Origin: a virus
IMG/VR virus record: IMGVR_UViG_3300030328_002097
Coordinates: 1-43,726 of that record
Reading direction: 5' to 3' (one strand)
DNA: 43,726 nucleotides
Part shown: piece after piece, positions 1 through 43,726 of the stretch
Layout: the number at the start of each line of letters is the position of its first letter
Position numbering within the stretch: the first letter of the stretch is position 1
The notes under the pieces: model-generated
The model's database searches: none
Told to the model about the DNA's origin: nothing
What the model saw: the letters and a program-made list of their open reading frames with translations, nothing else
Translations under genes and position numbers: made by a program

Positions 1-1
1 T

Positions 2-115
2 GCTCATACACACGGAGCAGACGGTGGAATGCAAGCGGCAGGAGGTGCGCCAGCACCAGCACCGGCAGCAACACCAGCGGCAGATCCAGCAGCAGAAGAA
101 GAAGCAGTAGCATAA
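2..115 (+). CDS. C-terminal end of an unknown Ala/Pro-rich protein (partial)
   Basis: An open frame enters from the left edge and stops at TAA 113-115, leaving 37 residues. They begin AHTHGADGGMQ and then become almost entirely Ala, Pro, Gly and Glu, ending EEEAVA. The low-complexity tail is far richer in G+C than the rest of the window because of the Ala/Pro/Gly codons. The short His-Thr-His element loosely recalls the His-containing stretches of the tagged proteins at 2446 and 6275, so it may be the end of another member of that set, but too little is visible to say. Function unknown. It is followed by an A-rich 17-base gap and the gene at 133. Confidence 0.55.
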   Translation, partial: AHTHGADGGMQAAGGAPAPAPAATPAADPAAEEEAVA

Positions 116-132
116 TTAATAAAAATATAAAA

Positions 133-885
133 ATGCCTAAATTTAAAGAAAACACAGGATTTAAAATGAAGGGACCCTCGTTGTACCCTAAGACACATGG
201 GTCGACTGAGAGAAATAGTTATACCTCTCCATTTAAACAAAAAGATAGACCAGACCCTACTTTTGAAGGTACTGACGAGTATAGAAAAGAAAAAGATATT
301 CCAAAAACAGAATACTCAGCAAGAGGTATTTCGAAAACTGATGTTTTATTTCCAGGTATTTCGAAAACTGATCCAAAGGTAAAACGCTCAGACTTCGACA
401 AAGGTAGCGAACAACAAAAGATGTTTGATGCAAATAAAAAGAAAGCGAAGAAGGGTAAAAAAACTCTTAGGAAATCTAATAGAAAACTTATACAAGGGAA
501 AAAAGAAGAATTTAAAAAAGGTAAAATAACTAAAAAACAGTTCCAAGAAGCTAAAAAAGAAATAAAAGGTTATACAGATGTTGACGCGGCTGAAGATCAC
601 TTATCTGGACTTAAAAAGAAAGGTCCTTTATATCAAAAGAAAACTAAAGAACAATTATTAAGCGAGGGCTTTACACAACGTGATGCTGATCAAATGATGA
701 AAACTGGCGCTACAACAGGGGAGCAGAAGTCAGAAAGAAAGACCTCAATATCTAACAATGCTAAAATATTACAAAGACAAAGACAAAGAAAAACTAAAAT
801 GTCTAACAATGCTAAAGTATTGCAGAAACAAAGAAGAGATCAGTTGAAAGAGGGCGCTAGCACGTTAGCTAAAAAAGATAAATAA
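133..885 (+). CDS. Lysine-rich tagged accessory protein with internal repeats
   Basis: This is a 250-residue, strongly basic and probably largely disordered or coiled-coil protein of unknown function. Near its N-terminus it has GFKMKGPSLYPK followed about 20 residues later by SPFKQ, the two halves of the tag shared by most small genes of this block. Residues about 65-81 contain two copies of GISKTD in a 10-residue period, and residues about 206-236 contain two copies of an SNNAK(I/V)LQ(R/K)QR unit. The middle is a Lys/Glu/Gln-rich helix-forming region. The stop overlaps the next start by one base (TAATG). Its composition would suit nucleic-acid binding, but that is only a guess. An overlapping alternative frame at 197-382 is a shadow. 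Confidence 0.85.
   Translation: MPKFKENTGFKMKGPSLYPKTHGSTERNSYTSPFKQKDRPDPTFEGTDEYRKEKDIPKTEYSARGISKTDVLFPGISKTDPKVKRSDFDKGSEQQKMFDANKKKAKKGKKTLRKSNRKLIQGKKEEFKKGKITKKQFQEAKKEIKGYTDVDAAEDHLSGLKKKGPLYQKKTKEQLLSEGFTQRDADQMMKTGATTGEQKSERKTSISNNAKILQRQRQRKTKMSNNAKVLQKQRRDQLKEGASTLAKKDK
324..372 (+). repeat. Two 19-bp direct repeats inside the gene at 133
   Basis: The 19-base unit AGGTATTTCGAAAACTGAT occurs at 324-342 and again, identically, at 354-372. The period is 30 bases, so the repeat keeps frame and encodes GISKTD twice. Perfect nucleotide identity points to a recent in-frame duplication. Confidence 0.85.
751..816 (+). repeat. Two-copy 51-bp period repeat (SNNAK unit)
   Basis: TCTAACAATGCTAAA occurs at 751-765 and 802-816, 51 bases apart. 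Each copy encodes SNNAK followed by (I/V)LQ(R/K)QR. The flanking codons have diverged, so this duplication looks older than the GISKTD repeat upstream. Confidence 0.75.
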
Positions 886-1166
886 TGGCTTATAATATAA
901 AAACAACTAAAATAGGTAAGGCACCGATCGATGTTACGCATTGTAACTCTTCTCCTATGAAGTTGACATTAAATACAAATCCATTACAATATAGATCACC
1001 AATGAAAACTAGACCTATAGCTACATCAGCTGGTGATTTAGCTGAAGGTGGAGGTGGTACAAAAGATAAGACACAGTCTGAATTATTAATGGATAGACAA
1101 AGAAAAAAATTCAAAAAACAAGGAGATAAACTTGGTAAAACAATGGTAGACAAGGGATCTTGGTAA
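885..1166 (+). CDS. Small tagged protein, IKTT/GKAPI variant
   Basis: This 93-residue protein of unknown function starts MAYNIKTTKIGKAPIDVTH and then has two SPMK elements (about residues 24 and 39). The downstream neighbour at 1177 starts MAYKIKTT, also has GKAPI and TTH, and carries SPFKQ, so the two are paralogous at the N-terminus only. The C-terminal third is basic (RQRKKFKKQ) and may be helical. The start codon overlaps the previous stop by one base. This is a second version of the block's N-terminal tag, with IKTT/GKAPI in place of KMKG/FYGK. Confidence 0.85.
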   Translation: MAYNIKTTKIGKAPIDVTHCNSSPMKLTLNTNPLQYRSPMKTRPIATSAGDLAEGGGGTKDKTQSELLMDRQRKKFKKQGDKLGKTMVDKGSW

Positions 1167-1176
1167 AAATAAAATT

Positions 1177-1647
1177 ATGGCATACAAAATAAAAACAACA
1201 GCAACAAACGGTAAAGCACCAATAAACACAACACACTCTAGCAGAAGTAATACTTCTCCATTCAAACAAGGTATGGAACCTCCAAAAGCTATGCAAAAAT
1301 CTAATGAAATGGAAAAACCAAAGCGGACTAGATTGGCAATGACAGACCCTGATCTAGAAAAACCATCTTACATGGGTAGGAAACCCAGTAAGCTTGAACC
1401 AACTCTTTCCTCACCCAGAGCTAAAGGAGAAGATATGAAGGAGGAGAGAATTGGCGGGTTAGGAAGATTTGATCCAAATGATCCAATTTTTGAAGATGGG
1501 AAGTACATTCAAGATGAAAGAGGTTTTATCAATAGAAATCCAGAATACCGTGAACGTCTTAAATTAGATAGAGAAAGAATTCCTAAACGTCCTAAAAGAG
1601 TGAGAGAACCTCAACGTGGTGAACGAGATGCAGAAAAAGCTAATTAA
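1177..1647 (+). CDS. Basic tagged protein, IKTT/GKAPI variant
   Basis: The protein has 156 residues and no recognised function. The N-terminus MAYKIKTTATNGKAPINTTH matches the preceding gene's first 20 residues in pattern and ends the tag with SPFKQ at about residues 28-32. The rest is charged and proline-rich, with many RPKR/PKRVREPQR-like basic clusters near the C-terminus, suggesting an extended nucleic-acid- or protein-binding tail. It begins 10 bases after the previous stop behind an A-rich leader (AAAATAAAATT) that lacks a Shine-Dalgarno sequence. Confidence 0.85.
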   Translation: MAYKIKTTATNGKAPINTTHSSRSNTSPFKQGMEPPKAMQKSNEMEKPKRTRLAMTDPDLEKPSYMGRKPSKLEPTLSSPRAKGEDMKEERIGGLGRFDPNDPIFEDGKYIQDERGFINRNPEYRERLKLDRERIPKRPKRVREPQRGERDAEKAN

Positions 1648-1661
1648 TAAAAACAAAAATT

Positions 1662-2441
1662 ATGTTTAAAATGAAAGGTTCCCATCTGTATGGGAAAACA
1701 ATAAAACAAAGTGGAAGAGTACCTTCTCCATTTAAAGCTAAGCCCGTTGGTGGTGGTGGAGGTGGAAAAGAAGAGATTAAATGGGGACCAGAAAAACTAA
1801 TTTCAGATGTAACTACTCCAAAAGAAGGTGGTGGAACAAAAACTAAGAAGACTTATAAGACTACGGGTACTAGTCGTACTAAAGTTGAAAAAAGAGCAAC
1901 CACTCCTGAAGAGATAGCTAAATATAAAAAATACAAAGAAGACGTTAAATCTGGTAAAGTAAAAAGAAACACCAAATACGATCCTAAAACACATGTTAAA
2001 GGTAGAGAAGAGGTTTCTGAAACAGGTCCTGAAAAAGTAAAAACTTCAAAAAAGAAAACCGTTGACAAGGTTGATAAGTACGGTTGGGGAGAGAAAGAAA
2101 AAGAAGAGTATTTAGCTTTTAATAAAAAAATGCAGTTAGAAAGAGAGAAAGAACGTGAGTACAAGAAATCTGACGAGTACAAAATGAAGCAAAAGAAAAA
2201 AGAAGAAGATTTGCAGAAGTGGAAAGAGGATGAGTTTAAAAAGGAAAAAGAAAGAAAGAAAACTAGAAGAAAGAGAAAAATAAGAAAAGTATTAACAGCG
2301 CCAGGAAGAGCAATTAGAAACATGTCAGATAAAATGGCTGTTGAAAGAGGCAAGAAGAGACAACAGAAGAGTTTAGCTAAACGATTAAATCTTTGTGATA
2401 TAACAGGTGCTGGAAAAAAACCAAAAGGTTGTAAATTATAA
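1662..2441 (+). CDS. Tagged Lys/Glu-rich coiled-coil protein
   Basis: The protein has 259 residues. Residues 1-25 carry the full tag: MFKMKGSHLYGK, then TIKQSGRVPSPFK. Residues 12-25 are identical to residues 13-26 of the protein at 6672, although the two proteins are otherwise unrelated. A hexaglycine run (about residues 30-35) separates the tag from a KKTYKTTGTSRTK segment and a long Glu/Lys/Arg helix (about residues 140-215), probably a coiled coil. The C-terminus has a short Cys-containing end (NLCDITGAGKKPKGCKL). Function unknown; the composition fits a DNA-condensing or structural role. The next gene starts 4 bases after the stop. Confidence 0.85.
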   Translation: MFKMKGSHLYGKTIKQSGRVPSPFKAKPVGGGGGGKEEIKWGPEKLISDVTTPKEGGGTKTKKTYKTTGTSRTKVEKRATTPEEIAKYKKYKEDVKSGKVKRNTKYDPKTHVKGREEVSETGPEKVKTSKKKTVDKVDKYGWGEKEKEEYLAFNKKMQLEREKEREYKKSDEYKMKQKKKEEDLQKWKEDEFKKEKERKKTRRKRKIRKVLTAPGRAIRNMSDKMAVERGKKRQQKSLAKRLNLCDITGAGKKPKGCKL

Positions 2442-2445
2442 AACT

Positions 2446-2811
2446 ATGGCATACAAAATGAAAGGATCTTCTTTTTACGGAAAATCTCCATTAAAACACA
2501 AACCAAAAGAATCAGGCGCTTGGGAGGCTAAATTTGGAGATAAACCCGAAAAAGATACTCACAAACACCCTCATACAGAAGAAGTACAAGCAACAGCTGA
2601 TTATCATAAAAAGGGAGACGCTCGGTATAAAGATGCGTCAACATATACTTCAAGAGCTATGTCAAAAGGTCCTAGAAAAGATCTTCCAGTTAACTTAGAT
2701 ATGGCAACTCGATCAGAAATACGAGATCTACGTGGTGCTGAAGCAAATCCAAAATATTATAAACCGACTGATAAAAAGGATATTAAGAATCCTAAATATA
2801 AGAAAAACTAG
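2446..2811 (+). CDS. Small tagged protein (KMKGSSFYGKSPLKHK)
   Basis: The protein has 121 residues when started at ATG 2446. An in-frame ATG at 2407 exists, but it lies inside the previous gene and would add 13 residues ahead of the conserved MAYKMKG start, so I reject it. The tag is the cleanest in the window: MAYKMKGSSFYGKSPLKHK at residues 1-19. A His-rich segment (DTHKHPHTEE, about residues 38-47) follows, then a hydrophilic, probably disordered region. The protein at 6275 has the same tag and a related THAHT-like element (KHAHTIDD), so these two may be true paralogs. Function unknown. Confidence 0.85.
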   Translation: MAYKMKGSSFYGKSPLKHKPKESGAWEAKFGDKPEKDTHKHPHTEEVQATADYHKKGDARYKDASTYTSRAMSKGPRKDLPVNLDMATRSEIRDLRGAEANPKYYKPTDKKDIKNPKYKKN

Positions 2812-2823
2812 GGAAAGACCCTA
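2809..2823 (+). terminator. Short inverted repeat after the first tagged-gene cluster
   Basis: TAGGG (2809-2813), loop AAAGA, CCCTA (2819-2823). The 5-bp stem begins in the stop codon and is followed by A-rich DNA rather than a T-tract, so if it terminates transcription it is weak. It could instead be a transcript-end or processing hairpin. Confidence 0.3.
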
Positions 2824-2858
2824 AACCAAGTCAATATTAACCAAAAAAAACCAAAAAA

Positions 2859-3149
2859 ATGACTTATTTATATTACAAGACTAGTACAATGACTAGCAAT
2901 GTTAAACCGAATGAAAAAACTATTAACCAGTGGACACATCTAGCTGATAAAAAGAACTGGAGAATCACACAATTACCGAATGGATTTTACCAAACGGAGG
3001 TGAATGACCCAGAAAATGACAAAAATTGGCATGATGTTACACGTAGAGAGACCATAGAAGGCGCTGAAGCAGCAATTGACGGAAGCGTTGACCATTTCTC
3101 GAAGAAATTAGAGGCTACAAAAGGCCCAAAAGTAGTAAAAACATTCTAA
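2859..3149 (+). CDS. Small conserved-looking phage protein, unknown function
   Basis: This 96-residue protein lies directly upstream of groEL. The body has a compact pattern: a Trp-containing N-terminal helix, a PNGFYQTEV strand, a TRRET turn and a helix GAEAAIDGSVDHFSKKL, suggesting a small folded alpha/beta domain, unlike the disordered tagged neighbours. Two starts are possible. ATG 2859 follows an A/C-rich leader like the one before 5081, while ATG 2889 (MTSNVKP) would drop ten residues. I prefer 2859, but the difference cannot be settled here. Co-orientation and a 32-base gap place it with groEL/groES. Confidence 0.75.
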   Translation: MTYLYYKTSTMTSNVKPNEKTINQWTHLADKKNWRITQLPNGFYQTEVNDPENDKNWHDVTRRETIEGAEAAIDGSVDHFSKKLEATKGPKVVKTF

Positions 3150-3181
3150 AAGAAGTATAATTTAATCAAATTTAATTTAAT

Positions 3182-4765
3182 ATGGAATTCAATCAACCAA
3201 GCGAGATTGTCAAAGATGTAAATTTTGGCGATGATGCGAAAAAAAGAATAATTGCAGGTGTAGAAAAACTTACAAAAGCTGTAAAATCTACCCTAGGAGC
3301 CTCAGGAAAATGCGTTATTTACGAAGACGCTAGAGGAAAACCGGTAATCACAAAAGACGGTGTAACCGTTGCAGAAAGCGTAGTCTTGTATGATCCGGTT
3401 GAAAACATAGGAGCTACTTTAATAAAAGAAGCTGCTAAAAACACAGTAAGAGAAGCGGGTGATGGTACTACTACCGCCACTGTTTTAGCTGAATCTCTTA
3501 TAAAACAAGTTAACAACAACACTTCAAGTGCAACTATTAGGGAAATTAAAGAAGGTATCGGCTCTGGACTACAAAAAGTCAACGATTACCTAAACGAAGC
3601 AGCTATAAAAATTGAAGGAGACATGTTAAAGCATGTAAGTTCAATTAGTTGTAATAATGACTACAAACTTGGAGAGATTATAGCTGAAGCTTATCAAGAA
3701 GTTGGTAAAGACGGTGTGGTTTTGATGGAAGAGTCACCAACTGAAAAAACTTATATAGAAATAGTGGATGGTGTACAATTAGATTCTGGTATCACATCAC
3801 CACATTTTATTACAGATAAAGATAAACAAAAATGTGAGTTAGATAACCCACTAATACTTATAGTTTCTTCTGAAATACCTAATGTAAGAAAAATCCAAAA
3901 AGTATTAGAGCACGTAATCAAAAAATCACGATCTTTATTAATAGTAGCGCCAGTAGCGCAACAAGTTAAAGCAGCTTTGCTTATGAACAAAGTAAAAGGT
4001 AATATTAAAGTAAATATTATTGATTTACCAGGCTTTGGTCCTACTAAGCAAGATACAACAGAAGATTTAGCTTTTTTAACAGGTGCTACGGTTATGAACG
4101 AAGAATTAGGAGATGATTTAGATCTTATAGATATAGATTGTTTAGGAGAAGCAAACAAAGTTGTTACAGATACTAAAAGCACAGTTATAACTACTTTAGA
4201 GTTTGTCGATGAATTAAAAGATACTTTTGAAGAAAGAATTAAAAGTATAAAGAAAAAAATCAAAAAAGTAGAAGGTAAAGATCCTTTTATAAAAAAGAAG
4301 TTAGAAAATAGATTAGCAATGCTACGAGGTAAAGTAGGTATAGTGAAAGTAGGTGCTGATTCTAAAGTTGAGCTTAAAGAAAAGAAAGACAGAGTTGAAG
4401 ATGCTATTTATGCTACAAAAGCAGCTTTACAAGAAGGTATTGTTTCAGGAGGTGGGGTTGCTTTACTTAACGCATCACAACAAGTTCACCCTGAAAACGC
4501 TGGAGAAGAGATTTTATTGAGATCTATAAGAGCTCCATTTGATACTATATTAATAAATGCTGGCTTAGAACAAATAGCACCAAGACCAGAAAAAGGATTA
4601 GGTGTTGATGTAGTAACTGGTAATTCTGTTAATATGATTGACAAAGGTATTATCGATCCAGTACTTGTTACCAAGTCCGCACTTAAAAATGCGGTTTCTG
4701 TTGTGACTACTATTATATCAGCCGATTGTGTAATTTCAAATATGAGAACAAATGAAGGCAGTTAA
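3182..4765 (+). CDS. groEL: Phage chaperonin GroEL (60 kDa)
   Basis: A group I chaperonin subunit of 527 residues, close to the bacterial length of about 545. It would form the double-ring ATP-driven folding chamber in the host cytoplasm, presumably for virion proteins. ATP-site elements are intact: KDGVTVA with Asp59 (E. coli Asp52 position), GDGTTTATVL with Asp94 (Asp87) and VEDAIYATKAAL with Asp407 (Asp398, hydrolysis). The apical region contains LLIVAPVAQQVKAALLMNK and the second equatorial half contains GIVSGGGVALL. The usual flexible GGM-repeat tail is missing (ends MRTNEGS), and the loop after GGGVALL is shortened relative to the bacterial protein. A groES gene overlaps its end by 14 bases. 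TATAAT at 3156-3161 precedes it, without a clear -35. Confidence 0.97.
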   Translation: MEFNQPSEIVKDVNFGDDAKKRIIAGVEKLTKAVKSTLGASGKCVIYEDARGKPVITKDGVTVAESVVLYDPVENIGATLIKEAAKNTVREAGDGTTTATVLAESLIKQVNNNTSSATIREIKEGIGSGLQKVNDYLNEAAIKIEGDMLKHVSSISCNNDYKLGEIIAEAYQEVGKDGVVLMEESPTEKTYIEIVDGVQLDSGITSPHFITDKDKQKCELDNPLILIVSSEIPNVRKIQKVLEHVIKKSRSLLIVAPVAQQVKAALLMNKVKGNIKVNIIDLPGFGPTKQDTTEDLAFLTGATVMNEELGDDLDLIDIDCLGEANKVVTDTKSTVITTLEFVDELKDTFEERIKSIKKKIKKVEGKDPFIKKKLENRLAMLRGKVGIVKVGADSKVELKEKKDRVEDAIYATKAALQEGIVSGGGVALLNASQQVHPENAGEEILLRSIRAPFDTILINAGLEQIAPRPEKGLGVDVVTGNSVNMIDKGIIDPVLVTKSALKNAVSVVTTIISADCVISNMRTNEGS

Positions 4766-5009
4766 TAATTACATAATAGTAGAAAATATAAAAAGAGAAC
4801 CTAAAAAGATCGCTGGTTTAATATTAACAGAAGATGTGGACAGTGACAATAGGTATATAAGGGCTAAGGTTATTTCAGTAGGAAACTTAGTTGAAGGAAT
4901 AGAAGATAATGATACCGTTTATTATGATAAACACGCTGGACACGGTATACAATATAAAGATATATTATATCACGTTATTATATCAAGAGACGTGGTATTA
5001 ATAGATTAA
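4752..5009 (+). CDS. groES: Phage co-chaperonin GroES
   Basis: This 85-residue Cpn10-fold protein would cap the GroEL ring. It reads as the standard order: N-terminal strand (VNNYIIVENI), mobile loop with the GroEL-contacting hydrophobic tripeptide region (KKIAGLILTE, compare GGIVLTG in bacteria), core strands (AKVISVGN) and a C-terminal barrel (DTVYYDKHAGHGIQYKDILYHVIISRDVVLID). It is slightly shorter than bacterial GroES (about 97), with a reduced roof hairpin. The gene starts inside groEL, overlapping 14 bases in another frame, so the order is groEL-groES, the reverse of the usual bacterial operon, and translation is probably coupled. Confidence 0.93.
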   Translation: MKAVNNYIIVENIKREPKKIAGLILTEDVDSDNRYIRAKVISVGNLVEGIEDNDTVYYDKHAGHGIQYKDILYHVIISRDVVLID

Positions 5010-5080
5010 CCAAAACCATAACCCACAAACCTTAAACAAAAAACGAAAACAAATTATTAATTAACAAAAAAAACAAAATC
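5010..5080 (+). promoter_or_regulatory. A/C-rich leader between groES and the next gene
   Basis: This 71-base gap, among the longest in the window, is composed almost entirely of A and C with a central AATTATTAATTAA. It has no T-tract and no convincing -10/-35 pair. It ends in ACAAAAAAAACAAAATC immediately before ATG 5081, with A at -3 and no Shine-Dalgarno sequence, an unstructured translation-enhancing leader of the Bacteroidota type (inference). Confidence 0.4.
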
Positions 5081-5452
5081 ATGAAATTAATGAAAATTGA
5101 AACGGTAACATCTGATGCTATCGTTGCTAACACAGGAACAATTCTTAATGTAGATGTAGACAATTTAGAAGTAAACATTGGTGCTACTGCAACTACTACA
5201 ACTTTAGTTGGTCCTTGGGGTACTATGACATTTACTGTTGATGGTACTGATGCGGCAGAAAAACTTTTAAATTGCTCAAAAATTGGAGTATATCTTGCTG
5301 AAAGAATAGCTGAACTTAGTGGTGATAAAGCTCATTCTAAACAAACGATATTTAACTTAATTCCATCAATAGCTGAGTTTCATACTAAAACTGGAATAGT
5401 TCATACTGGTGGTACGGCTAACACTGCTTTAGTATCAACTGCTTTAAGTTAA
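5081..5452 (+). CDS. Small beta-rich protein, putative virion component
   Basis: This 123-residue protein of unknown function is unlike its basic neighbours. It is Thr/Ala/Gly-rich, near neutral and predicted from pattern to be beta in the first half (MKIETVTSDAIVANTGTILNVDV, then a Thr run and LVGPWGTMTFTVDGTD) with an amphipathic helix in the middle (EKLLNCSKIGVYLAERIAEL). It has a long dedicated leader, suggesting strong expression. Such small Thr/Gly-rich proteins in phages are often capsid decoration or fibre components, but no recognisable motif proves this here. Confidence 0.75.
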   Translation: MKLMKIETVTSDAIVANTGTILNVDVDNLEVNIGATATTTTLVGPWGTMTFTVDGTDAAEKLLNCSKIGVYLAERIAELSGDKAHSKQTIFNLIPSIAEFHTKTGIVHTGGTANTALVSTALS

Positions 5453-5455
5453 TAG

Positions 5456-5896
5456 TTGAGATTAACCGCGCAAGATTTGCGTGAAATGAATATCCTTAAG
5501 TATTACAGGCTCACTAGAAAGTGGGTCTGTAAAACTTACGGATTAAAAGACGCAGATTTAGAATTATTAATTTATTTAGATTGTAAAGAAAGATTTACAC
5601 GACAAGAGTTTTTAGATGGTACTTACACGTACTCATGGGATAAAAACAGATGGGAGAGACTAAGAAGAGATGGTTGGATAGAAACATGGAGACATAGAAA
5701 CCGTACTACTATTAAATATAGTATTTTCAAAACATCTTTTAAATGCTCTCAAATGATAAGTAGAATTTACAGAATACTTTTAGGCGAAGAGGATATGCCT
5801 ACGTCAGATAGAAGTGTTTTTTACAATAACAAATCATATACAGATAAGGTTTACAACAAAGCTATTGATGATATGATTAAAGATAAAGAAAGATAA
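5456..5896 (+). CDS. Putative winged-helix (MarR-like) protein
   Basis: This 146-residue protein's middle looks like a winged helix-turn-helix: helix LEDA-like segment DADLELLIYLDCKERFTRQEF, a recognition helix SWDKNRWERLRRDGWIETW, then a basic wing RHRNRTTIKYSIF. A C-terminal helix (CSQMISRIYRILLGEEDMP) could dimerise. Marine phages commonly carry a protein of this type; the DNA-binding role is inferred from pattern. The start is uncertain: TTG 5456, three bases after the previous stop, or ATG 5486 (MNILKYYRL). The close spacing favours translational coupling and TTG, but ATG gives a more usual start. Confidence 0.75.
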   Translation: MRLTAQDLREMNILKYYRLTRKWVCKTYGLKDADLELLIYLDCKERFTRQEFLDGTYTYSWDKNRWERLRRDGWIETWRHRNRTTIKYSIFKTSFKCSQMISRIYRILLGEEDMPTSDRSVFYNNKSYTDKVYNKAIDDMIKDKER

Positions 5897-5898
5897 TT

Positions 5899-6264
5899 AT
5901 GTATAAACCATTTAAAATGAAAGGACCATCTTTATATAGAAGTCCTCTAAACAAAGGTACTGAAGGATCTGAAGGACCAATGGCTCCTCCAACACCTGCT
6001 TTTTATAAATCACCACTTGAAAGTGCTTGTACACCAGACGGATGTCCAGCCAACGAAGGACCAGGTAATGAAAGCGGAAATCAACAAGAAATAAAAAAGC
6101 AAGAAAGTATAAAAACTCCTGATCAGAAAACTGAAGAAAAAAAGACTGAAGGAGATAAAAAAGAATCTGAAGAAATAGCTGACGAAAACAATAAGAAGAA
6201 AGAACAAACTGATGAAGCAAAGATATCAGCGATAAGTCAAGCAGGGAGTATGTTAGCATCATAA
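5899..6264 (+). CDS. Tagged acidic/proline-rich small protein
   Basis: This 121-residue protein begins MYKPFKMKGPSLYRSPLNK, the block's tag. A second degenerate copy, AFYKSPLES, follows at residues about 34-42, and then a short Cys pair (ACTPDGCP). The rest is a Glu/Lys/Gln-rich, disordered stretch with an alanine-containing C-terminus (AISQAGSMLAS). It differs from its relatives in being less basic. Function unknown. It starts two bases after the previous stop. Confidence 0.85.
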   Translation: MYKPFKMKGPSLYRSPLNKGTEGSEGPMAPPTPAFYKSPLESACTPDGCPANEGPGNESGNQQEIKKQESIKTPDQKTEEKKTEGDKKESEEIADENNKKKEQTDEAKISAISQAGSMLAS

Positions 6265-6274
6265 AAATAAAACT

Positions 6275-6670
6275 ATGGGATATAAAATGAAGGGTACTGC
6301 TTTTTATGGTAAATCGCCTTTAAAGCAAAAAAGAATTAAAAAAGACGAAACTAAACACGCTCATACTATAGATGATAAAAAGTATAAAACAAGTACTTTT
6401 GAAAATAGATCCAATAAGAGAGGGCAATCCCAAGAAGAAGTTCTTAGTAAAGCTCATAAAAATGTAAAAAAACAAACAGGTAAACTTAACAAACATTATG
6501 ACGACCCAAGATATGGTAAGAGTTTAAGTAAGAAAGAATATGATGATTTAACAAAAAAAGAAAAATCCGCAACAAAAGATTACAATGTTGCTACGGATAG
6601 ATTTGCACATGTATCTGATTCTCTTAATGTTGTTAATAAAAATTGGCCTAAAATAAAAAAGAAAAAATAA
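6275..6670 (+). CDS. Tagged basic protein (KMKGTAFYGKSPLKQK)
   Basis: This 131-residue, lysine-rich protein starts MGYKMKGTAFYGKSPLKQK. After the tag comes KHAHTIDDKKYKTSTF, recalling the His-rich segment of the protein at 2446, followed by hydrophilic sequence with repeated KK/KE clusters and a lysine run at the very C-terminus (KIKKKK). Function unknown. The start context (AAATAAAACT ATG GGATATAAAATGAA) is nearly the same as at 2446, so leader plus tag may have spread together by duplication. The next gene begins after a single base. Confidence 0.85.
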   Translation: MGYKMKGTAFYGKSPLKQKRIKKDETKHAHTIDDKKYKTSTFENRSNKRGQSQEEVLSKAHKNVKKQTGKLNKHYDDPRYGKSLSKKEYDDLTKKEKSATKDYNVATDRFAHVSDSLNVVNKNWPKIKKKK

Positions 6671-6671
6671 T

Positions 6672-7712
6672 ATGGGATTTAAAATGAAAGGTAGTTCTTT
6701 CTATGGAAAGACGATAAAACAAAGTGGTAGGGTTCCATCTCCGTTCAAACAAACTGAAGACGATAAATTTACTTCTTATGAAAAGTACAAAGAAGGAGGT
6801 GGAGATGTTGATAAGGCTAAAAATTGGAATACAGAAACTTATGGTACAGAAAATCCAACAGCTGAAGCTAAGAGATTGAATATAACAAAGGTTGAATTAG
6901 CTAAAAGACATAAGGCTAGTAAATCTAAAAAATCAGATAATAATAACGAGACATCAATTAAAGACGGTGGTAGTTATTCTGGTTTGTCTCTAAATCCAAA
7001 ATTTAAAAAACCAAAACTTACTTTAACAAAACCAAAGTATGTACCTCATTTTAAGGATGGAAAATTAAATCCAGAATGGCGTCTTGGAATTAATGACACT
7101 CATGACAATTGGGAAAAGATGACTGGTGGAGGAGAAAACAATACCAACACTAACGCTAACGCTAACACTAATAACAACACTAAAACTAGTAAAGGTGATG
7201 TTAGCGGTGAGGGTTATAGAGAAGAGGATTACGATCCAAGTGAGTATGAGTCTTATAGAGAAAAAAGAAGAAAAAGCAAGGTTGTTGATTTAGATGAGAA
7301 AATTAAAAAGAGAGCTGCTAAACTGAAAGACATATCTAGTACAGATGAAAAAGAAGGTGTGGCTACCGAAAGAGGTGGTAAACTAATAAACAAAAAAGGT
7401 GAAAAAAGACACGCTGTAGGTAGAGCTGCTCAATGGGTGAGAAGAGGTATTTTAAAAGGTAGAAAAAGAGCATCAGAAAATAGAGCAGACAGAAAACGTC
7501 AGAAAGCAAATCAAAAAGATAGAGATCAAGCTTTAACAAAAGCAGAACACGAAGGAAGGTTAGCTGCTGCTAGAGAAGGTAGAAGTTATGGTTATGGGAC
7601 AGGAACGCCATCTCAAGGAGGTAAAAAAAGTGGTGGTGGTAAACAAAAGTACAACTCAAAAGCAGATAGAAGAAACTCTATAAATACTGCTTCGCAACTA
7701 TTAAGTCAATAA
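6672..7712 (+). CDS. Large tagged basic protein
   Basis: This 346-residue protein of unknown function carries MGFKMKGSSFYGK followed by TIKQSGRVPSPFK (residues 13-26), matching residues 12-25 of the protein at 1662 exactly. Downstream are hydrophilic sequence with an Asn/Thr/Ala low-complexity run (residues about 156-170), a Lys/Arg-rich helical region (about 205-275, including RAAQWVRRGILKGRKR) and a Gly/Ser/Lys-rich C-terminal third. The strongly basic central helix could bind nucleic acid. The stop overlaps the next start by one base (TAATG). The combination of a conserved tag with an unrelated body shows modular assembly of this gene set. Confidence 0.85.
   Translation: MGFKMKGSSFYGKTIKQSGRVPSPFKQTEDDKFTSYEKYKEGGGDVDKAKNWNTETYGTENPTAEAKRLNITKVELAKRHKASKSKKSDNNNETSIKDGGSYSGLSLNPKFKKPKLTLTKPKYVPHFKDGKLNPEWRLGINDTHDNWEKMTGGGENNTNTNANANTNNNTKTSKGDVSGEGYREEDYDPSEYESYREKRRKSKVVDLDEKIKKRAAKLKDISSTDEKEGVATERGGKLINKKGEKRHAVGRAAQWVRRGILKGRKRASENRADRKRQKANQKDRDQALTKAEHEGRLAAAREGRSYGYGTGTPSQGGKKSGGGKQKYNSKADRRNSINTASQLLSQ
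7137..7181 (+). repeat. Asn/Thr/Ala low-complexity run
   Basis: A tract of AAC, ACT and GCT codons encodes alternating Asn with Thr or Ala inside the gene at 6672. It looks like a slippage-prone in-frame trinucleotide/hexanucleotide repeat and probably a flexible linker. Confidence 0.7.
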
Positions 7713-8098
7713 TGGCTTATAAAATGGGTAAAAATAAAGGTTTACAAGCATCTCAAGGTGAGATACGAGATAAACTTAAATTTAAGAGCAATAGAGGGAA
7801 AGGGTCTTCTACACCTGTTGTTATAAAAAAACCACTAGGCGAAGGTATACAAGGTGAAGCTAACAACGACGGTACTATATTTATTAGTGATCAAATTCCA
7901 GATGGTAGTCCACTTGAGAAAAAAGTTATAAAACACGAGGCTAAGCATATGATGGATATGAAAACTGGTAAATTAGGATACGATGATGACTCGATAAAAT
8001 GGAACGGTAAAAAGTACGAAAGAAAAAACGGAAAAGTTAACTATAAAGGAGATTGGTTACCAGAAGGTAGTAAAGATCTTCCTTGGGAAAAACATTAA
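7712..8098 (+). CDS. Small zincin-like protein with HEAKH motif
   Basis: The protein has 128 residues. It keeps a short trace of the block's start (MAYKMGKNKG) but then folds into something different: KPLGEGIQGEANNDGTIFIS, DQIPDGSPLEKKVIKHEAKHMMDM and a Trp-rich C-terminus (DSIKWNGKKYERKNGK, then WLPEGSKDLPWEKH). HEAKH at about residues 71-75 is an HExxH zinc-metallopeptidase signature preceded by a basic helix and followed by an Asp two residues after the next Met. This fits a minimal zincin fold of the kind found in phage proteins; activity and substrate are not shown. It could process virion or tagged proteins, or be an inactive structural homologue. Confidence 0.8.
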   Translation: MAYKMGKNKGLQASQGEIRDKLKFKSNRGKGSSTPVVIKKPLGEGIQGEANNDGTIFISDQIPDGSPLEKKVIKHEAKHMMDMKTGKLGYDDDSIKWNGKKYERKNGKVNYKGDWLPEGSKDLPWEKH

Positions 8099-8101
8099 AA
8101 T

Positions 8102-8890
8102 ATGAAGAAAAAAGGAATGAACGGTATGGTTTTTAAAGGTAATGACAAACCTATTATTAATATGAATAAACATCTTGCTTCTATGAAAGCTGATGGCGGT
8201 AAAAGAGCTAAATCATCACCGTTTCAACAAGCACCTTACAAGGACACAAAAGGAGCTCCAATTGAAACCAAAAAGAAACCTACTCGAAAAGAGATAGATG
8301 AATCGTTTAAATATGGAGATGGACCTGAAAGTGCAAAATACGCATTTCAAGAAAGTAAAGATTTTCCATCAGATGTTATAGATCATAAAATGAAGAAGAA
8401 TAGTAAGGCAAAATCTGATTTTGATAAACAAAAAGGTAAAATCACTACTTATGGAAAACACAATAATCCTAAACGTAAAGATATAGGAAAAGATTTTTAT
8501 TACAAAAGTGATGGAACTAAAATTAGTTCAGATAAAGTTGACGAAGGATCATTAAGTAAAACTAAAAAAGGTAAAAAAGGAACTTACGTTGATGTTGAAC
8601 CCGGTGGTCCACATGGAGATAGACTGTATTTAAAATCCCCTTTAAATCAAACAAAATTCAATCCGGATGGATCGGTTGATTCAACACCAAAAGGTATGAA
8701 AACAACAAAAGCTTCTGGACTTAGTTGGGGAGCTGTTGCGAAAAACAAAAAAGATGGTGGAGACGACCGCTATTCAGCTGTAAAAGGAATGCAAGATAGA
8801 CATGCAACTAACGAGTTTCATAAAAACCAAAGAGATGAAGCATCAAACACTGATTTAGGAGGTGGTGGAATGAGACCAACTTTAGGATAA
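8102..8890 (+). CDS. Tagged basic protein with SSPFQQ and SPLNQ elements
   Basis: This 262-residue protein starts MKKKGMNGMVFKGNDKPI; the KMKG half is degenerate, but SSPFQQ appears at about residues 38-43 and KSPLNQTKF at about residues 179-187. The sequence is hydrophilic, Lys/Asp/Gly-rich and mostly disordered in pattern, with a folded-looking segment (GTYVDVEPGGPHGDRLYL) just before the second SPLNQ. Function unknown. It is the last of the tagged block; a holin-like gene follows after 12 bases. Confidence 0.82.
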   Translation: MKKKGMNGMVFKGNDKPIINMNKHLASMKADGGKRAKSSPFQQAPYKDTKGAPIETKKKPTRKEIDESFKYGDGPESAKYAFQESKDFPSDVIDHKMKKNSKAKSDFDKQKGKITTYGKHNNPKRKDIGKDFYYKSDGTKISSDKVDEGSLSKTKKGKKGTYVDVEPGGPHGDRLYLKSPLNQTKFNPDGSVDSTPKGMKTTKASGLSWGAVAKNKKDGGDDRYSAVKGMQDRHATNEFHKNQRDEASNTDLGGGGMRPTLG

Positions 8891-8902
8891 TAAAATTTAA
8901 TT

Positions 8903-9295
8903 ATGAATATATTAGGAAAAGTATTTTCAAGCGGAGCAACAGAATTAGTAAAAGGTGTAGGTGGAGTTATAGATAATCTACATACATCTAAAGAAGAAAA
9001 GCTTGCTGCTGAACAAGAAATAAAAAAGTTAGTATCCAACTATGAAGTAGAAATGGAGAAAACAATAACAGAGAGATGGAAAATGGATATGCAGTCAGAT
9101 TCATGGCTATCTAAAAACATACGTCCAATGGTTTTAGTATTTTTAGTAGTAGCTACAGTATTATTGATATTTATCGATGCTGGAGTTATTAGTTTTACAG
9201 TACAAGACAAGTGGACTGACTTATTACAATTAGTATTAATAACGGTGATTGGTGCTTACTTCGGTGGTAGATCACTAGAAAAAGTAAAAAAATAA
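8903..9295 (+). CDS. Putative holin (3TM-holin-like membrane protein)
   Basis: The protein has 130 residues: a short amphipathic N-terminal segment (ILGKVFSSGATELVKGVGGVID), a charged coiled-coil helix (about residues 30-60, KEEKLAAEQEIKKL), SWLSKNIRPMVL, then two clear membrane segments (about residues 75-95, VLVFLVVATVLLIFIDAGVI, and about 105-125, LLQLVLITVIGAYFGG) and a basic end (RSLEKVKK). This arrangement matches the 3-TM holin family found in gene-transfer agents and many phages (Pfam 'Holin of 3TMs'). The expected role is an inner-membrane pore for lysis. No endolysin gene is recognisable next to it. Confidence 0.75.
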   Translation: MNILGKVFSSGATELVKGVGGVIDNLHTSKEEKLAAEQEIKKLVSNYEVEMEKTITERWKMDMQSDSWLSKNIRPMVLVFLVVATVLLIFIDAGVISFTVQDKWTDLLQLVLITVIGAYFGGRSLEKVKK

Positions 9296-9298
9296 ATT

Positions 9299-10051
9299 AT
9301 GGCAACAAGTAAATTTTTCACAGTACACGTGAAACCACTATTACCAATGGCAACACAAATAGAACCTGATAAAACTGATATGGTTTTTGGAGCTGGAGAT
9401 GTTCTTTTTGATTGGCATGCTTTTCAAATACCAAGAGGAGCAGCAAAATTAACTGACATAAACACTTTCATGAGAGGAAGTCAAACAGAAAAAACAATAG
9501 ATGTATATTTTGCTAGAACTTTTGAGGGTAAAGCCCCAGAATCTATAGGAACTGGTAATGCTTCAGCAGATGGTAAAGGTTACTATAAAAACTTATGTGG
9601 AGTAATGTCGATACCTACCGGTGATTGGAAAGAAGATTTATCTAATATTCACGCGGCTAGCTGTGGACATGGTGCTGGATCAAATCAATCGTTAACAATG
9701 GTTTTAGAAGGCGAACCTCATACTGGTGATAACGTTGGGTACGACACATTGTATATAGCTGCTACAGTAGGAGCTGGAAGTGGTTGGAATTACTCCACAG
9801 GGGTTTTAGCCAACGCTAACACAGACATAAATAGTGCTTCAACATTTGTAACTAAAACAGTAGACCCTAGACTCTTTTTTGATGAAGGAGACACCGTACA
9901 CGTTCATGATTCTGAAACAGCAATTGGTACAGTTCAATCACTAACAAATGACGATATTATTTTAACAGCTAACAATAAAGTGGCAATATCAGCGAATGAC
10001 GAGATAATGAACGCACACCCAATACATATGATATTATCGTTTGAAAGATAA
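9299..10051 (+). CDS. Beta-rich virion structural protein
   Basis: This 250-residue protein of unassigned position in the virion begins MATSKFFTVHVKPLLPMATQ and is Gly/Thr/Asn-rich with alternating hydrophobic strands. The C-terminal third (about residues 190-250: DPRLFFDEGDTVHVHD, IGTVQSL, DDIILTANNKVAI, NDEIMNA) reads like a small SH3-like beta barrel, similar in design to the inserted beta segment of the capsid protein at 17324. It may be a decoration, fibre or baseplate component. It starts three bases after the holin-like gene stop. Confidence 0.75.
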   Translation: MATSKFFTVHVKPLLPMATQIEPDKTDMVFGAGDVLFDWHAFQIPRGAAKLTDINTFMRGSQTEKTIDVYFARTFEGKAPESIGTGNASADGKGYYKNLCGVMSIPTGDWKEDLSNIHAASCGHGAGSNQSLTMVLEGEPHTGDNVGYDTLYIAATVGAGSGWNYSTGVLANANTDINSASTFVTKTVDPRLFFDEGDTVHVHDSETAIGTVQSLTNDDIILTANNKVAISANDEIMNAHPIHMILSFER

Positions 10052-10083
10052 TAAATAATTAAATTAATTTAAATTAAATAAAA
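10052..10083 (+). promoter_or_regulatory. A/T-only leader before the gene at 10084
   Basis: The gap contains only A and T, with overlapping TTAAATTAATTTAAATTAA palindromic elements and AAAA before the ATG. It resembles the A/T-only leaders at 16023-16058 and 18840-18867. No separate -10/-35 can be assigned with confidence. Confidence 0.35.
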
Positions 10084-10380
10084 ATGGCAAAAACAAAAAC
10101 AAAAAAGAAAGAAGAAATTATTGATTTTACTAAATCTAGTAATATTAATACTGAAGAATTAAAAGAAGTCCAAATGGTGGTTGGAAAAATAAATCAAACA
10201 CACATGGAATTAGGTACATTAGAAGCTAGAAAACACGGTATGTTACATTATCTAGCTGGCGTGCAAGATGAAATGACTTTGTTACAAAATAGATTCCAAG
10301 ACAAATACGGGTCAAATAATATTAATATCCATACAGGAGAGATAACTTACGAAAATGAGCAAACTGATAAGGAAGATTAG
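10084..10380 (+). CDS. Small coiled-coil protein
   Basis: The protein has 98 residues. A basic N-terminus (AKTKTKKKEEIIDF) leads into one long helix (about residues 22-80) with heptad-like hydrophobics (ELKEVQMVVGKINQTHMELG, then LEARKHGMLHYLAGV), and the C-terminus is a short strand (NNINIHTGEITYE). It resembles a structural or assembly helper protein, but no family is recognised. Its 3' end overlaps the next gene by 26 bases in another frame, indicating coupled translation. Confidence 0.75.
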   Translation: MAKTKTKKKEEIIDFTKSSNINTEELKEVQMVVGKINQTHMELGTLEARKHGMLHYLAGVQDEMTLLQNRFQDKYGSNNINIHTGEITYENEQTDKED

Positions 10381-10576
10381 TGTTGGTAAAGATTACAAAA
10401 ACGATGCGATGCACTATGCGGTTGGTCAAGAGGTATATGGAGGCCATACTATTTGTGATATTATAGAAGAAGATGATAAGTACTCTGTTTATATTAAAAA
10501 AGGTAAGGATGTTTTACCTTGGAAAGATTTTAATAAAAACATGGCTGTATCTGTAGAATATAATTTGGAATATTAA
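10355..10576 (+). CDS. Small conserved-looking phage protein, unknown function
   Basis: The protein has 73 residues: MSKLIRKISVGKDYKNDAMHY, a VGQEVYGGHTICDIIEEDD hairpin-like stretch, then YSVYIKKGKDVLPWKDFN. The pattern fits a small all-beta domain. It overlaps the previous gene by 26 bases, and its stop overlaps the next ATG by one base, so it sits inside a tightly coupled set immediately upstream of the terminase. Function unknown. Confidence 0.72.
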   Translation: MSKLIRKISVGKDYKNDAMHYAVGQEVYGGHTICDIIEEDDKYSVYIKKGKDVLPWKDFNKNMAVSVEYNLEY

Positions 10577-11169
10577 TGAAAAGTGTATACGATTTTGTAA
10601 TACAACCAAAAGGAAATAGATATAATAATACCGCTAAAATTGGTGATAAAGATCTTATATTAAACACTGAGATTTTTAATCATCAATATGTAAATAGAGA
10701 AGCAGTTGTTGTATCAACACCTATACTTGGGGAAACAGATATAAAGCCAGGAGATACAGTTGTAGTTCATCACAATGTATTTCGTAGGTGGCACAATCAA
10801 CATGGTATAGAGAAGAATAGTAGAAGTTACTTTAATGAAAATACTTATTTTGTAACTTCAGAACAAATATTTCTTTATAAAAGAAACAATAAATGGAATG
10901 CTCCTAAAGGATATTGTTTTGTTCAACCTATAAAGAATAATGACATATTTAGTTTAGAAGATGAAAAACCTTTAACTGGTATTGTTAAATATTCAGATGG
11001 AACAGTTAATGAAGGTGATTTAATAGGTTTTAAACCTAATTCTGAATATGAATTTATAATAGAAGGAAAAAGACTATATAGAGTTTTATCAAATTTAATT
11101 ACAATCAAATATGAATATCAAGGAAACGAAGAAGCGTATAATCCAAGCTGGACACAAAGCAGTCGATGA
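10576..11169 (+). CDS. Beta-barrel protein, possibly GroES-fold
   Basis: The protein has 197 residues. Two halves each show a GroES-like order of strands. The first has LNTEIFNHQYVNREAVVV, ETDIKPGDTVVVHHNVF and a Tyr/Phe-rich strand; the second has APKGYCFVQPI, GIVKYSDGTVNEGDLIGF and EFIIEGKRLYRVLSNLITIKYE. In GroES the signature is a strand, a flexible loop, a VGDxV element and a final strand near a conserved acidic position; the IKPGDTVVV and VNEGDLIGF segments occupy that place. With a true groEL/groES pair in the same genome, this could be a chaperonin accessory or simply a structurally similar protein. The 3' end overlaps the small terminase gene by 59 bases. Confidence 0.7.
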   Translation: MKSVYDFVIQPKGNRYNNTAKIGDKDLILNTEIFNHQYVNREAVVVSTPILGETDIKPGDTVVVHHNVFRRWHNQHGIEKNSRSYFNENTYFVTSEQIFLYKRNNKWNAPKGYCFVQPIKNNDIFSLEDEKPLTGIVKYSDGTVNEGDLIGFKPNSEYEFIIEGKRLYRVLSNLITIKYEYQGNEEAYNPSWTQSSR

Positions 11170-11386
11170 ACTTATTAAAGTTGCGAAAGAAGCTATCGTT
11201 GATAGTGGAGATGATATTACAGCAGACAGACTTAAGAATGCTGCCGCTACCAAAAAACTCGCCATCTTTGATGCTTTTGAAATACTTAATAGAATACAAG
11301 AGGAAGAGAATATTATCGAGGGTAAAGAACCTGAGGAAAAACAAGTAAGAGCTTTTAAAGGTTTTGCTGAAGGAAGATCTAAGTAA
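11111..11386 (+). CDS. Putative small terminase subunit
   Basis: The protein has 91 residues and is all-helical in pattern: an N-terminal helix with a basic face (NIKETKKRIIQAGHKAVDEL), DDITADRLKNAAATKKLAIF and a C-terminal helix (FEILNRIQEEENI) ending basic. It immediately precedes the large terminase, with a one-base stop/start overlap (TAATG at 11386), the standard position of the DNA-recognition subunit that delivers phage DNA to the motor. The assignment rests mainly on position, size and helical composition; the family is too diverse to identify by motif alone. It is short for a complete small terminase. Confidence 0.65.
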   Translation: MNIKETKKRIIQAGHKAVDELIKVAKEAIVDSGDDITADRLKNAAATKKLAIFDAFEILNRIQEEENIIEGKEPEEKQVRAFKGFAEGRSK

Positions 11387-13611
11387 TGTACGAGCAAACG
11401 TTATATAAAATAATAGAACCTATTAAACATACGACTATAAAGCGTATGAATAAAGGTAAAAAATGGAAATATGGATACAATAAAGAACATGATATTATCA
11501 TATTATCAAAAAGTGGTCAAATTGGCGAAATCTGTGAAATCCAAAATCTTAGGATAGCACTACCAAAACCTATAAATATATATAGTAGTTCTAAGAAAAA
11601 AGAAGAACAATATTGGAAACAGTTTGAGTACCCAAAAGAATTAAAAAATATAAAAAACATCTTCGATTGGAGAATGTACCCGGATGATCAAAAAAGTAAA
11701 TGGTACGACTATATAGATGAAGAGTTTCAACGTAGAGAAGATGGTTTTTGGTTTATGAACAAAGGTAAACCAACATATATAACAGGTACGCACTATATGT
11801 ACTTACAATGGAGTAAAATTGACGTTGGAGCCCCAGATTTTAGAGAAGCAAATAGATTGTTCTTTATATTTTGGGAAGCGTGTAAAGTAGATAAACGGTG
11901 TTATGGTATGTGTTACCTAAAAAACCGTAGATCTGGATTTTCTTTCATGTCTTCAGCAGAAGCAGTTAACTTAGCAACTATCTCAAGTGATTCTAGATAC
12001 GGTATACTTTCCAAATCAGGAGCAGATGCTAAGAAAATGTTTACAGACAAAGTTGTTCCAATCTCAATTAATTATCCTTTCTTTTTTAAACCTATCCAAG
12101 ACGGTATGGATAGACCTAAAAGTGAATTAGCATATAGAGTTCCGGCTAGTAAATTCACTAGAAAAAAACTAGAATCTAACGAAAGATTAGAAGAGATGGT
12201 TGGTTTAGACACCACGATTGATTGGAAGAACACAGGTGATAATAGTTATGACGGTGAAAAATTAGCGTTACTAGTACATGATGAGAGTGGTAAATGGGAA
12301 AGACCAGATAATATATTAAACAACTGGAGGGTTACAAAAACATGTTTACGATTAGGTAGTAGAATTATAGGTAAGTGCATGATGGGATCAACTAGTAATG
12401 CTTTAGATAAAGGAGGGGATAACTTTAAAAAACTATACAATGCATCAGATGTTACAGAAAGAAATCGTAATGGACAAACAAAATCTGGGTTATATTCTCT
12501 TTTTATTCCAATGGAATGGAACTATGAAGGATTTATTGACAGATACGGAGCTCCTGTGTTTGATACACCGGACGATGATGTCTTCGACCCACATGGTGAA
12601 TTAATAGACATAGGGATTATAGAGCATTGGCAAAACGAAGCTGATGGTTTAAAGAATGATCAAGATGGTTTAAATGAGTTTTACAGACAGTTTCCTAGAA
12701 CAGAAGAGCACGCGTTTAGAGATGAAACTAGAAACAGTATTTTTAATCTAGTAAAGATATACGAACAGATAGATTATAACGATGAGATGTCTAGAACTCT
12801 TGGTATCACGTCTGGAAACTTTCAGTGGGTAAATGGAATTAAAGATTCTAAAGTTATATTTTACCCAGATCCAAAAGGTAGGTTTAGAATAAGTTGGACA
12901 CCACCAGTACATTTGCAAAATAATATTATTTTAAAAAATGGAATAAGATATCCTGGTAACGAACATATGGGGGCGTTTGGTTGTGATAGTTACGATATAT
13001 CAGGAACGGTAGATGGAGTTGGATCTAAAGGAGCTTTGCACGGATTAACCAAGTTTAGTATGGAAGAAGCTCCAGCTAATATGTTTTTTTTAGAATACTT
13101 AGCTAGACCACAAACAGCAGAAATGTTTTTTGAAGATATGTTAATGGCTATAGCTTTCTACGGAATGCCAATATTAGCAGAGAATAATAAACCACGTCTT
13201 TTATATTATTTAAGACGTAGAGGATATAGAGGATTTAGTATGAATCGACCTGATAAACTTTGGATAAAACTATCTGTAGCAGAAAAAGAAGTTGGTGGTA
13301 TACCTAACTCAAGTGAAGATATAAAACAAGCCCACGCGGCCGCTGTTGAGATGTACATTCAAAATAATGTTGGTGTTTTACAAGATGGTAGTTTTGGCAA
13401 CATGTATTTTAATAGAACATTAAACGATTGGAGTAGGTTTGATATAACAAAAAGAACTAAGCATGATGCAACTATTAGTTCAGGATTAGCTGTTATGGCT
13501 TGTAATAGACATTTATACAGACCTAATGCAGAAATAAAAAAAGAAAAAGTAAATATAAATATTGCTAGATATGGAAATACTGGTGGTAGATCTAAATTAA
13601 TTAAACAATAA
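11386..13611 (+). CDS. terL: Terminase large subunit (packaging ATPase/nuclease)
   Basis: This 741-residue motor protein packages DNA into the procapsid through the portal. The ATPase site shows a deviant Walker A, YLKNRRSGFSF (residues 177-187), where the usual Lys after Gly is Phe185; Walker B LLVHDE with Asp299/Glu300; and a coupling motif MMGSTSNALDKGGD. The C-terminal RNase-H-like nuclease begins at GCDSYDISGTVDGVGSKG (acidic Asp534 and Asp537), and a second acidic region lies further on. It is longer than many TerLs (about 450-600), with an N-terminal extension of about 110 residues before FDWRMYPDDQ. Next to the small subunit and portal, the identity is firm; the missing lysine deserves attention. 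Confidence 0.95.
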   Translation: MYEQTLYKIIEPIKHTTIKRMNKGKKWKYGYNKEHDIIILSKSGQIGEICEIQNLRIALPKPINIYSSSKKKEEQYWKQFEYPKELKNIKNIFDWRMYPDDQKSKWYDYIDEEFQRREDGFWFMNKGKPTYITGTHYMYLQWSKIDVGAPDFREANRLFFIFWEACKVDKRCYGMCYLKNRRSGFSFMSSAEAVNLATISSDSRYGILSKSGADAKKMFTDKVVPISINYPFFFKPIQDGMDRPKSELAYRVPASKFTRKKLESNERLEEMVGLDTTIDWKNTGDNSYDGEKLALLVHDESGKWERPDNILNNWRVTKTCLRLGSRIIGKCMMGSTSNALDKGGDNFKKLYNASDVTERNRNGQTKSGLYSLFIPMEWNYEGFIDRYGAPVFDTPDDDVFDPHGELIDIGIIEHWQNEADGLKNDQDGLNEFYRQFPRTEEHAFRDETRNSIFNLVKIYEQIDYNDEMSRTLGITSGNFQWVNGIKDSKVIFYPDPKGRFRISWTPPVHLQNNIILKNGIRYPGNEHMGAFGCDSYDISGTVDGVGSKGALHGLTKFSMEEAPANMFFLEYLARPQTAEMFFEDMLMAIAFYGMPILAENNKPRLLYYLRRRGYRGFSMNRPDKLWIKLSVAEKEVGGIPNSSEDIKQAHAAAVEMYIQNNVGVLQDGSFGNMYFNRTLNDWSRFDITKRTKHDATISSGLAVMACNRHLYRPNAEIKKEKVNINIARYGNTGGRSKLIKQ

Positions 13612-13613
13612 GT

Positions 13614-16022
13614 ATGGCTGAGTCAGTTTTACATAGTAATTTTCCAAGTCAAGTCGTTAGCGACTTAGAGAAAATGAGTTACGATTATGGATTGAAAGTA
13701 GCGAGAGCTATAGAACAAGAGTGGTTTCATGATAAGGGAACGTCCAGGTTTGGACAGAGTAACAATAAGTTTCATAGATTACGTTTATACGCGCGTGGAG
13801 AACAATCAATACAAAAATATAAAGATGAATTATCTATTAATGGTGATTTATCTTATCTTAACTTAGATTGGACACCGGTCCCGATTATACCTAAATTTGT
13901 AGATATTATAGTTAATGGAATAGCAGATAGATTATATGATGTAAAAGCATATTCACAAGATCAATTTGGTGTAAACAAAAGAACTAAATATATGGATGAT
14001 TTAGTTAAAGAAATGAAAACTAAAGAATTCGCTGATTTTGCTAAAACTAATTTTAATATAGAATTAAGAAAAGAAAACAAAGAAGATTTACCAGATTCAG
14101 ATCAAGAACTTTCGTTACATATGCAACTTAATTACAAGCAAGGCGTGGAGTTAGCAGAAGAGCAAGCTATAACAACGTTGATGACTGGTAATAAATACGA
14201 GTTAACAAAAAAGAGATTTTATTATGATTTAGCGGTTTTAGGTATTGGAGCAGTTAAAACAACGTTTAATACAGCAGAGGGTGTGAAAATAGATTACGTT
14301 GATCCAGCCAACTTAGTTTATTCGTATACTGACTCACCTTATTTTGATGATATTTATTATGCTGGAGAAATAAAAGAAATACCTATAAACGAATTAATCA
14401 AAGAGTTTCCTCATTTAAGTCAAGAAGATTTAGAAGACATTGTAAAAAGTTCTACTCGTAGAATGACATCCTTAATACATCAAGTAGGAAAGGTTGATAA
14501 ACATGATAACAACACGGTGCAAGTTTTATATTTTAATTATAAAACCTATATGAATGAGGTTTATAAGGTTAAAAAACTTGGTAGCGGAGGAGATAAAGCA
14601 ATATTAAAAAACGATCAATTTAACCCACCTAAAGGATCAAGCGATAAGTTTGAAAAGTTAGAAAGAGCTACAGAGTGTTTATATGAGGGTGCTATGATCG
14701 CTGGTACTGATAAATTATTAAAATGGGAATTAGCAAAAAATATGATGCGTCCCAAAAGTGATTTTACTAAAGTAAAAATGAACTATGCTATTTGTGCTCC
14801 AAGAATGTACGAGGGACGTATAGAATCGCTTGTTAGCAGAATAACTAGTTTTGCTGACATGATTCAAATAACGCATTTAAAGTTACAACAGGTGATGTCT
14901 AGAATGGTTCCAGATGGAATATTTTTAGATGTAGATGGTTTGGCTGAAGTTGATTTAGGTAATGGTACAAATTATAATCCACAAGAAGCTTTAAACATGT
15001 TCTTCCAAACTGGTTCGATTGTTGGTAGATCACTAACACAAGAAGGAGATGGTAACCCAGGTAAAATACCTATTCAAGAACTACCTAATGGAGCTGGTGG
15101 ACAAAAAATGCAAAGCTTAATACAAACTTACAACTATTATCTACAAATGATAAGAGATGTGACTGGGTTAAACGAAGCTACAGATGCTAGTACTCCTGAC
15201 GTTAGATCTTTAGTTGGAGTACAGAAGATGGCAGCTGCTAATAGTAACACAGCAACAAGACATATATTAAAGGGTGGAATGTACTTAACACAAGAAGTTG
15301 CAGAAGCGTTATCTCTTAGAATATCCGATATTATAGAGTACTCACCAACAAAAGATGCTTTTATACAACAAATAGGTGCTCACAATGTGGCAACTCTTAG
15401 TGAAATGAAAAATCTACACTTGTATGACTTTGGTATATTTTTAGAATTAGAACCAGATGAGCAAGAGAAACAAATGCTTGAGAATAATATACAAACAGCT
15501 TTAGGAGATGGTGGTATAAATCTTGAGGACGCTATAGATTTACGTGCTACTAAAAACGTAAAATTAGCTAATCAATTATTGAAAGTTAGAAGAAAGAGAA
15601 AAGAAGAAAGAGATCAAGCAAATCAATTAGCACAAACAGAAGCTCAAGGTAAAGCGCAAGCAGACGCTGCTAACGCTACTGTTGATGCTGAAAAACAAAA
15701 ACAAGATAATTTAGTAGAAACACAAATTAAACTTGAGAACGCTAAAAATGCTAATAAGGCACAAACATTAGAATTAGAAGCTAATTTAAAGAAAAGTCTT
15801 ATGGATCATGAGTTTGAGTTAAATAAACAACTCCAACAACTTGAAACAGAAACAGTTGTTGCTAAAGACAAAATTAAAGAAGATCGTAAAGATCAAAGAA
15901 CAAAAATACAAGCCACTCAACAATCAGAACTTATAGAGCAAAGAAAAACAGGTGCACCACCTAAAAACTTTGAATCTACAAGTAATGATATACTTAGTGG
16001 TGAGTTTGGTTTAGGACTCTAG
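13614..16022 (+). CDS. Portal protein
   Basis: The 802-residue dodecameric ring protein at the DNA entry vertex. It starts two bases after the terL stop. The N-terminal alpha/beta domain contains LNLDWTPVPIIPKFVDIIVNGIADRLYD, typical of the podoviral and crAss-like portal core, followed by wing and stem segments (YYAGEIKEIPINELIKEFP, then RIESLVSRITSFADMIQ). The crown is GLNEATDASTPDVRSLVGVQKMAA. The last 170 residues form a long Gln/Lys/Glu coiled coil (QANQLAQTEAQGKAQAD through HEFELNKQLQQLETE) ending in ILSGEFGLGL, probably a barrel or tail-proximal projection. Length and position support the call. Confidence 0.93.
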   Translation: MAESVLHSNFPSQVVSDLEKMSYDYGLKVARAIEQEWFHDKGTSRFGQSNNKFHRLRLYARGEQSIQKYKDELSINGDLSYLNLDWTPVPIIPKFVDIIVNGIADRLYDVKAYSQDQFGVNKRTKYMDDLVKEMKTKEFADFAKTNFNIELRKENKEDLPDSDQELSLHMQLNYKQGVELAEEQAITTLMTGNKYELTKKRFYYDLAVLGIGAVKTTFNTAEGVKIDYVDPANLVYSYTDSPYFDDIYYAGEIKEIPINELIKEFPHLSQEDLEDIVKSSTRRMTSLIHQVGKVDKHDNNTVQVLYFNYKTYMNEVYKVKKLGSGGDKAILKNDQFNPPKGSSDKFEKLERATECLYEGAMIAGTDKLLKWELAKNMMRPKSDFTKVKMNYAICAPRMYEGRIESLVSRITSFADMIQITHLKLQQVMSRMVPDGIFLDVDGLAEVDLGNGTNYNPQEALNMFFQTGSIVGRSLTQEGDGNPGKIPIQELPNGAGGQKMQSLIQTYNYYLQMIRDVTGLNEATDASTPDVRSLVGVQKMAAANSNTATRHILKGGMYLTQEVAEALSLRISDIIEYSPTKDAFIQQIGAHNVATLSEMKNLHLYDFGIFLELEPDEQEKQMLENNIQTALGDGGINLEDAIDLRATKNVKLANQLLKVRRKRKEERDQANQLAQTEAQGKAQADAANATVDAEKQKQDNLVETQIKLENAKNANKAQTLELEANLKKSLMDHEFELNKQLQQLETETVVAKDKIKEDRKDQRTKIQATQQSELIEQRKTGAPPKNFESTSNDILSGEFGLGL

Positions 16023-16058
16023 TATTAAACAATTTTATTAATTATATAATATTTTATT

Positions 16059-17300
16059 ATGGCAGAACAAAAAGAAGAAGTAAATAAAACTCCAGAAAAG
16101 GAGCAACCTAAAGTTGAAGACACATCTAACGACAAGATAAGGGTTAAAAAATCAAAAATGAAAAAATTTAAAACATCTGATTTAGAAGCAACAGCTGATG
16201 ATCCTGTAAAGGTTGACTTAAACGTACCTGTTAAAAACGAATCTGAACCAGATGTTATTAAAGTTGATACAACTGAAAAAACAACTCAAGAAAAAGCTAA
16301 AGAAATAGCATCTAAAGTTGAAGATAAAAAACAAGAGAATGTTGAAGTTTCTGAGGAGGAAACACCTGTTATTGAAGAAATAACAAACGAAGAGAAAAAA
16401 CAAGAAGAAGAGGTAAAAGAAACAAAAGACATTGTTGAACAAGAAATAACAGAATCTATTGAAACTGGTAAACCACTACCTGAGAACATACAAAAGGTAG
16501 TTGATTTTATGGAAGAAACAGGTGGTGATTTGAATGATTATGTAAAACTTAATAAAGATTACGACAAGATGGATCAAAGTACTTTATTAAAAGAATATTA
16601 TTCTCAAACAAAACCCCATCTTTCAGGAGAAGAAATAGATTTCTTATTAGAAGATAAATATTCCTATGATGAGTCAACAGATGAAGACATAGAAATAAAA
16701 AGAAAAAAATTAGCGTTAAAAGAGCAAGTTGCCGACGCTAAGGCCCATTTAGACAGGCAAAAGTCTAAATATTACGCAGAAATTAAATCTGGTTCAAAGC
16801 TTACTAACGAGCAAAAAGAGGCAATTAATTTCTACGATAATCACAAGAAGGAGGCGGCTAGTACAGAAGAGTATAACAAAAAGGCTAAAAACGTATTTTT
16901 AAACAGAACTAATAAGTTTTTTGGCGATGAATTCAAAGGTTTTGAATACAATGTCGGTGAAAAGAAATTTAGATTTAACGTTAAAGACGCTGGAAAGATA
17001 AAGGAAACGCAAAGTGATATTAATAACTTTATAGGAAGGTTTCTTGATAAAGATAATTTAATGAAAGACGAAGCGGGTTACCATAAATCTTTATATACAG
17101 CGATGAATCCTGATGTTATAGCTAACCATTTTTATGAACAAGGAAAAGCTGATGCTTTAAAAGATAGCGTAGCGAAATCTAAAAATGTTGATATGTCACC
17201 AAGACAAACTTTTGGTGAGGTAAAAAACAATAGTGGAATGAAAATGAGAGTAGTAAATGATGACCAATCGCCAACTTTTAAATTTAAAACTAAAAAATAA
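16059..17300 (+). CDS. Putative scaffolding/capsid assembly protein
   Basis: The protein has 413 residues between portal and capsid genes, the usual place for a scaffold. The first 150 residues are disordered and acidic (Glu/Lys/Thr/Val repeats), with one basic island (RVKKSKMKKFKTSDL). Residues about 150-400 are helical (YYSQTKPHLSGEEIDFLLED, LALKEQVADAKAHLDRQKSK) and the end is basic (PTFKFKTKK), as in scaffolds that grip the coat protein through a basic C-terminal helix. No protease motif is visible. Identification is by position and composition, so an alternative is a capsid-inner core protein. An A/T-only 36-base leader precedes it. Confidence 0.75.
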   Translation: MAEQKEEVNKTPEKEQPKVEDTSNDKIRVKKSKMKKFKTSDLEATADDPVKVDLNVPVKNESEPDVIKVDTTEKTTQEKAKEIASKVEDKKQENVEVSEEETPVIEEITNEEKKQEEEVKETKDIVEQEITESIETGKPLPENIQKVVDFMEETGGDLNDYVKLNKDYDKMDQSTLLKEYYSQTKPHLSGEEIDFLLEDKYSYDESTDEDIEIKRKKLALKEQVADAKAHLDRQKSKYYAEIKSGSKLTNEQKEAINFYDNHKKEAASTEEYNKKAKNVFLNRTNKFFGDEFKGFEYNVGEKKFRFNVKDAGKIKETQSDINNFIGRFLDKDNLMKDEAGYHKSLYTAMNPDVIANHFYEQGKADALKDSVAKSKNVDMSPRQTFGEVKNNSGMKMRVVNDDQSPTFKFKTKK

Positions 17301-17323
17301 TAACAATTTAAAAATTTTACAAA

Positions 17324-18799
17324 ATGGCAATTACAGCAGGAGATAATTTAAACAGTGTTTTATCCCCAACGCCAATGACGTTAGTTAATAACTATATTGA
17401 TTTTACGTCAAGTGGTACAAAAGGATGGGCACAACAATACTTACCTGATCTAATGGAGAAGGAAGCTGAGGTATTCGGTAATAGAACTATCGCAGGTTTC
17501 TTATCACAAGTTGGAGCAGAAGAAAGTATGACAGCAGACCAAGTAATCTGGTCGGAACAAGGAAGATTACACTTAAGTTACAACGCAGTAACAACAACAG
17601 TATCGTCAGGTACTGTTACTATTGGTACAGACATCGATGGTAAGGCAGCAGGTGCTGCTCATGCTATTAGAGTTGGTGATACAATATTAATATCAAGCGC
17701 TACTAAAGGTACAACTCAGTGTTACGTTAAAACTGTTACAGCGGGATCTGCTGCGATAGTAGTGTTACCTTATAAAGCGGCTCTTTTATCAGACGCTGCA
17801 GCGGGAAGTTTTGCAGATGACGATGTGGTTACTGTAATGGTATACGGATCTGAGTGGGCAAAAGGTACTAACGGGCAAACAAGTTCTAACGAACCACAAT
17901 TCAAAAGCTTTACTAACAAACCAATCATTATGAAAGACCACTATCAAATCAACGGATCTGATGCGTCTCAAATTGGTTGGGTTGAAGTAAGTGGTGAAGA
18001 AGGTCAGTCAGGTTACTTATGGTACTTAAAAGCAGAGGGTGATACTAGAGCTCGTTTCTCTGATTATTTAGAAATGACAATGGTTGAATCTGTTAAAGCT
18101 TTAGCGGCGTCTACTATTCACGATGATTCAGTTTATGGTGGTGGTGCGGCTTCAACTGTTATAGCTAACACAGATCCTGGTACTGAAGGTTTATTTGCAG
18201 CTATCGAAGATAGAGGTAATATGTCTTCTGGAGTTACAGGTGTTAACGCTGCTACTGATTTAGCTGAATTTGATGCTATATTAGCAGAGTTTGATAAGCA
18301 AGGTTCTATTGAAGAAAATATGTTCTTCGTTGATAGATCTACTGCATTAGCAATAGATGACATGTTAGCTTCTATGAATTCTTACGGAGCTGGTGGTACT
18401 TCTTATGGAGTATTCAACAATGCTGAGGATATGGCGCTTAATTTAGGTTTCACTGGTTTCCGTAGAGGTTCTTATGATTTCTACAAATCAGATTGGAAAT
18501 ATCTAAATGACAAGTCTACAAGAGGTGGTTTAATTGACACTGTTAACAATATTAGAGGTGTCGTTATACCAGCTGGTGTATCTTCAGTTTACGATCAACA
18601 ATTAGGTAAACACTTAAAAAGACCTTTCTTACACGTTCGTTATAGAGCTTCTAAAATGGAAGACAGAAAAATGAAAACGTGGATTACTGGTTCAGTTGGT
18701 GGAAACATTACATCTGATTTAGATGCAATGAATGTACACTATTTATCTGAAAGATGTTTAGTAGTGCAAGGTGCAAATAACTTCATGTTATTAAACTAA
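17324..18799 (+). CDS. Major capsid protein
   Basis: This 491-residue protein, expected to have an HK97-type coat fold, forms the icosahedral head. The N-terminal arm MAITAGDNLNSVLSPTPMTL leads to GWAQQYLPDLMEKEAEVFGN and a VIWSEQGRLHLSY strand. Residues about 85-180 form a Thr/Ala/Val-rich beta insertion (IGTDIDGKAAGAAHAIRVGD, ILISSATKGTTQCYV). The helical spine is about ARFSDYLEMTMVESVKALAA, and the C-terminal half has GFTGFRRGSYDFYKSDWKYL and RPFLHVRYRASKMEDRKM. No scissile propeptide is evident. Its leader is A-rich and a UUCG terminator follows directly, as expected for the most highly expressed structural gene. Confidence 0.93.
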   Translation: MAITAGDNLNSVLSPTPMTLVNNYIDFTSSGTKGWAQQYLPDLMEKEAEVFGNRTIAGFLSQVGAEESMTADQVIWSEQGRLHLSYNAVTTTVSSGTVTIGTDIDGKAAGAAHAIRVGDTILISSATKGTTQCYVKTVTAGSAAIVVLPYKAALLSDAAAGSFADDDVVTVMVYGSEWAKGTNGQTSSNEPQFKSFTNKPIIMKDHYQINGSDASQIGWVEVSGEEGQSGYLWYLKAEGDTRARFSDYLEMTMVESVKALAASTIHDDSVYGGGAASTVIANTDPGTEGLFAAIEDRGNMSSGVTGVNAATDLAEFDAILAEFDKQGSIEENMFFVDRSTALAIDDMLASMNSYGAGGTSYGVFNNAEDMALNLGFTGFRRGSYDFYKSDWKYLNDKSTRGGLIDTVNNIRGVVIPAGVSSVYDQQLGKHLKRPFLHVRYRASKMEDRKMKTWITGSVGGNITSDLDAMNVHYLSERCLVVQGANNFMLLN

Positions 18800-18808
18800 T
18801 CAATTTTT

Positions 18809-18838
18809 AAAAGACCGGGGCTTCGGCCTCGGCCTTTT
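18809..18838 (+). terminator. Strong intrinsic terminator with UUCG loop
   Basis: The sequence AAAAGACCGGGGC-TTCG-GCCTCGGCCTTTT folds with 7 consecutive pairs next to a cUUCGg tetraloop (18821-18826, one G.U), one A.C mismatch, then G-C and four A-T pairs. It is followed by TTTTATTTTATTAATTTTATT. It lies just after the capsid stop and separates the head operon from the connector genes. It is the only clearly canonical terminator in the window. Confidence 0.9.
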
Positions 18839-18867
18839 ATTTTATTAATTTTATTATATATTATATT
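18839..18867 (+). promoter_or_regulatory. A/T-only leader behind the capsid terminator
   Basis: The sequence between the terminator and ATG 18868 is A and T only (TTTATTAATTTTATTATATAT and so on). A promoter here would re-initiate transcription after the terminator, but no clear hexamers can be defined. Confidence 0.35.
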
Positions 18868-19731
18868 ATGGCAAAGAAAACAAAAAAAGTAGAGGTAGAA
18901 GAACCTCAAGTAGAAGAAACGGTAACTATGGAACCTCCAAAAGTTACAGTAAAAAAACCAATTGAAAAGAAAACAGAAAGATTTATGTCTACTGATTTAG
19001 AAAAAGATTGGGAAATAAGAGATAGACAATATTATTTAAAGAAAGGTTTAACTCCAATGAGTTATAGTTTAAGATCTTCAAATATATTTTGGTTTGATGA
19101 AAAAAAAGGTCATGAAAGAGAATTAAAATGTACTTCAAACCAACGGTCTCCATTTGTTGATGAATTTCCAAAAGGAAGCACGTCAAATTTAGAACATATC
19201 ATATTTAGAAATGGTGTTTTACACGTTCCTAGAAATAAGCAGGTTTTACAAAAATTATTATCCTTGTATCATCCGGATAGAAAAACAAGATACTCTGAAA
19301 AAGATTATCAAATGGAAGCTGCTACCGAGTTAGATTGGTTAGAGTTCGAGGCACAAGCTTTAAATTTAGCTTTAACAATAGAAATTGATTTAGCAGAAGC
19401 TATTATGCGTGCTGAGATTGGTTCTAGGGTATCTAAGATGAGTTCTAAGGAGATTAAACGTGATTTATTACTATTTGCTAAGAACAATCCTAAACTCTTT
19501 ATAGATCTTGTCCAAGATGAAAATATATTACTTAGAAACTTTGGTATTAAAGCAACTGAACTAGGTATATTACAGTTATCTCAAGATCAAAGAAGTTTTA
19601 CATGGGCTTCTACAGGTAGAAAGATAATGAATGTTCCATTTGATGAACATCCTTATTCAGCGTTAGCCGCTTGGTTTAAAACTGATGAAGGTATGGAAAT
19701 ATATCAAAATATTGAAAAAAGGTTAAAATAA
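18868..19731 (+). CDS. Putative head-associated structural protein
   Basis: The 287-residue protein has an N-terminal 40 residues that are charged and disordered (Lys/Glu/Val/Pro), followed by ERFMSTDLEKDWEIRDRQYYLK, a beta region SYSLRSSNIFWFDE, FRNGVLHVPRNKQVLQKLLSLYHP, and a long helical part (DWLEFEAQALNLALTIEIDLAEAIMR, IKRDLLLFAKNNPKLFIDLV) ending in AAWFKTDEGMEIYQNIEKRLK. No family is recognised. It lies between capsid and connector genes, the usual place of head-completion or decoration proteins, and is first after the capsid terminator, followed by a hairpin. Confidence 0.8.
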   Translation: MAKKTKKVEVEEPQVEETVTMEPPKVTVKKPIEKKTERFMSTDLEKDWEIRDRQYYLKKGLTPMSYSLRSSNIFWFDEKKGHERELKCTSNQRSPFVDEFPKGSTSNLEHIIFRNGVLHVPRNKQVLQKLLSLYHPDRKTRYSEKDYQMEAATELDWLEFEAQALNLALTIEIDLAEAIMRAEIGSRVSKMSSKEIKRDLLLFAKNNPKLFIDLVQDENILLRNFGIKATELGILQLSQDQRSFTWASTGRKIMNVPFDEHPYSALAAWFKTDEGMEIYQNIEKRLK

Positions 19732-19737
19732 TCAACC

Positions 19738-19776
19738 GTAGTAAGTGATCACCCTACGGGGTGATTACACTACTAC
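19738..19776 (+). terminator. Long two-part stem-loop between 18868 gene and small DCGC gene
   Basis: An inner 10-bp stem GTGATCACCC/GGGTGATTAC (19745-19754 with 19759-19768, one G.T) closes a TACG loop; an outer 5-bp stem GTAGT/ACTAC (19738-19742 with 19772-19776) is separated by an AA/ACT internal loop. No T-tract follows, only TCTTAAACAAATAAAT, so it may be a processing, attenuation or mRNA-protecting hairpin rather than a full terminator. A GTG at 19745 opens a frame through it, but the real start is 19793. Confidence 0.55.
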
Positions 19777-19792
19777 TCTTAAACAAATAAAT

Positions 19793-19951
19793 ATGGCAAA
19801 ATCAAAAGGATTAGGTGATACAATAGAAAAAATTACAACACTCACTGGTATAAAAGGAGCAATTGGAAAGTTACATAAGGTAACGGGTAAAGATTGTGGG
19901 TGTAAAAAAAGAAAAGATGCTTTGAATAAAGCTTTCCCTTATAAAAAATAA
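19793..19951 (+). CDS. Tiny protein with DCGCKKR motif
   Basis: The protein has 52 residues from ATG 19793, after an A-rich leader (AAACAAATAAAT). A longer GTG-started frame at 19745 would run through the hairpin and is not credible. The protein reads GLGDTIEKITTLTGIKGAIG, a probable amphipathic helix, then KVTGKDCGCKKRKDALNKAFPYKK. The Cys-Gly-Cys pair followed by basic residues and a Leu-Asn-x-x-Phe-Pro end suggests metal binding or a disulfide. Function unknown. It lies three bases before the connector gene. Confidence 0.7.
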   Translation: MAKSKGLGDTIEKITTLTGIKGAIGKLHKVTGKDCGCKKRKDALNKAFPYKK

Positions 19952-19954
19952 ATT

Positions 19955-20668
19955 ATGATAAGTATAGATACCGTATATCAAAGAGTGTTAGCTATTGCTA
20001 ATAAAGAACAGAGAGGTTATATAACTCCTCAAGAGTTTAATCTATTAGCAAATCAAGCTCAAATGGACATATTTGAACAGTATTTTTACGAAATGAATTT
20101 TCAAGAAAAAGGAGAAGAAGTTCCTGAAGCTGGAAGTCTTGGAGATATGGTTGATCTTATAGAAGATAAACTAAGATTGTTTACTAGTATGGAACAAATG
20201 ACTTATGTAACATCAAACAATGAAAGTGGTTGGCAACCTCCAGCTGATTTCTACCGTTACGGAAATATATACTTTAAAAATGTTACCCCAAAAATAGTAG
20301 ATCTTAAAGAAATAGCGGCTGTTAGAAGTTCTACATTTCATAACGCCCGTTTAACGTCAGATCCATTAATGGCTAGATTCGGAAGAGGGTGGAGAGTGTT
20401 TACTGCTGCTGGAGAGCTTAACACTGGATCTGACATGCTAATAGAGGCTGTAAGAAAACCGGTTGATGTTAGATGGGGTTATATTGTTGTAAATGAACAA
20501 GCTTTATATAACGCTAGTGCTAGTATTGATTTTGAATTACACGAGGCGGACGAAACAGATTTAGTTATAAAAATATTAGAATTAGCTGGAATGGTTATAA
20601 ACAAACCTCAATTAGCTGCTTTCGCTGGACAAGAAGAAGGTGGTAATGCAGCAGAGGAAAATAAATAA
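19955..20668 (+). CDS. Putative head-tail connector/ring protein
   Basis: The protein has 237 residues. The N-terminal helix pair (TVYQRVLAIANKEQRGYITPQEF, then LLANQAQMDIFEQYFYEMN) is characteristic of a protein found just after capsid genes in marine podovirus-like and crAss-like phages. The middle includes QPPADFYRYGNIYF and a beta segment up to GRGWRVFTAA, and the end is helical (TDLVIKILELAGMVINKPQLAAFA). Its position directly before the other connector protein and the nozzle-type gene supports a ring protein between portal and tail. The exact ring is inferred, not shown. Confidence 0.78.
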   Translation: MISIDTVYQRVLAIANKEQRGYITPQEFNLLANQAQMDIFEQYFYEMNFQEKGEEVPEAGSLGDMVDLIEDKLRLFTSMEQMTYVTSNNESGWQPPADFYRYGNIYFKNVTPKIVDLKEIAAVRSSTFHNARLTSDPLMARFGRGWRVFTAAGELNTGSDMLIEAVRKPVDVRWGYIVVNEQALYNASASIDFELHEADETDLVIKILELAGMVINKPQLAAFAGQEEGGNAAEENK

Positions 20669-20675
20669 ATAAAAC

Positions 20676-21608
20676 ATGGGAAATTACACTCTTACTCAAA
20701 CACAAAAACAATACTATGAAGGTAGCACTTATGGTGGTTATCAATATTTATCTTTAGCGAATATAATAAACAATTTTATAGCTACTTATGTTGGAGATGA
20801 AAAAATACTAGGTAGAACTAGAGAAGCAGATGTTTCTTTCCACGCTCATAGAGCATTACAAGAGTTACACTATGATACATTAAAATCTTGCAAAACACAA
20901 GAGATAGAAATTTGTCCTAACTTAAAAATGCCACTACCACAAGACTATATAAACTACGTTAAGCTAGTCAGAGTTGATAGTAGTGGTATAGAGCACATAA
21001 TATATCCTACTAGTAAAACTAGTAATCCATTTGCCATAAAGCAAGATCCTGATGGTTGCACAGATTGCGACGATACTTCTGAGACTTATGAATATAATGG
21101 TAATGATTTACAACATCAACAAGTGGAAACCGATTGTGTTGTAAGTGGTAAGGGCACTAAAGTTAGTATAGATAGTTCAAACTCTTGGGATAATTGGACG
21201 TCTGGTCCTACTATAGACAACGTTCCTTGGGACGATCATTATGGGCAAAGATATGGTATTGATCCACAACACGCTCACAACAATGGTTCTTATTATATTG
21301 ATTGCGCTGCTGGTGTAATACATTTTAGTTCAAATCTATCTGGAGAAACTATTATATTAAAATATATAAGTGATGGACTAGGAACAGACGACGAATTAAT
21401 AGTACCAAAACTAGCTGAAGAAGCAATGTACAAATGGATAGCTCATGGTGTTTTATCTGCAAGAGCAGATGTACCAGAGTATCTAGTTTCTAGATTTAAA
21501 AAAGAAAAATACGCTGAAACAAGGAAAGCAAAGATAAGATTATCAAATATTAAAATTGAGGAAATTACCCAGATATTTAGAGGTAAAGCTAAACATATAA
21601 AACATTAA
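20676..21608 (+). CDS. Putative head-tail adaptor (tail tubular A-like)
   Basis: The 310-residue protein follows a T7 gp11-like or crAss ring-protein plan: N-terminal helices (YLSLANIINNFIATYVGDEK, then HAHRALQELHYDTLKSC), a beta core (EIEICPNLKMPLPQDYINYV), a loop-rich Cys/Asp-containing insertion (DGCTDCDDTSETYEYNGND) and a C-terminal helical cap (EEAMYKWIAHGVLSARADVP, then FKKEKYAETRKAKIRLSNI). It would connect portal to tail nozzle in a short-tailed particle. It starts eight bases after the previous stop. Homology to named families would need a profile search. Confidence 0.75.
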   Translation: MGNYTLTQTQKQYYEGSTYGGYQYLSLANIINNFIATYVGDEKILGRTREADVSFHAHRALQELHYDTLKSCKTQEIEICPNLKMPLPQDYINYVKLVRVDSSGIEHIIYPTSKTSNPFAIKQDPDGCTDCDDTSETYEYNGNDLQHQQVETDCVVSGKGTKVSIDSSNSWDNWTSGPTIDNVPWDDHYGQRYGIDPQHAHNNGSYYIDCAAGVIHFSSNLSGETIILKYISDGLGTDDELIVPKLAEEAMYKWIAHGVLSARADVPEYLVSRFKKEKYAETRKAKIRLSNIKIEEITQIFRGKAKHIKH

Positions 21609-21612
21609 TTAA

Positions 21613-24600
21613 ATGCCAGAGTTATCTAACAGCTTTAGAGCTGGGAAAATGAATAAAGATCTCGATGAGAGATTAGTATCGAATGGTGAGTATAGAGACG
21701 CGTTAAACATAGAAGTTACAACATCTGAGGGTTCAAACGTAGGTACTGCACAAACCATACTAGGTAATAGACAAGTTACATCATTACTGTCTAGACGCCT
21801 CGTGAATTGTGTTGATACAGATTCTGATGGTACTCTTGACTCTCCAGTTTTTATGGAACCAATTAACCATACAGTTGGGCATATTGTAGATGAAAAGGTT
21901 GATAGGATAATACGTTTTGTTTCTTCACCACCTAGTCAAAATGGAGGTGTTGGAATAGATAGAATAATGGAATACAATACAGATATTAGAGTTAACGCTA
22001 CAGAAATACCTATATTTGTTGATGTGTACAATGTACAATGTAACGTTTCAGCAGGAACCTCAACAAGTTTTACAGTAAACACTAATTCTCAATATCTAAG
22101 AGAGGGTATGAAGTTTAAACTTGAAGATGCTTCTGGTAACGCTACAGCTTTTACTTATGCCTTAGATTTAATAATAGACACTATAACATATACTATCGAC
22201 GCTAGTTGTGATTGTGATTTTTGTTATACAGCAGAAATAACATGGAAATATAGTAATGGAGAGTCGTACACACCATCTACAAACCCAGCTTCTGGTTATA
22301 CAGCTTATTTCAAATCACCTAGAGTTTTAAATTTTGATAACGCTGATGCTGGATCAAACGGTATTGCTAGACCAAATTCTATAACAGGTATAAACATCGT
22401 AGATGACATGTTGTTTTGGACAGATGATTATTCTGAGCCTAAAAAAATACACATACCAAGATCTAAGGAAGGTACTGTGGATTATGTTATGGGACCTTAT
22501 ACTAGCACTTGTTCTGGCGCGGGTACAGTAGTAGTTAAAGCACATGAAAGACATACAGCTTTAGTAGTTAAAGACATAAACTCTCCTACTAAAACTGATT
22601 TAATATTTGGCACTTATACTTTAAAGCCTAATCAAGCAATAACTAGATATGCTCTAGCTATAACAGAAGAACATATAACTGTTATTAGAAAAGGACCAAC
22701 AATGCCACCAACAATAGAAACTTTTAAAACTTCTGATGTTGATAACGATGTTGCTGGTTCAGAGCTACCTGCTGTTGTTAATACTCAAACTCAAATACTA
22801 TTAGCAACAAATATAAACAATGCTAATGTACCTTGGTCTACAACTCCTCCTAACTCAACTAGTTCTTTTGTTTTTGATGAATATCCAGGTTATCAAGCTG
22901 GCGCGCCAATAACGTCGTTCGAGATAGGAGATTTATTAAAATTTACAGTATCTTATACTAATTCAGTTGGTTTATATCAAACAGCAGAAATGGTGTGTAC
23001 CGTTGATACTGTTGGTCCTGGAACTGGAACTAATACTGGTGTGATTATGCAAGCTGGACAATATGAGGTTTATATAAACTCAATGTCATCTAACCATCCG
23101 GTTAATCCACCTTCACCAACAAAAGCAAATTATTTTTTATATGATATTGAGGTAATAGAGAAAAAACCTATGTGGGAAATGAAATTTCCTAGGTTTGCTT
23201 ATAGATATAAATACTCAGATGGGGAATACTCTGTTTTTAGTCCTTTTTCTGACGTAGCTTTTGTACCTGAACCTTTTGATTATTTACCTAAAAAAGGTTA
23301 TAATATAGGTATGCAAAATAACTTAAGATATTTAGAAATTAGTGATTGGGTACCAAAAGATATTCCTAAAGACGTTGTTCAAGTTGATCTTATATACAAA
23401 GAAAGTAGTAGTCCAAATACATATACGGTAGAAAGTTTTAAACCAAATGATTTACCAGCCCCTGGACAATCGGTAAATTATTGGAATCAAAAAGGAACTA
23501 AATCATCAGCCTTTAACACAGGTATAGATAGATCTGCGCACGCTCATTCCGGATCATTTAAAGTAACATCAGATTTAATACACGCTACGATACCAGCAAA
23601 TCAATTGTTACGTCCTTGGGACAACGTACCTAGAAAAGCTATAGCACAAGAAGTTACTGGAAACCGTATAGTATATGCTAATTATCTACAAAATTACGAT
23701 CTATATGATTCTGGAGGAAATACAATTCCAAAACCAGAGTTTGAATTATCAATAGATTCTGTAAATCATAATCATCAATTATTTACAAAACATGGTATAC
23801 CTGGAAAATCTTTAAAATCAATGCGTAACTATCAGTTAGGTGTTGTTTATAGAGATAATTATGGTAGAGAAACTCCTGTATTAACTTCTCAATCTGGTAC
23901 TATAAAAATACCAAAAGACAATGCTGGTTCATACAATAAGATCGCAGCTAAAATCACAACTCCAGCTCCCGCTTGGGCAAAATCCTTTAAATTTTTCATA
24001 AAAGAAACTTCTAACGAATTTTATAATTTAGCTATGGATAGATATTATCCTGCTAAAGATGGTAATGTTTGGTTATCCTTTCCTTCAGCAGAAAGAAATA
24101 AAGTTAGTGAAGATACATTTTTGATACTTAAAAAAGAACACAACAATCATAATGCTGTTACTGAAAAAGCTAGATATAAAGTAATAGCTATAGAGAATAA
24201 TGCACCTGACTTTATAAAAACAGAAAACCAACCTTGGGGAGCTATAACACCAAACCCTAGTTTCGTGGATTCTGGAACACCTTATACAGGGAAGCAAAAT
24301 GTTGAAATTGATTTAGATCAATGGAATAATAGTGCTTTTGGAGGTTTAGTAACACAAAACGTTGGTGGTATACAAATAAAAGTTAGAACTTCGCGAGGTG
24401 ATTACGAATCTTTATGGTATGATGTAACAAACGTAGGTACTGTAAACTATGGTACAAAAAGTGTTAAAAGATTAACTGTTAAAAATGTTTTTGGAGAAGA
24501 CATGGAGTTTACATCAGAAGATGGTGGTGTAACAATGGAACCTAATCTAGTATTAGAAGTTAGACAAAAGAAAGTTGTAAATAAAGCTCAATTTGACGGT

Positions 24601-27600
24601 AGATTTTTTGTAAAAATACAAAGTGATTCTACTTTAGAAAAAAGATTACAGTCTGCGTGGGGTAATGAAGATGCAGAATTAATACCTTTAATATCTAAGA
24701 AAATATCACAAATGAACTACTGTTCTCCAGGTGGTAAAAATTTGCGTCATTTTAATGATTGGGATAATTTTGGTGCAGACGGTGGTAGTGGTGGAAATTC
24801 TACTGGTTCTGTAAACGGTTCTGGTGTAGGTAATGGTGGTTTTCAGTGGTGTGCTCAACATGGTTGGAGTGGTGATACTAATTACGCGGCAGGATACTCA
24901 GTGCCTTTAAAACAAGGCACATTTGCTTACACTGGAATAAAAGGTTCTACAAATCCTAGAACTATAAACGCTGGTTCAAATGGATCGCAAGCAATGTATC
25001 AAGACCCGTATTTTCCAGCGGAAATGCAACCCATGATTCTTCCTCATGGCTCTAGATGGAATACACAATATTGTAATAATTCTCCAGGACCATCTGGTGG
25101 AACTTGGTATGAGTTAGGTCATGCTACTTGTGGTAGTTCTACCTCTTCGTGTCCTTATCATAAAAATAGCCCACCTCATAAACCAGCAGATCAAACTAAT
25201 GGTCCTTGGAAAGGTGAGGGATCAAGTTATCCAGGACGTACACCAAGAGGATCTACTAGTTGGGGATCAAATTACTCAGGTATTTGGTCAGTTTGGACAA
25301 GAAATCCAGTAGGTGGTATGTTGTATGAATACTGTGATAATATAGGGGGTACATGTGGGTCAAAAAGTTTTGGTGAACAAATAGGATTTTTAGGTTTGGG
25401 TACATTTGCGGATAATGAAGGATCTACAACTGACGTACTTGATCTAAGTGGAACTGCTAGTAATCCAACCGGTTATAATGGTGGTAACACTATAATTCTA
25501 GATGCCGCTGGTAATCCAGCTGGTATGGATACTTTAGGTAGTTATTTTGATGACGAAATATTAGGTGCTACTGGTTATTGGGGTAGAGCCTGGTTAAGAA
25601 GCCAATGGGTTCACGGTAGTAATCCTACAGCAATAGAAGATTATCCAACACCATACAGAAGACCAGCACCAAATTCACCTAGTTCTTCTGGACCTGGCTC
25701 TGGTATAACTCAAACACAATCGTTTACGCAAGGTGAACACGCTTATCCTCCTCAAGATGAGGTTAATAAATGGGTTGATTGGTATTGTACACAAAATAAA
25801 CATTGTAATCCTAATTATGGTTGTGATGGAGATATGACATGTTGTGGTTGTACTTCAGGAACTGAGGTTTCTGGATATTGGGATCAACCAGCAAATGAAC
25901 AACATTGGGTGTTTGGAAACGAAACAGCAAAACAATACAAGCAAAGACCAGAGCCGAATATAGAATTACCTAGAGTGTATAGAGAAAATCAATTTCCACT
26001 TAATTTTCCTAGAAAGTCAATAGTACACCCACCTGTAGATTGGTGGCATGACTGGTGGACTGCAAGTGGTATGTTTAACTCTCTAACAAAACCATCTGAC
26101 GTGGTACTGTCTAAACCTGATGGTACGCAAAATACTTCAACTTTTGGAAAGAGTAAAAGATATGGTACTACTCCAACTCCAAAAGATGATCCTGGTAAAA
26201 GATGGTTTATAGACCACGTTGGAGCAGCACAAGATAAATGTGGTGCAGGAATATTTAATGATTCCACAACAGGTATTGGTAATATACAGATTTCATTTAT
26301 TGGGGTTGGTACTGGTAGTATTGATAATACCGTTTGGAATATGTCTGAGACACCTACTGAGATGGGGTTTGCGGACGCTATTTCTACACCTGGTACTAGA
26401 TTTAGATTTAAAGAAGATCATAATCAAACTGTTTATACAATAACATCATCTATGGTAAGTACAGATGGTGATCCTGGAAGTGTAAACCCAGAAGATGGAA
26501 AACCGATATATAGTCCAACACCTTGGAACGAAAATCCTGAAATATTAAATTTTGAAAACGATTCGGAAAAACCAGAGTATTGGCAGAAACTAAATAGAAG
26601 AATAAGATGGAAGTTAACTCTTGATAAACCTATTGGTGAGGCTGGTTCGTCTGGAGATGTACAACCTTATTATCACCCTTTAAATAATGCTGTGGACCCA
26701 CGTTTAATCGATACTTATGGAGATCACGAAACAAACCCTATGTATAACCCATATGGATTAACAACTGGACATCCTGGGGAGGCGTATGGTAAAGCAGCTG
26801 TAAATGTTGATGGAGCGGTTGTTGGAAAAGTAATAACACTAGACGAATACATGCAAAAAGGAACTTGTAGTACCGGCTCTACACACACAGAAACAGCGTG
26901 TGATTCAGCTGGTGGTACTTGGACAGCTTGGGCAAACGAGGATAGATGGCAAGCTACACATAACCTAGCTATTGGTCAAACGCTTTTAGGTGATTTAGGA
27001 ACCGCTTCTGACGCTAAATATAATGGTGTAAATATAGACCCTGTTAATGATTATGAAATAACAATAGAAGATATAGATGATGATGGAGATCAAACTGTTA
27101 TATATTTAAACAAATCGATAACAGTAGCTAATAATGCTACTTTAAGTTTTAGAAACGATCCCGCGCACGTTAAATCTTTTGAACTACAAGGATCTAGCAA
27201 CTACACGGGTGCTAATTTTAATGATACAGGTAGAAATTACCAGTGTTCTAACTGGGCATCACAAACCTGTAATCTACACTGGATTAGAGATTATAGATAT
27301 ACGTTTAGTATCACTACTGTGGCTGGTAGTGATTTAGTAACACACTCATCATCAACAACTATGACCCCCGCGTCAAATTCAAAAATAGCTGAGGGAGATA
27401 CTGTTTCCCACGGTAATGTTCATAGAAATTCTTATATAGTAGAAAAACTAACAAGCGGCGTGGCGTTTAGAATGAATAGACCAGCTTTAGCATCTGGTAC
27501 CGTTACAGCAGTTTTTTATAGACCAGGTTTTACAGGTTTAAACGAATGGGGATTAAATTATCAAACAATTGAAATACTAACTTCTTTTGACGATACTGGT

Positions 27601-30198
27601 AGTGAATCTGATTTACCAATGAGTCCTAATCCAGCTATATGGGAAACAGAACCTAGAGAAGATTTAGGAATGGATATATATTACGAAACAGGACAAGCGT
27701 ATCCAGTAAAACTAGAAGTTGGAACAGCTGAAGAATATATAAAAGTTGGAGATAGTGTAACAGGAGCCGGTATAGCTCCAGATACATATGTAGAGTCCGT
27801 ACATGGTAATATGATAACATTATCTGAGCAAACTACTTCGGTGCTTTCTTCAGGTCAAGATATTTCTTTTAAAGAATCAGTATTTAGAGGTGATGGTTCA
27901 ATAGAATCAAGAAACACTAAAGAAGCTCAGTGTGATGGAAGTGCTAGTGGTGTGTATACGATAAAATTAAAACCAAACGTACATGATCAAAAAAGAACTT
28001 TAAAATATTTTAATTGTTTTTCTTTTATGAACGGTGTTGAATCTAATAGATTAAGAGACGATTACAACGCCGTTACGATTGATAAGGGTGTTAAAGCGTC
28101 TATGCCTATGGCTACACCTTATGAAGCTGAAAGAAGAAAATCTGGATTAATATTCTCTGGTATATATAATTCTACTAGTGGTGTAAATGAAACAAATCAA
28201 TTTATACAAGCAGAACCTATTACTAAAGATTTAAATCCAGTACACGGAGCTATACAAAAAATATTTGCTAGAGATACAGATTTAGTTACGTTTTGTGAAG
28301 ACAAAGTATTTAAAATATTAGCTAATAAAGACGCTGTATTTAGTGCTGGTGGAAACGCTAATATAACAGCTACAAATAAAGTGTTAGGACAAACTATACC
28401 ATTTTCAGGAGATTATGGTATGTCTGATAGAACATCGTTTGCAGAGGAATCCTTTAGAATGTACTTCGTGGATAAAAACAGAGGAGCTGTATTAAGATTA
28501 TCAAGAGACGGTATGACACCTATATCAAATTACGGAATGAAAGATTACTTCTTTGATAATTTAAAAGGATATCAAAAAATAATAGGTAGTTTTAATGACA
28601 GAAAAGAGATATATAATCTAACGTTAGATGATTCATGGACAGAAGATCCAAAAACAATAAGTTACACAGAAGATACTAGAGGCTGGGTTAGTTTTAAATC
28701 TTTTATTCCTGAAGGAGGTTGTGGTTTTAACAATAATTATTATACATTTAGTAACGGTGAAATATGGAGACATCATTATGAAAAATGTGTAACAGTTAAT
28801 GCTAGAATGGATGTTAATAATAGTCATGGAAATAGTGTAACTGTATCTAGTTTACCAATAGAATTATATAGTAATACAGATAGGTTTGATTTTGCAACTA
28901 TGAATTACGGTGTAGGAGGTTTATTTTGGGCTGTTAGTGGTGAAGGAATAAATTCAGGAACATATATGACGGGTGTTATAGTAACTTACGACGGTTGTAC
29001 AGAAGCTTATTCTATTTCGTTTAACCAAGAAGTTTTCTTAAAATCTGACTCTACACTAACGCTGTGTGCTCCTAGAAATAATTTCTATCAAGTACAGTAT
29101 GATTCTGCTATCAACGTTCTTTTAAACCAAGGACCAGATACTATAAAAGCTTTTTCTACAATGAAATATGAAGGTTCTCAAGCAATGGTAAAAGCAAAAG
29201 AAAGAGATAGATTTGGCGGAGGATATACAACTGGTAATTCTACCCAAACATATTATATAGATTGTAATCATAACGCGGAAACATGGCAGAGCAACGAAGG
29301 TGGTGCTGGTTTTTGGGGTGATGGAAATTATTATAACAATGTTGAGAAACCTGGTTGGTATATTAGTCGTATAGAGACAGATCAACAAAAAGGTAAAGTT
29401 AAAGATTTCAAAAATAAAGAAGGTAAGTGGTTTAACTATATAATAGGTAATAAAAGAAATGAAGATTTATCACAAGAGAAATTGGATACTAGAGAGTTCT
29501 CTCTTCAAGGTTTAGATTTACACGAATGCGTAACTGCTTTTGAGATTAAAGAGTATGATTTAAGAATAGCTTTAAAACTACCACATAATACTGTTAACAG
29601 TACTTACTGGTCAGACGTAGATGTGTGGGTAAAAAACAATATAGATGAGCTGTATTGGACTGATCTTAATAGTACCTTAGGATATAGAGGTTTAGGTGGT
29701 AATACAACAGTACAACTAGAAAGCAATCCAACGGTAGATTATCATTTATCTAAACATGAAGAAAACGAAGTTATAAGTGTGTACGATAATTTACCTTGGG
29801 TTACATTTTTAATACAACCTAATCAAGGATTTTACATACACGCTTTATCATATGGTGTTGCTGGAGGAGAAGTATTAAATACAGACCCACAAGGACAATG
29901 GGTGGAATGGGAAGGTGGTGCAGCTGGTCTTGCTAGCCCTAGCAGAAACTTTAAAAACGTTATCACAAACTACCATCCAGTGTACGATGTTGAAAACATG
30001 ATATTAGAAAAAACATTTAAAATCAAATTCGAAAACACAACAAGTGGTTGGGAAGCTGACAATAAAGTTAGGGTAACTGTTTTCTTAAAAAGTGTACCTT
30101 CAACTAACAAGCAACCAGAATTAGAATATCTAGAACCTATAATAATAGGAGATGCTACTAATTTAAACAAAACTACTTCTTGGGATGGAATAGCATAA
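21613..30198 (+). CDS. Giant tail nozzle/stabilization-type protein
   Basis: The 2861-residue protein's N-terminus, FRAGKMNKDLDERLVSNGEY followed by RDALNIEV and GTAQTILGN, is typical of the stabilization/nozzle-type proteins of short-tailed marine phages and their crAss-like relatives (T7 gp12/P22 gp10 role). The C-terminal half has propeller-like repeats (AIQKIFARDTDLVTFCEDKV, FKILANKDAVF, RMYFVDKNRGAVLRLSRDGM) consistent with this. Inserted at about residues 1037-1450 is a Gly/Ser/Asn/Trp-rich, Cys-rich region with a cluster at C1392, C1398, C1404, C1410, C1411 and C1413. A CSTGSTHTETAC pair lies at 1752/1763, and a CDCDFC motif at 199-204. It is much longer than T7 gp12 (about 800), so receptor-binding or glycan-related insertions are likely. 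Confidence 0.85.
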   Translation: MPELSNSFRAGKMNKDLDERLVSNGEYRDALNIEVTTSEGSNVGTAQTILGNRQVTSLLSRRLVNCVDTDSDGTLDSPVFMEPINHTVGHIVDEKVDRIIRFVSSPPSQNGGVGIDRIMEYNTDIRVNATEIPIFVDVYNVQCNVSAGTSTSFTVNTNSQYLREGMKFKLEDASGNATAFTYALDLIIDTITYTIDASCDCDFCYTAEITWKYSNGESYTPSTNPASGYTAYFKSPRVLNFDNADAGSNGIARPNSITGINIVDDMLFWTDDYSEPKKIHIPRSKEGTVDYVMGPYTSTCSGAGTVVVKAHERHTALVVKDINSPTKTDLIFGTYTLKPNQAITRYALAITEEHITVIRKGPTMPPTIETFKTSDVDNDVAGSELPAVVNTQTQILLATNINNANVPWSTTPPNSTSSFVFDEYPGYQAGAPITSFEIGDLLKFTVSYTNSVGLYQTAEMVCTVDTVGPGTGTNTGVIMQAGQYEVYINSMSSNHPVNPPSPTKANYFLYDIEVIEKKPMWEMKFPRFAYRYKYSDGEYSVFSPFSDVAFVPEPFDYLPKKGYNIGMQNNLRYLEISDWVPKDIPKDVVQVDLIYKESSSPNTYTVESFKPNDLPAPGQSVNYWNQKGTKSSAFNTGIDRSAHAHSGSFKVTSDLIHATIPANQLLRPWDNVPRKAIAQEVTGNRIVYANYLQNYDLYDSGGNTIPKPEFELSIDSVNHNHQLFTKHGIPGKSLKSMRNYQLGVVYRDNYGRETPVLTSQSGTIKIPKDNAGSYNKIAAKITTPAPAWAKSFKFFIKETSNEFYNLAMDRYYPAKDGNVWLSFPSAERNKVSEDTFLILKKEHNNHNAVTEKARYKVIAIENNAPDFIKTENQPWGAITPNPSFVDSGTPYTGKQNVEIDLDQWNNSAFGGLVTQNVGGIQIKVRTSRGDYESLWYDVTNVGTVNYGTKSVKRLTVKNVFGEDMEFTSEDGGVTMEPNLVLEVRQKKVVNKAQFDGRFFVKIQSDSTLEKRLQSAWGNEDAELIPLISKKISQMNYCSPGGKNLRHFNDWDNFGADGGSGGNSTGSVNGSGVGNGGFQWCAQHGWSGDTNYAAGYSVPLKQGTFAYTGIKGSTNPRTINAGSNGSQAMYQDPYFPAEMQPMILPHGSRWNTQYCNNSPGPSGGTWYELGHATCGSSTSSCPYHKNSPPHKPADQTNGPWKGEGSSYPGRTPRGSTSWGSNYSGIWSVWTRNPVGGMLYEYCDNIGGTCGSKSFGEQIGFLGLGTFADNEGSTTDVLDLSGTASNPTGYNGGNTIILDAAGNPAGMDTLGSYFDDEILGATGYWGRAWLRSQWVHGSNPTAIEDYPTPYRRPAPNSPSSSGPGSGITQTQSFTQGEHAYPPQDEVNKWVDWYCTQNKHCNPNYGCDGDMTCCGCTSGTEVSGYWDQPANEQHWVFGNETAKQYKQRPEPNIELPRVYRENQFPLNFPRKSIVHPPVDWWHDWWTASGMFNSLTKPSDVVLSKPDGTQNTSTFGKSKRYGTTPTPKDDPGKRWFIDHVGAAQDKCGAGIFNDSTTGIGNIQISFIGVGTGSIDNTVWNMSETPTEMGFADAISTPGTRFRFKEDHNQTVYTITSSMVSTDGDPGSVNPEDGKPIYSPTPWNENPEILNFENDSEKPEYWQKLNRRIRWKLTLDKPIGEAGSSGDVQPYYHPLNNAVDPRLIDTYGDHETNPMYNPYGLTTGHPGEAYGKAAVNVDGAVVGKVITLDEYMQKGTCSTGSTHTETACDSAGGTWTAWANEDRWQATHNLAIGQTLLGDLGTASDAKYNGVNIDPVNDYEITIEDIDDDGDQTVIYLNKSITVANNATLSFRNDPAHVKSFELQGSSNYTGANFNDTGRNYQCSNWASQTCNLHWIRDYRYTFSITTVAGSDLVTHSSSTTMTPASNSKIAEGDTVSHGNVHRNSYIVEKLTSGVAFRMNRPALASGTVTAVFYRPGFTGLNEWGLNYQTIEILTSFDDTGSESDLPMSPNPAIWETEPREDLGMDIYYETGQAYPVKLEVGTAEEYIKVGDSVTGAGIAPDTYVESVHGNMITLSEQTTSVLSSGQDISFKESVFRGDGSIESRNTKEAQCDGSASGVYTIKLKPNVHDQKRTLKYFNCFSFMNGVESNRLRDDYNAVTIDKGVKASMPMATPYEAERRKSGLIFSGIYNSTSGVNETNQFIQAEPITKDLNPVHGAIQKIFARDTDLVTFCEDKVFKILANKDAVFSAGGNANITATNKVLGQTIPFSGDYGMSDRTSFAEESFRMYFVDKNRGAVLRLSRDGMTPISNYGMKDYFFDNLKGYQKIIGSFNDRKEIYNLTLDDSWTEDPKTISYTEDTRGWVSFKSFIPEGGCGFNNNYYTFSNGEIWRHHYEKCVTVNARMDVNNSHGNSVTVSSLPIELYSNTDRFDFATMNYGVGGLFWAVSGEGINSGTYMTGVIVTYDGCTEAYSISFNQEVFLKSDSTLTLCAPRNNFYQVQYDSAINVLLNQGPDTIKAFSTMKYEGSQAMVKAKERDRFGGGYTTGNSTQTYYIDCNHNAETWQSNEGGAGFWGDGNYYNNVEKPGWYISRIETDQQKGKVKDFKNKEGKWFNYIIGNKRNEDLSQEKLDTREFSLQGLDLHECVTAFEIKEYDLRIALKLPHNTVNSTYWSDVDVWVKNNIDELYWTDLNSTLGYRGLGGNTTVQLESNPTVDYHLSKHEENEVISVYDNLPWVTFLIQPNQGFYIHALSYGVAGGEVLNTDPQGQWVEWEGGAAGLASPSRNFKNVITNYHPVYDVENMILEKTFKIKFENTTSGWEADNKVRVTVFLKSVPSTNKQPELEYLEPIIIGDATNLNKTTSWDGIA

Positions 30199-30209
30199 AA
30201 AATTAACAA

Positions 30210-31394
30210 ATGGCTAACGAAACTATAACAACAAACATACAGGATGGGGTTACCTCTAGTGAGGTTGATCCTAAAGATTCTACTAATAATGAGCTTAATT
30301 TATCAACTAAACAACAAGTTTCTAACACACCTGTTTTAATATTTAGTAAAACTATAGTGGCAGATAGTGGTTATTACTATCCTGTTGATCCATCTTTAGA
30401 AATAGTTTCAGAATATCCAGAAAGATATTCGGTTAAAGTAAAAAATAAAGAGTTTACGAACAACGTCTATTTAAGCTCTTTAACTATTGAGGTTTATTTT
30501 TTATTCACAAATAATTCTATTAAAAAATCAGATGGGGATAAAATAACGGTTGTTAGTAGTCCAAAAATAATACCAGTACGTAAACAAGAAAAAGTTAATA
30601 GAATAACTATAGAAGGAGGTAACATGCCTTCTCGTGGTGGTTATAGAATGATAAGAGCTTATGGTGATCCGGGTACAACTATGGATATTACTGTTGAAAA
30701 CAGTGACGGTCAGTTCTATGATTTTAACACTATGACTTTTGGTTCGACTGCTGTGTCAAAAAGAATTATGATACCAGATGAAACAATGTTTCCACCTGAT
30801 GAGTTAGGTAGTAGACATCTTGGTATATATCAAGAAGAGATTTATATACCTAGAGATTTTGGTGTGTCAAAAACAACATACACAGCGTCAGCAACACCAG
30901 CAGAAGGATATAAGGTAAAAACAATAGAGGAGTTAGGACGTGTGGAAAATGTTAAAGTTGAAGAAGCTAGAACTACAGATGATCAATCTGTTTACATTAC
31001 GCTTTCTGCAACTCAAAGCGATGGTGAAACAACCCGTACTTTTGCTTACAGTGGAGAAGACACGCTTACATTAGGTCCGTTTTCAGTAAATCAAAACATT
31101 GAAGATGGAAGTGGTGAAATAACATATCCTGGAGATAGAGCAGAATTTATTATAACAGTTACGCGTACTTCTGGTAGTGGAGCTTTTGATGCGGTGGGCG
31201 CTCCGCTTTTTAGTCATTGGTCAAATACAAGTTCTGACGTGAATGGAGGGTGGGAATTTAGTATATCACACGAGGTTCTCACAACAACAGCTACCACTTA
31301 CGAGGTTTTAGTAGCTGGTCAAATCACAAAAGCTGGTGACGCTTCTTTATCAACAGAACTAAACTTTTCTAATTTTCTAAATTACGCATCTTAA
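30210..31394 (+). CDS. Beta-rich tail/fibre structural protein
   Basis: The 394-residue protein starts 12 bases after the giant gene. It is nearly all beta in pattern, with Thr/Ser/Glu-rich strands such as VNRITIEGGNMPSRGGYRMI, DITVENSDGQFYDF, KTIEELGRVENVKVEEAR and a C-terminal Ig-like stretch (ISHEVLTTTATTYEVLVAG). An N-terminal disordered tail (ETITTNIQDGVTSSEVDP) could dock on another tail component. No enzymatic motif was seen. It probably belongs to the tail or a fibre, by position. Confidence 0.75.
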   Translation: MANETITTNIQDGVTSSEVDPKDSTNNELNLSTKQQVSNTPVLIFSKTIVADSGYYYPVDPSLEIVSEYPERYSVKVKNKEFTNNVYLSSLTIEVYFLFTNNSIKKSDGDKITVVSSPKIIPVRKQEKVNRITIEGGNMPSRGGYRMIRAYGDPGTTMDITVENSDGQFYDFNTMTFGSTAVSKRIMIPDETMFPPDELGSRHLGIYQEEIYIPRDFGVSKTTYTASATPAEGYKVKTIEELGRVENVKVEEARTTDDQSVYITLSATQSDGETTRTFAYSGEDTLTLGPFSVNQNIEDGSGEITYPGDRAEFIITVTRTSGSGAFDAVGAPLFSHWSNTSSDVNGGWEFSISHEVLTTTATTYEVLVAGQITKAGDASLSTELNFSNFLNYAS

Positions 31395-31405
31395 AAATAT
31401 AAACT

Positions 31406-31957
31406 ATGGCATCAGGAGAAGACAACGGTAATGGTAATGGTAACGGCGCGATGAACTGCAATGGTAACGAAATACCACATACAACAATACAAGGGGAAAT
31501 ATGTATAACCTTTGCAAATCCTTTAAACAGCTCGGTACAAATAGGAGATAGAATTTATTTCGCAACACCATCTACAGGTCAAGCTGGTACAAACCATCCT
31601 AGTTCACCAGTTTTAACAAAACCAGTTTATTTAGGTATTGCAACGAGTGTTTATTACTGGAATGAAGACGATGGAGAATCAATGATTTGTATAGAAGAAC
31701 CTTTAACAAGTACTGTAGATACTACTGGATGTACAGAAACTGGAGATGGAACACCTATTATATTAAATCCTAATCAAGATAGTAAAGTTCAGGTAGAAGG
31801 AACATGTTGTGATGTTTTTTACTTTTTTAGTAAAGATAACGAGGTTAATCTAACAAGTTTAATAGGTTATTATGCTGAGGTAGAAATAAGAAATAACTCT
31901 TTAACAGAAGCTGAGATATTTTCTATAACATCTGATTTTGAGTCAAGTAGTAGATAA
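31406..31957 (+). CDS. Small Asn/Gly-initiated structural protein
   Basis: The 183-residue protein starts MASGEDNGNGNGNGAMNCNG, an Asn-Gly repeat serving as a flexible head. A beta domain follows (ICITFANPLNSSVQIGDRIY, then KPVYLGIATSVYYW, and CIEEPL) with paired cysteines (C109/C116 region and GTCCD), and the end is helix/strand (AEVEIRNNSLTEAEIFSI). Its leader, ATATAAACTATGGC, is like those of the tagged genes. A perfect inverted repeat begins at its stop codon. Likely a tail-associated protein; function unknown. Confidence 0.72.
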   Translation: MASGEDNGNGNGNGAMNCNGNEIPHTTIQGEICITFANPLNSSVQIGDRIYFATPSTGQAGTNHPSSPVLTKPVYLGIATSVYYWNEDDGESMICIEEPLTSTVDTTGCTETGDGTPIILNPNQDSKVQVEGTCCDVFYFFSKDNEVNLTSLIGYYAEVEIRNNSLTEAEIFSITSDFESSSR

Positions 31958-31977
31958 TCACTAAAATATGTGATTAT
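31954..31977 (+). terminator. 8-bp perfect inverted repeat after gene 31406
   Basis: ATAATCAC (31954-31961), loop TAAAATAT, GTGATTAT (31970-31977), overlapping the TAA stop. It is followed by A/T-rich ATATTAAATTAAATATAATTAA. The stem is A/T-rich and lacks a T-tract, so termination would be weak; it could also be a protein-binding palindrome. Confidence 0.35.
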
Positions 31978-31999
31978 ATATTAAATTAAATATAATTAA

Positions 32000-32482
32000 A
32001 TGTCTAATAATCAAATAAAAGAAATAGAAAGAGAATTATCTTTAAACATGAGGGAAAAGATAGTTGACTTACAAAACCAATTACTACCGCTTGTAGACAA
32101 CGTTAACATAGTCATGCAAGACGAACATGCTGAAACGTTGTTTCCATTAAAACATACTTTTGCTGATGGTATATATGTTAGACAAATGTCTATGAACAAA
32201 GGTAGTTGGTGCATAGGAAAAATACATAAACATCTTCATGTTTGGTTTTTATTAACTGGACGTATAACAGTAGTTACTGAAGATTCTAAAGAGGAGTATA
32301 TCTCTCCTTGTTATGTTAAAGCAAAACCTGGAACAAAAAGAGTCATATTCTGTAATGAAGATTGTATATTTGTGAATATACATAAAAATCCAGATGAATT
32401 AAGAGATATAGAAGAAATAGAAAAACAAATAGTCGCTGTTTCTTGGGAAGAGTATGAAGAATATATTAAACAAAAAAAATAA
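32000..32482 (+). CDS. Cupin-fold protein
   Basis: The 160-residue protein has an N-terminal helix (KEIERELSLNMREKIVDLQN) and a cupin barrel from about residue 65: GKIHKHLHVWFLLTGRITVV is a clear cupin motif 1 with HxHxH-like ligands, and CYVKAKPGTKRVIFCNEDCI with NIHKNP supplies the second motif. Two or three histidines could bind a metal. Cupins of this type recur between tail genes of marine phages, where the function is unknown: possibly sugar binding or modification in the tail, or a non-enzymatic structural barrel. The end is an acidic helix (EEYEEYIKQKK). Confidence 0.82.
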   Translation: MSNNQIKEIERELSLNMREKIVDLQNQLLPLVDNVNIVMQDEHAETLFPLKHTFADGIYVRQMSMNKGSWCIGKIHKHLHVWFLLTGRITVVTEDSKEEYISPCYVKAKPGTKRVIFCNEDCIFVNIHKNPDELRDIEEIEKQIVAVSWEEYEEYIKQKK

Positions 32483-32485
32483 ATT

Positions 32486-33628
32486 ATGAGCGTATTTTTA
32501 ATAGCTGGAGCTGCTGTTGCTGTTGGTGGTGGTATATTTAAAGCCATTAGTGGAGGTAAAGCAGCGAAGGCAGCAAGAAAAGAAGCAGAGGCAGCTAAAA
32601 AAGAATTAGCAGCGAGTAAAGATGCTTTTTCTAAAGTTGATACATCAAATCCATTCGCAGATGCTAAAAACGAGTTCGCGGGACTAGAGAATAAATTTGC
32701 AGATCAAAAGAACATGTACAAAGACATGGAGAATAAGTTTGAGGGTATGGAAAATTCTTATGATGATATGAAAAATTCTTATGATGATGTTGAAAACGCT
32801 TATGAAGATTTAACAGTTGATACTAAAGCTGCTGAGTTTGAAGCTAAACAAAACGAAGCTACCCAAGCAAACATTTTATCTAGTATGGCTGGAGCAGCTG
32901 GTGGATCTGGTATAGCTGCGTTAGCACAATCTATGGCTAATCAAGGTGCGATAAACGCTTCTAAATCTGCGGCTTCTATTGGACAACAAGAATCTGCTAA
33001 TCAAAAACTAGCTGCTGGTGAAGAGAGTAAAATACAAATGGCTCAAGCTGAAGAACAGGGAAGTATCGATAAAGCAAAAGCTGCAGAACAAGGAAGATTA
33101 GATTCGTTAGAAGCTCAGGGAGCTGCTGATGTACAAAAAACGATACTTGGTGAGGATGCTGCTATGCAACAGAGAGAATTATCAGAAGCTTCTAGATTAC
33201 AAACTCAAGAAGCTCAAGGAGCTATGGATGTTCAGAAAATGAAAGGAGAAGGTGACATGTGGAGTTCGCAACAAGAAATGGCTAAACATGGTAAGTTGAT
33301 GGATATGTCAGCGCAAGAAATGGAATCAGCGAGACAAAGACAATCACAAGGTAAAAAAGATATGTTTAGTGGCATAGGTAGTATTGCTTCTGGATTAGGT
33401 GGTTTCTCTGATATTAGAATGAAAGAAAATATTGTTGAAATAGGAACATCGCCTTCTGGAATACCTATATATACATTTAACTACAAAGGAAATAATAAAA
33501 AATGGAGTGGAACTATGGCTCAAGATTTAATAGGATTAGAAAAATACAATGCTGTATTTGTTGCTGAGAATGGTTATTACGCGGTCGATTATAGTAAAAT
33601 TGATGTTGAAATGTTATCTTTAAATTAA
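32486..33628 (+). CDS. Heptad-repeat helical protein with C-terminal S74 chaperone
   Basis: The 380-residue protein has an N-terminal hydrophobic segment (FLIAGAAVAVGGGIF), then an Ala/Lys helix, then eight exact seven-residue units at residues 57-109 with aromatic (Phe or Tyr) first and Asn sixth. The middle is Gln/Ala-rich and helical. Residues 308-315, SDIRMKEN, begin a short (about 73-residue) domain ending YAVDYSKIDVEMLSLN. Ser308 and Lys313 match the Ser-Lys spacing of the S74 intramolecular chaperone of phage tailspikes, which trimerises the protein and then cuts itself off. The nearby tail genes and giant polyvalent protein suggest an internal/ejection or spike-anchor role. Confidence 0.88.
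   Translation: MSVFLIAGAAVAVGGGIFKAISGGKAAKAARKEAEAAKKELAASKDAFSKVDTSNPFADAKNEFAGLENKFADQKNMYKDMENKFEGMENSYDDMKNSYDDVENAYEDLTVDTKAAEFEAKQNEATQANILSSMAGAAGGSGIAALAQSMANQGAINASKSAASIGQQESANQKLAAGEESKIQMAQAEEQGSIDKAKAAEQGRLDSLEAQGAADVQKTILGEDAAMQQRELSEASRLQTQEAQGAMDVQKMKGEGDMWSSQQEMAKHGKLMDMSAQEMESARQRQSQGKKDMFSGIGSIASGLGGFSDIRMKENIVEIGTSPSGIPIYTFNYKGNNKKWSGTMAQDLIGLEKYNAVFVAENGYYAVDYSKIDVEMLSLN
32654..32812 (+). repeat. Eight tandem 21-bp (heptad) repeats
   Basis: Codons 57-109 of the gene at 32486 are eight 7-codon units beginning with Phe or Tyr at 57, 64, 71, 78, 85, 92, 99 and 106 and with Asn at 62, 69, 76, 83, 90, 97 and 104. Three units have near-identical DNA (AATTCTTATGATGAT repeated), so recent copy-number change is likely. 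Confidence 0.88.
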
Positions 33629-33641
33629 TAAAACATATAAT

Positions 33642-34961
33642 ATGGCAAACGAAGAAAAACAAGAAGAAGAAAAAGGTGGTATGAGTTTAGATCAAAAGAT
33701 TTTAAAGCATGCAACTGATACTAGTCTTGAAATATTAAAGTTTAGTGCTGAAAAGTTAAAAACTAAGAAGCATGATAAAATAGAAAAAGCTAAACTAATG
33801 TCTGTTTATGGTAGACGTTTAGAACAAGATTTATCTTTAAGAAAACTCTACGATATAACACGTGGTAGTGGATATGCTCAACAAATGGGTAAAGCTTTTT
33901 TAGCGCCATACACAAAATATGTTAAAAAATTATATAAAGAATATTACAGTGCTATAAAAAAAGAAAACAACGAAGATAGAGACAAAGCATTCGCAAGTTT
34001 AAGACTTTTAAAACAAGAGATAGACGCTATTAAACAAGAGAAAGCGGATTATGGAGAGAATATGTTTGGTGGAGCTGGAGGTGGAACACAGTTGTCTAAG
34101 GGTAACTCAACACAACAGATAAGTATAGCTGATCAACTTTATACTCAAAACCCAGATTTAAAAATATTTTTTGGAGAAGAAAGACATATTAAAGAAGGTG
34201 TTTTAGATTTTTATGAAAATGCTATGAAGGTTAACGAACAGTATGGTATTGTAGAAGATCTTGAAGGAAGGGAAGTGTTCGTAAACATGAAAGAGGGTAA
34301 TAGCGGTTTATTCGTTCCACCAATGGCTAAAGCGTTAGAGTTTCAAGAACTCCGTAAAGAACAGGTTGATATAGCTAGAGAGGCTGTAGCAAACAAACAA
34401 TCACCAAAATTAGATGTTGGTAGAATAGGGTATGCTATAGATAAAATGTTTATTGAAAAAGAAACTGTATTATCTTTTACACATGATGATATATTAGAAG
34501 ACGGTAGTACTTTTAAAGAACACTTATATAACCACAAGGATTTAACAAAAATACAATATGTTGATTTTGAATTAGAAGATTGGGATCAAAATAGAGACGG
34601 GTATATTGATGAATTAGATAGAGAAAGAATTGTAGATGCTATTACAAATCCAGATAGCCAGTTTTTTAATATTGAATTATTAAGAGATTTGGTTAAAGAT
34701 TATTTTACTAAAAAAATCTACATGGCTTGGGGTAAAAACATGGGCTTTGAAGATGGTTGGTTGCAAAACACGGAAACAAATATGTTGAAGATAAATATGG
34801 AGCGTTTTAAATTAGCATTAGAATCTGCTAAAGAAAAAGGACTTAAAACATTCATGTTTGATGGAGAGCAATATAGAACAATACCAAATGTTGATCAAGT
34901 TCAGGATCAAATAGAGTATAGAACAGAAGTAGATTACATGAAAAAATATAACATACAATAA
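33642..34961 (+). CDS. Helical internal/tail protein with EF-hand loop
   Basis: The 439-residue protein has an N-terminal Lys/Glu-rich helix and a middle rich in helices (SLEILKFSAEKLKTKKHDKI, KYVKKLYKEYYSAIKKE). Residues 315-326 read DQNRDGYIDELD, an almost canonical EF-hand calcium loop (Asp1, Asn3, Asp5, Gly6, Ile8, with Asp in place of Glu12). The following helix (RERIVDAITNP) completes the exiting helix, so one EF-hand is likely. It ends MKKYNIQ. No catalytic motif was seen. The stop overlaps nothing and the giant polyvalent gene begins at the next base, so they are co-translated neighbours. Confidence 0.82.
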   Translation: MANEEKQEEEKGGMSLDQKILKHATDTSLEILKFSAEKLKTKKHDKIEKAKLMSVYGRRLEQDLSLRKLYDITRGSGYAQQMGKAFLAPYTKYVKKLYKEYYSAIKKENNEDRDKAFASLRLLKQEIDAIKQEKADYGENMFGGAGGGTQLSKGNSTQQISIADQLYTQNPDLKIFFGEERHIKEGVLDFYENAMKVNEQYGIVEDLEGREVFVNMKEGNSGLFVPPMAKALEFQELRKEQVDIAREAVANKQSPKLDVGRIGYAIDKMFIEKETVLSFTHDDILEDGSTFKEHLYNHKDLTKIQYVDFELEDWDQNRDGYIDELDRERIVDAITNPDSQFFNIELLRDLVKDYFTKKIYMAWGKNMGFEDGWLQNTETNMLKINMERFKLALESAKEKGLKTFMFDGEQYRTIPNVDQVQDQIEYRTEVDYMKKYNIQ

Positions 34962-37900
34962 ATGACTACTGAGCAAAGAAAAGAAATTAATGTGTTGGCT
35001 AAATCGCTAGAAGACAAAGGTAAGTCTTTTGGTGAGATACAATCTATTCTTAAAAAAAAGATGGATAGTTTTAGTTCTCCACTTAAGCATGGTGATCAAC
35101 CTGGGCATCCTCCATTAGTTGTGAATGCAGAGACTCACGAAGCTTTTCATAATCAATTTAAAGCTGGTATTGTAGACGAGCATGGAGGAGAGTGGTTGCA
35201 AAATGGGTACACGAGAGAGAAGAATAAAGAGAAAGTATATGGAACAGTAGATGGCGTTCCTTATTATGATCAAAAATCATACGAAAAAGCTTATCAAGGT
35301 AGTCAAGATCAATTTAACGCTATAGTTCCACCTTCTATAAGAAACTACGATCCATACACTAAAACAACTAAGAAAGAGGAAGACCCATATCAGTTTTTAC
35401 AATCCCAACAATATGATCCCAAAACAGGTAAAAGTATTACAAAAAAAACAAAATCACCAAGTGATGATCTTAATTCTAGTATTAATAATTTAGTAAATTC
35501 CACATCTGTAAAAGGTAGAAAAGAAAACGAAGACAAAGATTCTGAGTGGAAAAAAATTCAAAAAGAAAACGAAAAAAATCTAAATAAAAATCAAAAGAAA
35601 GCTTCTCAAAGTTTAATTTCTAAAGGAATAAATCCAGATAAATTTGAGGTTTATGGTGGTGATTTTTGGATGGTAGAAAAAGATTCTAAAGGAAAAGTTC
35701 TTAGAAGAATAGAAAGAGTAGATCCTACTTCAAGTTTGCATTCAGATTTAGCTAGTTATAACTCAGGGTTTACGCATTCATCTATTTTTAAAGATGTAAT
35801 GAAGGACGCTAATAGATTACAACCTAATCAAGGTCAAATAAACGAAATTAAAGAAAAAGCTAGTAATTGGATAGATACATACCACGAGTATGAGGATGCG
35901 ATGAAAAGTGAACATAATCAAAGATTGTTACAGGAGATACCGATGGATGTTGATGCTACGTACGTGACTCCAACAATCCCACCAGGGTGGAAAGTAGGTG
36001 ATCCTATACCAATGCCAGAAGAAACCGAATACGATAAGTTGAAAAGTTTACAAAATAGAGCTGGTAGATTTTATAGACAGAAAAACAACGAAGGATACTA
36101 TATTGGTAATAGTGCGACGGGCAACGATTGGATGGATGATCATTACAAAAGAGCAGTAAAGGAAATAAAACAAAAATACCCTATTGCTGCTACTATGAAA
36201 GATTTTAATGACCAGTTTCGTGACGAAATAAAGGAATTAGCTATAAGTTATATTATACAGGGTGAAAGTAATGATATAATAGAAAGAAATTCAATTTCAC
36301 AAAAAAGTGGTAAATATGGTAAGTGGGTTGAAGATGATTTTAATAAAGAAATAATTGATGATTTTATAAAAGATTTAGACGCGGGTAAAAGTCCAGAAAC
36401 AATAAAACATCAGTTAAACCTAAAACCTGGATCAAAAGCAGAAGAGTATCTTAATGTTAATCTTGCTTACAAAGAACAAGAAGCTCATTTAAAAGATATA
36501 AAGTTTAGATCAGAAAAGTTATCGGCAGATCTTAGTAATACCGTAAGTGGGTTAGAGAGTTTGGTTAATGGAGATGAGCATAAGAGAATACAAGAGTTAA
36601 GAAAAGAAAGCGAAGGAATTCTTCAAGATTATAAAGATGGTAAATTTACCACTAAAGAACAGATAGAATCAGCTAGAGCTATTATAGAAAGAAATAACAG
36701 TGAAATTACAAAAGCTGGAGAAAATTACAAAACACTTAGTAGAACATATAAAAGTCTATCGAAGTCTGTTGATTTGTTAAGAAACGAAAACTCAATTGCT
36801 CAAGACAATATATTAGATTTCCACACGTTTAAAGATGTACTAGGTAAAGATCATGGTGTTCTTTCTGGGTCGGTAGATTTACTAGGAGCAGCTGCTCTTA
36901 ACATGTTTACAAGCTTAGAGGAGTGGACACATACCGCGCCTTATTTACCTACAACATATGCTTGGGATTTAATTGAGATGATACCTGGTGTTGAAGAAAA
37001 CGTGGAAGCATGGAGAACTGACATGAACAACGCTGCTGCGGAAATTAGAGAGGGTGTTGGTAGAAAAACTTGGGACGAAGCTCAAAGTTGGACAGACTAC
37101 GTACACTACGGTACTAACACGTTGTTTGAAGCAGCACCTCAAATAGCAACAATATTACTCACAAAAAGACCTGTGGGTATGTCTTTAATGTTTGGTAACG
37201 TAACTGGCCAAGATTATATAGTAAACAAAAACGCTTTTCACGACGGAGAAATATCATGGTCACAATATCATAGTTCAGCAAACTTAAAAGGAGCATGGGA
37301 ACTTATTACAGAGATACCTACCTTTGGATATGCAGGAGCGTTAAAACAAAGCTTAAAGCAAGCTTCCAAAACAGGATTTAGACAAACATTTGTTAATTCA
37401 TTTGCTCAACAAATAAAACCAAAAGCATTATTTAATGGATCTAAAACCGTGTTTGGAGAGGGGTTAAGTGAATACGCCGCTGGACTTGGACACCAATATG
37501 TAGATAAATTCGTATTAAAAGACGATAGTGTTGTTATAGGAGAAGGTTTAGATGAGGATTTTAGAACAGGAGCTCTTGTTGGTTTTGCATATTTTAGATT
37601 ACCACAATTTGGTGTTAACCTACTTAGAAGTCATCAAAGTAAAAGATCAACAGAACAAAGAGATGCTAATATAGATAGAATAGAGGAGTTAACTAAAATG
37701 TTGTTGAATCCTAGTTTAGAAAATAATTTAAGACAAAGCTACAAACAAGAAATAGAAAGTCTTACAGCTACAAACTTTAATATATTAAAAAAAGATATAG
37801 AAAGAATAGATTACTATAGTAAGGAAGAAAAAGAAAAACTTACAGAGATTGAAGTTGCTAAATCTAATATTAGAAATAAAGTAAAAAGTATTAAGTTAGA

Positions 37901-40900
37901 TAAGACAATATCTAAGGCTAATAAAAGTAAAGAGATTGATAAGTTGTTTAATGAATTTTCTGAATTAGATGGTAAGAAAGAGGAGTTAATAAGTAAATAT
38001 GATTTCAAATTAAAACAAAAGGTAGAAGAAGAAGCAAACTTCCAGTCGGTTAAAAAAGGATCTAAAGAAATATTTGGTGATAACATGGAAGTTATCAGTA
38101 CTAGTTCTAGAATTGAGCAAGCAGAGTTATTAGAGAGAAATCTACACGAAAGAAAAATAGCGTTAATATCTAAATTTGAAATGCAGAACACGCCCTTAAC
38201 AGAACAGGCTGCTGCAGAAATAAAAAGTATTAACAACGAGTTACAAAAAGTAAGGAATCTAAAAGAAGATCCTAATCAAGAAAGTATAGTCGGAGGTGCT
38301 TTAGGTGCTTATGGGTATATAACACCAAAAGATGCTAATGGAACACAGCAACTTATTATAAATAGAAAAGCACCGATTGAAGATGGTTTTGTTACAACAG
38401 CTCAACATGAGTTTTTACATGGTGTACTACACGAAACATTAAAAAACGATGAGGCTGTTCAGGAATCTGTAGGAGAGGCTTTGCAAGATTATTTAGGAGA
38501 TATAACAACAGGTAGTTTAGCAGAAACTCAACTAGCAAGTAGGATGATGCAATATATGGATGCTGGTACTGGTGTTTTTAACGAAGAGGCTATGGTATTG
38601 TTATCGGAAGCTATGGTTAAAGAGAACCTACCGTTTAAAGAAAGTATGTTTCAACCTGTACAAGACACTTTAAGAAGAGTATTTCAAAACTATTTAGGTA
38701 AAGATATAGAGTTTAATACAGGTAAAGATGTTTTTAACTTTATAAAAGATTATAATCACTCTGTTAAAACCGGTAAATGGGATAATGCTATTCGTAGAAT
38801 GGCTAGACAAGGTGCAAAAGGAAAATTAATTCCAGATAGTATTTCTAAAGCAGGAAGAGTTAAGCTATCCAAACAAGCCTCTGATAATGTTCAAAATATT
38901 TACAATGAAAGGGGAGAGGCTGGTATACAAGATATATTAAACGAATACAAACCTATGGTTGGTAAAATCGTTCAAAAATATAGAGAAGTACCTGGTTTCG
39001 ATGCTGAATTATTAGCTAGTGAAATAGAGCTTGGTCACAGAGGTATATATGATTTAGTTAGAGATTATAAACCAGAAACTGGAGTTCCTTTAGCTGCTTA
39101 TATAAATAAGTTTTTACCATCTAGAGCTATAGATGCCGCTAAAAGAGTTCTTAAAACAGAATTTGAAGCAGACGTTACAGAAGCAAGAGGATTAGCGGTT
39201 GAAGAGACAGCTGTAGAAGATGTTGAAGTACCAAAAAAGAAAATAAAACTTGCAGATAGATTAGGTAAAGATGCGGTCAAAATAAATAGAGAGGTTAAAA
39301 AATCTATTCCAGATTTAAAAGATTTAAATTTTAAAAACCTAAAAGACCTAACACCTAGTTTAACTCAAGAAATGTTTGGTATAGTTCCTAAACCTGGTAA
39401 TTTAACTAAAGTAGATGTTAAAAATGCCCAAATGTTTATTAATAAAAACGCAGATACTTTACTAGCAATGCTACCAGAAGGAGCTACTAGTGGTGGAACA
39501 TCTACAGGTGTTCAAAAAGTTTTACTAGACGCTTTTTATACAAAAACAGATAGAGCTAGTATGGCTAAAACAGGTACTAAAGCTGGGTTAGCTATTCAAA
39601 TAAAAAGAGATAATATAAACGTACCAGAATTTTTAGAAGTATTTGGTATAACAGAAAGAGGTCAACCAAATCTATATAAAAAAGATAGTAACACTAGTGC
39701 TAGAATAAAAGCTTTAGTAGCGCAGACTGGTAAAATGCTAACTAATCAAGCTGTTAGAGAAGAAATAGCAAAAAGAGGTAATGTTAGTGACAATGTAAGA
39801 TTATCTTTAGAAGATGGAAAATCAGTTTACATGTTTAGTAGGTCTGGAATTGATAGTAAATATCCAGAGTTTGTTCAAGAAGTTCTTATGTCTAACTACA
39901 ACGATAAGAAATCTGTTGCAAACGCGGTTGATAGAATTTACAAAGACGACTTAACTAAAAAACAAATGGGTTCTTTAGTTAATAAAGTTTATGATCAAAT
40001 AAAAGATTATAACAAGATATTAAAAAAACATAGTAATCCAGAGGGTAAATCTATAGAACTACCAAAAACTATAGAAGAATTTTTACTTGACGAATGGATA
40101 GGGGAAAATACAGATTATGCTATTAAAGAAGCTTTAATAAATGTGTTACCTTTAGATAAAAATGGAAGAGTTATAAACGTTGGTACTCATTTTTTAAATA
40201 AAGATAGAGTTATAAAACAAAGATCAATACCTGTAGATTTAGGACTTGAGTTTGTTAAAGACATGGGTGTTCCTGGAGCTGCACAATATTTGTTAAAATA
40301 TTTTAAAGGTATGTATGCTGGGGCTTCTGGTATAGCCGATAAAAGATATATTTTTAGAGACGGAGAGCTTATAGATAATCCAAACTTTGATCCAAATACA
40401 AAATCTACAAATAGAAAACAAGTGTTTGAAAGTGTCCCTGATTTTGTAGAAAACGTTATAGGTAAAATTGGAGTTGATGTATATAATAAAGATGGTAGTG
40501 TTAAATCTATAAATCAACTAGAAAAAGAACTTAATATAAACACAACGTTACTAACAGAAAGTAGTGATGCTGCTTTACGAGATATGAATTTTGAAGGTAG
40601 AGAGATTCAAGCATTAGAAACTAGAGAGGCTATAGAAAAGTTAATGGATTTTGCTTGGAAAAAAGTATCTAGTAAAAATCCAAGTTTAGATTATGCTGAT
40701 TTAGGAATGTTAATTACTAGCATGGGTTCTGGAATGTCATCTATAATGCGTAGAGGTGCGAATTTCAAATACTTAGGAGAAAGTGTTTTAGAAGTACCTA
40801 GAGCAGAAAGAGGTAAAAAGTTAGAATACGAACACATGATACCTCAAGTTCAAATGGCGTTAAGAGTTTTAAAAAGCTACATGAACAACGGTAGTTTAGA

Positions 40901-43726
40901 TCCTAATGTTTGGGAAGGTTATAACGTTGCTGTTATACGTAAAACTATGGATAAGGTTTTAGTAGAAAATAAACTACGTAGTAAAAGACCAGAAGGACAA
41001 CATCCTTATTATAATATGAGTACTTTTGGAGACAAAAGAATGGAATCTATAAGAAGTATCGATCCTAAAGATAAAGGAACTGATGGAGAGTTTATTGGTA
41101 GAGATTTTGTTAAAGCTAGCAATATAATGAACGGTACAAATAAAGATATGCAAGACCTTGGAGCTCTTCGTAGAGCATATAAGATGTCGCGTATAGTTAA
41201 CAAACCTAACAAGGGTATGAGTGTTTGGGATTTAGACGATACCTTAGCTAGAACTAAGTCGGGTGTTAGATACACAATGCCAAATCCAGACGGATCACCA
41301 CAACCTGGTAGAAAAGTTATATTCTTAGCTGGAGGAGCTGGTAGTGGTAAATCTAATGTTGTTAATAAACTAGGTTTAGAAAAACAAGGTTTTAAAATAG
41401 TAAATCAAGACATAGCTTTAGAATGGTTAAAGAAAAACCATGGTTTACCAGAGAATATGAATGATTTAACTCAAAAACAAGCTTCACAATTGGGTAAATT
41501 AACTTGGGAAGCTAGAAGAATAGCTACTAGAAAGTTAATGAAATACAAAGGTAGAGGTGATGGTATAGTAGTAGATGGTACTGGTGGTTCATTAAAAAAC
41601 ATGCAAAAGCAAGTTGATGAATTTAGAGCTAAAGGATACGATGTACAGATGTTATTTGTTGAGACTTCTCTTGAAACGGCTTTAGAAAGAAATCGTAATA
41701 GAAAAGAACGTTCTTTGAAAGATGGTATTGTAAAAGCAAACCACGAAAAAGTACAAGGTAATAAAGAGTCATTTAAAGAATTATTTGGTAATAACTTCGC
41801 AGAAGTTAAAACTGATAAATTAACAATGGACAGTCCAATGCCTTTAAAGCTAACAGAGCAAATGGATGGTTTTACTAGAGGATATATTAAGGGTAGATTA
41901 GACGCTGGAGAGTTTGCTCATAAAGGAGCTGATTTAGAAACTAAAAACGCTACATTTGATTTTTCTGAGTTTAATCAAATCATAGAAGGAGAGCAAGGAC
42001 CATTATTTGGGAAAGCTATTGATAGAGCTAAAAAATACGGATTAAAAGATCAATACATACTAACAGCTAGACCACACGCCGCTAAAATACCTATTTACGA
42101 GTTCTTAAAAGCTCAAGGATTAAATATACCTCTAGAAAATATTATAACACTAGAAAGCTCTACATCAGAATCTAAAGCTCTTTGGATAGCTGATATGGTT
42201 GGAGAAGGTTATAATGATATATATTTTGCTGACGATCATTTAGCTAATGTTCAAGCGGTAAAAAATATGTTAGATCAATTTGATGTTAAGTCGAAGGTTC
42301 AACAAGCTAAATACAAGTTTAGTAAAGATATGAACTTTAGATTCAATCAAATATTAGAAGAAACAAAAGGTATAAGATCTGAAACTAGATTCTCAGATGT
42401 TGTTGCTCAAAAACGTGGAGAGCATGTTGGTAAATGGAAATTCTTTATTCCACCATCAGCAGAGGATTTTAAAGGTTTAATTTATAATTTCTTAACAAAA
42501 GGAAAACGTGGAGATGAGCAAATGAAGTTTTTCCAAAAAGCTTTAATAGATCCATTTGGTAGAGCTATAAGAGAAATTAATTCGGCTAAACAAGCTATAA
42601 CACATGATTATAGAAAACTAAAGAAGGAATTTCCTAACGTAAGAAAGAAACTTGGTAAACCTATTCCTAATACTAGCTTTACTTATGATCATGCTATTAG
42701 AGCTTATCTTTGGAATGATTTAGGTATGGAAATACCTGGTCTTAGTGTTAGAGACACAAAAACACTTATTGAGACTGTTGCTAACGATCCAGAATTAAAA
42801 GCTTTTTCACAGGTGTTAGGTAAAATATCAAAACAAGATCAAGGCTACGTACAGCCTAGTGATCATTGGGTTGTTGAAAGTATAGCTTCAGACTTAGATA
42901 ATATAACTAATAAAGTAGGAAGAAAAGACTATCTAGGTGAATGGATTGAAAATAAAAACATAATATTTTCTAAAGAAAATTTAAACAAAATAGAAGCTGT
43001 GTATGGTTCTAATTTTAGAGAAGCTTTAGAAGATATATTATACCGTATGGAAAACGGTACTAATAGACAACAAGGGCAAAGTAGATTAACAAATATGTTC
43101 TCTAACTGGGTTAATAATTCTGTTGGTGCTATAATGTTCTTCAATGCTAGATCTGCTACGTTACAGTTATTATCTACTGTTAACTTTATAAATTGGAGTG
43201 ATAACAATATATTTAAAGCATCAGCAGCATTTGCTAATCAACCTCAGTACTGGAAAGATTTTGCTATGATATTTAATTCTGACATGTTGAAACAAAGACG
43301 TGCTGGATTAAAGACAGATGTAAATGAATCTGAAATAGCAAACGCTGTTGCTAATTCTAAAAACAAAGCAAAAGCAGCTTTAGCTTGGTTACTTAAAAAA
43401 GGGTTTTTACCTACACAAATAGCGGATAGTTTCGCTATTGCTTCTGGTGGTTCTACTTTCTATAGAAATAGAGTAAATAAATATTTAAAAGAAGGAATAC
43501 CTCAACAGCAGGCCGAGTCTAAAGCTTTTGAAGATTTCCAACAAATAGCAGAGGAAACACAACAGTCTTCTAGACCTGATTTAATATCTCAGCAACAAGC
43601 GTCTCCTCTTGGTAGATTAATATTAGCTTTTCAAAATACACCTATGCAGTACGCTAGATTAATGAAAAAAGCGGCAACTGATTTAGTTAAAGGAAGAGGT
43701 GATTGGAAAACAAATGTTTCTAGAAT
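34962..43726 (+). CDS. Giant polyvalent protein (partial at the right edge)
   Basis: An open frame of 2921 codons runs without a stop to the window end, so the full protein is larger. It starts MTTEQRKEINVL, with an SSPLKHG element at about residues 38-44 resembling the second half of the accessory-block tag. In order it shows long coiled-coil stretches (about 480-620), short hydrophobic patches (about 632-652 and 714-731), a HEFLH zincin motif (1149-1153), a sigma-70 region-2-like stretch (about 1331-1395), a charged linker, an EYEHMIPQ element near 1957, a HAD/P-loop kinase unit (2087-2430) and a C-terminal ARSATLQLLSTVNFINW region, typical of polyvalent proteins that are injected with phage or conjugative-element DNA. 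Such proteins are thought to act in the new host cell early in infection. The boundary of each module is inferred. Confidence 0.9.
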   Translation, partial: MTTEQRKEINVLAKSLEDKGKSFGEIQSILKKKMDSFSSPLKHGDQPGHPPLVVNAETHEAFHNQFKAGIVDEHGGEWLQNGYTREKNKEKVYGTVDGVPYYDQKSYEKAYQGSQDQFNAIVPPSIRNYDPYTKTTKKEEDPYQFLQSQQYDPKTGKSITKKTKSPSDDLNSSINNLVNSTSVKGRKENEDKDSEWKKIQKENEKNLNKNQKKASQSLISKGINPDKFEVYGGDFWMVEKDSKGKVLRRIERVDPTSSLHSDLASYNSGFTHSSIFKDVMKDANRLQPNQGQINEIKEKASNWIDTYHEYEDAMKSEHNQRLLQEIPMDVDATYVTPTIPPGWKVGDPIPMPEETEYDKLKSLQNRAGRFYRQKNNEGYYIGNSATGNDWMDDHYKRAVKEIKQKYPIAATMKDFNDQFRDEIKELAISYIIQGESNDIIERNSISQKSGKYGKWVEDDFNKEIIDDFIKDLDAGKSPETIKHQLNLKPGSKAEEYLNVNLAYKEQEAHLKDIKFRSEKLSADLSNTVSGLESLVNGDEHKRIQELRKESEGILQDYKDGKFTTKEQIESARAIIERNNSEITKAGENYKTLSRTYKSLSKSVDLLRNENSIAQDNILDFHTFKDVLGKDHGVLSGSVDLLGAAALNMFTSLEEWTHTAPYLPTTYAWDLIEMIPGVEENVEAWRTDMNNAAAEIREGVGRKTWDEAQSWTDYVHYGTNTLFEAAPQIATILLTKRPVGMSLMFGNVTGQDYIVNKNAFHDGEISWSQYHSSANLKGAWELITEIPTFGYAGALKQSLKQASKTGFRQTFVNSFAQQIKPKALFNGSKTVFGEGLSEYAAGLGHQYVDKFVLKDDSVVIGEGLDEDFRTGALVGFAYFRLPQFGVNLLRSHQSKRSTEQRDANIDRIEELTKMLLNPSLENNLRQSYKQEIESLTATNFNILKKDIERIDYYSKEEKEKLTEIEVAKSNIRNKVKSIKLDKTISKANKSKEIDKLFNEFSELDGKKEELISKYDFKLKQKVEEEANFQSVKKGSKEIFGDNMEVISTSSRIEQAELLERNLHERKIALISKFEMQNTPLTEQAAAEIKSINNELQKVRNLKEDPNQESIVGGALGAYGYITPKDANGTQQLIINRKAPIEDGFVTTAQHEFLHGVLHETLKNDEAVQESVGEALQDYLGDITTGSLAETQLASRMMQYMDAGTGVFNEEAMVLLSEAMVKENLPFKESMFQPVQDTLRRVFQNYLGKDIEFNTGKDVFNFIKDYNHSVKTGKWDNAIRRMARQGAKGKLIPDSISKAGRVKLSKQASDNVQNIYNERGEAGIQDILNEYKPMVGKIVQKYREVPGFDAELLASEIELGHRGIYDLVRDYKPETGVPLAAYINKFLPSRAIDAAKRVLKTEFEADVTEARGLAVEETAVEDVEVPKKKIKLADRLGKDAVKINREVKKSIPDLKDLNFKNLKDLTPSLTQEMFGIVPKPGNLTKVDVKNAQMFINKNADTLLAMLPEGATSGGTSTGVQKVLLDAFYTKTDRASMAKTGTKAGLAIQIKRDNINVPEFLEVFGITERGQPNLYKKDSNTSARIKALVAQTGKMLTNQAVREEIAKRGNVSDNVRLSLEDGKSVYMFSRSGIDSKYPEFVQEVLMSNYNDKKSVANAVDRIYKDDLTKKQMGSLVNKVYDQIKDYNKILKKHSNPEGKSIELPKTIEEFLLDEWIGENTDYAIKEALINVLPLDKNGRVINVGTHFLNKDRVIKQRSIPVDLGLEFVKDMGVPGAAQYLLKYFKGMYAGASGIADKRYIFRDGELIDNPNFDPNTKSTNRKQVFESVPDFVENVIGKIGVDVYNKDGSVKSINQLEKELNINTTLLTESSDAALRDMNFEGREIQALETREAIEKLMDFAWKKVSSKNPSLDYADLGMLITSMGSGMSSIMRRGANFKYLGESVLEVPRAERGKKLEYEHMIPQVQMALRVLKSYMNNGSLDPNVWEGYNVAVIRKTMDKVLVENKLRSKRPEGQHPYYNMSTFGDKRMESIRSIDPKDKGTDGEFIGRDFVKASNIMNGTNKDMQDLGALRRAYKMSRIVNKPNKGMSVWDLDDTLARTKSGVRYTMPNPDGSPQPGRKVIFLAGGAGSGKSNVVNKLGLEKQGFKIVNQDIALEWLKKNHGLPENMNDLTQKQASQLGKLTWEARRIATRKLMKYKGRGDGIVVDGTGGSLKNMQKQVDEFRAKGYDVQMLFVETSLETALERNRNRKERSLKDGIVKANHEKVQGNKESFKELFGNNFAEVKTDKLTMDSPMPLKLTEQMDGFTRGYIKGRLDAGEFAHKGADLETKNATFDFSEFNQIIEGEQGPLFGKAIDRAKKYGLKDQYILTARPHAAKIPIYEFLKAQGLNIPLENIITLESSTSESKALWIADMVGEGYNDIYFADDHLANVQAVKNMLDQFDVKSKVQQAKYKFSKDMNFRFNQILEETKGIRSETRFSDVVAQKRGEHVGKWKFFIPPSAEDFKGLIYNFLTKGKRGDEQMKFFQKALIDPFGRAIREINSAKQAITHDYRKLKKEFPNVRKKLGKPIPNTSFTYDHAIRAYLWNDLGMEIPGLSVRDTKTLIETVANDPELKAFSQVLGKISKQDQGYVQPSDHWVVESIASDLDNITNKVGRKDYLGEWIENKNIIFSKENLNKIEAVYGSNFREALEDILYRMENGTNRQQGQSRLTNMFSNWVNNSVGAIMFFNARSATLQLLSTVNFINWSDNNIFKASAAFANQPQYWKDFAMIFNSDMLKQRRAGLKTDVNESEIANAVANSKNKAKAALAWLLKKGFLPTQIADSFAIASGGSTFYRNRVNKYLKEGIPQQQAESKAFEDFQQIAEETQQSSRPDLISQQQASPLGRLILAFQNTPMQYARLMKKAATDLVKGRGDWKTNVSR
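38352..38560 (+). other. Zincin metallopeptidase-like module of the giant protein
   Basis: Residues about 1131-1200: strand LIINRKAPIEDGFVTTA leads into HEFLHGVLHETL, an HExxH helix (His1149, Glu1150, His1153) with a further His1157/Glu1158, then DEAVQESVGEALQDYLGD, where acidic residues could supply the third ligand. This is the arrangement of metallopeptidase domains in polyvalent proteins. Self-processing of the polyprotein or cleavage of a host protein are both possible. Confidence 0.7.
38952..39146 (+). other. Sigma-70 region 2-like module of the giant protein
   Basis: Residues about 1331-1395 read PMVGKIVQKYREV, then AELLASEIELGHRGIYDLVR, DYKPETGVPLAAYINKFLPS and RAIDAAKRVL. In sigma-70 region 2 the corresponding pattern is (D)LxQxGxxGLxRAVxxFDPxxGxxFSTYAxWWIRxAI. 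Matching features are a helix with an acidic start, Gly, Tyr/Leu, a Pro-x-x-Gly turn, a Tyr-Ile strand/helix and a final Arg-rich helix. The Trp pair for promoter melting is absent (INKFLPSRAI), so function is uncertain. Confidence 0.5.
41220..42281 (+). other. HAD phosphatase with inserted P-loop kinase (nested PNKP-like module)
   Basis: HAD motif I is SVWDLDDTLARTKS (Asp2090 and Asp2092); then, before motif II, a P-loop kinase unit: VIFLAGGAGSGKS (Walker A, Lys2130), NQDIALEW (Asp2150), VVDGTGG and an Arg-rich lid (ALERNRNRKER). HAD motifs II-IV follow: ILTARPH (Thr2368), ESKALWIADM (Lys2405) and IYFADDHLANVQ (Asp2424/Asp2425). The kinase part resembles zeta-toxin/polynucleotide 5'-kinases and the HAD part a 3'-phosphatase. 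Confidence 0.8.

Follow-up and report, generated by a model that had tools for sequence, protein, structure and literature searches.

The window, the whole 43,726-nucleotide stretch of phage DNA analysed here, ends in a giant open reading frame that carries the motifs of a P-loop kinase between those of a HAD phosphatase, which raises the question of how the two domains are arranged and what such a pair might do. The frame runs from 34962 to 43724 on the plus strand (2921 aa) and is open at the 3′ end of the window. In the 49,503-base record it meets Ns, an assembly gap, shortly past that point. It is the last large gene, placed after the terminase–portal–structural block, and apart from the nested pair the 2921-aa protein holds no domain at Pfam significance. 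The protein is probably packaged in the virion, and the gene position suggests that the module could be delivered with the genome. The module family belongs to uncultured phages whose relatives include Flavobacterium and Cellulophaga phages. The giant proteins of elemo and Manatee Spring phages were considered as homologues and set aside; they are syntenic, but the kinase, the HAD and any other similarity are undetectable.

Layout and conservation of the module

HAD segment 1 (41211–41312; this and all following features on the plus strand) comprises strand S1, motif I (DLDDT, 41229–41243), the squiggle and the first flap strand, GVRYTMP, up to a PNPDG turn. The inserted P-loop kinase follows (41313–41879; model residues 43–231), with a Walker A motif GGAGSGKS (41331–41354), an NxD motif (D codon at 41409–41411), a DGTG motif (41574–41585) and a lid of the form R-N-x-x-R-x-E-R (41688–41711). 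HAD segment 2 (41883–42305) resumes with the return flap strand YIKGRLD and a small helical region, and continues through motif II (LTARP, 42060–42074), the motif III lysine (42174–42176) and motif IV (ADDH, 42228–42239) to the last strand. Frame, motifs and their order (motif I, kinase, then motifs II–IV) are as an earlier note on this DNA described them; the span that it gave, 41220–42281, contains the motifs but stops slightly short on the 3′ side, as the last HAD strand ends at about 42305.

By sequence, the kinase is readily recognized, matching Pfam Zeta_toxin (5.7e-12; 45.9 bits against a Pfam cut-off of 22.3) and AAA_33 (7.1e-12). The HAD of the window is weaker, with a match to phrog_415 at 2.4e-6. 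This family, which is named polynucleotide kinase, also matches 13 of 17 HAD-only relatives, and all 17 match Pfam DUF2608 (best 8.3e-6). The identity of the HAD is confirmed by its fold model, described below, together with motif invariance over 161 aligned modules from a census of 162 distinct relatives' modules: both aspartates and the threonine of motif I (DxDxT), the T of LTAR in motif II, the K of SKALW in motif III and the DD of motif IV never vary. The catalytic residues of the HAD are thus the same in 50 nested and 108 kinase-less forms. GGAGSGK, NxD, DGTG and the lid arginines are likewise present in 52/52 aligned kinases, with the Walker A reading GKG in place of GKS/T in 26 of them. 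Over 11 pairs, dN/dS is 0.05–0.17 for the kinase and 0.01–0.21 for the HAD. Conservation of this kind makes it likely that both domains are catalytically active enzymes.

The kinase at the cap position of the HAD

Comparison of the relatives helps to explain how the two domains are joined. In 108 of the 162 modules the same HAD has no kinase and measures 132–133 aa from motif I to motif IV, and in 50 the same interval is 331–332 aa, that is, the same HAD plus a 199-aa kinase. As these 50 distinct modules share one geometry, the nesting is real and not a chance arrangement; as the same phosphatase occurs kinase-free in close relatives, one domain is cleanly nested in the other. In three relatives the HAD is uninterrupted and the same kinase follows it in series, which suggests a functional pairing of kinase and HAD. 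A single relative, L063, carries a different, unrelated 136-aa domain at the same insertion point. That insert has no match in Pfam or PDB, for which reason a guess that it is an ADP-ribosyltransferase was dropped, and a second example was not found. No copy of the kinase occurs elsewhere on the contigs, themselves partial, of 50 kinase-less relatives.

The structure prediction that the earlier note had proposed gave a HAD core with the kinase emerging at the cap position. An AlphaFold model of the kinase-less form (pLDDT 88.7, pTM 0.83) shows a Rossmannoid fold with squiggle and flap, in which a short turn joins the flap strands (24–27 and 33–36); in the nested model the corresponding strands lie at 26–32 and 233–239 with the kinase between them. 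The orientation of the domains in the nested model is uncertain given its pTM of 0.65. In these models the insertion point is the tip of the β-hairpin flap, and by definition a C1 cap interrupts that hairpin at its middle (PMC8069645). Sequence, models, kinase-less relatives and this definition together make it almost certain that the kinase is nested at the cap position of the HAD, as had been claimed. The earlier note had also called for a database search for the same nested order; the search returned the 50 distinct metagenomic modules, and a list of characterised proteins with this nesting was not found.

Possible activities and substrates

Our best explanation, in which as a whole we place about as much belief as doubt, is that the module is a nested two-enzyme unit in a giant, probably virion-packaged phage protein, in which the tip of the HAD flap hairpin holds a P-loop phosphotransferase of the AAA_33/zeta/polynucleotide-kinase group. 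The kinase would cover the HAD site as a large cap, so that a substrate held between them could gain a phosphate at one position and lose one at another. By analogy with Pnkp1 and T4 Pnkp, nucleic-acid ends or nucleotides would be the likeliest substrate class, and the module might be used early in infection, with nucleic acid being mended or remodelled. A nucleic-acid substrate of the Pnkp kind, taken by itself, is plausible at somewhat short of even confidence. An observation that sits against the explanation is that 108 relatives manage without the kinase. More speculative is the view that the catalytic kinase acts as a C1 cap with opposed phosphoryl-transfer sites in one substrate cleft, the HAD flap being a plug-in slot for different domains (50 relatives having the kinase, L063 the 136-aa domain and 108 nothing) and the kinase having also been re-sited in series.

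The earlier note had proposed the healing of tRNA or DNA ends. In favour of this, Foldseek ranks Pnkp1 (4xrp, 7.9e-8) and T4 Pnkp (5e-7) first for the whole module. By alignment, T4 D35 corresponds to the NxD aspartate and T4 R126 to a lid arginine, both invariant in the module family. The DGTG motif fits T4 D85 less cleanly, its aspartate falling one residue off, and the equivalent of T4 R38, a residue that contacts the 3′ phosphate of the acceptor, is Leu in 52/52 module kinases. Pfam prefers Zeta_toxin and AAA_33, and the HAD taken by itself shows no particular likeness to Pnkp: its model matches phosphoserine phosphatase, Lem4 and others (best E 3.3e-4), Pnkp is absent from its top 50 Foldseek structures, and in a profile comparison T4 Pnkp aligns over just 19 columns, with a probability of 6.5%. 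An RNA ligase partner was sought and rejected. No T4-type RNA ligase (PF09511) was found in a search that lacked a working control; PF09414 occurs in 3 of 43 contigs, where the single case checked by Pfam proved to be an ATP-dependent DNA ligase. Given the leucine, the unspecific HAD and the failure to find an RNA ligase, end healing is no more than plausible.

A different reading, which we consider unlikely, is that a zeta-like small-molecule kinase (acting, for example, on UDP-sugars or nucleotides) is injected against host metabolism or the cell wall beside an independent HAD, the nesting being an uncoupled accident of shuffling. Zeta_toxin is the best Pfam match of the kinase, zeta structures are among the Foldseek matches, an equivalent of T4 R38 is missing, the slot takes an unrelated insert in L063, the HAD persists without a kinase, and phage polyvalent proteins contain zeta-like kinases with a proposed cell-wall role (PMC5512222). 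Foldseek, however, ranks Pnkp, Clostridium thermocellum Pnkp and adenylate kinase above zeta, and the kinase recurs beside the HAD even in series.

Improbable, to our minds, is a mainly structural or regulatory cap in which ATP binding gates the HAD site and no free substrate is phosphorylated. P-type ATPases provide a precedent, since their insert binds nucleotide. The insertion lies at the C1-cap site, the class in which P-type ATPases are named (PMC8069645), and half of the family has GKG in Walker A; yet active adenylate kinases also have GKG by alignment, the NxD, DGTG and lid arginines, which kinases use for catalysis and to position the acceptor, are invariant, and in three relatives the kinase lies outside the cap. 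An assembly artefact or chance motif match, suggested by metagenomic contigs and a frame ending in an assembly gap, is refuted to near certainty by the same frame-continuous nesting in 50 distinct sequences, which come from many metagenomes and are under strong purifying selection.

This one phage protein family amounts to a natural experiment on domain nesting: its phosphatase is found empty, kinase-filled, filled otherwise, or with the kinase in series behind it, and these four states make coupling by a kinase in the HAD cap slot directly testable. Should the module heal nucleic-acid ends, these phages would carry repair in with the virion, ahead of gene expression.

Comparison with known systems

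Kinases of the module's family also stand alone in the marine myoviruses HTVC008M (AGE60463) and Melnitz (QZI95068) and in Atu_ph07 (AUZ94865). They share 33–41% identity and the GGxGSGK/NxD/DGTG/RN motifs with the module kinase, but are either free proteins of 220–270 aa or joined to non-HAD regions, with no HAD around them. A pathway link through a NadR-like nucleotidyltransferase was discarded, as that gene adjoins the kinase only in HTVC008M and in none of the other standalone loci. Phage polyvalent proteins (Iyer et al. 2017, PMC5512222) resemble the module protein in being giant and multidomain, and zeta-like kinases, with a cell-wall role proposed, are among their domains; the text of that paper nowhere contains haloacid, phosphatase or polynucleotide kinase, and a nested kinase is not described in it. 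Cultured phages, plasmids and 84,980 species genomes gave only kinase-part matches or nothing, and no description of a nested kinase–HAD protein was found in the literature searched.

T4 Pnkp (PseT) and bacterial Pnkp1 (of Pnkp1-Rnl-Hen1; PMC4411300; PDB 4xrp) are like the module in that a single chain has both a P-loop kinase and a HAD phosphatase, at about 12–15% identity. In T4 Pnkp the kinase comes first, the domains are in series and motif I lies near residue 165, whereas in the module motif I precedes the kinase, so the order differs from the series arrangement as had been noted; in Pnkp1 a short link joins the two domains (PMC4411300). C1-capped HADs such as phosphoserine phosphatase, phosphoglycolate phosphatase and P-type ATPases share with the module a separate domain in the flap after S1, but the C1 caps known so far consist of helical bundles or α+β domains, whereas the cap position here holds a complete P-loop kinase with its catalytic residues kept. 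C1-capped HADs and kinase–phosphatase fusions are known kinds; for a complete P-loop kinase in the HAD cap, the literature searched gave no description.

Position of the kinase within the HAD fold

The module lies in a giant open frame on the plus strand (34962–43724), which spans 2,921 aa and is still open where the window stops; in its translation the motifs run DLDDT, Walker A GGAGSGKS, LTARP, K and ADDH. This order bears out the earlier note, which had read HAD motif I before, and motifs II–IV after, a complete P-loop kinase. The kinase part matches Zeta_toxin (5.7e-12) and AAA_33 (7.1e-12) in Pfam, and the region after it is matched by phrog_415 (2.4e-6). Elsewhere in the giant protein, a HEFLHG zinc-peptidase-like motif (window 38406–38423) and, by eye, a sigma-region-2-like stretch (38900–39300) both fall below Pfam significance.

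A first module scan of viral contigs gave 78 relatives, most of them full HAD matches without the kinase, with 132 aa from motif I to motif IV as against 331 aa in kinase-bearing forms. Further scans brought the census to 162 distinct modules, the window's own counted: 108 are HAD-only (107 at 132 aa, one at 133), 50 are nested (49 at 331 aa, one at 332), three (L127, L131 and L132) carry an intact HAD followed in series by the kinase, and one, L063, has another domain in place of the kinase (268 aa between motifs). The junction reads ..DDTLATTKSLVKFTAPDGTTG-TLNAEEYA.. in the kinase-less form and ..DDTLARTKSGVRYTMPNPDG-[kinase]-GRLDAGEFA.. in the nested form.

Structure models were obtained for the nested module (mean pLDDT 81.6, pTM 0.65) and for the HAD-only relative L021 (pLDDT 88.7, pTM 0.83). 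By published definition a C1 cap is inserted in the middle of the flap hairpin (PMC8069645). The prediction proposed earlier places the kinase (43–231) at this site, between the first flap strand (26–32) and the return strand (233–239); the corresponding strands of the HAD-only model are 24–27 and 33–36. The claim that the kinase occupies the HAD cap position is thus upheld by kinase-less relatives with the same HAD and by the secondary structure of the models. In the nested model the two flap strands would pair with each other, and the kinase and HAD active sites may face one another.

Each ingredient is already known: C1 caps, fusions of a P-loop kinase with a HAD, and giant phage proteins with many domains. 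No description of a complete kinase as a C1 insert was found in the literature and collections searched (few subscription papers, AlphaFold DB excluded), which is not proof of novelty.

Distribution and history of the insertion

The same nested order turned up among relatives from uncultured viruses; searches that covered 50,697 phage records, 72,556 plasmids and genomes from 84,980 species did not recover it. Three BFVD models match at 59–62% identity; all come from uncultured viruses, and one is named UDP-N-acetylglucosamine kinase. The window terminase is nearest to that of an environmental podovirus (64%) and is about 45% identical to those of Flavobacterium elemo, Cellulophaga and Tenacibaculum phages. 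The elemo phage has a giant gene at the same position, annotated as a structural protein; its counterpart being alike in position but not detectably in sequence, the window's giant protein may be packaged in the virion. The window also encodes a GroEL-like chaperonin (3182–4765; phrog_5725, 5.4e-138) and, within the structural block, a second giant gene (21613–30198; 2861 aa).

A quick tree of the HAD, built after cutting out the kinase, sets the empty forms, L063 included, on one side of a 99% branch and the series forms on one side of a 100% branch. It accounts for the four states with three changes, the fewest possible. As this tree is unrooted, one gain of the kinase would fit it as well as a gain followed by one loss. 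The kinase tree places the series kinases among the nested ones (support 90 with the relative L020), which moderately favours relocation from nested to series.

At the same HAD flap position, L063 (4500–5500; also L164, L237) carries a different 136-aa domain, which had no match in Pfam or PDB and no second example among the viral contigs. The short repeated linker VGKxxVDxTTKEGRxxxxxxE lies upstream of the in-series kinase in L127, L131 and L132 (near 4900–5700), with a similar stretch also after it in L127 and L131, and in two copies upstream of the L063 HAD. Present in few of the 162 frames, it may be a sign of domain shuffling.

Conservation and comparison with Pnkp

Across 52 kinases the motifs GGAGSGK, NxD and DGTG show no variation, nor does the lid R-N-x-x-R-x-E-R; the position that closes Walker A is split evenly between S and G, with 26 kinases each (GGAGSGKG, for example L006–L014), G being likewise found in adenylate kinases. 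The HAD motif I–IV residues are invariant in the 50 nested, 108 empty and three series members. Given these motifs and low dN/dS (Nei–Gojobori, 11 close pairs; 0.05–0.17 for the kinase, 0.01–0.21 for the HAD), each domain is under purifying selection.

No second kinase copy was detected in 50 kinase-less contigs, by a search that recovered 44 of 45 positive controls, of which only T4 was missed. Among the larger nested contigs, one encodes an ATP-dependent DNA ligase, and another has a similar frame at its end. In L254, a large nested-type contig, an ATP-dependent DNA ligase lies close to an NT5C-like nucleotidase and to a sigma-70-like factor (2355–5583).

The Pnkp-like role put forward earlier is possible, if tentatively so, and a zeta-like or other small-molecule role is nearly as likely. 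C. thermocellum Pnkp, then adenylate kinases and zeta, appear at lower ranks of the whole-module Foldseek search, and the HAD alone gives weak matches to phosphoserine phosphatase, Lem4 and others, Pnkp not being among those found. The Pnkp-like reading draws on the top of the whole-module ranking, where bacterial Pnkp1 comes first (7.9e-8) and T4 Pnkp next (5e-7). When the module kinase is aligned to that of T4 Pnkp, R38 lacks an equivalent and D85 a clear counterpart, but D35 and R126 both have equivalents.
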